Source of the DNA: Hoplostethus atlanticus
Taxonomy: Eukaryota; Chordata; Actinopteri; Trachichthyiformes; Trachichthyidae
Assembly (NCBI GenBank): GCA_034670405.1
Contig: JAXDDX010000006.1
Location: forward strand, 10,413,501 to 10,477,500
Direction: 5' to 3'
DNA: 64,000 bases
Shown: in pieces, positions 1 through 64,000 of the stretch
Position numbering within the stretch: the stretch's first letter is position 1
Layout of the letters: every line of letters begins with the position of its first letter
Made by a program: the position numbers and the translations under genes
Notes under the pieces: model-generated
Told to the model about the DNA's origin: nothing
The model's database searches: none
Seen by the model: the letters and a program-made list of their open reading frames with translations, nothing else

Positions 1-1025
1 AATTGAGGGCGCAAAACAGGTTCATTGGTAAAAAAGTAATTTTAGGTATTGGCCCATTTTAGCTTAACCAGCTAGCTAAAGGCCACGATTTTCAGCTAAA
101 ATGGGCCACATACACACACACTCTTACACAGAAGTTACACAGAAATTGAGGGCGCAAAACAGGTTCATTGGTCTAGATGTATCCAAGCGAAATCTTAACA
201 ATCTTAACAAAAAACAACCAAAGGGAAAAAAGCAAAAAAAGAAAATAGCACAAAGCAAGAGTGGCAAACCCCCCTGCACGGCCTGCCAGAGAGTGTATGG
301 TGACGTGAATGACCCAAAGGCCACGAAGGACTGGGTGTGCTGTTGTCAGTGCAACTCATGGTACCACGAGAGCTGTGGAGAGGATAATGGCATCTATGAT
401 GATGATGGTTACATCTGCAAAGACTGTGTTTGAAGATGTTCTACTTTTTAACATAATGTTTGACAAATGTTGACACAAGCATGCACCTACACACACACAC
501 AGCTACACACAGTCCCAGAAAGACAGAAGACACACACACACACACACACACACACAAAACAGACACAAAGACACTAATGCGCAGAAACACACACCCATAC
601 AACATGATCAGTTAATTTTTAAATGCATTTTTCAATTAAATATTTGTTCAACTTTTTATTGCATGAAATGTATTTACGGTGTTGTTACTATGGTACACCA
701 AAGACAATAGTTAGTGTCAATTTACTGTTAAAATTAAAATGATTTCAGCTGAAATTACTGTGTTGTTCTCTCTTTATATTGGCCCATTTTAACTGAACAG
801 CTGGCCCATTTTACCTGAACATTGTGTTGTAGCTCAAGAGGGAACCTGCTGATACTCGAACTCTCATAAATCCAAAACAATTATACTTTTCCACATTTTT
901 TTAACAAATAAATATTTTAGAGACCCATGCCAATTTATAAAAATATCATTAGATCTCCTTGCATAGCTTATTTGATGGTCTTATAAATCATTTACCAAAA
1001 AGTGGCCCATTTTAGCTGACTCCAC
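1..1025 (+). mobile_element. Pogo/Tigger-like DNA transposon, 3' remnant
   Basis: The 3' part of a transposase reading frame (to 433) is followed by about 590 bases of AT-rich noncoding DNA. The motif TGGCCCATTTTAGCTGA recurs with small changes at 49-68, 780-796, 802-820 and 1003-1020 and inverted at 94-108, which looks like terminal or subterminal repeats of one element or a nested set. A 29-base segment at 1-29 is repeated at 144-172, so the stretch between was tandemly duplicated or inserted. A (CA)n run lies at about 532-556. The element runs off the left window edge. Its right end, set near 1025 after the last motif copy, is a guess. Confidence 0.5.
101..433 (+). pseudogene. C-terminal fragment of pogo/Tigger-type transposase with PHD-like finger
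   Basis: The open frame ends in a lysine-rich linker followed by a cysteine/histidine array: CTAC, then CCCQC, WYHESC and a final CKDC just before the stop at 431-433. A short PHD-like finger of the form CxxC..CxxC..WxHxxC..CxxC closes many fish pogo/Tigger DDE transposases, and that is the basis for the call. The DDE catalytic core is not in the window, so this is a 3' fragment. Its first 15 or so residues overlap the duplicated 29-base segment and may not be original coding sequence. A host PHD-finger exon is the alternative, but the stop directly after the last cysteine and the surrounding repeat motifs favour a transposon. Confidence 0.5.
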
Positions 1026-2280
1026 CCTATATATTAGATCTTTTTATTATTATTATTCGTTTTGGTAACTTTTTAAACAATAGCATGAGATTGGCAATGC
1101 GATTGTCACACAAATTGAATGAAGGATAATTCCGGTATTTTTAAACCTGGGCCCTATTTGTACATATTTTGGGGTCTAAATGACTAATAGGTACAAAAGT
1201 TTTTGGAATTGGTCCAGTAGATCGCCTCAGTTTAACGTAATCCTTTGGAGCAGCTGTGCCCAATCAAAGTACGTCCACTAAAATGCTTGTTTTTTTGCCA
1301 CTGACAGGCTCAGGTTGTTATTCGAAGTGTCTGACAAAACTGGTATTGTTTTTTTATTTTATGGTCTGTAGATTCATAACTTATGCAAGCACATTCTCAT
1401 AAACTCCATAACTGTAGCAACGGTTTTTTTGGAACTACTTCAGGCAAACAACCACTTGTCGCATTGATACATTTTTTTAAAACTCTGCACACAGTCTCAG
1501 TACCGCGCTGTACTTGAAATTTTATACTGGTGGTAGCTACCAACCTGAATATCAGCTCTCAGGTGTGTGTGTGTGTGTCTATTAGCCTTTGTGTTTAACA
1601 AAGCAACTTTAATGGTTCTTAGGTGTTAGTTTTACACATGTTGGAACGGAAAAGAGCCAGACCACATCTTTCTATCATCTATTTCCACTTGGTGATCCAG
1701 AGAGACTGAAGCTATGACTTGTTGCTTTGAACATAGATATGAACATTCCCATGGAGAAGCTCTGCAACAGGTATAGTCGCCAAGAACATGTACACTTAAT
1801 GACGAATATGCGAGGAGAGAGTTCCCATCCCGTCAATGAGCAAATGCACCCCAGGACAGACCGGTGAAACCGCTGTAAGTGTCATTCCTGCCCCAACTGT
1901 CAACTATAGCTAGCTAGCAGCAACTGTGTCCAATTCCGGACACACACTCTTTCGGGTCTTTTGGTGAGATTTCTCTTTATGAGTTTCCCTACAAAGAGGC
2001 ACGTGGCGTGGATTCATAAATATTTTAGAAAGCTATGTATCAATTTTCATAAATAATTATAAATACTGAGACATATAAAGACAATCAGTTATGAACAAGA
2101 AGCGAGAACCTTTAGCCATAGTTAACACTGTAATTAATATATCTGAAGAGAAATTAGAGATCCAGTGGGTGGCGATATTGGTTGATAAATGTAGAGGTGG
2201 GTGAAGAACGTAATGTAAACTGATTTAAAACCCACACTCCAGATCAGTGGGGGCGTTACTGCTTCCAAAGCTGTTTGCCA
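1026..2280. other. Intergenic stretch without recognisable genes
   Basis: AT-rich DNA with a short (GT)n at about 1563-1578. I see no exon with convincing splice sites, no RNA gene and no clear transposon ends. Confidence 0.5.
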
Positions 2281-2545
2281 ACCGCCAAAAAGGAAAACGA
2301 AGGAAGAAGATGACAACCGTGAGTGATTGGCCATGTTGCTGCTCCCCGACCCTCTGAACTAACAAGAGGGATTTGTTGCAGCTCTGTAGCAATACCCACA
2401 TACTACTGCCACGGATATATGCACCCTATTCTAAAAAGAAAAAGCAGACGAGGGTTTGTGGAGCAAATATGGCCGCTACGGACACTGGCAATGGACATCA
2501 GCCTCTGACTACCAATTACTCTTGCTTGCCCAACTCGCTGGCGCG
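2281..2545 (+). promoter_or_regulatory. Probable promoter and noncoding first exon of zmym4 copy A
   Basis: An inverted CCAAT box (GATTGG) lies near 2325-2330, and a YY1-like ATATGGCCGC lies near 2466-2475. A good splice donor (GCG|GTAAAT) lies at 2545/2546. An acceptor (CTCTAACAG) near 2817 precedes the coding ATG at 2845, so the gene likely starts with an untranslated exon ending at 2545 and a second exon of about 2818-2877. The transcription start cannot be placed. Confidence 0.45.
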
Positions 2546-2844
2546 GTAAATGATGCATAGTTTCACAGTGCTCTGTAGTTTCTTAAAACCTCGATAGATC
2601 TATCAGTAAAACAACAAGAAATTCCATAACTTGAAAAAACTATATTGCATTTGAAAAAATAAATTTTGTTTGCTATTGTGCAGTGTGTGCATCTTAGCAC
2701 AGCGGAGGTTATCTACCTGTAGCAGATAACGTTAGCTGCCTAAGACACAAGTGTGCATGTTAGCTTAGCAAGAGCTAACGGTAGTTGTCCTCTTGTCATT
2801 TACTCTTCTCTAACAGGTAAATAGTCAACTGATATCAACAAGTC

Positions 2845-5800
2845 ATGGCGGAAACTAAGGAAACGAATCATTCGGAGGTAAACCAAACCCTTGCTCTTTA
2901 GCTAGCTTGAAGCAACTAACTAGACTGACCTGCTTGAAGCTGTATCACACATTGTGTTTACATTGCAAGTCCAGTGCTGCTAGTTTAGCAACAAGCTAGC
3001 TTGTTTTGTGGTTGACTCTCTAGCGTAGCTGTCACATAAATAATGAACTGGCTCAATCTGATAAGTCGGAGTTATTTTGGTGTGTTCCTAAGAATGCATA
3101 GTTCCGGCATGCCTACATTTCAGTTGCGTATGTCAAGGTAACTGCTGGTTTATCCTACCCTATTCCCCTGAAACAACTCTCCTGAAGGTTTATCGTTCTG
3201 GGAGCAATGTCTAAAGTTAACATAGGGAAACTATTACCTTCTTTGACTCTAAGTAATGTGTTTGAACTAAACGAGAAGGTCTGTGATGAGACCATTATGT
3301 TTGGCCCATTTCGCCCCTGCGAGCTTGGCGCACAGGAAATGACGTATTTTAAGTAGTATGACAACAAGGAAGCCAATTACGCCGCGCTCTGCGGGCTGTT
3401 TTGGATTGTAGTCGGGTGAGTGGCAGTAAAACCTTGTGAAGCATGGCTGAAGCAGACCCGTAGCGGTCGGCTTCAGCGGTTCCTCCAGCCGTCCAGAAAA
3501 AAAGAATAAAATCTTTGGAAAGTCTCAAATGAAAAAAGGAGAGTCATAAGCGGCGCAGTAAAACAATAATAAACAACAGTGCTGTTTACACGCGATGGAA
3601 CGGCCTCAAGAATCGACACGGCATCAGAACCGATGCAGTGATGGCTGCTCTTTTAATGAAAAGGTAAAACTGATATTTTGCAGTTATCAATTATTATCGA
3701 TCGTTAGCAATGTCAATATTCGCTGTACATAAGTTAGCTCAGTTACGATAAGTTGTTAGCCTAGCAGCAAGAGCCACCGCATTGTGGTGTTGGTTTCTAT
3801 GTGAGCTCTGTGCAGAACACATACATTAAGTTTATGTAATTTGGATTGATATTATATATTCGGTGGATGTTCGTTTTTCCACCTTCAATAACTTATAAAG
3901 CAAACAAGTAAAAGCACGATGATGTGTTTCTATATATGTGTGATTACTGTAAGAGGAAGAACAATTTACATCCACTGAACAATTTACATCCAAACTTCAA
4001 TAGTTTGTTTTCCAAATGAACTGGAGGTCTCAGACCGGATTCAGTCTCATCTTTGACATCCTCTGATTTTTGGAAATATCTAAAAAATATTGACGGTGGT
4101 GTTTCACCATGCAGAAAACAACAACAACAACAACTTTTAGGGCTATGTCGATTCCCGCATTTCATTCCATATGGGCATTTTAGCATGTGTAGAGTGTGTG
4201 GAGTAGCAGCATGCGATTAGATCTTCTATCTACAAATAAATGGTGCAAAGTCTATTTTTGTTTTCTCATCTTTGTCTAAGTTTATTTCTTGATTACCTCA
4301 CAGTGATAAAGCACAATTTGGAGTTGGGCCTGTCAGATGTACCAACTTGTAAATACCAGAGGGAAGGATACATTTGTCAATACTGAATGTTTTGTAAATG
4401 GTGACAGGCTATTGTTATGATTGTCTGACTTTGTTATTGCCATTGTTTTTATTTATTTTTACATGTTGAATCGTCATTCTAATAAAAGCAATAGAACCTT
4501 TTCAGAGGGTTTTCTTTTACAAACACAACTAATATCTCCTAGAAACATTGAACAAACAGAAAATAAATTGCCTTTCCACACAACAGCTACCGACAGCTGT
4601 GGATGTACAGCCTGCCCTTGGCTTTCATTACTGGAGTCTCAATGAGTTTTTTTGGGAGAATAGACAGCTGCTGCTATCCCTGAAATTAATAAATGTAGGA
4701 TGTGGATGTTTTTCACACTATTCTCTGTAAACTCAAGAGACTAGTGCGTGAAAATCCCAGGAGGGCAGCCGTTTCTGAGATGCTGGAACCACCACATGTG
4801 GCACCAACAATCATACCACGGTCAAAGTCTCTCAGATCGTGCATCTTGCCCATTATAATGTTTGGTTGAATAAAAAAAAAAACGTCACCATGTCTGTATG
4901 CTTTATATACTAAAACAACAGGTGTTTTTAATAATGATCAGTGTTTTGGCAATGTGTGATAAATATTTCTTGTTCTGTACAGATGAAAGAAGGGACAGAC
5001 GGAGAGCCTGTGGAAACTCTTTCAGAGCCGGGGGCATCTGTGGATGTGGGAGACCCAGGGCTTCTTCCTCGAGATTCAGCTGCATTGTCTGGCCATGCAA
5101 ATGAAGACAGCAACTCTGTTGTAGTTGCCGTTTCATCTATAAGGCCAGTCAACGTAAAAGAAACCGAACATGAACAAATGGAGAGGGAAACGTTGAGGAC
5201 AAATTCGCCCCTCCCTACTCAAACCTTGACTGCACCTGCAGCACACAAATCCAGTGATGTAGAAAGTGAACAAGAAAAGGTAAATAAAGAAATTGGGCCA
5301 GAAGTGGTCTGTTCTCACATACCTGGATCTCCTCTAGAGCCAGCTCCCTCACAGGGCTCTTTTTCTGCATTGGAGACAGTCAGCACAGATTTATCCCTGA
5401 GCGGAAATGAACCTGGCAGCTCTGCTGAGTGTGAAAAAGAGTTTGCAGAGTTGTCAAATAAGAAAGAAGGTGATGAGTTAAAGGCAGAAAAGGTGGGAGA
5501 GAAGGTCAACAGCTTAGAGGAAATGCCTACGAGAAGTGCTTTTGATGAGGACACAAACATGGACACAACTCCTTGCAGCGATTTGGAGACCACAAACATC
5601 TGTATTACTGGTGAGAAGGTGGACATGGACACCAATGAGGACATTGGCACAAAGGAGGACAATGAGGGAGATGTTTACTCAAACAACTCGGCAGGAAAGC
5701 CTGTGGTAACAGCTGTGAAAGATGGGATAAAGCAGGAGGAGGACAAGAGTGACATTAAGAAAAACACTACTAATGTGGAGACTCTTCACTGTAAATTGAT

Positions 5801-8800
5801 GGATACCATTGCCAATGACCTTGATGAGATAATGGACATTGGTACAGTGGACCAGGTGGAACAAGAAGCTCAGATGAAAGAAGAGGAACAGAAGAATTTG
5901 GAAGTGGATGGCAGCAATTCCTCTGTGCCCTTCATCTTAAATACAGGTAAAATTAAATTGAGGTTAGAATGTCACCATAAATGCTTGACTTCCCAACTAC
6001 ACCTTAGTGTTCATTGATTTATCCACCAAGCACTGTAAATATACAGGGATTAGTCTCGGTGGCAATGATGCAGAGAAATATGGAAGAGGCTAATGGCTCT
6101 TGCTTCACGTTATTAACAGGAAAGCCTTTATCAATCCAGGGAAGTTTTGCTGAACATGCATGCAGTTTTTTTCACTGCCCTGCTTCGCATTTGTGTATTT
6201 GGCCCTGTGACAAAAGAGCCTTAACAGATAAAGCTCAGACCTGCTAGCAGTAGCCATAAGTCCATTGGGGGGGGGTCAGCTATTTGACAGCTATTTGATT
6301 TCCTGCTGATGACCTCTCTTTATGTTTAATAACCTCTTCAATGATCTCTTAAAGCCTCAGGCAACTTGGATTGAAATAGTAAAAATGAATATATGATATC
6401 AAAGTTTAGTGTCTAATTAAGCATCCACAAAAATCTGAGTGAAAATAAACTTTCAGAAATATTAGAAAACCTAGTTCAAAAACAGCTCATTTAGCTGTTT
6501 AGACCATTTCTCAGGACTGTGTAGGCGTGTCAGATCAGGATTTGATTGACATCCTGACACCATTGATAGCTCCGCCCATGTCAAACTGTCAAGCTGTTGC
6601 ACCTGTTGGGGGAGGGACAACTGACGTGCATTTTTTTAATGATTGGATTAAAGAATTCTCTGCGTCATAAATCTCAGAAAATACCACGCCCAATTCAACC
6701 CCACTGTTCTGAACCCCCCACTCATTTGAACTAGGTTTTCTAATATTTCTGAAAGTTTATTTTCACTCAGATTTTTGTGGATGCTTAATTAGACACTAAA
6801 CTTTGATATCATATATTCATTTTTACTATTTCATTTTTAAGTTGCCTGAGGCTTTAAATAATTCCTAAATAAATATTCTAAAATAACAATTATAATGTGT
6901 GATACTCTATTGATCTCCATTAGGAAAATTCTCTTAAATTCTCTTCATGTTCTCTAGTGCGCTGAGTGGTCAGATTGCAGTGTCAGCCACAGGACAGCCT
7001 CCCTGGAGCTGGTAGGGTTTCAGAATCTTGCTCAAGGACACTTCAGCAGGGCAGATGCTTTCCAACACAGCGGCTTGAACCTGGGTCCCTTGGTTGAAGT
7101 TACGTTCTCACTAAGCCCTCTAATGGTTGTACTGTATATTTCCCTCACAGTCTCGGTGACGGAGGACAACAACTCCCCTGTTGCAAAGCACGCGGAGGAG
7201 AAATCCAGTGGATTACCACAGCTCATGGAGGAGGACCAACCAGAGGAAGAGAAGGTTCCAGTAGAATTGCTGCGGCACAACTCGTCTCTGTCTTGTGAAG
7301 CCACAGCCAGTTCAGGTGAGAGACATGACGTTAGAGTGAAGGTGCTTGGGGTTTCTCCAGAGAAGCAAGTTGGGGTCTTTGTTTCTAGACTACATTGGTT
7401 GTCATGCAAGAACCATGTGTACACAAAGATTTGATCTTAAAATGTGCTTACATACAAGTAAAGCAACTTTTTGGCATTCATCATATATTTTTTATTTTAC
7501 ATTTGTTCGTTGGTAAGAGTATGAGACATGTTTCACGTGTTTTTTGCTCATTCACTGTAAACCTAATCACACATTGCACATTTTCTATAGGAGGGGACAG
7601 CACATCATCGGCTGTGGTGAATGGGATGAAAGTAGTCAAACTATCAATACCAAAATTGGACAATGTAAGTAAACTATTTTTTTGTTTCTTCTTCCAATAA
7701 TAATGATTTAAAACTGCTTTACGGTATAAATAAAAACTAGCTTTGGAAAAAACTAGCCTTGGAAAAAACTAGCTTTCGGAAACTAGCCATCGGACAGTAG
7801 CACCGCTTTGCGGTGCTACTGTCCGATGGCTGGTTTGAGCTTGTGCTTTCCTATCTGTAGTGCTTATCAGGGTTGACACCCATCAACAATGATCGAGGGC
7901 ATCGTGATGTTCATGATAATTTATTAAAATTTGACATAGGAACTTATAATGTACTTATATTAAAACATTTTATCATAGTGAGCAATTACTACAATTACCA
8001 TTTTCATTTATTGCATTAATGAAATTGCCATGGCGTGAATTTGCAGTGTAAGCCCACAGCAACAATTATAAGCATTACAATACTCCATACAGACTGGTTT
8101 TCTCTGTCCTAGGAGAGGTTGCAGGCTCCAACCCAGACATCGTCTAAATGTACCACACTTGAGCCGTCTCTCTCTCCACCACTGGTCAAGGTGAAGGATG
8201 AGCCCGTGGATGAGGAGTACAACCAGGCTCTAACCTCCTCTACATCGACTGTGGGCATTAAAGACGAGCCTAATTCTGCAAAGGTAATGCACACATTTCT
8301 CTTCACAAGGAGTAGGAAGGCTATACTGTTCTGCAAGCAAACATGAAGCATGAATCCAAGTTGGTTGCTCCCTTTCATATCATGCTCTCTTAAATTTTTA
8401 GGTAGTCGAGTGATGACTTTCCAATGTTCAAGCCAAATGGCCACATGATTGAGGACTTGCAACTTTGACTTTACAGGGGTTGAATCCTGTTTAAGCCACT
8501 TCCTTTTTAAAACTATGTTTGAGTGATTTGAATGGGATTCCAGGTGAAAATTAATAAAGTCCAAACGTCGTACCTTTTTTTCCTGTTGTTGTTAGAGAGG
8601 GAAGCCCTCTCACAAGGCAGGTATGTTTTTGTTATTGAGACATTGGGAAGCTGAATGGGACACAAGTAGAGGAGACACAGCAGAGATTCTGTCTATATTT
8701 GTTGACAGGAGGACTTGAAGATTGGTTCGGTCTTCTCTGTGATGGGAAATTCCACATCTACAGGTATCAAAATGCAGACCATGCCCACCCTCTACCGCTC

Positions 8801-11800
8801 CCCGACTGTGCACATGGCCTGCTCCCACTGCAAGAAGAACCTGATGAAAGGACAGACGGCTTATCAGAGGAAGGGCTGCCCAGACCTCTTCTGCTCCACT
8901 TCCTGCCTCTCTGCAACACTTCCACACATCAAACCAGTCAACAAGAGCTGCCACTACTGCCTTAAGTGAGTACAATATTTTTTCAGCAGACATGTTGTCT
9001 TTATCTCATTATTCCCTTTTACACTTCATTTTAAGTGTGAGTGACTGAGTGAGAGAGAAAGAAAAAAAGAGATCATATGTGAATCAAACCACAAATCTGA
9101 TGTTGGAACGGCATGCAACATAGTTTTTTTTAACCCAATTTAGGCCCATCAGGTTACTGTACTCTGACTCAAGTGTTTATGAGGTTGTTATTGTGTGCAG
9201 TTGTGGCTAAATCAGACCAATTAACTGATTACCAGCCTGCATGTAAACAGTACATTTTTTCCTGATTGTGAATGTTGGCTTGATTTCATCCCTCCCTGTT
9301 CTCTCAGGGTGATAATGCGGCCTCAGGATGTCATCCTGTCTCCGGTGGATGCTAAGGGCACTATGAAGGATTTCTGCAGCCAGACCTGCCTCTCTTCTTT
9401 CAACTACAAGAGGAACGTCTCCACCAAGATACCCCTACAGCCGATAGCATCACAGTCACTCTGCAGCATGTGCACCAGATACTGCATTGTAAGGAAAAGG
9501 GAATTGCTATTAAAAAAAAACATTGGTACAGTGGCACTTTTAATAACATCAAAAGCATTGGTCATTATTGTTGATGGTGTATGAATTCAATAGAATGACC
9601 TATTGTGGGGTGAAGGCTGCACTTGATGATATTTGACACTTAAAACAATTTGCCCTCAAAGTACTTGTTTTTCTAAATAGTTTTAATTATAACATGTATA
9701 AAAAACTTGGAAGGAAAATATTAATGTAAAGATATAGCAAAAGGGCATATATAATGCAGACATATATAGACAACCTTTTAACTCTCTATCCCTCTTATTT
9801 CTATTTACCTTTTGGTGAAATGATTTAAACCTAAAGTAACATACACAACGCTCCTTTGTCATCCCTCCTGCAGAGCAAACACGAGGTAATCCTGAACAGT
9901 GCGGTCCACAAGATTTGCAGTGATGCCTGCTTTGTCCGGTTCCGCACAATCAACAACCTGACCATGGCTAGCTGTGGGAATTGCGGCTCCTACTGCCACA
10001 ACAAGCCCCTCATGTTGAAGATGGTGGACGGCAGCAAAACCCTCTGTGGTGCAGAATGTCTGGCCAAGTTTAAAGAGGTACAGAAATCAGAAATCAAAAC
10101 CAGCGTCACTTAATTTGCCAGGAACAGTCAATAACAAGGGGTGGCACTAGTTTTGCCAATTTCAACACCAGCAATCTTATAAAGCATTTGAAGCATCAGC
10201 TGTATAAATATATTGTACATATATACATACAGCTGTTAAAAAATAATAATTATATATATATATATATTATTTTATTTTATTTTATTTTTTAACGCACTGT
10301 ACTCAGTATTGGCCGATATGCAAGTTCAGGTATCGGAATCGGTATCGGGAAGTTACCTTGTCTGTTTGCCTAAAATGTAAAATGCAGTGGATAATCTGAT
10401 TTTGTGATGTACCTCTCATTCTCTCGCTACTGTTTTTCTTACTTGGCAGAAAATCAAGACACCCCAGCCGTGTACCATGTGTCGCACTTCCCAGCTGATG
10501 TCAAACATGGTTGAAAACAAAAGCAATGAGGACACGGTGGACCTCTTCTGTACCAGCAGCTGTGTGATGGCATACAAGGTCCAGACTGTCAGCGCATCAG
10601 GTACTGGACAATCGTTTTGTCAAGGTTGCATCTCTTCCTCGCTGTCTGTCCCTCCACCCCTCCCTCTCCCCCTCTTTCTCTCGCCCATTGCTTACAAGGT
10701 CCCGACACTCTGTGAATCAGGTGTTGCAGTGGTTGCCATGGCATGCCATACTCCAGCACCTCCCGCAGGATACCTTGGGGAACATCCATTTTTTCTGGGA
10801 TAGATGATCTACTTTGGGCAATTTTGAAGTCTGCTTTTCATACTATACAAAATGAATGGCAGCAAATGGCTTCTTCTGAAGGTTGGAAAACCAGCCCCAA
10901 TATCTCTAGAATAACTATGTGCAGAAACCACCAGGAATAGTGTAAAGGAGAGGGGTAACGTCAACGATAATAAAACACTGGTATTATCCTTTAGAGACGT
11001 GTCAACCATGACACCCCAACAATACAGCCTACAGCATTTCAGGATGGTGCTCATCCACCCCTGGCACCTTGCCACTGAGGACTTCTAACTATTCCAGTGA
11101 TCTTTGACAAGGAAATAGGCTCAACTCTGCCTCCTGAACAGAGGGCATGTTTTTGGGGTTTAGGAGTTGACTGGTAAAGGGTGACTGCCTCAAGTGTAAG
11201 AGTTCTTTCTTGATTCCAACTTTGTCCTCTGGGTTGTCACAGCTCAGACATGCAATGTGAAGTCAAACCTGTACACTCTCTCCTCATAGACATTCTTAGT
11301 TTTTCCATTTGTGGTTTTAGTCCAAAAGTCTGTGCTTCTGCCTTATTGGCCAAGTCTCTCTTAGTAAACCCCCACTCTCTCCACAGGTGCTTTGCTGACT
11401 TGTGACAGCTGTGGTAAAACTACGGTACCAGCCTACCACTTGGCCATGTCTGATACCTCCATCAGGAACTTTTGCACTCTACCATGTGTCATAACTTTTC
11501 AGGTAATGTGACCTTACAGAAAAGAAAGTATTTCACACTAAACAACATGCAGATTTCTAGTATCATTGTTGTATGGGCACACAAATCTAAAGAAGAGTTC
11601 AGCAAAGACTGAACTCTATATGAAAATTCAGGGCAGGTGGCAAAATCAGGCTAAAATCCTCAGAGACCTCAGCATACATGCAAAGAGAAGTTGAAAGTGT
11701 TAATCTCAGAAAGCAATGACTCTTAGGGTGCTTTCGTACCTCACCTTTCTCATCTCAGTCAGTTTACTTAATTCGACCCAGCCTGATGTTGATGCATTAT

Positions 11801-14800
11801 TTTCAATCATTACACTTTTTTCCTTTTCTGTATCACAGGAGAAGTTCAAAAAGGCCCAGAACCCGGGGAATGTTGCCACTAAGGCCCCGGTAGCTTCCGT
11901 CCAGATCCAGACCTCTACGTCTAACCCCCCCCAGTCCAACCCCCCTCAGTCCAACCCCCCCCAGTCCAACCCCCCCCAGTCTGACGTCCCCGTAGGCCCA
12001 GCAAAACTGCCATGCTTCCACTGCTACCGCCTCATAACCACTAAACCTGAACTCATCCAGATCAAGGTAACTTGTCCTCTATGTGCGAGGATTTCAGTCT
12101 TACACTATTCCTGTGTGACAGCATTGACCTACCTACTGTTAGCCTCCTGCCTTGTGAGCTGAGGAATTGTGACTGTTGATGATGTACACATGCACACTCA
12201 TTGTTACAGTTGTTATTGTTACAAATCAAACTCTGTGTGCAGGACCAGATGGTTTTTGTGTGTAGCTTGGACTGTTCTCAAGAGTTTAAGAAGGCCAACT
12301 TTGTGACGAGCCTGTGTGAATACTGTAAGATGGAAAAGGTCACCAAGGACGTCAAGAGAATCAACAACAAAGACTGCCACTTCTGCAGTGACGGTACGTT
12401 GACAGACGGAAATGTCCGCAGGACTAATTCAGGGGTTTGTCATCTAGTTTGTGTTGTTCATTTCACATATTCTGTCATTGTTGTGAAGAATAATCTTCAG
12501 CTGTGGATTGTTTATGGGCTAGTTCACAGTAATTCTGCCCAAAATTAAATGTATTGATCCTTTAGGCAAAATTGGGTGAATACAGGAGAAAATAAAAAGC
12601 TACCGATAAAAGTACAAAAAGATTGAAGATGGAGAACTTACAGATTAATCATTGTGCATTCTATTGAACATCAACCAAATCCAGTCGAGAGGTTAACATG
12701 TGGAAACTGTATGGAAATTGTAAATTGAAAATGCTCCTCTCTCCCTTCCCAGGCTGTAAGCTGCTGTATAAACATGACCTGGCCAAGAGCTGGGGGAAAC
12801 ACTGTCGCTGCTGTGCCTACTGCTTGTCCATCTCCAAGGTGCTGGTGACAGGAAAGTATGGAGGAACGACCGAGGAGTTCTGCTCTGACGACTGCAGGTC
12901 CAATTACACCATGCTCTTCTGCCATGTAAGCAAGCCTGAATGACAGAGTTATGAAAGGAAAATCCCACCTCTTATATATCAGACTGTTATATATCATCAA
13001 TTTGTGATGTTCAATGCATTCCGGGAGTTATTTTGTGATGCACTCGTAATATACCATTTTATTGCACCCACTTTCCCTCAACCTGTCTCTTTTACTTCAA
13101 TTAGTAATTGCCTACATTTCCCAGAATCCCTGTCAATAACGCCTAGGAGAACAGTCGTGAGTTGCTCCATTTAGCTGTGACCGGAGTGCGTGCGTACGTA
13201 CGTGAGTGATTAGCGTGGCATTGGATATTTTGTGGATATTCTTTATTCACCTTCAATAACTTGTAAAGCAAACATGCAAAAGAACATTAATGCATTTATT
13301 TAATTTCTGACCACTTTTTTTCAATGTCTGAGAAAATGTTTTTCCTATGCGACCTCCATTCCACATCGGAAACAAGCTATTGCAAGTTGAATGTGTTTAT
13401 ACTAAAGAAAAATATTTTCTCAAATACTGAATAAATTGTAAATTGTTCATCTTCTTCCAGCAATCACAAATATGTATATTCCTCAATGTTATTTTACTTG
13501 TTTGCTTCACAAGATATTGAAGGCGGAAATACAAATATCCACAGAATATCCAATATCAAGCTAACGTTACTCTGGAGAGAGGCAATAGCGGTAGAGCTAG
13601 CTGTCGTTGCCAATGGAGTTGGCCCCTTACGCAAAACGCTTCTGTCGGTGGGGAAATTGATGTCTCTGCCTCTTCTGCGATGTTTTTTTCTCTGTATGAT
13701 TGTTAAATGTCGGTGCAAAGTGGTGACTCTAGAAAGAAGCCTCTTTGATTCTCACGGACTGACACCAAAACCTGAAGTATACCGTTGATGTTTTAGATGG
13801 TTGAACATTTTTCTCCTATTAAACTCCATTGTAGCTGCACTGAAAATATCTCGAGATAACATCACAGCGTCTACGTTTGGCCAATTGTCCACAGTAATAA
13901 GAAAAATACACCACCAAACAACAAAATGGACCCAGGAATGCAAGGTATATCGCCAATAGCTGTTTTTATACAGTGTTAGGGTGGATTTCTCCTTTAAAAT
14001 GATGATGATGATGATGTGGATGCTGTGCGCTGCCTCCATGGTTGTTCTCTTCTTTTTCTCAGGTTGCCAAGTGTGACACCTGCAGTCGCAAGAGGAAACT
14101 GATGCAGAGCCTTCCCATACTGGGGAAGGTCAAACATTTCTGTGACCTGAATTGTCTGCTACACTTCTGCAGCAACAAGACGTTCACCCAGGGCCAGGTA
14201 GTCACCAAGGGTACGTAATTCCCATTGAGACACTCTTGATTGTTAGTCAGTTCAGGTCTGCAGTATCTCTGTTCTTTGTTTTTTCTCTTCCTTACCTCTC
14301 TGTTTCCTGCCCCTCTCGCTTCATCCCCTGGATCTGCAGGTACAATTGAGGCCACTCCCTGTCATCGCTAATGTTGTATCGCTTGCTAGTGCTAAGACTG
14401 GGCAGTCCAATACCTCTGCCAGCACTGCCCAGCAAGGTATACACACACACACATGCACATGCGTGTTTGTTTGCATGTATTGTATATGAGAGATATATGA
14501 GATAGATGCGGTAGATCAGTTACTGTCTTGACATCAGAGTGTTGATTGTGCAGGTTTGCTCTTTTTTTGCTGACTTATACTCTGTCATTGTCTCCACAGG
14601 CACTGTCCCTAATGTTCAAACAAAGATCTTCGGACATGTAAGTTGAGGGAATGAAAACAGGCTTATTTTAAAGCTTACTCTTTGTATCCCACAAAGAGTT
14701 GCAGTTGTGAAATGATTCTTTCCTAAAACTCACTTTTTAGGCAGGCAGAAGTGATATCAACTTCAGCTCCCTATACAAGCATGCTTATCATTATTGTTAT

Positions 14801-17800
14801 TATTATTTGTCTGTCCTTCAGGCCAGTACTCAGACAGAGGCGGTGAAGGCCCCTGTTCCTGTCCCCAAGGTCCTGAAGAACAAGGCCCTGCTCTGTAGAC
14901 CCATTGTCCAGAACAAGGGGGTCTCTTGTAAACCACAGACAGCCGACACCGAGGCACAGACAGGTAACACACACCCAGATTCACTTTATGAACCAACTAC
15001 AATAACAATGCGACGGCAATGCATTCTACATTCATACACTTGCAGATTAAATACTTCTGCTCATTTTAGCTGAGTAGTAGTATTTTCACTCATGCTGAAA
15101 TATTTACTCCATCGCAAGCAGCATCAAAATTGAAAATGTATCAATTTAAGCATAAACTTTGTCCCTGCGTGTGCTTGTCCATTTCATTGTCAGCATTTTC
15201 TGCAGAAAATGGGTTTGTCACAGTGGTAATGGCTGACTAACTTAGCCATGATTGGAAGTTTGTGAACCTCTTGTGCAATTTTCATGTTTTTTAGAGGAAA
15301 TTGTGCATGCAGGAAAATGAAAATAATTGTAAAGAAATTAGGATGGGGGGTGATCTCTGACGGTGATCTTTCACACGGAGATGGACCCAGTGATCCCTCA
15401 CTGGGTCCATCTCCCTGTATGAATCCATCACTGATCCTGCGGAATTTGTTCAGTTGCCGAATTCTGCTGTAGCATTCTGGTCTGTTTTCAGAGCTCTGAT
15501 ATTTGATTGTCTCTCTGTTCTCCAAAGATGACCTCTTCCCCAAAGTGCTAGTCCTGCCTGTCCCAGTGCCAGTGTTTATTCCTGTGCCTATGAGCATGTA
15601 CAGCCAGTACACCCCAAAGCCAGTGGCCCTGCCCTTACCGGTATGTCTAACAACCCTGGAGCCGGATTCACAAAAGGCCTTTGAAGTGTAACTGTCAAAT
15701 ATGCTAGCTTCTTTTTTTTGAGACATACACCTGAGCCCTGAGGTGAGACTCCAAAAACTCATATTTTTCCCAAACTGTGTATCACAGCTACCTGTGCCCA
15801 TGTTCCTTCCTGTAACGCTGGACAGCGCTGAGCGAATTGTGGAAACCATCCAGGAGATCAAGCAGAAGATCCCCTCCGACCCCTTCGAGGCAGAGCTCAT
15901 ACTCATGGCTGAGATGGTGGCTGAGCAGGATGAGAAGGATGTCAAGGAGAGTCAGAAGGACAGAGTGGTGGAGCAAGAGGGAGAAAGGCCAGAAGCTCAT
16001 GCCCCGGATGGTATACATTTTAATGTTATGATGTGAATTGATTAAAGTTTATTACTAATGAAGAAGAGCCCACTTAGGCTAAAAAAGATAACATTGAAAA
16101 TATGAAAACATTATGAACTGAATACATAAGTATTACTAAGTATTAAAAACATATACTACTTATTATAAAGTAGTCCGAAATAGTTCAAAGCAAATGCACA
16201 TCGAAATGTAAAAGTTATCTTTTTGAATTCCTAAATATCGACCTAACCCTTGATCAGTAAGGTTTCTGCACGTCTGGATAGTTGGGAAATGTGTGGAAAA
16301 CAAATTTGATCAAGTTTATTATTATTATCCAGAGCATGGCAGTAACTACAGCGATGACCTGGACACAGACGACCTGGCCAGCTTCCTCAACAACTGGGAG
16401 GACCCCTCCTCTGACACCAGCCTCAGGTCACACAATCGATCGTGCGCCCACGAGAAGCTCCACCCAGTCTTGGACGTTCCCATGGGCATGCCCAGTGAGC
16501 CTTATTTTGAGCCTCCGCCTCCAGCCCCACCTCCCATGGACATCGAGGCCGACTTCCCTGTTGGTGAGAGGACGAGTTGTACAAACTCAATTTCCTCAGT
16601 TATTTTATGCTTTTCTGGGCCAGGGGGAGGATATTAAAGAACAATTTCTAAGAATGTTCTTTTATTATTTTTATTATTATTATCATCATCATTTGCAGTG
16701 GTGGTAATTTAGGGTGCTTTCACACTTTTAGTGAACTCAGTCTGCCAAAAGTTCGGGCATTTGTGATCGCTCCAAACAATCTCAGACCCCTCCTGAAGCG
16801 AACTCGGTCTGAGGAGGAGACCAAATTATTAACTGGATCATTGGGTGAAGCAAATATTATTGAATGCACAGCAAGCCTGTTGATTTATCATTGAAGGGAA
16901 TTTCTAATTTAGTGTTTCTTCAGTGCTGCCATAATTGTGTCAGCATTGCACTTTTTATTTTATGGCATTTGAGTGTCACAGTTTGTGTCCAAACTTTTTT
17001 TTTTATTATTGAAAGCTATTCTGTTAACCTTTGTATTGTAATTATTTAAATATAAAAGAAATATAAAAAGGAAATGGATGCTGCAACCGGGTCTGAGTTC
17101 CAAAGAGTGTGAATGGAAATGTACTGAGATCCCTTTAGAGCACCAGAACAAGAACTGAGTCCTCTTTCAAGTGAACATTGTGTGGATGCAAAGGGAACTG
17201 AGTTATTTTGTCTTTTCGTCCACTTAAAGAGAGCTGAGTTTGGTTCATCTTAAGAGAACTATATGTGAAAACGCCTCTACCTTTATCCTGGATTTGGTCC
17301 TAGTTAGAGTTTTAGTGGAGGCTATAGTGTGTAGTCAGCAAGATACACTATAGCCTCCACTATAGTGTATCTTGCTGACTACACACTATAGCCTCCACTA
17401 TAGTGTGTAGTCAGCAAGATACAGGTTCAAAAATGTAACATTTTAAGTTATCACCCACCACCATTGAAATGTCTGTAGATCTTTTTCATGCTTTGTCTGA
17501 TGTTTCATCTGATATAATTTCCAGAAACTCTGGAGATGATGGCCAAGCTGAGAGAGGAGGCTCAGCGTTCCCCCAGCCCTCTGCCTGCCCCTTCCCGACG
17601 GCGACAAGCTCACAGGAAAGCCAGGGACAAAAAGAAGGTAACAACGGCGTGGCAAGGGAGTTTAGAGGATGTTCAAATGTTTACTTACGCTTAATGTGCC
17701 CAAAATAAGATCAGATTGGATTTGCACATTCTCAGTGTGTTGCCTTGATCACATCCGTGTTGTAAAATCCTCTCCCCTCACTCCTCTCAATCCCAGGGTC

Positions 17801-20256
17801 GTAAGTCGCAACGGGTAGCGGAGGAAGCTGCAGCGGTGACGTCTCTAAGAGGCTGTTCCAACAAGGCCAAGTCTAAGGACCCACCCAAACTGAAGAGTCA
17901 ATATGGAATTGATGCCTGGAAGAGATGGATCCAGTGGAGGGAAACCCAGCCCAACATGGAGAAGCCACGCTTTGGTTGTGAGTCTGGACATACAACAAAT
18001 ACCACCCGGTTGACACATCATCTAGCTGTTATCCTGGTCAACACCTTTCCACAGACCCAGGCTTTTATAGCTCCATAACTTACAACATTATGCCATTTGG
18101 GGAACACTTTTATCCAAAGCAGCGTACGGCAGCATGAGTTCATTAATTTTTATGAATGGTGGCCACAGTGGAAATCCAATCCATTGAACCACACAGGGAA
18201 TGAAACCTTAACCATCAACCAGTGACCATCAGAAAGCACATTGTGCTCAATAAAAACTCTTATCTTTATCTCAGCACGTCCCATGGAGTTGAAGGAAGAC
18301 GTGCTTCGCTGCACCACAGCAGAACTGAGCTATGGTCTCTGTCGCTTCATCAACGAGGTGAAACGACCCAACGGAGAGCCCTACCCATCTGACAGCTTGT
18401 TCTACCTCTGTCTCGGCATACAACAGGTAAGACTGATAACATTGTACAGACATACACACACAGCCTGTTTGTTTTTTATTCACTTGGTAAATAGCGACTT
18501 TAGTTGTAACACATGTAGTACTCCGATGACCAAACGAAAAACATGCCCACTTGGTGGGGCTCAACTCAAGGAACCTATCTTGTGTCCATTGATCGCCTCT
18601 GCATTGATTTTAAAGACCTTGTCTTTCCTGCAAATCCTGTAAAATCACATTGGGATACTCACACTATCCTCATTGCTCTGTTCTCATCCTCATTTGTCTC
18701 TCTGTAGTACCTGTTTGAGAACAGTCGTGTGGAGAACATATTCACTGATTTGTTCTACTGCAAGTTCTCCATGGAGTTTACCAAGATGCTGAAAGATTTC
18801 AAACCCTCAATAACATCCAGTGGTAAAAGATCTTTTTAAGACTATTTTGACTTTCTGAATACTACATTTTTAACACATCCCTGTCCTCCTCACTCCGTCT
18901 CTCTTTTCTCCCTCGCTCGTCAGGCTATATCCATTCCCGCGTGGAGGAGGAGTACCTGTGGGACTGTAAACAGCTGGGGGCCTACTCCCCCATCGTCCTC
19001 CTCAACACCCTGCTCTTCTTCTGCTGCAAGTACTTTGGCTTCACCACGGTGGAGCAGCACCGCCAGCTGTCCTTCGCCCACGTCATGCGCTGCACCAAGA
19101 CCAGCCCCAACAACACCAAGACCACCTTCCTGCGCTTCTACCCTCCCATCTCCATCAACGAGTCAGAGCCACAGTCCGGTACGATTGGAAACTTGTAATG
19201 ATAAATTCTGTTCTATTATATGAATCAATTAGGCTTGGTCTGATTGTAGACAGACGGGCAGATGGCATACATGCTTACACAGAAGATCATTTACTCAATT
19301 GTATTCTCCTACATTCTATAAAGAGGTATTGAGGAATAAAAAGTATAATTTCAGAACCATCTACAATCTCTAATTGGCCTTGAGATTTTGATTTCTTGAT
19401 GTTTTTGAGAGGACCAGAGTGGGCAGTTCCACTCTCCTTTTATTTTTTGTAAGTTAAACTTGCAATAAACACCTGGTCTCCAGTAATGGTCTGCTGCTGG
19501 GACCTTGTATTGACCTTGCCTTACAAGGGAAACACAAGTTGATTTTATTTAAAAACAAACAAAAAAAACAAAACGTCTTGACATCTAAAGCGGCTGTGTA
19601 TGTTCTTGTGATGCGTTGGATCCTTGTCCCATGAGCTTTGTCACATCATCGCCCCTTTCATTTTCTTAAATCTTTCCTGTCACTCTCCATGGCATACTAA
19701 TCTAATGAAGCAGAAATTCATTAAACATCTTTGCTATCTGCTTGTGTTTAAATGCATGTATATGCTTCAGATGCAGACGGTGTCCCGGCCAAGAAGCGTA
19801 AGGAGGAGGACAGTAAAGAGGACATCCTGGAGATGATGGAGAACAGTGAGAACCCTCTCCGCTGTCCAGTCAGGCTCTACGAGTTCTACCTCTCCAAGTG
19901 GTGAGTGCACCCTTCCTCTCAACTGTTCTAGGTCAGTCTCCCTAATCAGTAGGCCGCCTTCTTGGCACTAACATTTTTCTTTTCTCTTTCCATCCAGCTC
20001 AGAGTCGGTCAAGCAGCGCACCAACTTGTTCTACCTTCACCCCGAGCGCTCCTGCGTTCCCAACAGCCCTATGTGGTTCTCCTCCACTCCTCTGGACGAC
20101 AGCACCATGGAGGCCATGCTCATCCGCATCCTCACCGTCCGAGAGCTGCATCTCAAGCCAGGCAAAGGGGGAGGAGGAGACGGAGGGAGAGGGAGGGGGC
20201 AGAGGACGCCAAATGACCCTCTCTTCTTACCTGACGAGGAGGAGGATTCAGAGTGA
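2845..20256 (+). CDS. zmym4: Zinc finger MYM-type protein 4, tandem copy A (27 coding exons)
   Basis: Exons read from splice sites and phase: 2845-2877, 4983-5946, 7151-7315, 7591-7664, 8113-8283, 8709-8965, 9308-9488, 9874-10077, 10450-10600, 11387-11502, 11839-12066, 12243-12393, 12753-12925, 14063-14210, 14340-14436, 14600-14637, 14822-14963, 15528-15640, 15788-16010, 16333-16563, 17525-17637, 17797-17977, 18275-18426, 18708-18822, 18924-19178, 19771-19900, 19998-20256. Order of parts: acidic N-terminus with SUMO consensus sites, nine CxxC..CxxxC MYM fingers (about residues 507-995), a proline-valine motif ([13 protein letters not shown]) and a C-terminal DUF3504 domain. The length, about 1,690 codons, is near ZMYM4 (about 1,550 in human, from memory). 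ZMYM proteins are nuclear and bind chromatin co-repressors and SUMO. Exon 15 has one extra base compared with copy B, giving TAA after ten codons. Both its introns are phase 1, so skipping it restores the frame. Zebrafish is known to carry zmym4 tandem duplicates. Confidence 0.8.
4983..5946 (+). other. zmym4: zmym4 copy A exon 2: acidic, low-complexity N-terminal region
   Basis: One 964-base exon entered in phase 0 directly at an ATG (ATGAAAGAAGGG) after the acceptor TTCTGTACAG and left in phase 1. The encoded 321 residues are rich in Glu, Asp, Ser and Thr, are probably disordered, and contain the SUMO-type motif IKQEE. No folded domain is seen. Its second half is 80-90 percent similar by eye to copy B 28410-28965. 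Its first half has no counterpart in copy B. Confidence 0.7.
6353..6853. mobile_element. Foldback MITE with about 128-bp inverted arms and TTAA flanks
   Basis: The left arm 6353-6480 and right arm 6725-6853 are nearly perfect reverse complements, starting AGCCTCAGGCAACTT. Both ends abut TTAA (6349-6352 and 6854-6857), a piggyBac-type target duplication. About 245 bases of unique sequence lie between. It sits in intron 2 of zmym4 copy A and is absent from the matching copy B intron (28966-29544), so it inserted after the duplication or was lost from B. There is no coding capacity. Confidence 0.8.
6955..7100. repeat. SINE-like remnant shared by duplicated units
   Basis: The stretch contains TTGCTCAAGGACACTTCAGC and a CTTGAACCTGGGTCCC tail, phrases typical of an old fish interspersed repeat in reverse orientation. 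A diverged sister lies at 33935-34040 at the same place relative to copy B's third finger block, so the insertion predates the block duplication. Confidence 0.45.
7785..7831. repeat. Perfect 22-bp hairpin with 3-base loop
   Basis: The left stem 7785-7806 and right stem 7810-7831 are exact reverse complements around TTT. It lies in the intron after exon 4 of copy A. The corresponding copy B region (about 29700-29760) has the right arm only in diverged form. It looks like a template-switch event rather than a transposon. Confidence 0.7.
8113..8283 (+). other. zmym4: zmym4 copy A exon 5: double SUMO-consensus exon
   Basis: The 57-codon, phase 0-0 exon encodes [10 protein letters not shown] and, about 25 residues later, IKDEPNS. 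Both fit the psi-K-x-E sumoylation consensus, which occurs in the N-terminal region of ZMYM2/4-type proteins. Related exons in copy B are at 31411-31590 (both motifs lost: VEGND, GAGDE) and 34355-34525 (VKDES and LKGEP, both still psi-K-x-E). Confidence 0.6.
10684..10720 (+). pseudogene. Decayed duplicate of the 3' end of the finger-5 exon
   Basis: Within the intron after exon 9, a stretch can be read as [11 protein letters not shown] followed by GT. It resembles the true exon end [13 protein letters not shown] at 10561-10600. It looks like the remains of a further copy of the finger-5 exon, implying that copy A once also carried a repeated finger block. The similarity covers only about 37 bases, so chance is not excluded. 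Confidence 0.35.
12956..13993 (-). mobile_element. TIR DNA element with nested foldback, in intron 13 of copy A
   Basis: The ends read AGGAAAATCCCACC (left) and, as reverse complement of the right end, AGGAGAAATCCACCC next to TTAA at 13994-13997. The interior is similar over several hundred bases to 20826-21388 in opposite orientation. A second inverted pair (CACCTTCAATAACTTGTAAA near 13249 and its complement near 13510-13530) indicates a nested foldback at about 13220-13560. The matching copy B intron is only 101 bases (37650-37750), so this is a copy A-specific insertion. No transposase is seen. Confidence 0.6.
15377..15414. repeat. Perfect 17-bp hairpin with 4-base loop
   Basis: 15377-15393 and 15398-15414 are exact reverse complements around TCCC. 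Weaker inverted similarity extends further on both sides (GTGATC.. and ..GATCAC), so it may be the core of an older foldback element. It is absent from the matching copy B intron (39070-39264). Confidence 0.65.
16711..17279. mobile_element. Short TIR DNA transposon (MITE) in copy A intron 20
   Basis: The left end AGGGTGCTTTCACAC matches, with a few changes, the reverse complement of the right end (GTGAAAACGCCTCT). The internal sequence (TTCACT/GAACTCAGTCTG phrases) is typical of fish MITEs with such ends. Copy B lacks it: the flanking GCAGTGGTGGT continues directly into a sequence like the 3' flank. Confidence 0.6.
17315..17424. repeat. Triple inverted/direct 37-bp repeat
   Basis: A segment starting GGAGGCTATAGTGTGTAGTC occurs forward, then as its exact reverse complement, then partly forward again, without spacers. 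Copy B has a single unrelated-length version at about 40365-40395. The plus-minus-plus pattern is what replication template switching leaves. Confidence 0.75.
17797..20256 (+). other. zmym4: zmym4 copy A: C-terminal DUF3504 (Crypton-derived) domain exons 22-27
   Basis: The exons encode a conserved block recognisable by [70 protein letters not shown] and [18 protein letters not shown]. This is DUF3504, found in ZMYM2/3/4 and QRICH1 and reported in the literature to descend from a Crypton tyrosine recombinase. The copy A tail ends [13 protein letters not shown]. Copy B leaves this frame shortly before. Confidence 0.7.
18060..18215. repeat. Interspersed-repeat remnant (TTTTATCCAAAGC family)
   Basis: ACTTTTATCCAAAGCAGCGTACG is followed by a noncoding tail. 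This is a common phrase of fish SINE/LINE 3' ends. Related fragments are at 47262-47335 (TTTTATCCAAAGTGACTTAC) and 52770-52835 (TTTTATCCAAAGCGACCTC). Confidence 0.5.
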
Positions 20257-22301
20257 CGAAGACGGAGGAACAGAGACGTGGCCTTTTTTGTGTTTGGAGG
20301 ACTGCGTTTGAATTTGCAGCTAGTGGTGAAAAAAGTATGTAAACTGACTGAAATGCACATTTGAGCAGGTTCCAGTAAACATACATGTACAGAGACTAAA
20401 TCTCTCACATACACACCGACAATGTGCTGAACTGCCAAGATATTCAACTCAGACCTCCATAACCAAACTCATCAGGATTTGAAGAGGATCTTATCACGCA
20501 CATTTTTGTTGTTGAGCTGCATAGCTGGGACTCGAGGACTGACCTTGAAGACTCAGCTCAGCATTCAGACTGATCTTTTACTGATGCTCAGCAGGACACT
20601 GAGCTGTCCTACTGCGTTGGGTCTGCTGAATGGTAGCTTCTGAGGAGAAATGCTACTCTGATGAAAACTCCTTTTCTTTTCAAATCTGTTCAATTTAGTT
20701 TATTATGATTGCTTTAATCCCTGTGCAGCCTGGACTCAGATTAATTTTGTTTTTTGTAAGGATTATGCCAGATTTTCCACCTCCAAAGTAATTTGATTCC
20801 TATTGGTTTCAGTCGAGAATTTTAAAGGAAAAGTCACCCCTAAAACTATTAAAGACTATAAACAGCTATTGATGATGTACCTTGCATTCCTGTGCCCGTT
20901 TTGTTTTTTAGTGGTGTACCTTTCTTATTACCGTGGATAACTGGCCAAACATAGATGATGTGACGTCACATTGAGATATTTCCAGTGCAGCTACAATGAA
21001 GCTTGATAGCAGAACATTTTCCATCTATCTGAAACATCCGAACCATAAACATCAGGTTGTTGTCAGTCCCTCAGAATCAAAGGGCTCTTTCTAGACCCAC
21101 CATTTTACTCCGACGTTCAACAACCATAGAGCAGAATGCAATGTAGCCACTGTCTCCACTGGAAGAGCTCTTGCTATCACTGTTGCTACTGCTCTCTCCA
21201 CCTACATGTATAACCCACAGCTGTAGGTCACGCAGTGCAACAAGTTCATGACATTCTGGGAAATGTAGGAAATCACTAACTGAAGTAGTAGACAAGGCAA
21301 GTTGATGGGAAGTGAGTACACCAGAAAACTACATTACAACACTTGGAATGCACTGAACATCACAGATTGACGATATATATCACATGGTTTAAATGCTGTT
21401 TCAGAGGCCTTCCTACCTTTCCATGGAAAGAAACATTGAGCGACAGACCACTGTAAACACAAAACTACTAATTTGTGCTGTCATCTTTCCTTTTTTTTGT
21501 TAAATGAAAGTATTAAACGATTACTTATATTTCCTTTTGCCTCGTTATTCAAAACAAAAGTTAGAAGAATTTTGATTTTAATCCATATTATGATGCCTTT
21601 GAATGGGGCTGATTTTACTGTATGAAACATGATGTTGCTTTTATACAGTTTAAAACACCAAGTTGACAAACTTGCTGTATTGTTGCCATTGACAGAATTT
21701 GAACATTTATGATCACCGCTCATTCAGTTTAAAATACTTCCTCAGAAACACTGACTCTAGTACTTCTGACTTATTTCTGCATACTGAGGACCCCTGGTGT
21801 TATGCATTTGAAAATAATGGGATGAACTTATAAATGCTGCCCCCGACTGGTCCATTAATGTATATCTTGGCTATGTACCATTAGTCCTGATTGACAGTGT
21901 TCTCAAAATATTTTTTGTATTGTACATTTTTGAATTAAAAAAAAAAAAGTTTTTTCATTGTCTTGTCTATGGGAAACAGCACATTTTCTCTTGGAAAAAA
22001 GATTAACAAAGGTCAGGTGTCTAATAGACAGTCAGTTGGCATTATAGAAACTGCAAACAGGAGCTCTCTTGGTGGAGCAGTCTGATTTAAAATGGTATTT
22101 CTTGACAGCATTACATTTTATAAGGATAAAACTAATGTTTATAAACTGACCATCAGTATCCCTTCCAGTGGTTTGATGCATTCTCAAGTTCGTTTACTCA
22201 TTTCCTCACTCAATTTTCTGTTTTTCTCAATTCAGTCTGCCTTTTTGGCCTGAATGTCAGATGAACAGTATTACCAAAGAATCTGAACACATTTCAATAA
22301 A
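20257..22301 (+). other. zmym4: 3'UTR and polyadenylation signal of zmym4 copy A
   Basis: 20320-20700 is nearly identical to copy B 43310-43670. Similarity resumes after the inserted element (21389 onward against 43798 onward). ATTAAA-like signals occur near 21512 and AATAAA at 22296-22301, followed by GT-rich DNA, which I take as the likely main poly(A) site. Confidence 0.5.
20826..21388 (+). mobile_element. TTAA-flanked DNA element in the copy A 3'UTR
   Basis: Starts AGGAAAAGTCACCCC just after TTAA (20822-20825). A second TTAA sits at 21389-21392. Copy B's 3'UTR keeps the uninterrupted empty site (GGTTTCAGTGGTTTAAATGC near 43790-43809) with one TTAA. It is the same family as 12956-13993 but inverted and lacking the matching terminal repeat at its right end. 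Confidence 0.65.
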
Positions 22302-22689
22302 AATGTGTGTGTTTCTGTCTCATTCACTCTCTCTACCAAATGTCTTTGTCTCACTGGTTTTATAACAACTGGAACCAGTGTGACCTGCTCTGTCAAAGAG
22401 AAAGGTAAGCTAAAGGGAAAAAAATAAAGTGCAGGAGGGAAACTAGGCTGTTCACTTGTCCTGTGACTGGGTAAGTCATACAGCTGTGGGTGTGTGCTTC
22501 CATGAATGTGTCCGTGGGAATATGTGTCTGTGCATGGCGCATTTTACCTGAACACGTAAGGACACTATGAGGTACTTAACCAACATCCGTCTCCCTCTGT
22601 CCTCATAAACCCCGTAGACTAGTTCTGGTCCTCCATAGTTCCAGCGTGTGCCGGGTGTTTACTCCCCCTGTCTCCCGTTCCGCGAGCAA

Positions 22690-22941
22690 CGCACATTTCT
22701 ATTGCACTGAATGAACGCCATCGATTGGCTGAAGAACTCAACGGTCACCGATTTGCTGCTTTTGATGTCAATCAGTGACGTTGCACTCACTGCTTGGCTG
22801 CTAAGGCTGTTGCTCGGGCAGAGTGTGGCGACGTCATCGTCATGTCGGGAGGGTCGTCCTAAGAGGAGCAGACAGAAAAGATGGCGGCGCAACACTTCTA
22901 ACTAACATTTCTTGATGCTGTTTGTGGATAAAGACACACTG
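22690..22941 (+). promoter_or_regulatory. Promoter and noncoding exon 1 of the SET-recombinase gene
   Basis: An inverted CCAAT (GATTGGCTG) lies near 22723-22731. A textbook YY1 element AAGATGGCGGC lies at 22878-22888. A splice donor (CACTG|GTAAAT) lies at 22941/22942. The ATG inside the YY1 site opens only a 6-codon upstream ORF (MAAQHF). Exon 1 therefore probably starts near 22850-22880 and is untranslated. Confidence 0.55.
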
Positions 22942-23571
22942 GTAAATGTTCTTTGTGTATTAGCAACTTATATCTTGCTAAGTTCATATGTTCACTAAAG
23001 GCAAATGGATTGTACAACAAATATGTTTTTGTAAACCACCATTAACTGACAGTAACCCTTATTGTTAGCGCTTGCTAGCTAACTTGAGCTTTCTAGCAAG
23101 AGATGTGTATCAAAAGTAGTTTCTGAAGGTAAATGCCCGTAAAAGGCACTTAGACAAATCCAGTGTTATAACATGGCAAGACAAAATAGTGTTGTGGGTT
23201 TGAGATATCTCTCAATATAGTTTAGGACTCAAATTAAGTACTATAAGCAGCATATAACGCTAAACAAAATGCTACTGATATTGACTGATATTGAGTTTAT
23301 TTAGGTACTGGTGTTGGTAACTAACACCAAATTGGAGCTGTTTGGAACAGGATTCTGATTCTGCTTCACTCACATTTTTTGGGATCACAAGACTAACTTT
23401 TGTAGTACTGGACCAATATGATAATTTATAATTTTCCCTTGACATTTTAGTAATTAAAGGGACACTAATTCACTAGCATTTGGTCTTATTTTTAAATGCC
23501 TATACCACTTCCAACCAGTATTGGGTGAATACTAATTTTCAACATCTTCTTGGGTAATTATTGCAGCTGAC

Positions 23572-26500
23572 ATGGCAAAACAGATAAGGCAACTGAGTCC
23601 TGAACAAGATGCCATCGATCACATAATTGCTCGTAGAGACAAATCCCTGCTGGAAGAAAGGTTTATCAACACCTTTAAAGGTAGGTGGTGCATCTCGTAT
23701 AGTGTACTGTACTGCTGGTATGGCTGGTTAATACATGTGCACAATGGGGATAATAACACAACTGTCATTCTTTCTTGCATTGTTAGTCTGCGAGATATAT
23801 ATTTGGCCGACATTGTTGGTATTTGCTTTGGGGACAGGGAAAACTAAAATGTTTAATTAAACATAAAAAAAACTTAGTAGGCACCGATAGGCAGCATTTA
23901 TCTTTTTGTGAGGCTAGCTATCAGTAGGTTATTTGCACATCAAATGGATCAATTTGAATAATTTTTTAATTCTTATTTTTGGTGGTGTAGGAAGAGGTGT
24001 GTTTTCCTGTGAAACCATTGAACCGTCCACCTTTGTAGTAGAATATCGTGGGAATATCATCTCTCACAAAGAAAGTCTGAAGAAGAAACTTGATGATACG
24101 GAGAACAATTATTTGTTTGACTTTTTATGGAATGGAAGACCCTGGTGGTAAGTTTGCTGCTTGTTTTATGGTATATAACAACATTTTCTGGGAAAATCTC
24201 CATTATGGCAATTTGGTGTAAACGGAGGGCCCTTGGTGGGATTTACAAAGCATGAGGTCATACAATGTTTATCTATAAATCTGTAAATCTCTAAATGCAT
24301 TTTGAAATCTTGCTAATTGGCCCCTCCTCTCAGCGGCTCTGCATCAGTGTACAGTTAGTATGGCTGGCACGCAAAGGTGATATTATTGTTTAAAATAATG
24401 CTGTTTTCTCCTTGATGTTTTCATTATCATTCTCTGACAGACCCGTTTCTTAAACTGTTTTTTAGTATTTATATCAGATATGATATAGGTGTATTACATG
24501 TTCCATATTTAGATTCTAAAATAATTCTTTCACTATTTTAGGTTTCAAAGTATTACAACATTTACTTGTTGTCTTACATTTATGTCTAAATTTCATGTTT
24601 GAGGTGTACGATCAGATTCAGAACATTATAGGTTGTATGTCGCATCATTTGCTAGCATCTGGCAAATTTGATCTGGAAGTAAATAGTTAAACCATAATTT
24701 ACATTTCTGAGTGTGAATTTGGCAAATGTATACAGCAAATATGCTGTGGTAAAACAATGTTATTACGGTCAATAGTTTTTCATCCATAAAATTGCTCAGC
24801 TTGAAAAAATAATTGTGATTAAAAAAAATTGTGATTTAAAAAAAATACAAAATAAAGTGATAGTCTTGAATGATAGAATTTTGACGCATCTAACAATTTA
24901 TGGTAGAATTTGGTCAGAAAAGTTGAGTTTTCATATTTTGCTTTCAGCATAGATGCTTCAAAAGAGGATGTGACCCTTGGAAGAATTGTAAGAGATGATC
25001 ACACAAATCCCAACTGCAAAATGAGGACAATCATTTTTGAAGGAAAGCCACATTTGTGCTTATTTGCAATGAAAAAAATATCCCCTGGCGAGGAGATAAC
25101 ATATAACCATGGGGATTCCTCTTGCCCATGGCGCCCAGGGGTAAGTTTATCTTCTGTTAATATCACATATAATGTTTTTTAACTAACTGTGCAGCAGTTG
25201 TGCTATTTGTGTGGAAGTACATGTTCTGTTGAGGTAAAGGTTGATGGACTTATATATTGTAATCACTGTTGTTGGTACAGTTACATTTTGACGTATGATT
25301 TCTCTGGTCTGTTTGCTGTATTTTCTATTCTTCTAGTACATTTGTCTGTAGTGAAAAATGTCTGGTTGCAACAGCTTACTTCCTGAGAAAAGACGACGAT
25401 TCATGATTACTATGAGCTAATGATTGTTGTGGAAGTCGACATAGATATTTCTTAATCTATTTTTAACGTGTGTGTGTGTGGGTGGGTGTGGGTGTGGGGG
25501 TGTGTGTAAAAGTAAATAAAATTGCCTTTGAATTTGAGCAAATAAGATTTATTGTTCATCTTTCCAGTCAGAAGACTTGAAAGCTTCCAGTTCTGAAGAA
25601 TCCTGCTCTGATGAAGACTACATACCTGACAGTGCACCAATTAGTGATTCAGATGATTCTTTCACCACCATCGATGATCAGACGGCACCAACTGTCAAAC
25701 ACGAGTCAGACTCTTCTGAGGAGAGGATGATGAATGTGTCACAACCCAAAGACTCTTCATGCTTCCAGCAGGAGGACAATACTGCTTTCAGGTCTGACAA
25801 ATCTGGCACCGTAGACCACATACCCAGTGAGGGCTCTTCTTGCACCAAAAAAAATCACTGTTATGTTTGCGGGAAAGCTTTTTCTAAAATTGCTCGTCAC
25901 CTTGCAAAACATAAAGATGAACAGTCTGCTATTGCTAAAGCATTCGCATTCCCTAAACACTCTAAGGAACGGAAAAGGTTACTTGAGAAGTTACGAAACC
26001 AAGGTAATTTCCAACACAATCGAGAGGTTTTGCAGAATCAGAGTGGACAACTGAAACTGAAAAGAAGACCTACAAAAACAAACCTCTCACTGACTGGCAA
26101 AAAATATGTGCACTGTCTATATTGTAAAGCAATGTATCTTGGTACGGAGTTGTGGCAGCATGTGCGCAGATGCCCTTTCAAGACTGTGTCAGACACAGAA
26201 GAAGAAGAACCTGGTAGGACTAAAGTCTTAGCTCTGGTTGCTATTGCTGAGTCAATATTCGGCCAACAAATTTCTTCTGGTCTGCAGAAGATGCTCGGAC
26301 ATATGAAGCAAGATGAGATTGCATCTGTAGTTCAAACCGATTTACTCATATTGCAACTGGCTCAGTCTCTCTACAATAAGCACGGACAAGATCCAACAAA
26401 AGCGGAATACATCAGACAGAAGCTAAGGGAAATGGGAAGGTTCTTGTTAACCTTGAGAAAAATATCGAAAAATCAAATATTTAGCTTTGAGGATGCTGTA

Positions 26501-27731
26501 AAACCTAACAATTTCAAGAAAGTCATTGAGGCTGTCAAAGAGGTTGCTGGTTTCAACGAAGAGATGCACTCTTATCACACACAAAGTCTTGCACTGAAAT
26601 TGGGAAATTCGCTTAGGAAGATTGGTGACATTATCCTCACCTGTGCCCTTGCAACTGATAACGATGAGCAGGTGATAAAGGAAGCTGAGAGATTTACAAG
26701 ACTTTGCTCAAATGTCTCTTACACTGGTCTTGCTGCTTCGAGCAAACCAAAGTTAAAGGAATCATCTACCATATCATTCACACGCGATGTACAGCTACTC
26801 CACCAGTACCTAGAAAGGAAATCGGCTGATGCAATTAAAAGCCTGAAGGACCATGAGTCCCCCCAGACTTATTCAAAATTTGCAAGAGTGACACTCACAC
26901 AAGTAACTATCTTCAACAAATGGTGTGCAACAAAACTTTCAAAAATGACACTCAAGTCTTTCGAGCAAAGGGACCAGACTGCATTCCACGAAGACATAGC
27001 TGGTGGCCTCTCACAGGTCGAGCAAAAGCTATTCAAGCACTTCATCAGGGTAGAGATTAAGACCAAACGTGGCAGAAAAGTTGCTGCTTTGTTAAACCCT
27101 GAAGTTGTCAGTGGAATAACACTGCTGGTAAACAAAAGAGATGCATGTGGTGTACATAGGGACAATCCCTTCCTATTTGGAAGGCCCAACTCCCATTTTA
27201 CTAGCTTCAGACCACAGAACTGCATCAGGAGTTTTGCAAGTCAGTGCGGTGCACAGAACCTGGGGTGTTTCAGTGCGGGACATCTTCGTAAACATGTTGC
27301 AACACTGTCCCAGATTCTGAGCCTCAGGGATAACGAGCTTGAACAGCTTGCTAACTTTTTGGGCCATGATATTCGGGTCCACAGAGATTTCTATCGGCAA
27401 CCAGAGGCAACTATAGAACTTGCAAAAATCTCAGAGCTACTACTGGCAATGGGGAAAGGATCTCTTGCAAGATTCCAAGGAAAATCTCGTGAGGAAATTG
27501 AGATTGAGATTGAGGGTATGTACCCAATTTCGTGGGTGTGTGGGTGTGTGTGTGGGTGGGTGTGTGGGTGTGTGGGGCAGCACACATAATGTGTAACACA
27601 CATGTATACATATCCTGCTTTTCTTTCAAGATGAATTGGAACCAGATCTGGAGGGGGACAATGCAGAAAATAATGATGATGAGGAAGACTATGAAGTGTC
27701 AGGTCCTTCCCTAAGACCAAGCAGTATGTAA
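23572..27731 (+). CDS. KMT5A-like SET domain fused to Crypton-type tyrosine recombinase, likely pseudoenzyme
   Basis: Coding exons 23572-23680, 23991-24147, 24948-25140, 25568-27515 and 27631-27731 join in frame to 835 codons. Residues about 37-153 form a SET domain (GRGVFS, FVVEYRG, GKPHLCLFA, GEEITYNHGD) of the KMT5A-like type common in fish. Next come an acidic linker, CYVCGKAF..H..H near 251 and CLYCKAMY..H..C near 335. A tyrosine-recombinase region spans about 560-780: KRGRKV, then LRKHVATLSQ, then FLGHDIRVHRDFYR with the presumed nucleophile Tyr. From memory of the fish family, the SET Asn in the NDDH/NHS position is Arg here (IVRDDH), the second Tyr of YxYG is His, and the RRxGE segment with the first catalytic Arg reads WCATK. 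The frame is open but both activities look lost. The usual C-terminal SANT-like exon was not found. A noncoding exon 1 ends at 22941. Confidence 0.75.
27517..27590. repeat. (GT/GGGT)n tract directly after a splice donor
   Basis: A G- and T-rich simple repeat fills most of the 115-base intron between the last two coding exons of the SET-recombinase gene, immediately after donor GTATGT. A similar (GT)n lies at about 25467-25508 in the preceding intron. Confidence 0.7.
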
Positions 27732-28409
27732 TAAACATGAGTTCTTCCAGTATCTAGTAATAGTAATGCCTATTCTTTCAGGATTTATGTTCTTCTTTTC
27801 TGGAAACAGGTTGTGCAGGGATCATTTTAATCTCTATCATGGTTCAAGTTCAAAACTAGGTAGAATTCAAATGTATTTCAAATGTCTCATATGAGCACAT
27901 GCTCCAAATGTGAATAGACTACAAGTCTTTATTGCTTACTTAGGAGAAAAAAAAGGATGACCCAGGATGAGGCTACCAGCTCCAAAGTAAAATACAGGAG
28001 TGCCATCATTTTTTGTTTGTTAATTCACTGGCAGCGGTGTTCATATTACCTCAGGTTGCATGTAGAGTTTTCCCCTCCAATGTTCAGATTGGTGATGGTG
28101 AGTACCTCATACTGTTTTAACTATCAAGATAGATCTTGTCCAGCAATAATCTAAAGCTTGCTGGGCAGATTTAGTTGCCAAGTGCTCACCCAAGCTTGTT
28201 TGGTTTCTAAGTGTGATGTCAAGGTATTTGAGTCATTTGGTGTATTGAATATTGATATACGGTTCATGATTTAGGGCCAAGTTGTGTTCTACTTAAAAGG
28301 AAGTTAAGTAGACATGCAAGTCCTAGACCAGCTCTTGGAGCTGTGGAAGACGCTGATACTCAAAGCGTTTGTTTGTCAGTGAAGGTGGAACTAAACAGGA
28401 ACAAGAAAC
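27732..28409. other. Gap between the SET-recombinase gene and zmym4 copy B
   Basis: No convincing promoter or first exon for copy B is visible. One possible small exon (about 27944-27986) after acceptor TTGCTTACTTAG would encode RKKRMTQDEATSSK and end at GTAAAA. It would extend the SET-recombinase protein with a basic tail if exon 27631-27723 is spliced rather than read to its stop. The evidence for it is weak. Confidence 0.3.
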
Positions 28410-31400
28410 ATGAAACATGAGTTATATTCTCATGTACCTGTATTTCCTCTAGATCCAGCTCCCCCAGAGGACTCTTTTTCTGCGTTGGAGACAGTCGGCA
28501 CAGATTTATCCCTGAGCGGAAGTGTGCTGGGCAGCACCGCTGAGTGTGAAAAAGAGTTTGCAGAGTTGTCAAATAAGAAAGAAGGTGATGAGTTAAAGGC
28601 AGAGAAAGTGGGAGAGAAGGTCAACAGCTTAGAGGAAATGCCTACGAGAAGTGCTTTTGATGAGGACACAAACATGGACACAACTCCTTGCAGCGACTTG
28701 GAGACCACAAACATCTGTATTACTGGTGAGAAGGTGTACATGGACACCAATGAGGACATTGGCACAAAGGAGGACAATGAGCGAGATGGTGACTCAAACA
28801 GCTCGGCAGGAAAGCCTGTGGTAACAGCTGTGAAAGATGGGACAAAGCAGGAGGAGGACAAGAGTGATACTAAGAAAAAAAAGTCTCTTCACTGCACAGA
28901 CGAACAGAAGGATTTGATGGAAGTGGAAAGCGCCAGTTCCTCCATGCCCTTTAATTTAAATACAGGTAAAATAATTAGAACAAATTTTTTTTTTTTTTTA
29001 AAGCAATTTTCATGACAAATGTTACAAAGTGCTTTTTCACATAAGAAAAGCCCAAAAGTGCAAAATACAAGTGATTAAATACAATCAAAATAAATGAAAA
29101 CTGTTAGAATGTCACCATAAATACAAGGCTTCCTAAGTCCATTTAAGTCCACATTGATTTAATCACAATGACATTAATGACATTTCAGTTCATACTGTAA
29201 TGACTCTGGTTTGAATAAGGTGGCCTGTAGTCAAATGTTGACGGGTGTCATCCATCCGTCCATCAAACGTGACAAAGATGACATTTCAGGCCATTGTAAA
29301 TAAGAATTTTACTAATTGACATACCAGGTGAAATAAATGTTTAATACGAATCTCAGACACCACAGGTCTGATTTTGACGAAACTGGGAGGGAGATCTTCG
29401 CACCACCGGTCCGACTTTGGTGATGCATCTTGCTACCAAATGGTCCAAGACGTGCCTGCATCATTCATGGGATGTTTCACTTATTTTATTTGTACCATTA
29501 CTATTCACAGTAAATCTTATCACATGTTGCAGATGTTCCTGCAGGATGGGACAGCACATTATCGGCTGTAGTGAAGGGGATGAAAGTAGTCAAGGTGTCA
29601 CTACCAAAATTGGATGTTGTGAGTATCCTATTTCTTGCTATCTTGTCCCATGTAATAATTGTAATAAACTGCCTCATGGTATGAATTAACGCTATAGCTT
29701 GAGGTTCACACCGCTAGCAACCACATCGCTAGCAACCACATCGCTCTGCTACTGTCCAATGTCTGATTTTGAGCTTGTGCATTCCTATCTGTAATGCCTG
29801 TAATGGCTTTCCAAGTTGCTTGCAGTGTGAATGCATCAGGTCAGAACTGAGAAGGGACAAGAATAGTAATAGTAACAACTGCAAAGGTACATACACTTGC
29901 ACTCACTCATGCTGTCTTAAATGTTAAGGTAGTCGAGTGACGACTTTCCAATGTTCAAGCCAAATGGCCACATGATTGACAGGTTTGAATCCTGTTCATG
30001 CCCTTCCACCAAGAAAGTAATTTTCTTTCCTCCGCATGTGGTCCTAAATGTAACTCAAGTGACATAAAAAAGGTCTTAATAAGTCTTAATCTAACTCGTA
30101 ACTACACGCAGCCAGGAAGGTGATTGTGGCTGTACATAAAGTCCAAACCTGGACATCTTGCTTTTTTTTGTTTTTTGGTAAAATGGGCAGTCTGCTCCCC
30201 TCAGTATGTTTTCATGATTGAGACAGTGGGAAAACTGAGAGGGACACAAGTAGAGGAGACACAGTAGCGGATATTCTGATTTGATCGTAGGCCAACAGGG
30301 TTACATGTAGGTCCAGACCTCTACACCATCACTGGGCACCGTCTTAACAATCTGTTGTTGACAGGAGGACTTAAAGATTGGTTCGGTCTTGTCCGAGATG
30401 GGAAACTCTGCATCTCCAGCAACCAAAACACAGTCCACATCCGCCCTCATCTCCCCAACTGTGCCCATGTCTTGTTTCCACTGCAAGAAGACCCTGATGA
30501 AAGGACAAAGAGCATATCAGAGGAAGGGCTCTCCATATGTCTTCTGCTCCACTTCCTGCATCCCTGCAACACTAGGTACTAGACAATCGTTTTATCAAGG
30601 TTGCATTTCTTCCTCGCTCTCTGTCCTTACTGTATATTTCCCTCACAGTCTCGGTGACGGAGGACAACAACTCCCCTGTTGCAAAGCACGTAGAGGAGAA
30701 ACCCAGTGTATTACCACAGCTCACGGAGGAGGACCAATCAGAGGATGACATGGTACCAGTAGATTTGCTGCGGCTCAGTTCTTCTCCGTCTTGTGGAGCC
30801 ACAGCCAGTTCAGGTGAGAGACATGGCTTCAGAGTGAAGGTGCTTGGGGTGTCTCCAGAAAAGGAAGTTTGGTTTTTTGTCTCGAGACCACAATGTGGAG
30901 TAAATCCCGAAATTTCCGAATTCATTGAGGTGCAGAATAACCAAGCAAAAATTCCCAACTACCAAGCTATAACTGCTACACCACCGGTCCGATTTTGATT
31001 TTTTGATTTTTTGATTTAGTTTGTTTTGTTCCCATATTCGCAATAAACCTAATCATATGTTGCACATGTTCCTATAGGCGGGGACAACACATCGTCGGCC
31101 ATGGTGAATGGGATGAAAGTGTCAGTACCAAAATTGGACAATGTGAGTATACTACATTTCTTACTACCCTCTTTCACATAATAATTGTACAAAAAAACAA
31201 CAACTGTACTAGGACAGTACTAGGGTTGTACTAAGATTGTACTAGGACTGTACTAGGATTTTCTAGGATTTTGATATTTTGTATTCAAAGTACCATTGGC
31301 GTGCAGGCCTTGTTGAGCTGTAAACATATATTTCACTGCCATCTGGGATGTCAAAACTTTGATGCTCAATATGTCAGAACTGCACTTTACCCAGGCGTTC

Positions 31401-34400
31401 TCTGTCCTAGGAGCAGTTGCAGGCTCCAACCCAGACATCCCAGAAACTGTCTACATGTAACCCAGTGAAGCCGTCCCTCCCTCCATCCCTGGTCGAGGGG
31501 AATGATCAGCCCATGGATGAGGAGTGCAACCAGGCTCTAACATCCTCTACATCCACGGTGGGCGCTGGCGACGAGCCTAATACTGCAAAGGTAGTGCACA
31601 CACTTCTTTTCACAAGGAGTTGGAAAGTTATACAACTTGTACAAGCAAATATAAAGCATGTATCTAAGTATACAGCCACACAAGGCAGAGGTATGAGATA
31701 ATGGTCTAAGTTACACGCTGTCTGTTGTTGTCAAGTGAAGACTTTCCAATGATCAGACCATGAGTGAGGACTTGCAACTTGGACTTAACAGGCTTGAGTC
31801 CTCTTCACACCTCTCCACCGTAAAAATGATGCTTGATTTTGAAAAAGCATCTTGCACCATCTTACCATTCTGTTGTTGACAGGAGGACTTGAAGATCGTT
31901 TCGGTCTTCTCAGTGACGGGAAACTTGGCGTGTCCAGCTACCGAAACACGGTCCACTCCCACCCTTGTTCCCCCAGCCTTGCACAAGGAGTGCTTCCTCT
32001 GCAAGGAGAACCTGATGGACGAACAGATAGTTTACCAGAGGAATGGCTGCCCAGACATCTTCTGCTCCACTTCCTGCCTCTTCACAACACGGCCACGCAT
32101 CAAACCAGCCACCAAGAACTGCTTCCGCTGCCATAAGTGAGTTTGGTAGAAAACATTTTCTTTCATCCTTTCTCATTTTCCTTGGATGATTTTCAAGGAA
32201 TGCACTTAATTTAAGTGTGTGTATGTCTGTCAGTTGCACAGATATTCAAACGGTAAGCCAGGTTCCTTCAGCTGGATCAAAATTTGAACCCAATTAGGGT
32301 CAATCAGGTGGCAGTAACCGGACTGAAGGGTTAATGAGGTTGTTATTGTATGGGGTTGTGGCTCAATCAGACCAACTAACGTATAACCATTCTGCATGTG
32401 TCAAAGTTCACAGCCCTCATACAGAGATAACTACATTTTTGATCTCATCTCTCCCCGTTCTCAGGGTGATAATGCGGCCTCAGGATGTTATCCTGGCTCC
32501 AGTGGATGCTGACGGTATCATGAAGGAGTTGTGCAGCCAGACCTGCCTGTCCTCCAGCAACTACAAGAGGATATACAAACAGCCAAAAGTGCAGCATGTG
32601 TCACTCTGCAGCATGTGCCGCAAATACGGCAATGTAAGGGAAAAGGGAATTAAAGTTATGTTTTCATTTGTTTGTTTATTTTAATAAGGACAAACTTTAT
32701 TTGTAGTGCACTTTTCAAAACTGATAGTGTGACAGACAGTAAAACAAATAAAAGTCAGTATGTTTGACATTAATTAAGATTTTCATGATGTATTAATTAT
32801 GTTTCAGAGTAACTTATTCTGGGGTTATGGCCACTTGTTGATATGACACAACGAATTTGTCCTTTGTGGGCCTGCTTTGTTAAATAAATAAAGGATTAAT
32901 TATAACATACAAAATTAGATCAAAAACTAAAGTGAAAATATTAATAAAAACATTACACACACACCTTTAGCTCACTGCCTCTATTATCTATATTTACATT
33001 AATTGAAATGATTTAACTCTTCAGTAACACACCGCTCCTTTGTCATCCCTCCTGCAGAGCAAATATGAGATGGACCTGAACGGTGCGGCCCACAAGATTT
33101 GCAGTGATTCCTGCCTTACCCACTTCCGCTCTGTCAACAACCTGACCATGGCTAGCTGTGGGAACTGCGGCTCCTACTGCCACAACAAGCCCCTCATGTT
33201 GAAGATGGCGGACGGCAGCAAAACCCTCTGTGGTGCAGAATGTCTGGCCAAGTTTAAAGAGGTACAGAAATCAGAAATAAATACTACTGAATAATACTCC
33301 AAGGGTATTACGAAAACAAGCAACAAAACAACAACATAAAATAGGGATAAGCTAAGATTCATCTTTAACAACAAATAGCATTTCAGTATTTGATGAGATG
33401 TAACATTTGCAGCTCATAAGCACAGAATGAAGTCATTGATTTTGAAGCCATTTGAATCAGGGTGCAGGGTGGCCTGGAGTTTAACTGTTAATGAAGAGCA
33501 AAACACTGAACCTAAAATGCAATGGGTCCGATGTGCCTCTCATTCTGTTCTATTTTTCTTACTTCTTACTTGGCAGAAAAGCAAGACACTCCAGCCATGT
33601 ACCATGTGTCACACTTCCCAGCCGATGTCGTACATGGTCGATGACAAAAACAGTGAGAACACGGTGGACCTCTTCTGTACCACCGCCTGTGTGATGGCAC
33701 ACAAGGTCCAGACTGTCAGTGCATCAGGTACTGGACACTAGTTTTGTCAAGACTGCATCTCTCAAAGCCTCAACTCCCCTCACAAACAATCCAGTATATT
33801 TGACATTTTATGCTCTAATAAGCTAGATATCGCAAACATTCAAGAAACTTAGATATCAACCACCTTTCTAATAATTCTATCAGGTCATTGCTTCCTCTAG
33901 CTCTACTTCTCTATTGATCACCGTCATGGTCCCTAGTGCACAGAGCGGTCAGAGTGCAGAACAGCCTCGTTGGAGCTGGTAGGGAAGGACATTTAGATGC
34001 TTTCCGACACAATGGTTTGGACCCAGGTCGTTGGGTTGAAGGACACTTTCCCTAGTCACAAGCCGCGCTGCTGTCTATAAAAGCCCACTAATGGCTATAC
34101 TGTATATTTCCCTCAAAGTCTATTTAGTTTGTTTTGTTCCCATATTCACAGTAAATCTTATCACATGTTGCTCATGTAGGATGGGACAGCACATCATCGG
34201 CTGTAGTGAAGGAGATGAAACTAGCCACGGTGTCAGTACCAAAGTTGGACATTGTGAGTATCCTATTTCTTGCTATCCTCTCCCATGTAATAATTGCAAT
34301 AAACTCTAGTACACAACAGTTAGACTTACAACAGTAAGTCTTTTGTTGTCCTAGGAGAGGTTGCAGGCTGCAACCCAGATATCCTCTACATGTAACACAG

Positions 34401-37400
34401 TCAAGCCGCCTCTCTCTCCACCGCTGGTCAAGGTGAAGGATGAGAGCATGGATGAAGAGTACAACCAGGCTCTAACATCATCTGCATCCACTGTGGGCCT
34501 TAAAGGCGAGCCTAATACTGCAAAGGTATTGCACACACTTTTTTTCACAAGGAGTTATAGGAAAGTTATACAAGTTGTACAAGCAAACCTAATGGTAGAG
34601 GTATGCGAAAATGGTACACGCTGTCTTAAAGTTTGAAGTGGTAACCTCTGCCGTTTGAAAATGATGCTTGAAAAGAATGTTTATTTGAATGGGATTGTGG
34701 GTGAACATGAACAAAGTTGGACCCTTTTTTTCTGTTTTCATTAGTCGGCATCTTACCATTCTGTTGTTGACAGGAGATCTTCTCGGTGACGGGAAACTCT
34801 GCATCTCCAGCTACTAAAACACAGTCCACTTCCACTCTCGTCCCCCCGGCCTTGCATGTGGCCTGCTCCCACTGCAAGAAGAAGCTGATGGACAGTCAGA
34901 CAGTTTACCAGATGAAGGGCTGCCCAGACATCTTCTGCTCCACTCCCTGCCTCTCTGCAATCAAACCAGTCACCAAGAACTGCCACTACTGCTTTCAGTG
35001 AGTCTGGTAGAAAACAATATTTTTTCCTGCTTTGCTATGGTGCATTTCCTTTTCTCGGGATGATTTTCAAGGAATACGCTTCATTTTAAGTGTGTGACTG
35101 CGTGAGAAAGAAGAAGACATGTGAGTTGAACCACAATTTAGTTATTTCCAAGTCCATGGTCACGGTAAGTCATGGATAGTGCTGACTAAATCTTTTCCTG
35201 ATTGTGAATGTTGGCTTGATTTCATCCCTCCCTGTTCTCTCAGGGTGATAATGCGGCCTCAGGATGTCATCCTGTCTCCGGTGGATGCTAAGGGCACTAT
35301 GAAGGATTTCTGCAGCCAGACCTGCCTCTCTTCTTTCAACTACAAGAGGAACGTCTCCACCAAGATACCCCTACAGCCGATAGCATCACAGTCACTCTGC
35401 AGCATGTGCACCAGATACTGCATTGTAAGGAAAAGGGAATGGAATCAAATAAAATCTAAATCTTTTTGTAATAATAAATGCCATCAGTAATAATAAACTT
35501 AGTAATAAACTTTAATAAACACTTTTAAGGGATATGTATCCTTTATTTAACCCTGAAGTAACCGGCTCCTTTGTCATCCCTCCTGCAGAGAAACTACGAG
35601 ATGATCCTGAACGATGCGGTCCACAAGATTTGCAGTGATGCCTGCTTTGTCCGCTTCTGCACAATCAACAACCTGACCATGGCTAGCTGTGGGAACTGCG
35701 GCTCCTACTGCCACAACAAGCCCCTCATGTTGAAGATGGCGGACGGCAGCAAAACCCTCTGTGGTGCAGAATGTCTGGCCAAGTTTAAAGAGGTACAGAA
35801 ATCAGAAATCATAACCGGCGTCACTTAATTTGCCGCAGTAAATATAGAGGAATTTCTCTTGGTGGGATTGGTGCAATCGAAGTGTCCTTGAGCGAAACAT
35901 TTAACCCCTACCTGCTCGCTCATTCAGAGTCCCTCTGCAAAGGCGGTCAGCTAAATGTAAAATGCCATGGGTAATACTGATCTTGTGAAGTGCATCGCCC
36001 TTTCTAATTTGTTTCTGTTACTTGGCAGAAAATCAAGACACCCCAGCCGTGTACCATGTGTTGCACTTCCAAGCTGATGTCAAACATGGTTGAAAACAAA
36101 AACAGTGAGGACACGGTGGACCTCTTCTGTACCACCGGCTGTTTGATGGCACACAAGGTCATGACTATCAGTGCATCAGGTACTGGACAGAGATTGTGGA
36201 TCTTTGCTGTCAGAAGTTGCACAATCTCTCTTATCTTACTAACCCCCCCCCCCCCCCCCCCCTCTCTACAGGTGCCCTGTTGACTTGTGACAGCTGTGGT
36301 AAGACTACAGCACCATCCCACCACTTGGCCATGTCAGATACCTCCATCAGGAACTTTTGCAGTCTACCATGTGTCATTGCTTTTCAGGTAATGTAGCCTA
36401 CAGGCTGTAGGACTTTTAAAATCCTAGAAGACTGTGAGGGGAACACTAGCAGATGTCTAGTATCATTGCTGTATGGGCACACAAACGTAAAGAGTTAGCG
36501 GTAGGGATCACAAAGTTGATGACAAGGAGCATCACATACAAGGATCACCTGTGATGGGCGTCATCGACAGAGCGCAGCAATTCAGAGTATTCTCAGAGTA
36601 TTCTGTGTATTTGTGTATACAGGGATTATGGGGATCAGGAAATTCAATCATTACACTTTTTTCCTTTTCTGTATCACAGGAGAAGTTCAAAAAGGCCCAG
36701 AAACTGCGGGCTGTTGCCACTAAGGCCCCGGTAGCTTCCGTCCAGATCCAGCCCTCTACGTCTAACCCCCCCCAGCCTGACGTCCCCGTAGGCCCAGCAA
36801 AACTGCCATGCTTCCACTGCTACCGCCTCATAACCACTAAACCTAAACTCATCCAGATCAAGGTAACTTGTCCTCTATGTGCGAGGATTTCAGTCTTACA
36901 CTATTCCTGTGTGACAGCATTGACCTACCTACTGTTAGCCTCCTGCCTTGTGAGCTGAGGAATTGTGACTGTTGATGATGTACACATGCACACTCATTGT
37001 TACAGTTGTTATTGTTACAAATCAAACTCTGTGTGCAGGACCAGATGGTTTTTGTGTGTAGCTTGGACTGTTCTCAAGAGTTTAAGAAGGCCAACTTTGT
37101 GACGAGCCTGTGTGAATACTGTAAGATGGAAAAGGTCACCAAGGACGTCAAGAGAATCAACAACAAAGACTGCCACTTCTGCAGTGACGGTACGTTGACA
37201 GACAGAAATGTCCGCAGGACTAATTCAGGGGTTTGTCGTCTAGTTTCTGTCGGTTTATCTTCAGATGTGTTTATGGGCTAGTTCATAGTAGTTTTGCCCA
37301 AAACAAAATGTATCCTTTAGGGGAAATTGGGTCAATAGCAGCAAATGAAAGGCTACAGATAAAAGTACAAAAATCATCATGATGCTAATAAATTTCAAAT

Positions 37401-40400
37401 CCTCAAATCCAGCTGTATGGAAATTGTAAATTGAAAATGTTTTGGGACCCTGAGCCTCTCCTCTCTCCCTTCCCAGGCTGTAAGCTGCTGTATAAACATG
37501 ACCTGGCCAAGAGCTGGGGGAAACACTGTCGCTGCTGTGCCTACTGCTTGTCCATCTCCAAGGTGCTGGTGAGAGGAAAGTATAGAGGAACGGCCAAGGA
37601 GTTCTGCTCTGACGCTTGCAGGTCCAATTACACCATGCTCTTCCGCCATGTAAGCTAGCCTGAATGACAGAGTTGTTAAACTGGTGATCACGATGTAGAT
37701 GATGTGGATGCTGTGCGCTGCCTCCATGGTTGTTCTCTTCTTTTTCTCAGGTTGCCAAGTGTGACACCTGCAGTCGCAAGAGGAAACTGATGCAGAGCCT
37801 TCCCATACTGGGGAAGGTCAAACATTTCTGTGACCTGAATTGTCTGCTACACTTCTGCAGCAACAAGACGTTCACCCTGGGCCGGGTAGTCACCAAGGGT
37901 ATGTAATTCCCATTGAGACACTCTTGATTGTTAGTCAGTTCAGGTCTGCAGTATCTCTGTTCTTTGTTTTTTCTCTTCCTTACCTCTCTGTGTCCCTGGA
38001 TCTGCAGGTACAATTGAGGCCACTCCTGCCATCGCTAACGTTGCATCGCTTGCTAGTGCTAAGACTGGGCAGTCCAATACCTCTGCCAGCACTGCCCAGC
38101 AAGGTATACACACACACACACACACGCTTGCATGTATTGTATATGAGATAGAGAGATATTGATGCATATACTGTAGATCAGTTACTGTCCTAACTTTCAC
38201 CCTCATGGACATCAGGGTGTTGATTGTGCAGGTTTGCTCTTTTTTGCTGACTTATACTCTGTCATTGTCTCCACAGGCACTGTCCGTAATGTTCGAACAA
38301 AGATCCTCAGACATGTAAGTTGAGGGAATGAAAACAGGCTCATTTTAAAGCTTATTCCTTGTATCCCACAAAGGAGGACTTCTTAATAACTTGGTTGAGT
38401 TGCAGTTGTGAAATGATTGTCTTTCCTAAAACTCCCATTCTTTAGGCACATAACTGAGGTACTTATGGTGAGCTGCACCTTTTTAATTAATGGTTAGTTG
38501 GATAGCAAGGTGGGTAATGAGTAGGGAGACCCGGCTTCAAACCCCTGTACTGGTAAGCATCTGCCTGCTGTGCTTGAGCAAGACACTGAATCCATACCTG
38601 CTCCAGGGAGGCTGTTCTGTATTTGACGCTGACCTCTGACCTCTGATTCTTCCGTGGTGAAATGATCAGTTCCCAATTAAATCAGCATAGAAATTAACCA
38701 TGTCTATTCAGTTCTGTTGAGACAAGTCGAGTCGTACGTTCAGAAACAGAATCAGCTGTTCAGTCATTGTTGTCCAAGAGCTGTGGGCCTCCAATATGGC
38801 TGCCAGAGGGTGTGTTAAAAGCCCTCTATAGATTTCCACGTATTATTATTATTGTTTTTGTCATTGTGGTTATTATTATTATTGGTGATCTTATCATTAT
38901 TGTTATTATTATTTGTCTGTCCTTCAGACCAGTACTCAGACACTGGAGGTGAAGGCCCCTGTTCCTGTCCCCAAGATCCTGAAGAACAAGGCCCTGCTCT
39001 GTAGACCCATTGTCCAGAACAAGGGGGTTGGCTGTGAAACACAGACAGTCGACACCGAAGCACAGACAGGTAACACACACCCAGACATTATTTTAATAAA
39101 CCAACTACAATAAAGGGACTGGAATGGACAGAGACGCTATTCTCTGTCCACGTTGAAATATTTACTTTACAATTAATATTCAGTTGCACACACACACACA
39201 CACACACCCTCTTCTGTTTGTTTTCAGAGCTCTGATATTGTCTGTCTCTCTCTGTTCTCCAAAGATGACCTCTTCCCCAAGGTGCTAGTCCTGCCTGTCC
39301 CAGTGCCAGTGTTTATTCCAGTGCCTATGAGCATGTACAGCCAGTACACCCCAAAACCCATAGGCCTGCCCTCCCCGGTATGTGCAACCCCTCATGTTGT
39401 TTGGACCTTGATTTAGCCGAGGACATTACTGGGGAAAATCTGAAATTACAATATGTTATTGCCTTTATTTATAAGAAACCTGTACTTAAATCAGAGTTTC
39501 TTAAGCACTAGGACCCAAAATGGGCTGTGGCCCTCAAATTTGGCTCAGGCTGAAAAGATTTTGAAAAACTCAAACTCACTGTCCCAAACTACGTATCACA
39601 GCTCCCTGTTCCCATGTTCCTTCCTGTAACGCAGGACAGCGCTGAGTGCATTGCGGAAACCATGCAGGAGATTGAACAGAAGATCCCCTCCGACTCCTTC
39701 AAGACAGAGCTCATACTCATGGCTAAGCAGGATGAGGAGGATGAGGAGGATGTCAAGGAGGATGTCAAGAAGGAGGGTCAGAAGGACAGAGTGGTGGAGC
39801 AAGAGGGAGAAAGGCCAGAAGCTCATGCCCCGGATGGTATACATTTTAATGTTATGATGTGAATTGATTAAAGTGTTTATTACTGATTAATAAAAGAGAT
39901 CCAGAAAATGTGTAGGAGCCCCGGATCAATAGTTCCTCTGTCTCCACTGTCCAGAGCTTGCCAGTAACTACAGCGATGACCTGGACACAGACGACCTGGC
40001 CAGCTTCCTCAACAACTGGGAGGACCCCTTCTCTGACACCAGCCTCAGGTCACCCAATCCATCGTGCGCCCACGAGAAGCTCCACCCAGTCTTGGACGTT
40101 CCCATGGGCATGCCCAGTGAGCCTTATTTTGAGCCTCCGCCTCCAGCCCCACCTCCCATGGACATCGAGGCCGACTTCCCTGTTGGTGAGAGGGAAGTTA
40201 TTTTATGCTTTTCTGGGCCAGGGGGAGGATATTAAAGAACAATTTCTAAGAATGTTCTATTATTGTTGTTGTTATTATTGTTATTATAATTATTATTTGC
40301 AGTGGTGGTTGTGGGTAATATAATTTGTGCCTCCACCTCCATCCCAGTTTTGGTCCTATTTAGGCTGCAGTGGTATGCAAGTCTCCTAAGATACAGGTTC

Positions 40401-43263
40401 AAAAATGTAACATTTTAAGTTATCACCCACCACCATTGAAATGTCTGTAGATCTTTTTCATGCTTTGTCTGATGTTTCATCTGATATAATTTCCAGAAAC
40501 TCTGGAGATGATGGCCAAGCTGAGAGAGGAGGCTCAGCGTTCCCCCAGCCCTCTGCCTGCCCCTTCCCGACGGCGACAAGCTCACAGGAAAGCCAGGGAC
40601 AAAAAGAAGGTAACAACGGCGTGGCAAGGGAGTTTAGAGGATGTTCAAATGTTTACTTACGCTTAATGTGCCCAAAATAAGATCAGATTGGATTTGCACA
40701 TTCTCAGTGTGTTGCCTTGATCACATCCGTGTTGTAAAATCCTCTCCCCTCACTCCTCTCAATCCCAGGGTCGTAAGTCGCAACGGGTAGCGGAGGAAGC
40801 TGCAGCGGTGACGTCTCTAAGAGGCTGTTCCAACAAGGCCAAGTCTAAGGACCCACCCAAACTGAAGAGTCAATATGGAATTGATGCCTGGAAGAGATGG
40901 ATCCAGTGGAGGGAAACCCAGCCCAACATGGAGACGCCACGCTTTGGTTGTGAGTCCAGACATACAACAAATACCGGCCCGCTGCTGGTCTCGCTCACTC
41001 TCAGCTAACCTCGTTCTGTAGTCGCGTTGGATAAAAGGGACCCTCAAAAAACTCATTATACTAAATAAAACCTCTCTTTTATCTTTACCTCAGTGCGTGC
41101 CATGAAGTTGAAGGAAGATGTGCTTCGCTGCACCACCACAGAGCTGCGCTACGGTCTCTGTTGCTTCATCAACGAGGCGAAACGACCCAACGGAGAACCT
41201 TACTCCTCTGACAGCTTGTTCTACCTCTGTCTCGGCATACAACAGGTAAGACTGATAACATCATGCAGACACACACAAAAAGGCCTTGTCTTTCACATGC
41301 TTGTGAAGCCCAGGAGACTGTAGGCCCTTTAGAGTCCTGGACACCCATCCTGCACAGTCCTCATACTTCGGCAAACTACAGTCCATATCCTGTAAAATCA
41401 CATTGGGACACTCACACAATTCTCATTGCTCTGTTCTCATCCTCATTTGTCTCTCTGTAGTACCTGTTTGAGAACGGACACGTGGAGAACATATTCAATG
41501 ATCATTTCTACTGCAAGTTCTCCATGGAGTTTACCAAGATGCTGAAAGATTTCAAACCCTCAATAACATCCAGTGGTAAAAGATCTTTTTAAGACTATTT
41601 TGACTTTCTGACTACTACATTTTTAACACATCCCTGTCCTCCTCACTCCGTCTCTCTTTTCTCCCTCGCTCGTCAGGCTATATCCATTCCCGCGTGGAGG
41701 AGGAGTACCTGTGGGACTGTAAACAGCTGGGGGCCTACTCCCCCATCGTCCTCCTCAACACCCTGCTCTTCTTCTGCTGCAAGTACTTTGGCTTCACCAC
41801 GGTGGAGCAGCACCGCCAGCTGTCCTTCGCTCAGGTCATGCGCTGCACCAAGACCAGCCCCAACAACACCAAGACCACCTTCCTGCGCTTCTATCCTCCC
41901 ATCTCCATGAACGAGTCAGAGACGCAGCCACAGTCCGGTACGATTGGGGCTGGTTCTGTATCAACTCTTGGTATCAAAATCGAGGTAGTGGGAAATAAAG
42001 AGAACCATGTCAAATCTGCAGAATCCAAATGAGAAACCAGCCCTAGGTACTGAACAGTAGTGCTGCTGCTACAGTCTGTAACTGGTCTACAGCAGGCCCA
42101 TTAGCAGACCAAATTTGTGATTTTTCTTTAACCCACAGGAGGCTTACAATGAATCTAAGACAATATTAGAAGATATTGATAGTCACATGAAAATTCTGGA
42201 AATACTTATACAGGATTTATGTGCTATTAAATTCTCTGTTCCTGCAGCAAATAGTTGGCCTGTTCTTTTAAAAAAGACGCATTTTTTTTTACATTTTGGA
42301 ATGATATTCGCTGAAAAAGATCAAGCTACCTGCAGTAGCAAGCAGAGTGCTGTGCTGTAGCGACCTGAGTGGAATCTCGTCCTATGACCTTTGCACATGT
42401 CATCCTCCTTTCACCTTCTCTCTATTTTCTCCCATCTCCACTGCACACTAATCTAATAATAAATCCTCATCACATGCATGCTTGTGTTACAGTCATTATT
42501 GTGTATATTGCGTCATATGCTTCACATTGCATATGCTTCAGATGCAGATGGTGTCCCGGCCAAGAAGCGTAAGGAGGAGGACAGGAAAGAGGACTTCCTG
42601 GAGATGATGGAGAACAGTGAGAACCATGTCCGCTGTCCAGTCAGGCTCTACAGTTTCTACCTCTCCAGGTGGTGAGTGCATTTCCACCTTTCTCCCTCTC
42701 TCTGGATGTTTGACCTGTTAAGCGTTGGGGTTTTGTGCTTCTTACACACAGTTTAAGTGAAAATTGTGCTTTTGATCCTAAGGCTGGACTGCCGGCCAAA
42801 GTGAACATCTATTACTTCTTCTCCCTCCTTCAAGTTCAGATCAAATCTAACCTCCTCCTGTCTTCAGCCCCAATAGGGAAAATAATTTATCTTGCCAGTT
42901 TGTATCATAGATTCCTGAAGAATTTAACTTCACATCACATTGAAACCCCTTAAACCCAGTTTCCCTCACTGTTCTAGGTCAGTCTCCCTAATCAGTAGGC
43001 CGCCTTCTTGGCACTAACATTTTTCTTTTCTCTTTCCATCCAGCTCAGAGTCGGTCAAGCAGCGCACCAACTTGTTCTACCTTCACCCCGAGCGCTCCTG
43101 CGTTCCCAACAGCCCCATGTGGTTCTCCTCCACTCCTCTGGACCACAGCACCATGGAGGCCATGCTCATCCGCATCCTCACCGTCCGAGAGCTGCATGTC
43201 AGGCCAGGCAAAGAGGGAGGGTGGGGGAGGGGGCGGAGGAAGAGGGCAGAGGACGCCCAATGA
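28410..43263 (+). CDS. zmym4: Zinc finger MYM-type protein 4, tandem copy B with repeated finger block (34 exons)
   Basis: Exons: 28410-28965, 29545-29618, 30365-30575, 30649-30813, 31078-31142, 31411-31590, 31883-32136, 32465-32633, 33058-33261, 33577-33727, 34180-34253, 34355-34525, 34774-34997, 35244-35424, 35589-35792, 36029-36179, 36272-36387, 36680-36862, 37039-37189, 37477-37649, 37751-37898, 38008-38103, 38277-38314, 38928-39069, 39265-39377, 39602-39836, 39955-40185, 40497-40609, 40769-40949, 41094-41245, 41461-41575, 41677-41937, 42542-42671, 43044-43263. They sum to 5,832 bases with every junction phase-matched, predicting 1,943 residues. The fingers number 15: one in a remnant block, five in each of two full blocks, and four shared. 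DUF3504 lies at about 1605-1930. The start is uncertain: the ATG at 28410 is simply the first in frame, and the first half of copy A exon 2 plus exon 1 are missing. The C-terminus ends AEDAQ in a different frame from copy A. Two adjacent genes or alternative transcripts are possible. Confidence 0.75.
29545..30575 (+). other. zmym4: Copy B finger-block remnant (block 0) with hybrid exon
   Basis: Two exons remain. One is a GWDST exon (29545-29618). The other (30365-30575) starts like the finger-1 exon (EDLKIGS..CFHC..CSTSC) but after PATL jumps to the splice donor of the finger-5 exon (G|GTACTAGACAATCG, compare 10600/10601). The SUMO exon and fingers 2-5 are gone. A deletion between the finger-1 and finger-5 exons made a chimeric exon whose donor is phase 1, so the frame into the next block is kept. 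Confidence 0.65.
30649..33727 (+). other. zmym4: Copy B finger block 1 (fingers 1-5 plus upstream exons)
   Basis: Seven exons correspond one to one to copy A exons 3-9, with all finger cysteines kept (CFLC..CSTSC, CFRC..CSQTC, CSMC..CSDSC, CGNC..CGAEC, CTMC..CTTAC). The block enters and leaves in phase 1. The intron upstream fuses the start of copy A's intron after exon 9 to the end of copy A's intron before exon 3, marking the tandem-duplication join near 30625-30630. The SUMO motifs of its exon 31411-31590 are lost. Confidence 0.7.
31208..31266. repeat. Short tandem repeat, about 10-bp unit
   Basis: GTACTAGGAC/GTACTAGGAT-type units occur about five times in the intron after exon 31078-31142. 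Confidence 0.6.
33935..34040. repeat. Diverged sister of the SINE-like remnant at 6955-7100
   Basis: GGTCAGAGTGCAG, GGAGCTGGTAGGG and GATGCTTTCCGACACAATGG align in order with the copy A stretch. This shows that block 2 was duplicated together with intron DNA upstream of exon 3. Confidence 0.5.
34180..36179 (+). other. zmym4: Copy B finger block 2 (fingers 1-5)
   Basis: Six exons match copy A exons 4-9. The exon 3 equivalent is deleted: at about 34102-34125 the old acceptor reads CCCTCAAAG instead of CCCTCACAG and runs straight into downstream intron sequence. Exon 35244-35424 and its upstream intron end are identical by eye to copy A 9308-9488, whereas neighbouring exons resemble block 1 more, a mosaic best explained by gene conversion. 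Confidence 0.7.
36241..36271 (+). repeat. Poly-C tract inside a splice acceptor
   Basis: About 20 consecutive C bases replace most of the polypyrimidine tract before acceptor CTCTCTACAG of exon 36272-36387. The copy A acceptor (11360-11386) has an ordinary mixed tract. Confidence 0.75.
38495..38690. repeat. SINE-like insertion in copy B intron 23
   Basis: Contains GGCTTCAAACCCCTGTACTGG and GTGCTTGAGCAAGACACTGAA, phrases of a widespread tRNA-derived fish repeat. The copy A intron (14638-14821) is 430 bases shorter and lacks it, so this insertion is specific to copy B. Related fragments: 35880-35970, 45855-45900, 53460-53590. Confidence 0.55.
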
Positions 43264-44340
43264 CCCTCTCTTCTTACCTGACGAGGAGGAGGATTCAGAG
43301 GGACCATTTTAATTTGCAGCTAGTGGTTCCAGTAAACATACATGTACAGAGACTAAATCTCTCACATACACACCGACAATGTGCTGAACTGCCAAGATAT
43401 TCAACTCAGACCTCCATAACCAAACTCATCAGGATTTGAAGAGGATCTTATCACGCACATTTTTGTTGTTGAGCTGCATAGCTGGGACTCGAGGACTGAC
43501 CTTGAAGACTCAGCTCAGCATTCAGACTGATCTTTTACTGATGCTCAGCAGGACACTGAGCTGTCCTACTGCGTTGGGTCTGCTGAATGGTAGCTTCTGA
43601 GGAGAAATGCTACTCTGATGAAAACTCCTTTTCTTTTCAAATCTGTTCAATTTAGTTTATTAGGATTGCTTCAATCCCTGTGCAGCCTGGACTCAGATTA
43701 CGGGTTTTTATGTTTGTTGTTTTTTAAACGGCTTACGCCAGCCTTTCCCCAGGAGGAGCTGCCACCCGGTCAGAAATACCTTTGACTGGGTTTCAGTGGT
43801 TTAAATGCTGCTTTAGAGGCCTTTCCACCTTTTGTACTTGGTTTCGTTTTGTATGGCTTCAGTTTGAAAGGTCTGGTCACTGGAATGTTTTATTGCAGAT
43901 GTGACTCTTATTTTTTGTTAAATTAAAGCATTAAACAATATTTCTTGTATTTTTGCCTCATTATTCTATCGTTACCTATCGCAATTAGTGGGAGGAAGAA
44001 TGTGATGATTGCAGTTATTTTGAGTTGAATCCATATTATGATGCCTTTGAATGGGGCTGATTTTACTGTAAGAAACATGATGTTGCTTTTATACAGTTTA
44101 AAACACCAAGTTGACAAACTGTCGCTGTATTGTTGCCATTGACAGAATTTGAACATTTAAGTCTTGATTTGAATCATGGCGACCGTGCTAGTTCATTCAG
44201 TTTAAAATACTTCCTCAGAAACACTGACTCTAGTACTTCTGACTTATTTCTGCATACTGAGGACGCCTGTGGGAAATACTGCCCCCTACTGGTCCATTAA
44301 TGTATATCTTGGCTATGTACCTTTAGTGTGTGACTGGCAG
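43264..44340 (+). other. zmym4: 3'UTR of zmym4 copy B
   Basis: Runs parallel to the copy A 3'UTR, with similarity ending near 44470. ATTAAA at 43922-43927 is a candidate poly(A) signal. It provides the empty site for the element at 20826-21388. Confidence 0.45.
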
Positions 44341-45039
44341 TGTGAAAAGGTTAAAACAAAATAGCACTGAGAAAAGATCAGCAAAGCTCAGGTCTGTAAT
44401 AGTCAGTTGGAAACTGCAAACAGGAGCTCTCTTGGTGGAGCAGTCTGATTTAAAATGGTATTTCTTGATTTTATTCAACAGTATTTGATTGTATAATAAT
44501 TACATACATTAAATGGAAGTTATAAACTTCCCGTCAGCATCCCTCCCATCAAGTCATCTGTTATTTTAAGGAAACAGAAAATAATTGAAAGGTGTATGCT
44601 GGTAATGTTCTGCGACATAATTCTTTTTGAATTCAAAAAGTCATAAAATCACCCAATGAATCACATCTACTGTATTTCATAATAATATGTTTTATTTGTT
44701 TTTTAAACAGTTCTTTGTATTTCATTAATATACTGCATGTAGTAGATTATATGATAGTACAAAGTGAGACGATAACACTTACAAGCAGGGCTCAGTCTGG
44801 CTAATTTTGCATGATCACTGTACATACGAAGAGTTTCAGTAACTATGAAGAAACTTCATCTTTAAGATTTCTGCTGGACAATAGCCTCCTCAAAAACAAC
44901 ATCGCTCCTCATCTCTGAATGTCAGCATACCAGCAAATATGTGTTTTGTATCTTGTATTAATTACACGTTTGTAATGGGCTGAGCTTTGGGGATCATTTC
45001 CAGTTTGTTAAACAGTGACTGCTCAAACTGAACTGGATT

Positions 45040-48000
45040 TCAGGAGCATGTGAGACGTCCATGTTCTTTTGCTTCTCTCTCACATATGCTTCTAAAAAGA
45101 TCTATACAGGATCTGTCAAACCAATCCTTCCAGTCTCCAGCACCACCTAACTCCCCCATTCTTGCACAGTCTTCTCCATCAGGATTGCTGCCGTTCCAGT
45201 CATCAGGCTCGTCGCCACTCCAAAAACTAGAATTAAGAAATGGGAAATACCATTAACAGACCACCAAGCGAGGACTGGTAACTTTGACAATGAAAAAGAG
45301 TGGATGAAATGTTTGTTCATAAAAACAGTCGGACCTTATTTGCAGCGGTGATTTGTCAACCCATAACCATTTAGACTCTTCCACTGAATCGGTCAGTCCA
45401 ATCCAGTACTTGTCTTCGTGTTCATCCATTTTGTCTCTAACTCTCTGTTGCAAGAATTTCTGAACAGGAAGATTCAATGTTCATTGCAATACGGCATATG
45501 ACTTTGCAGTTTAAGTGCTGATGAAACCATACGGATGCAACCCATCTATCACATTAAACTGTTGTCCTACCTGTTCTTCCCGTTTGTCTATCTTAACGAG
45601 GTCTCCTTCTTGAGCTAAGCAGACTTTCCTGCTCTCATTCCAGCTTAATTTCTGGGTGGAGAAATAATAGCACTGTCCTCCATGAGACTCCCAGCCAGGT
45701 TCACATTTCAAACACTCCTCACCTTTGAAGAGATTAAACACAATGACTTACTGTTAAATGTGCACAACATGTTGCATGGCGGTAAGTAGCCTTCGGGGTG
45801 TGAGAACTGGGCTTGTGTTTGGAGGGAAAATCTGACAAAGTGAATGAGAAGCCATCCAGATGCCCTTGAGCAAGGCACTTAACCTGCAACTTTTGCAGTG
45901 TAGTACGTCGGTGCAAAAGTAATACATCATTGTCTCATCTGTCGGTCCATTGCTGTTACCGTCATACTAGTATTAGTGGAGGGCATCGCTGCATCAGAGG
46001 ATACAAATGTGTGACGGAGAAAATCCCATCACTTACCTATTTTATCTTCAGAAGGTGGTTGGCAAGAAGGTTGCACCACCACGCATGGTTTCCTTTTAGA
46101 AAGTCTGTCTGTTGTGGAAAAGAATAAAAGGATTTGTTTTACTGGTCTGGTTATCAGACTTCTCTTACACCTCATACTTTAACAGGACGTCTTCTTATCG
46201 ATGTATCTCTCGGAATTCAGTTGAAACGTAAAAAAAGCTTAAGATTAACACTTACAAATGCATAGTTCTCAGTTTGCTCACTTCGAAATGTGATGGAGTT
46301 TAAGGGGATCTTGTATGAGACGTGATGAGTGTGAGGAACCTTTTATTGTTTCAAACCTTCGTCAGGCTTACCGGTGAGATTCCTCTTAACAGCATCGTGC
46401 ATGGTTGTCATCGTTTGGAGCTTCTCCTCGGTTTGCATGTTTTTCTTGTCTGATATGACAAAAAGGAAGCAGTCAGTAACGGCCAAACGTTCCTCTGCTG
46501 TTTCAATCAACCAGCCATTGTTGGTGGAGGACTTCACGGTGATAAAGATAAAGATAACCCTAACCCAAACCCTCCCTAAGTGAACGTGACATTTGCAGCT
46601 TCTGACTGATTTTACCTCATTTTAAAACAACAGTTCTGAATGAATAAAACAAACAAATCAAATAATGGTCTGCACTGAAAAAATACAGTTGAGGCTCAAA
46701 TCATTTCAGGTTCTTCTACTGTGAATTCTTTCATCAATGCAGAAAAACATGCACACTGAGGTAGGCCTGCATGTTGTGCATGTTTCTCTGCATGGATAAA
46801 AGAATTAAAAATGAAATGAAGTGGGCGTCCACGTTGTTTTGTGAGCGCAGACCATTTTTGGTGCTGACTTACTCAAAACAGCCATCTCACTCTAGGTGTT
46901 TGGAAAACCAAGTTACATAGGAACCCTGTAGAAACTCACAGAGGAGGCCAAGAGCGAGGACAAGAGTGAGGACAACAGCTGCCGAGAGAACGCAGACAAC
47001 CACCAAGGCCACTCTGGCTGGGTTACAGGCACCTGATCTGACCTTTGACCCTCCAGTTGGCCCCATTATGTGTTGGGGAGCAGGATCACCACTGGTTATG
47101 ACTGTTATAATAGTAAGAACAATAATACACTTTATTTATATGGTGCCTTTCCAAACAACTGTTACAAAGTGCCTTACAAAACACATAAATAAGATAAATT
47201 AATAAATATGATAAAAGAGTGGATACATAAAGGAAACTGAGACAAAATGAGAATAAGAATACATTACATTACAGTCATTCAGCAGACGCTTTTATCCAAA
47301 GTGACTTACAGTGCATTCAACGTAGGCAAGAGAACTACTAGTCACCAGAAATAGTAAGTGCATTTCCTTCCTCAACAAGCATCTAAGAGCAGAACCAGTG
47401 CAATAAGTTGGTCTACTTTTTAGTTAAACAAATGAGACACCCAACCAGAGTAGAGCTGCTAAAATGGGGCTGATCCGTCTTCTTGATCTGGTTAGCAGCC
47501 TTACTGGAAGAGGGAACTTCAATTCCAATTCCTTCAATTCCAACAGTGTAAACGTGCAGAGATGAAGGCAGGGATAACGTCTTTGAGGTCAGCAAAGATA
47601 AAAAGACCTTATCTTGGAAATATTTCTTAACTGAAGGAAGGAAGATTAACCTGGCCATTACTAAAACAGAAGCCTGAATCAAACACCAAATATCAAACAC
47701 CACACCCTACACCCGAATCTGATTGGTGGAGTTTGGGGGTCATTTAGAGGACATTTAGGGCCATCCACCACTTTATGTCTGAAAGGAAATCCTTGAGGCT
47801 ACTGAGAGTCCTGGAGTCTCCTTGTTTTGTGGGTACACATTGTCTGAAATTAATGCTTTTCTGAAAATAAAGTCGTTTTTTAAATTTATATTGGTGCCTT
47901 GTGGTGATCATGGACTGGAGGTCGTAGTTTACCCATCTTTATTGACCAGGACATCACTGGTTGTTACCTACCGTGGGGGTCCTTGGATGGGACATCATGC

Positions 48001-48509
48001 TGAGTTTTGTGGATCCTGAGTTCAGAATATGTGGTGTCACCCGATGAGGAAGCTGTCGCTGTAACACAAAGCACCAAACTGAGCTACTGGTGACGACACT
48101 GTCATGTAACTGCATAGTTTACATTTTCCATTTATTCTGAGAATTTACATTTGATTTAAGCTCCGATACTCTAAAATACTCTAATTTAAAATGTTGTACT
48201 TACTGGTAAAATCAAATATAAGAGTAAAATAAAATTGGATGAAAAATATCTTAACCTTAAATGAAACTGTTTTCCTCTACCCTCTGATTGTATCAAGTCA
48301 ATATAGATAGTAGTAGGTAGTAATATAGTAATATAGATGATAGTAATGATGATACTGTACATAATACGATCGATTGATATAATGATCAATCCTGAGGAAA
48401 CATGCTACATTCAAACATATCACATCTGAGACTCACCGTCAACTTTTCCTTGTGCCTTTTTAGGATTCTTGAACTTAACGTCAGCGTACAGCACACCACC
48501 GTCAGACAT
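45040..48509 (-). CDS. Type II C-type lectin receptor with cytoplasmic ITIM (8 exons)
   Basis: Exons in transcript order: 48509-48437, 48058-47972, 47032-46940, 46449-46372, 46108-46037, 45722-45571, 45459-45335, 45226-45040. They sum to 867 bases (288 residues) with matched phases. Exon 1 encodes MSDGG and VLYADV, an ITIM; exon 2 adds TTYSEL, a second tyrosine motif. Exon 3 is a single transmembrane helix (starts ACNPARVALVVVCV). Two short stalk exons follow, then a C-type lectin domain with CYYFS, WIGL, WLWVD, EPDDWNG and DWFDRSC. The calcium/sugar motif is EPD rather than EPN. The domain layout resembles fish CD209/CLEC4-like receptors of myeloid cells, where an ITIM would recruit SHP phosphatases. 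The donor GTCCGA after 45335 is weak. The ligand is unknown. Confidence 0.8.
47118..47340. repeat. Two adjoining interspersed-repeat fragments in a lectin intron
   Basis: A TTTATATGGTGCCTTTCC..TTACAAAGTGCCTTACAAAA fragment, common in fish genomes, is followed by CATTCAGCAGACGCTTTTAT..TTACAGTGCATTC. Pieces of the first also occur near 29000-29060. Confidence 0.5.
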
Positions 48510-49190
48510 TATTTCAGAGTTGTGTGACCGTCCTGCTTGACGGTCAGGGAGGTTTAGTCTTCTTCCCCAAAATCAGACTTCTCTTCTTCTTCTTTGTTTC
48601 ACCACTTCCCTTTTTGTAAATGGGGTGTCATATGAGACACTTTTTCTGTGTGTTTTACCTTATTTTCATAGCGGCTAGGTTAGGCTACCTTAGAGATTAT
48701 GTAGGCTTGCTGTGTCCTCTCCTTTGTTAAATCCTTTCAATCCTCTTCAACCTGCTACTCTTTTTTTACGTGCTTTTGTTCAGATCATATTCTGTAACAT
48801 CTTATTTGTCATAATTGACTTGACTTGACTTGATTTTACGTGACAGAGGATGTTCATAAAGACCGATAGAGTAGGTCACAATATTACTGCAATGGTAAAG
48901 CATAGTAGAAAAGGATCAAAAGAATGATATTGATAGTGATAAGTCTCACTATCCCAGAATTAATGCATGGAGTTTCCCACTAATTTATCTGATTTACTCC
49001 TGGTAAATTGGACTGCAATGATACTTTCATTATTTTATTATATTACATTTCCAAATGCTCTTGATGTTACCGTGCCTCCACATTGAGAATCGTAGAGAAT
49101 CCTATATTGTTTATACGTATTTGTCAGGTCTTAAAAGATCATGAACTGGCTCAGTCTGACCTGTTTTTTATCATGAATTTGACATTTGTC
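48510..49190. other. Intergenic region between the lectin and ak2
   Basis: This is the region just upstream of the lectin start codon (- strand) and should hold its promoter. I see no clear TATA box or conserved sites. Confidence 0.35.
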
Positions 49191-49191
49191 T

Positions 49192-49225
49192 CACACCTGG
49201 GACTGTCCACATACCAACTACACAC

Positions 49226-49264
<39 letters not shown>

Positions 49265-49303
49265 CCACACACACCTGGGACTGTCCACATACCAACTACA
49301 CAC

Positions 49304-49346
<43 letters not shown>

Positions 49347-49377
49347 CCACACACACCTGGGACTGTCCACATACCAA

Positions 49378-49446
<69 letters not shown>

Positions 49447-49453
49447 CACACAC
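49192..49453. repeat. Compound minisatellite: three 78-82 bp units with (CA)n cores
   Basis: The phrase CCTGGGACTGTCCACATACC starts at 49196, 49274 and 49356, each time followed by CAACTACACAC and a long (CA)n run. The last run ends near 49453. The units are nearly identical, so the array is recent. Confidence 0.85.
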
Positions 49454-49620
49454 CAACCACATGTGAACGTTCACAAAATTATGTTACACTACAATCACTC
49501 ATTTAAACTTTGGAAGCAGAATTCATTAATTTTCTTCTTTCATTTAACTTGTAATGACTTTTTACAATTTTCATAACCGAGTTTAACAATCCGGATGTTG
49601 CACTGAGGGGTGGTCCTCAC

Positions 49621-49815
49621 ATTTCAGCCAATCAACGTAGATAATAACTGATTGATCTATCTGACGACCAATCAAAAGGGCGTATTTGCCAGTGATGGGC
49701 GGGTTTTGATCATTGATAGCAAAAAAGAGGCGGAGGCGCTTCCTTTCCCATCCGAGTTGGCAGTTAAGTCGATACGGACGATAAAGTTTCTGTCCTCCGT
49801 TCTCCTACTACCGAC
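49621..49815 (+). promoter_or_regulatory. ak2 promoter: two CCAAT boxes and a GC box
   Basis: CCAAT at 49628-49632 and 49668-49672 (40 bases apart, same strand, as NF-Y pairs often are) and GGGCGGG at 49697-49703. No TATA box is obvious, which fits a housekeeping promoter. The ATG follows at 49816. Confidence 0.6.
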
Positions 49816-55380
<5,565 letters not shown>

Positions 55381-58300
55381 AAACTCTTCTCTACCTACCC
55401 CTGTGCCGCCCCCCCACCTCCCCCCCCAACTGCACACATCTTTTTCTCAGGGTTGGAGATCATACAAGAGTTGATCAAGTGTCACAGTGGCAACAAAACG
55501 TAACGAAAGGAACATCCTCGCTGTTGCATTAGCAGTTTTGGAGTTATTGAAAAACGCTCCATTCGTTTTCTGTTTCTCCAACAGTGTTGACGTTCGTTGC
55601 GTGTTGTTTGCCCTCACTGGACAGGTTTGCTTCTCTCTCTCGTACGATCTGTTACTCTGCCCTGTCCTCTTAGTCTCTGCTTCTCGTCCACGTAGGGCTC
55701 CTGCTCTAGGACGGACACCGATGGCTCTTTCTGTTCTTCCCTAAAGGCAGAAACGCACTGGAAGCGTTTAGATTCACACGTTTTCAAGCTTGCCAATCAT
55801 TTTCCATGATGTGCCCCAACACGCACTTTGACACCACTACCCTGCAATTGTTTTGACTTTGGAGCATTGAGAGACGACCAAAGTGGTTGGTTTGCATGAG
55901 GTTTCTGGAACCACAAAGACAATTTAAATGTTTTGTTTTTTTTTTGAGGCAAAATTACATGATACAACTTTTTATTAAGGGTGTTATTGCTGAGAAGTAG
56001 GCTACACGAAGCCAAGACATGGATGAGGAAAAGCTAAACCCAAATAACACCTGCAAAGTAAGTGGGTAATGTAGCTAGTAGCATACAATTATTGAAATGT
56101 ATGGAAAGAAAATGTGAACTGTGTAGTCTAGCTAGTCTCCAATTAGGCCAAGGAGCCTCTTTATGTCACTCCAGAGAAGAAAACATGACATAATGTTTCC
56201 CATCAGGTGTATACATGCAGCTTCCAGTGCTCGTGACGCTTCAAATCTCACGGCTGCAGTTCACCACAGAAGTGAGGAGGTTCATACAGCACACATCAAT
56301 TATTGTGTCCAGTGCGTTCGGGCCTTTGCTGTTCCCTCTACGTCTCACCAAGGACATTCTTGCTTGTTTTTATTCTTCCCTCTCTTTGTTTGTCAATGTA
56401 GTGTACTCTTCCTCCTTCTCTCCACATGGCTCCTGGTCCAAGTACTCCTCTTCTTCTTCCTCCTCTCCACTTGACTCCTGGCTCAACTACTGGACTCACT
56501 GGATTACTTTGTGGATATTAGAGAGACTGGACTGGTTAAATGTTAACTGAAAATGTCCTTTAAAAATAGAAATGCCCTTTATTGTGTACAGAACTTTATC
56601 TAGAAAATATATTCTAGCCCTTAATGTTTGACGTCAGCTCAGAGTAGCTTCCTTCCTATCACTGCTTTGATCAGGTTTACAACATGCTACTGTCAATTTG
56701 GTACACCTTTCTGCAACTGACAACTTACCTGACACAAAACGTATTTTAACCGTGTCAAGTCACGTGACCATGTGACTGTCTCTGTGGCTCAACAGGCAAA
56801 CTGCTCAGAACAGCGTGTGCATTGCAGAATGGGCCCAGCACTTTTTTATTCTAGGAGGCCTAATGCATATGGGACTAGTTGAGCCGACACATCCCCCGAG
56901 TCTCTTTAATTGTTAATGTTTGTGGTAATGGATGTTTTAGAGGCATTGGAACTGGAGTATTCCCTGGTGTACAGTGGTGATGTGGTCTAGTTTTTGGTCC
57001 CTGGATGTGGATGACAAAGACCAAACAGTAGGGAATAGACTTTAAAGAGGGCTAGGTTTTGCAAAAAACAGAAATGGAACAACTTTTGAAAATGAGCTAC
57101 CTGGTCAGATGACCTTTGTGCCGTGACCTCAGTGCATGCTAGTTGAGTGCAGTGCATGCTAATGCTTTGGAAATCCTAACCAAGCTTGTGCTGACTTCAC
57201 TAAACATAGACCTTTCTAAGTCACCATGCACTGTAACGAACTACGAACTGTTAAAACTGAGACCGCTACCAGGCTTCTCATCACTCAAGGGAGAGTTGAG
57301 ATATTTGCTAAAAGCTCTATATTTATTTAACACCAAAATAGTGTAGTTTCAAGTCCCGTTCTCACACAGCCTCTCACAGATCTAAGATCAGTGTATGAGA
57401 AATGAATAAGATCAAAGAGACCAGTTGAAGGATGTTGGTCACGCACCCTAGAGCAACACTCCTCTAGGAAACGTTATGAATGTGGGCCTTTGTTTCCTGT
57501 GTTCCCAAAGGTGTCTTTTACCAGTCACCTTGTTCCATTGGTTTATGCCTGTTTACAATTAGAGTTTTGTTTTGAAATGATGAATCTACCATTTCTGGAA
57601 AAAAGTGACAGCTACTCTTGATTGATGGTACAAAATGAAAACAAATGATGGGACTTTCTAAAGAATTGTAGTAAAGAAATGACACTTAAATATACTGGAT
57701 CCTTTTAAAGTTTAGCGATCTTGAATGATAAAGTAACACCCCCCCTCCCCCCCCCCCCCAGAATTGTGGTAAGAATAGTTGTCAGAATAGTTTCTGATGG
57801 GGTTTGTCTCATCTTCCTCCTCAACCCATAGTTTCCGTCCCTGTCCCATTCTGTAGTCACCCGGTGTTTGTGTTTAGTGGAAACCTCTTGCATGCAGACT
57901 GTCACCTACAGTTTCCCCTGATGCTGATGTTTTTCTGTGCTCTCGGGGTTGTTGTGAGGAAAAACAATAGCAGATGTTCGGCAGTCCCAGTAGGCAGTGT
58001 TCGCTGTTATATTTAGCTCGGCGAGACAATTTCATGCTAAATTTCCTCTTAACAATGTTCCCTGTGCTGGAGGATGTACTTCTTTTAAAGCAGGTGAGCG
58101 CCGCCATGCTAAAGACAGTAGTTATCCAGGACAGCGAACCTACGTGTCCCAGAGGAAGCCTGTTGTCCACGGCTCTTGACAACTCCAGCAGTTAAATGAC
58201 CACTATGTTTGTCGTGGCTGTTTGTTTGTTTGTTTGTTTGTTTGGATGTGTGGCTGTGATGTCTCTGTAATTCACCCAAGACTTGACTTTACCTTTCTCT

Positions 58301-58590
58301 CCCTTGTTTTCCAGCTGGTTGAATCCTGTGCTGCTGATTCCCACCATGGCGAAGGAGGGGTGGAGGGGTGGGGACGGAGGAATGGTTGGATGTTTGGAGG
58401 GAGGGAAATAAACAAATAGGAGGAGTCCTTATACCATAGAAGTTGATGTTACTTTTGCAGTGCTGCTGGACTGTGAGCCGTTAATGCATTACCATTTGTA
58501 GTGCATTTTAATAGGAATGAGCAAAACCATCTTCTGATATTCTGATATGTTTCCCCTCCTAATAAAACTCCAGATGCTTTTCTACAATCA
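55381..58590 (+). other. ak2: ak2 3'UTR with poly(A) signals
   Basis: About 3.2 kb without another gene. AATAAA occurs at 58407-58412 and at 58561-58566. The second is followed about 45 bases later by a GT-rich tract (TGTTGTACAGTGTCTGTC), a good cleavage context. Also contains a poly-C tract at about 57740-57760 and (TTTG)n at 58218-58243. Confidence 0.55.
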
Positions 58591-59100
58591 TCACATGTTG
58601 TACAGTGTCTGTCTTGCTCACCAGGTTCTCTCACTTTGCAATTGGATTCCTAAATGATGATAAATCCAGATGTGGCATGACGGTTGCTCGGGGTATAAAA
58701 ACGGGATCTGCTTTTTGTCAATTTAAAACAGACATTTCCGCATGACAAGTTCCTATTTTTATACCCTGACTAAGAGTCGCTCCCCATCCCCACATGATGC
58801 TCTTTTGGTTTTTAACATAGACTCTTAGGTTTGGTACAAATGACAGACAGGAGGCAAAAACTGCTTGAAGGAAGGGAATTAAACAAATGGGATGACGTCA
58901 GATGTTCAGTTTTGCTCACCAGACTTTCACTTTGCAATTGAGACGCATATGTGTACTAATAATGAGCAGGCCTTTTGTATGTTGTTTTGAAATGAGTGCG
59001 ATACCTTGGAAGCGGACACGATGAGATCGCTGCCTGGCACGGAAACTACAACACTTTCCCTTCGGTTTCGCCCTGATTCCCTGTTAACTCACATGGGTTG
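58591..59100. other. Spacer upstream of the CRE promoter
   Basis: I see no exon or repeat that I can name. GC content rises toward 59100. Confidence 0.4.
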
Positions 59101-59129
59101 GCTTTACAGTAAGCGCGGCCTGGGGTGCC

Positions 59130-59280
59130 AAGTGCGTGACGTCACGGGGCGGGATTTCAGTGCCCTGGACGGCGTAACGTCACCGGCCGGGGCTTTCCTC
59201 CATGACGTCAGAGAGCGAAGCGAGCTGCGGAGATTACAGACTACTGTTGCGCTCTCGGGGCTAGGGGGCGCGGGGATACT
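59130..59280 (+). promoter_or_regulatory. CpG-rich promoter with two perfect CREs
   Basis: The palindromic cAMP response element TGACGTCA occurs at 59137-59144 and 59203-59210, with a half site ACGTCA at 59177-59182. A GC box GGGGCGGG lies at 59146-59153. The spacing of 66 bases between the full sites and the CpG density point to a CREB/ATF-controlled promoter reading rightward. Confidence 0.7.
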
Positions 59281-59464
59281 TAACATAATCTACCAGGAGC
59301 GAGCGAGAGAGCGAGACGGAGGTTTTAGCCCGTTTTACCGTCTGGACCGGAGCACGGCAACCGAGGTGCAGATACACGCCCCAAAGCGGCCGCTGCGCTT
59401 CGCCCTCCTGTCTCTCCCAACCGAAGACTAATGGTGCCCAAAGCCGCCTAACACCCACCCAAAG
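59275..59464 (+). other. Probable noncoding first exon of an unidentified gene
   Basis: GC-rich sequence directly downstream of the CRE cluster ends at a strong donor (CCCAAAG|GTAGGA, 59464/59465). Contained ATGs open only short frames (MVPKAA), so the exon is likely untranslated. No coding exon of this gene is recognisable in the remaining 4.5 kb. Confidence 0.45.
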
Positions 59465-61040
59465 GTAGGACCAGTCTCGGGTTGTGAACGGGTTGCACGA
59501 GCAGGTTTAGACGGTTTTACCCATTTGAGACGTTTTGGCTTTGAACGCCTCATCTCCAGTTGAGAAGAGGGGGGTCTCTGTGATAAGGGGGTGTAACAGT
59601 TTGCCATAATAAACACACGGCGCTGTATTCTGTGATATTTCAGCTGCATGACGGTCTCATCAACGGCCTCAGTCACGAGGGTCAGATCAGAACAAAACTA
59701 ATACACATCGAATACATGTCCGTGCATGTCACATGGGGGGGGGAGCTCTAATTTCCTGCATGCCTTGAAATCAATACATTGATTATTGCTCATAACATCG
59801 CCTGCGTGTCTCTTGATCCCAAACATGGCCTGTCGTTGTCCATGTCTCCCCGGATGTCTGAGGACTCATTCTCCGGTGGCTCCCCTTCCCTTTAAAGCGA
59901 TGCATTCCGGGCTGCCCTGCCACTCCCCGTTACTGTTCAGTGTGAGGACATTGTGTATTCCCTGATGAAACAGAACCACACCACTCCTGCAACACATTTT
60001 AAAAGATTACTGGGCAAATATCACGCTAAAACTCCCCTATTGTAGTGACACCCTGGGAGAAGAGGTACATGGAAGTGCAAATAAGGTCACCATGAATCCA
60101 TTATTACGTACCACAGACACAGCATAAGGAATATTACTAGTTAATATTAGTGTTTGTTTTGTTAGGGTTGAGGCCAGATTATTATTATCATACCATTGAG
60201 GGAAGATATAGATAACTGGTATAACAATAAGCAGCTATAATGGATTATAAGGTGTTAAGATAATATGAGTAAGTCATTAAAGGCTCATGATGTGTTTCTG
60301 TGAGGTAACTCTGCATCACTGTTATGGTTTTATCTGGCGATGCATTCAGGGAATTGTGAATTATTGTGTACGTGTTAACAACCACATTCATACTGCATTA
60401 TAGATATTTACTATTCTTAGCATTCTTCAGTGAGTGTGGGCCTACCTCAGTTTGACCGAGGGACGTCTGCAGAGGGAAGTGTGTTCAGAGTGAGCCACGG
60501 CAGATGGCAGGTCTGTAGTTTTAGTCTCACGCTTTCCCTTCATTTCATCCCTTTCCCTTCATCTGTGGTACAGCTGAGGATATTAACAACCACCTCAGTA
60601 ATGGTACACAATTGGTAGCGTTAGTTTCAAAGTGCTCTGAGTACCAAATGGGTGGGATGGGTCACATTGAACGAGTGCCAGGAAGTTTCGACGGTTTGAA
60701 AATACATTTAGCACACTGACTCTGTGATTGACATCTTACTTGGCGCTACCTGACCTGTCCTGATGCAGTGAACCCCGCCCGTCTGCCGCTCCAACTAGGC
60801 CCAAATAAATGCTAAGACTTATTTGACCCAGGTCTGGTTTATAGAGCTGAACCCTGGATGTCCTGATGCACAGCGGCGTTTCCCCAACAGCCTCTGAAAC
60901 ACCGGACCGCTCCAAAGAAACCAGTTCATGTGAGATTGTCTCAGGGTTACTGATGTGCATGTCTACGTTAATGTGACTTCTCTGCTCTGTCTAGTGTGGG
61001 AGGGAGTCCAAAATGTGACATACCATTTGAAAAGAGCAAC
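59465..61040 (+). other. Presumed first intron, unique part
   Basis: No splice-flanked open frame of note. Contains a G8 tract near 59735. I see no gene. Confidence 0.35.
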
Positions 61041-61045
61041 ACTTT

Positions 61046-61380
61046 GCAGCAACTGGTATGTAATAACTGCCGGTTAATGTAAAAATGTAATTAAAATGTT
61101 CTCTCTAAATGGGTTGAGAATGTAATACAACCTGATAATGTCATATTTTGAGTGAAGTTTTTCTTATTCTTCCAAGCTATTTCATTATTAGTCAATATTA
61201 TTATTGCATCATCACTTAAAACGTTACAGCCCGTACAAAGTAATAATCGCTGGGTGATGTGATAATATGCTGTTATTACATTATCAGGCGATTTATGACA
61301 TTAAAAAGTTTTATTAGAGGGATATTTTATGACATTTACAAGTTATTGTATTATCTGGTTATTACATTATCAGTTGCTAC
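61046..61380. mobile_element. Imperfect inverted-repeat MITE rich in TAATGTAATAAC motifs
   Basis: The left end GCAACTGGTATGTAATAAC matches, imperfectly, the reverse complement of the right end (GTTATTACATTATCAGTTGC..). The interior is full of TTATTACATTATC-like phrases in both orientations. This resembles an abundant fish MITE. No coding capacity. Confidence 0.5.
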
Positions 61381-61947
61381 ACACCTACTTCTACAAGATA
61401 ATGGTATAATATAATAGATAGTAGGTAACTACATTTTCACAGACTGGTTCTTCTATATTTTGGAACTTTTTTTGTATGTAGTGTTTTGGAAATGAAACCC
61501 ATCATGTGATTCATTCAAAACATACATATTAACCCTTTTTGTAGAAAAGTAACACAAATGTATCCCAGATTACAGACGTGTCAGAAATGTCACATCCTTT
61601 TCAACAATGTACACAACATCTGTAAGCTGCGTTTGGCTGTCTGGCTGATTTTCCTGCTGTGAGCTGGTGTGGGACCAGTTCCTATTGCTGGGTGAGGTCA
61701 TGGTCACCATTACCTCATCGAGGGTAGGTTGTGTTCCCGTGGCCACACAGGGTTCAGATTACACACAATAGCCGTGAATCACATGCTCAGTTGTCAGGCG
61801 GACTCTGCCTGCGTCCGTGCATTGTGCTGCTCTTTCCTTTTTGAAATCTGAATTCACACACTACTCCGCATCCATGTTGCTGCTGGTACTGCTCACCTCA
61901 TCCATCTGTGTAGACATCTGAACAGCTCGCATTGTGCATTGTTTGTT

Positions 61948-61951
<4 letters not shown>

Positions 61952-61996
<45 letters not shown>
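61952..61996. repeat. (GT)n microsatellite
   Basis: About 22 uninterrupted GT units. Confidence 0.95.
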
Positions 61997-61998
<2 letters not shown>

Positions 61999-62114
61999 AG
62001 TGTTTGTGTAGGGCTCAGAGGTTTGTTCTTTGCCACTGTAGCTCCTGCAGGCTTAACATTAAACATCAAACAACTCTACCTTCGATTGGCTCCGTGTGCA
62101 CTTTGAATGTACTC

Positions 62115-62133
62115 TGTGTGTGTGTGTGTGTGT

Positions 62134-62204
<71 letters not shown>
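62115..62204. repeat. (TG)n(AG)n compound microsatellite
   Basis: About 10 TG units to 62135 are joined by a C to about 34 AG units. Confidence 0.95.
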
Positions 62205-62206
<2 letters not shown>

Positions 62207-62313
62207 ACCAGCTTCCTTTACTGCATCATTTTAAGGTTTTCCTGCTTTATTAGAAAGTGTACAATGGAAGGACGTGGTACAAAGGTCACAAGTCTTATTC
62301 ATATTGGTAAAAA

Positions 62314-62768
62314 TGGTATGATGTAGAGAGTACATGATATGATGTTGAGAGTACATGGTATGATGCTGAGATTACATGGTATGATGCTGAGAGTACATGG
62401 TATGATGCTGAGAGTACATGGTGTGATGTTGAGTGTACATGGTGTGATGTTGAGAGTACATGGTATGATACTGAGAGTACATGGTATGATGTTGAGAGTA
62501 CATGGTATGATGCTGAGAGTACATGGTATGATGCTGAGATTACATGGTATGATGCTGAGAGTACATGGTATGATACTGAGAGTACATGGTGTGATGTTGA
62601 GAGTACATGGTATGATGCTGAGATTACATGGTATGATGCTGAGAGTACATGGTATGATACTGAGAGTACATGGTGTGATGTTGAGAGTACATGGTATGAT
62701 ACTGAGAGTACATGGTGTGATGTTGAGAGTACGCGGAGAGTATGTGGTATGACGTGGAGAGTACATAG
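62314..62768. repeat. 21-bp minisatellite, about 21 units
   Basis: The unit GAGAGTACATGGTATGATGCT is repeated with few variants (GTGTGATGTT, GAGATTACATGG). Because 21 is a multiple of three, both strands stay open and give heptapeptide repeats (MMLRVHG on +, TLSIIPC on -). These have no splice or start context and are not genes. Confidence 0.95.
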
Positions 62769-64000
62769 GATAACCTTTCACTTGATTTCAAAGTAACACT
62801 ATGACGATGCGTTTCCCACTGGAAAGCGGTGTGTAAATACTGGCTGTACTCAACACACACTCACTCAAACACAAACACACTATGTGAAATATTTACGTGA
62901 GATCAAAACGGTTGGACTGCAGTTTGGGAAACATCACTGAGCAGATGTTTGCAATATGTCACCGATGGACGATCTGCAGATCTTTTGTTTCTCTTCAGCG
63001 GGTGGTGCGGTAGATTCCAGGGAACAGCACGCCGTCACGCTGGGCCGCTGTGGCGTCGTTTTCCCACCGAAGGACGAGCTTCCGTCTGCGTCGGTCTCGT
63101 CAGCCCAAACCTCCTCAACTCTAAATCAAATCAGAATTGCTTTATGTTTTGCAATCGATGGGCAGGAGTTTCTGTGGGTGGCGCGTCAGTGTTTCTTGTG
63201 AAATGTTTATGTGGGTGTGGCACTGGGGGTGATTTCAAATGAAGAGGCCCAGCTTTGCTCCTGGGCCCATGCCAGCTTCAGCTCCAGATGATGTTGCAGT
63301 ATAAGAGTGGCTCTTATTGGGATGTTTCATCATGCTGGATGGACAGCGAGCAATAGAGCCAGATGATACATTTTCATTGTATTTACATTTTTCTATGTGT
63401 GAAATTTCAAAATCTCAAATTCTGCAGTAGACTTTTTAAAATCTGCATTAAAAAAACAACAACACATTTTTACATTGATAGTGGTTGCTATGGTGCCTGT
63501 TGACAGTAGGTAATACATATGGCACTGTATGGTTAGTTTATTTGTCTACATGTGGCCCATCAACTCAACTGAATTTTATTATTTTCTCAGAACAATCAAA
63601 CAGATTGGTGTTTCAAAGTGTTTAGAAACAAATTGATCAAACCTAGAGAGTGAAAACGTCTTGATCTCTATGGCTTGTGAAAGCAGATAACAGCTTCCAG
63701 ACTTCACTGACTTTCAAGTCAGAGGGAGCTAATGATGAGTGGCCCTCCTGGTAGTCTTGTCAGGTTTTGATCTTTGGCCTCAGACAAGCATTTGTGTTGA
63801 TGAATTTGTCTACTCAGACAAATTGGGAGTAGTAGTAAAAGTAAGGGAGTAAATGCTCTTCTTTTTGGTGGAGAGAGAATCAGGTGGACCAACAGCATAT
63901 AAACCAAACAGCCCACCCATGGAGGCTTTGCAGGTGCTTCACAAATCTCCCCGCAAACCACGTCTGGCGCCACCTTGGAAGTCCATTGGAGAATTGGCTG
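62769..64000. other. Window end without recognisable gene
   Basis: A GC-richer stretch at 62996-63120 follows TTTCTCTTCAG but gives no recognisable protein in any frame. The rest is AT-rich. I see no repeat with clear ends. Confidence 0.35.

What the first reader, a model, noticed from the sequence alone, without database searches (positions are those of the whole stretch)
28410..36387. Internal repetition of a phase 1-1 exon block gives a 15-finger ZMYM4
Copy A has one block of finger exons bounded by phase 1 introns. Copy B has a remnant (29545-30575), a full block (30649-33727) and a second near-full block (34180-36179) before the shared 3' half. Because the block enters and leaves in phase 1, each repetition keeps the frame, and all 34 junctions and the 5,832-base total agree. 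The protein would carry 15 MYM fingers instead of 9, a sizeable change of binding surface made purely by exon-block duplication.
Basis: partly seen in the sequence, partly recalled or inferred. Interest (0 to 1): 0.8.

Follow-up and report, generated by a model that had tools for sequence, protein, structure and literature searches.

The report
Fish ZMYM4 duplicate with repeated fingers
A fish genome carries, next to its normal ZMYM4 gene, a second ZMYM4-like gene whose block of zinc-finger exons has been copied in tandem; related fishes share the design, some with even more fingers, so it is most likely an old gene variant and not an assembly mistake or a one-species oddity.

Summary
Copy B (28410-43263) reads as 34 exons, 5,832 nt, one terminal stop, with a finger remnant, a full block and a near-full block, all entered and left in phase 1. 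Corrections: 33 junctions, not 34; by C-x2-C...C-x3-C units, B has 16 fingers and A has 10.

The interpretation needs re-dating. Of 167 fetched fish proteins, 44 (44 species) have more than ten units; 12 read exactly 12345-12345-12345-6..10. Percomorph blocks 1, 2 and 3 each form a clade; window block 1 pairs with Diretmus block 1. B looks like an old tandem ZMYM4 paralogue, probably decayed from three blocks rather than newly expanded. One shared origin versus independent duplication is not settled.

Finger cysteines are kept 20/20 in each block pair, but dN/dS is about 0.8. Near-identical tracts point to gene conversion with A.

B may not start at 28410: an upstream KMT5A-like SET plus recombinase-like unit (23572-27723) can splice in frame into B (2,762 aa), the layout of 19 listed percomorph models. 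No RNA was available.

The parts
28410..28965 (+).
   Evidence: BLAST match to A starts at 28427
29545..29618 (+). remnant exon e2 (phase 1 to 0)
   Evidence: region 29502-29670 is 88% to block-2 e2 region 34143-34305
30365..30575 (+). remnant exon: truncated e4 with finger 1, fused to the last bases of e7; donor weak
30576..30648 (+). 73-bp intron that is the tandem-duplication joint (end-of-block intron joined to start-of-block intron)
30649..33727 (+). B block 1, exons e1-e7 (30649-30813, 31078-31142, 31411-31590, 31883-32136, 32465-32633, 33058-33261, 33577-33727), fingers 1-5
34180..36179 (+). B block 2, exons e2-e7 (34180-34253, 34355-34525, 34774-34997, 35244-35424, 35589-35792, 36029-36179), fingers 1-5; e1 lost
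36272..37898 (+). B shared exons e8-e12, fingers 6-10
38008..43263 (+). B exons e13-e25: P/V-rich segment, QRICH1 domain and DUF3504 (Crypton-derived) domain
4983..20256 (+). copy A, single-block ZMYM4 (block 7151-10600), from the first ATG of its e0 to its stop; true 5' start not settled; e13 14340-14436 frameshifted
35187..35440 (+). likely gene-conversion tract: 252 of 254 bases identical to A 9251-9504
23572..25140 (+). three SET-domain exons (23572-23680, 23991-24147, 24948-25140), KMT5A-like; possible 5' part of B
25568..27515 (+). open exon of 1,948 nt (649 codons), recombinase-like by recalled motif; possible 5' part of B
27631..27723 (+). small exon, phase 1 out, resembles the junction segment of long percomorph proteins; or last exon of a separate gene (a stop follows on read-through)

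Best explanation
Copy B is the downstream member of an old tandem ZMYM4 pair in spiny-rayed fishes. In B the exon block coding for fingers 1-5, flanked by phase 1 introns, was tandemly duplicated by recombination inside those introns (shown: phases and the joint). At least two blocks stood before the window fish and Diretmus parted (from the pairing of their first blocks), and probably three (inferred from the remnant and the three-block relatives). In the window lineage the first block decayed to one finger, leaving 1+5+5+5 = 16 units, while gene conversion with A overwrote parts of block 2 and of the 3' half (inferred from near-identical tracts and conflicting trees). Likely mode of action (inferred from ZMYM2/ZMYM3): MYM fingers bind SUMO-2 and additional fingers add to binding, so a longer array would give B greater avidity for poly-SUMO or multiply sumoylated chromatin complexes, while fingers 6-10, QRICH1 and DUF3504 are shared with ZMYM4.
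For: 34-exon frame with phase 1 at every block edge. Duplication joint in the 73-bp intron. 44 of 167 fetched proteins have more than 10 units; 31 of the 44 have 18-20. Percomorph block positions 1, 2 and 3 form clades at 100/100, 100/100 and 100/99; window block 1 with Diretmus block 1 at 97/91 and 94/95 in a smaller tree. In percomorphs the 3' halves of multi-block (6 of 7 sampled, 100/99) and single-block genes (5, 100/100) are separate clades, so the pair is old there. Single- and multi-block genes sit on contigs of the same listed length in Diretmus, Micropterus, Chelmon, Xiphias and Mugil, and bear consecutive tags in Channa striata. Finger cysteines kept 20/20 in each pair against 69-79% of other residues, Fisher p 7e-4, 0.011, 0.0015; exon-length differences between blocks are all multiples of 3. 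Near-identical tracts: A/B2 252/254 and A/B 585/588. SUMO and corepressor binding by MYM fingers: PMC4136804 and PMC2532748 (passages).
Against: dN/dS of block pairs is 0.78-0.83, weak constraint. dS between A and block 1 is only 0.21, low for a very old split unless conversion or a slow clock explains it. The 3' halves of the window, Diretmus and Centroberyx pairs each group within their lineage, which separate tandem duplications would also give. AU tests do not reject blocks of window plus Diretmus as one group with their A copies (p 0.16), window-only (p 0.087) or the two window blocks as sisters (p 0.21); they reject Centroberyx block 1 with percomorph block 2 (p 0.019). Diretmus block 2 joins percomorph block 3 in the large tree (97/87) but is unplaced in the small one. 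The remnant finger scores highest against single-block ZMYM4. Six of 17 nucleotide gaps between blocks are not multiples of 3 and only compensate within an exon. No RNA; relatives are mostly gene models. SUMO binding was not shown for ZMYM4 in the passages seen, and there zinc was dispensable for it, so kept cysteines do not speak for that function.
Confidence: 0.7

Rival explanations
1. The blocks of the window gene (and perhaps its tandem pair) arose by duplication in the trachichthyiform lineage, independently of the percomorph array.
For: AU tests do not reject it: window+Diretmus blocks with their A copies p 0.16, window-only p 0.087, two window blocks as sisters p 0.21; 3' halves group within each lineage; dS A-B1 only 0.21; Centroberyx block 1 does not go with percomorph block 2, p 0.019.
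Against: These cost 14.9, 26.5 and 8.7 log units, while grouping window and Diretmus block 1 with percomorph block 2 costs nothing (p 0.49; in the 90-row set 12.6 units, p 0.26) and block 2 with percomorph block 3 costs 3.9 (p 0.35); holding all percomorph blocks as one clade is nearly rejected (p 0.053); similar upstream SET/recombinase unit.
Confidence: 0.25
2. The blocks are alternative cassettes: because all edges are phase 1, any block or the remnant can be skipped in frame, so short and long forms are made and the full 16-finger protein may be minor.
For: All block edges are phase 1; the remnant's donor is weak; an e13-less model exists in a relative (P0046), so cassette use may occur in this gene.
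Against: Multi-block proteins of other species are modelled with the blocks joined, including P0159 of Nothobranchius, whose accession series I recall as transcript-derived (not checked).
Confidence: 0.3
3. B is not a gene of its own but the 3' two thirds of a chimeric gene: SET (KMT5A-like), recombinase-like exon, then fingers, QRICH1 and DUF3504.
For: Five upstream exons are open and splice in phase to the e0 acceptor at 28453: 8,289 nt, 2,762 aa, one stop. 19 models in the list carry both SET and DUF3504 (2,377-3,401 aa, names of several annotation projects); colinear matches and similar junction segments in those examined.
Against: The SET/recombinase unit is a multi-copy family across fishes, and separate models sit on contigs of the same listed length in Mugil, Thalassophryne and Chelmon. 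Read-through of its last exon meets a stop at once and the exon's donor is weak (-0.6). Centroberyx and Diretmus multi-block models lack it. In the recombinase tree the window copy is drawn with a Centroberyx copy and 26 dispersed copies (99), apart from the percomorph locus copies; the tree is unrooted, so this is undecided. Annotation pipelines can merge neighbours.
Confidence: 0.4
4. B is a decaying pseudogene or the repeats are an assembly error.
For: dN/dS near 0.8 in the blocks; lost acidic tail and a decayed remnant.
Against: 5.8 kb open across 34 exons; finger cysteines 20/20 in each pair; blocks differ by 9-24%, too much for duplicated haplotypes; multi-block relatives in 44 species.
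Confidence: 0.07

Closest known systems
ZMYM4 (zinc finger MYM-type 4), single-block vertebrate form
   Same: Finger order 1-10, QRICH1 and DUF3504 domains, P/V-rich segment, exon phases as in copy A
   Different: B has the finger 1-5 block repeated (16 units against 10); Xenopus and human ZMYM4 are described with nine fingers (PMC10579616, passages)
Percomorph 'ZMYM4-like' or 'uncharacterized' multi-block proteins (e.g. P0121 Micropterus, P0124 Perca, P0143 Mugil)
   Same: Repeated finger 1-5 blocks before fingers 6-10; in several species on a contig of the same listed length as a single-block ZMYM4
   Different: 31 of the 44 have 18-20 units, i.e. about three full blocks; the window has two plus a one-finger remnant and near-identical tracts shared with A
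ZMYM2/ZNF198 and ZMYM3/ZNF261
   Same: Tandem MYM fingers; these fingers bind SUMO-2, and those of ZNF198 the LSD1-CoREST-HDAC1 complex (PMC4136804, PMC2532748, passages); DUF3504 (PMC3212892, passages)
   Different: Different paralogues with 5, 9 or 10 fingers by definition used; binding not tested for the window gene
KMT5A/SETD8 histone methyltransferase
   Same: The upstream SET exons match its SET domain at E 2e-18
   Different: Followed by a recombinase-like exon, in a multi-copy fish family

Membership tests
ZMYM4 | MYM/FCS zinc fingers incl. ZMYM4-type TRASH domain | tested here: met
   zf-FCS 114 bits, TRASH_ZMYM4 98 bits; 16 units
ZMYM4 | QRICH1 and DUF3504 domains at the C-terminus | tested here: met
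   144 and 219 bits
ZMYM4 | Nine or ten fingers in a single array | tested here: not met
   B reads 1 12345 12345 6-10; A reads 1-10. So B is a ZMYM4 paralogue, not a standard ZMYM4
Acanthomorph multi-block ZMYM4-like paralogue | At least two finger 1-5 blocks before fingers 6-10 | tested here: met
Acanthomorph multi-block ZMYM4-like paralogue | Three full blocks | tested here: not met
   two blocks plus a one-finger remnant
Acanthomorph multi-block ZMYM4-like paralogue | Block positions orthologous to percomorph blocks 2 and 3 | tested here: inconclusive
   allowed (p 0.49, 0.35) but the independent cases are not rejected (p 0.16, 0.087)
Acanthomorph multi-block ZMYM4-like paralogue | SET/recombinase unit directly upstream | tested here: met
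   colinear matches 23.5-27.5 kb; kinship to the percomorph copies unresolved; not in the Centroberyx and Diretmus models, so perhaps not defining
Poly-SUMO-binding MYM protein (works-like claim) | Fingers bind SUMO-2 | not testable with these tools
   shown for ZNF261 and ZNF198
Pseudogene | Stops or frameshifts in the reading frame | tested here: not met
   none in B before the last 15-20 residues

The most novel reading that the evidence does not exclude
B is the 3' part of a single chimeric gene kept in spiny-rayed fishes: a KMT5A-like methyltransferase domain, a transposon-type recombinase-like exon, a poly-SUMO-binding array of up to 20 MYM half-fingers built by exon-block duplication, and a second, Crypton-derived recombinase domain. 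It would be a SUMO-guided chromatin regulator assembled from two mobile-element proteins, with array length varying between lineages (16 in the window, 20 in many percomorphs) under gene conversion from ZMYM4.
Probability: 0.35. Interest if true: 0.78.

Novelty: new variant of a known kind. Interest (0 to 1): 0.55.

Why it matters
It shows how a chromatin protein's binding array can be lengthened by phase 1-1 exon-block duplication and kept across many fishes, which makes the effect of MYM-finger number on SUMO or corepressor binding testable with natural variants (10, 16 and 20 units). It also offers a case in which gene conversion seems to homogenise one part of a tandem pair while the repeated part keeps paralogue-specific history. 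The long multi-block models are listed in public databases as 'uncharacterized' or 'ZMYM4-like', and the paper searches made listed no paper that, by title or start of abstract, describes them.

Tried and rejected
Assembly artefact: rejected, because blocks differ by 9-24% and other species have multi-block genes. Recent window-only duplication: disfavoured, not excluded. Treating the remnant as a proven block-1 orthologue: not claimed; its finger scores highest against single-block ZMYM4, and among percomorph positions block 1 scores above 3 and 2 on average (113, 101, 75). Strong purifying selection over the whole blocks: not supported, dN/dS about 0.8. Literature on tandem ZMYM4 genes in fish: 'zmym4.1' had no hits; the Crypton paper lists ZMYM4a and ZMYM4b for zebrafish in a table and has no 'SET domain' in its text (passages). 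The window's own genome could not be searched, so other copies elsewhere in it are unknown. The species of the window is not known; copy A groups with Diretmus argenteus (96/88).

Selections behind counts. The 167 proteins are the best 120 listed of 1,709 (where only the 7,975 candidates sharing most words were scored) plus 47 new ones among the best 120 listed of 208, found with multi-block queries, so 44 of 167 is not a frequency. Of the 44, 12 read exactly 12345 three times then 6-10, and 4 more have 20 units with one or two odd labels. Unit models were built from the 112 of 167 proteins with exactly ten units by pattern; 111 of those 112 read 1-10 in order. The large block tree used 44 proteins (24 of the 44 multi-block relatives, 18 single-block relatives, winA, winB), 90 block rows; two short groups (the remnant and one Takifugu piece) were left out, a few unit labels out of order (6 or 10 before 2, 8 or 9 inside a block) were relabelled by position, and the bootstrap had not settled. 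Of four AU tests started on the large tree one finished; seven were run on the 35-row tree. The 3' tree has 25 rows; the recombinase tree has 59 rows, quick method, no bootstrap. Junction segments were printed for 24 proteins.
Full report
What is there. The window holds two tandem ZMYM4 genes on the plus strand: A, about 4.98-20.26 kb, and B, 28.41-43.26 kb. My exon model of B gives 34 exons, 5,832 nt, 1,943 amino acids and one terminal stop. The finger part of B consists of a remnant (29545-29618 and 30365-30575), block 1 (seven exons, 30649-33727), block 2 (six exons, 34180-36179) and then the shared exons e8 to e25. The intron phase at every block edge is 1. Copy A has one block, 7151-10600.

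How the repeats were made. The 73-bp intron after the remnant is a joint: 30574-30626 matches the end of A's block and the intron that follows it (49 of 53 bases), and 30628-30660 matches the start of A's block (33 of 33). Block 2 has lost exon e1, but a decayed copy of its acceptor region stands at 34081-34121 (37 of 41). So the duplicated unit ran from the intron before e1 to the intron after e7.

Finger number. Counting C-x2-C...C-x3-C units, A has 10 and B has 16. Published counts depend on the definition: 5 or 9 for ZNF198 and ZNF261 (PMC4136804, passages, where a finger in the first sense is an eight-cysteine unit, two of mine), 10 for ZNF198 (PMC2532748, passages) and nine for ZMYM4 (PMC10579616, passages).

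Relatives. The best-scoring proteins for the 3' half are ZMYM4s of Diretmus argenteus and Centroberyx gerrardi at 80%. With ten unit models built from 112 single-array proteins, 44 of the 167 fetched proteins, from 44 species, had more than ten units: 31 had 18-20, of which 12 read exactly 12345 12345 12345 6-10; Centroberyx reads 12345 12345 6-10, Diretmus 2345 12345 7-10, and the window B 1 12345 12345 6-10. The sample was drawn with multi-block queries, so this is no frequency. In Diretmus, Micropterus, Chelmon, Xiphias and Mugil the single-block and multi-block proteins are on contigs of the same listed length, and in Channa striata they bear consecutive tags.

Trees. In a tree of 90 blocks, percomorph blocks 1, 2 and 3 form three clades (100/100, 100/100, 100/99), so the triple array is older than the percomorph species sampled; window block 1 joins Diretmus block 1 (97/91), Diretmus block 2 joins percomorph block 3 (97/87), and window block 2 is unplaced (bootstrap not settled). 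In a 35-row tree window and Diretmus block 1 still pair (94/95), Diretmus block 2 does not place. On that set, joining window and Diretmus block 1 with percomorph block 2 costs nothing (p 0.49) and block 2 with block 3 costs 3.9 log units (p 0.35). Independent duplication costs 14.9 (window plus Diretmus, p 0.16), 26.5 (window with its A, p 0.087) or 8.7 (two window blocks as sisters, p 0.21), so it is disfavoured but not rejected; one clade of all percomorph blocks costs 23.2 (p 0.053); adding Centroberyx block 1 to the percomorph block 2 group is rejected (p 0.019). On the 90-row set the first grouping cost 12.6 units (p 0.26).

Gene conversion. The 3' halves tell another story: window A and B pair together (100/99), the two Diretmus copies pair (100/99) and the Centroberyx copies group (100/100), while percomorph single-block and multi-block genes form separate groups. 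Identity tracts of 252/254 (A with block 2 exon e5) and 585/588 (A with B at e19-e20) beside stretches at 75-90% point to conversion. Separate tandem duplications in each lineage would give a similar 3' tree, but not so easily the pairing of window and Diretmus block 1. Conversion also explains why block 2 sits near A and why synonymous distances between A and blocks 1 and 2 range from 0.00 to 0.37 by exon.

Is it constrained? For: finger cysteines are unchanged, 20 of 20, in each of three block pairs against 217/316, 249/314 and 218/306 other residues (Fisher 7e-4, 0.011, 0.0015); exon lengths differ by multiples of 3; 150 random substitutions left no stop in 1% of simulations (9-10% with 75). 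Against: dN/dS is 0.79 (A-B1), 0.78 (A-B2) and 0.83 (B1-B2); it is 0.46-0.53 for the remnant and 0.59 for the 3' half without e13. Six of 17 nucleotide gaps are out of frame and compensate within the exon. I read this as a gene kept open with loose constraint between the zinc ligands.

Where B begins. The BLAST match between A and B starts only at 28427. Just upstream, 23572-27723, lie five open exons: a SET domain (Pfam 61.6 bits; nearest solved structures KMT5A/SETD8, 2e-18), a 649-codon exon with a recombinase-like C-terminus (motif recalled; no Pfam hit above cut-off) and a small exon. They are colinear with the N-terminal part of long percomorph proteins that go on into the finger array; 19 models listed carry both SET and DUF3504, at 2,377-3,401 aa, and in many of the 24 proteins printed the junction segment resembles the small exon followed by e0. 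Spliced to the acceptor at 28453 the exons extend B in frame to 2,762 aa. Against fusion: the unit is multi-copy across fishes and stands as separate models in some species, its last exon can end by itself and has a weak donor, the Centroberyx and Diretmus models lack it, and in the recombinase tree the window copy is drawn with dispersed copies, apart from the percomorph locus copies, though the root is unknown. I leave this at about 0.4.

Mechanism. Shown for ZNF261 and ZNF198, not for this gene: MYM fingers bind SUMO-2, a second finger more than doubles binding, zinc is dispensable for it, and fingers 8-9 of ZNF198 suffice for the LSD1-CoREST-HDAC1 complex while SUMO2-HDAC1 needs most fingers. 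The inference is that repeating fingers 1-5 raises avidity for sumoylated partners while fingers 6-10 and the C-terminus keep ZMYM4's other contacts. The repeated block holds five half-units, an odd number, so finger 5 of block 1 loses its usual neighbour, finger 6; what that does is unknown.

Verdict. It is a new variant of a known kind: an old, partly converted, multi-block ZMYM4 paralogue, probably reduced in this fish rather than newly enlarged.

Noticed in passing
14340-14436 (copy A, e13): One extra base against B shifts the frame of A's exon e13; skipping e13 (phase 1-1) gives an open frame to the end, and a Polymixia model (P0046) lacks the same segment. It may be a lesion, a cassette or an assembly indel.
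   Followed up: partly
43200-43263: B's C-terminus is out of frame with A's in a G-rich stretch, so B ends early without the acidic tail found in relatives; the tail is open in another frame.
   Followed up: partly
23572-27723: Open SET plus recombinase-like unit between A and B; relatives are multi-copy across fishes and some are annotated inside other genes (NCK2a, PAK1).
   Followed up: partly
17416-18003 with 40388-40975: 585 of 588 bases identical between A and B over e19-e20 and the intron between, probably a recent conversion tract.
   Followed up: yes
about 51430-51750: ORF resembling adenylate kinase (recalled motif) downstream of B; a Takifugu multi-block model carries the Pfam domain PF00406 (P0161; adenylate kinase by recall), which hints at conserved gene order.
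   Followed up: no
80-430: ORF with a PHD-like cysteine pattern upstream of A (pattern recalled).
   Followed up: no
62313-62732: Tandem array with a 21-base spacing, open in frames on both strands.
   Followed up: no
P0004 and P0073: Some relatives' models of these genes start with other domains (PF05485, THAP, listed for P0073; similar look recalled for P0004), suggesting different 5' exons in different lineages.
   Followed up: no
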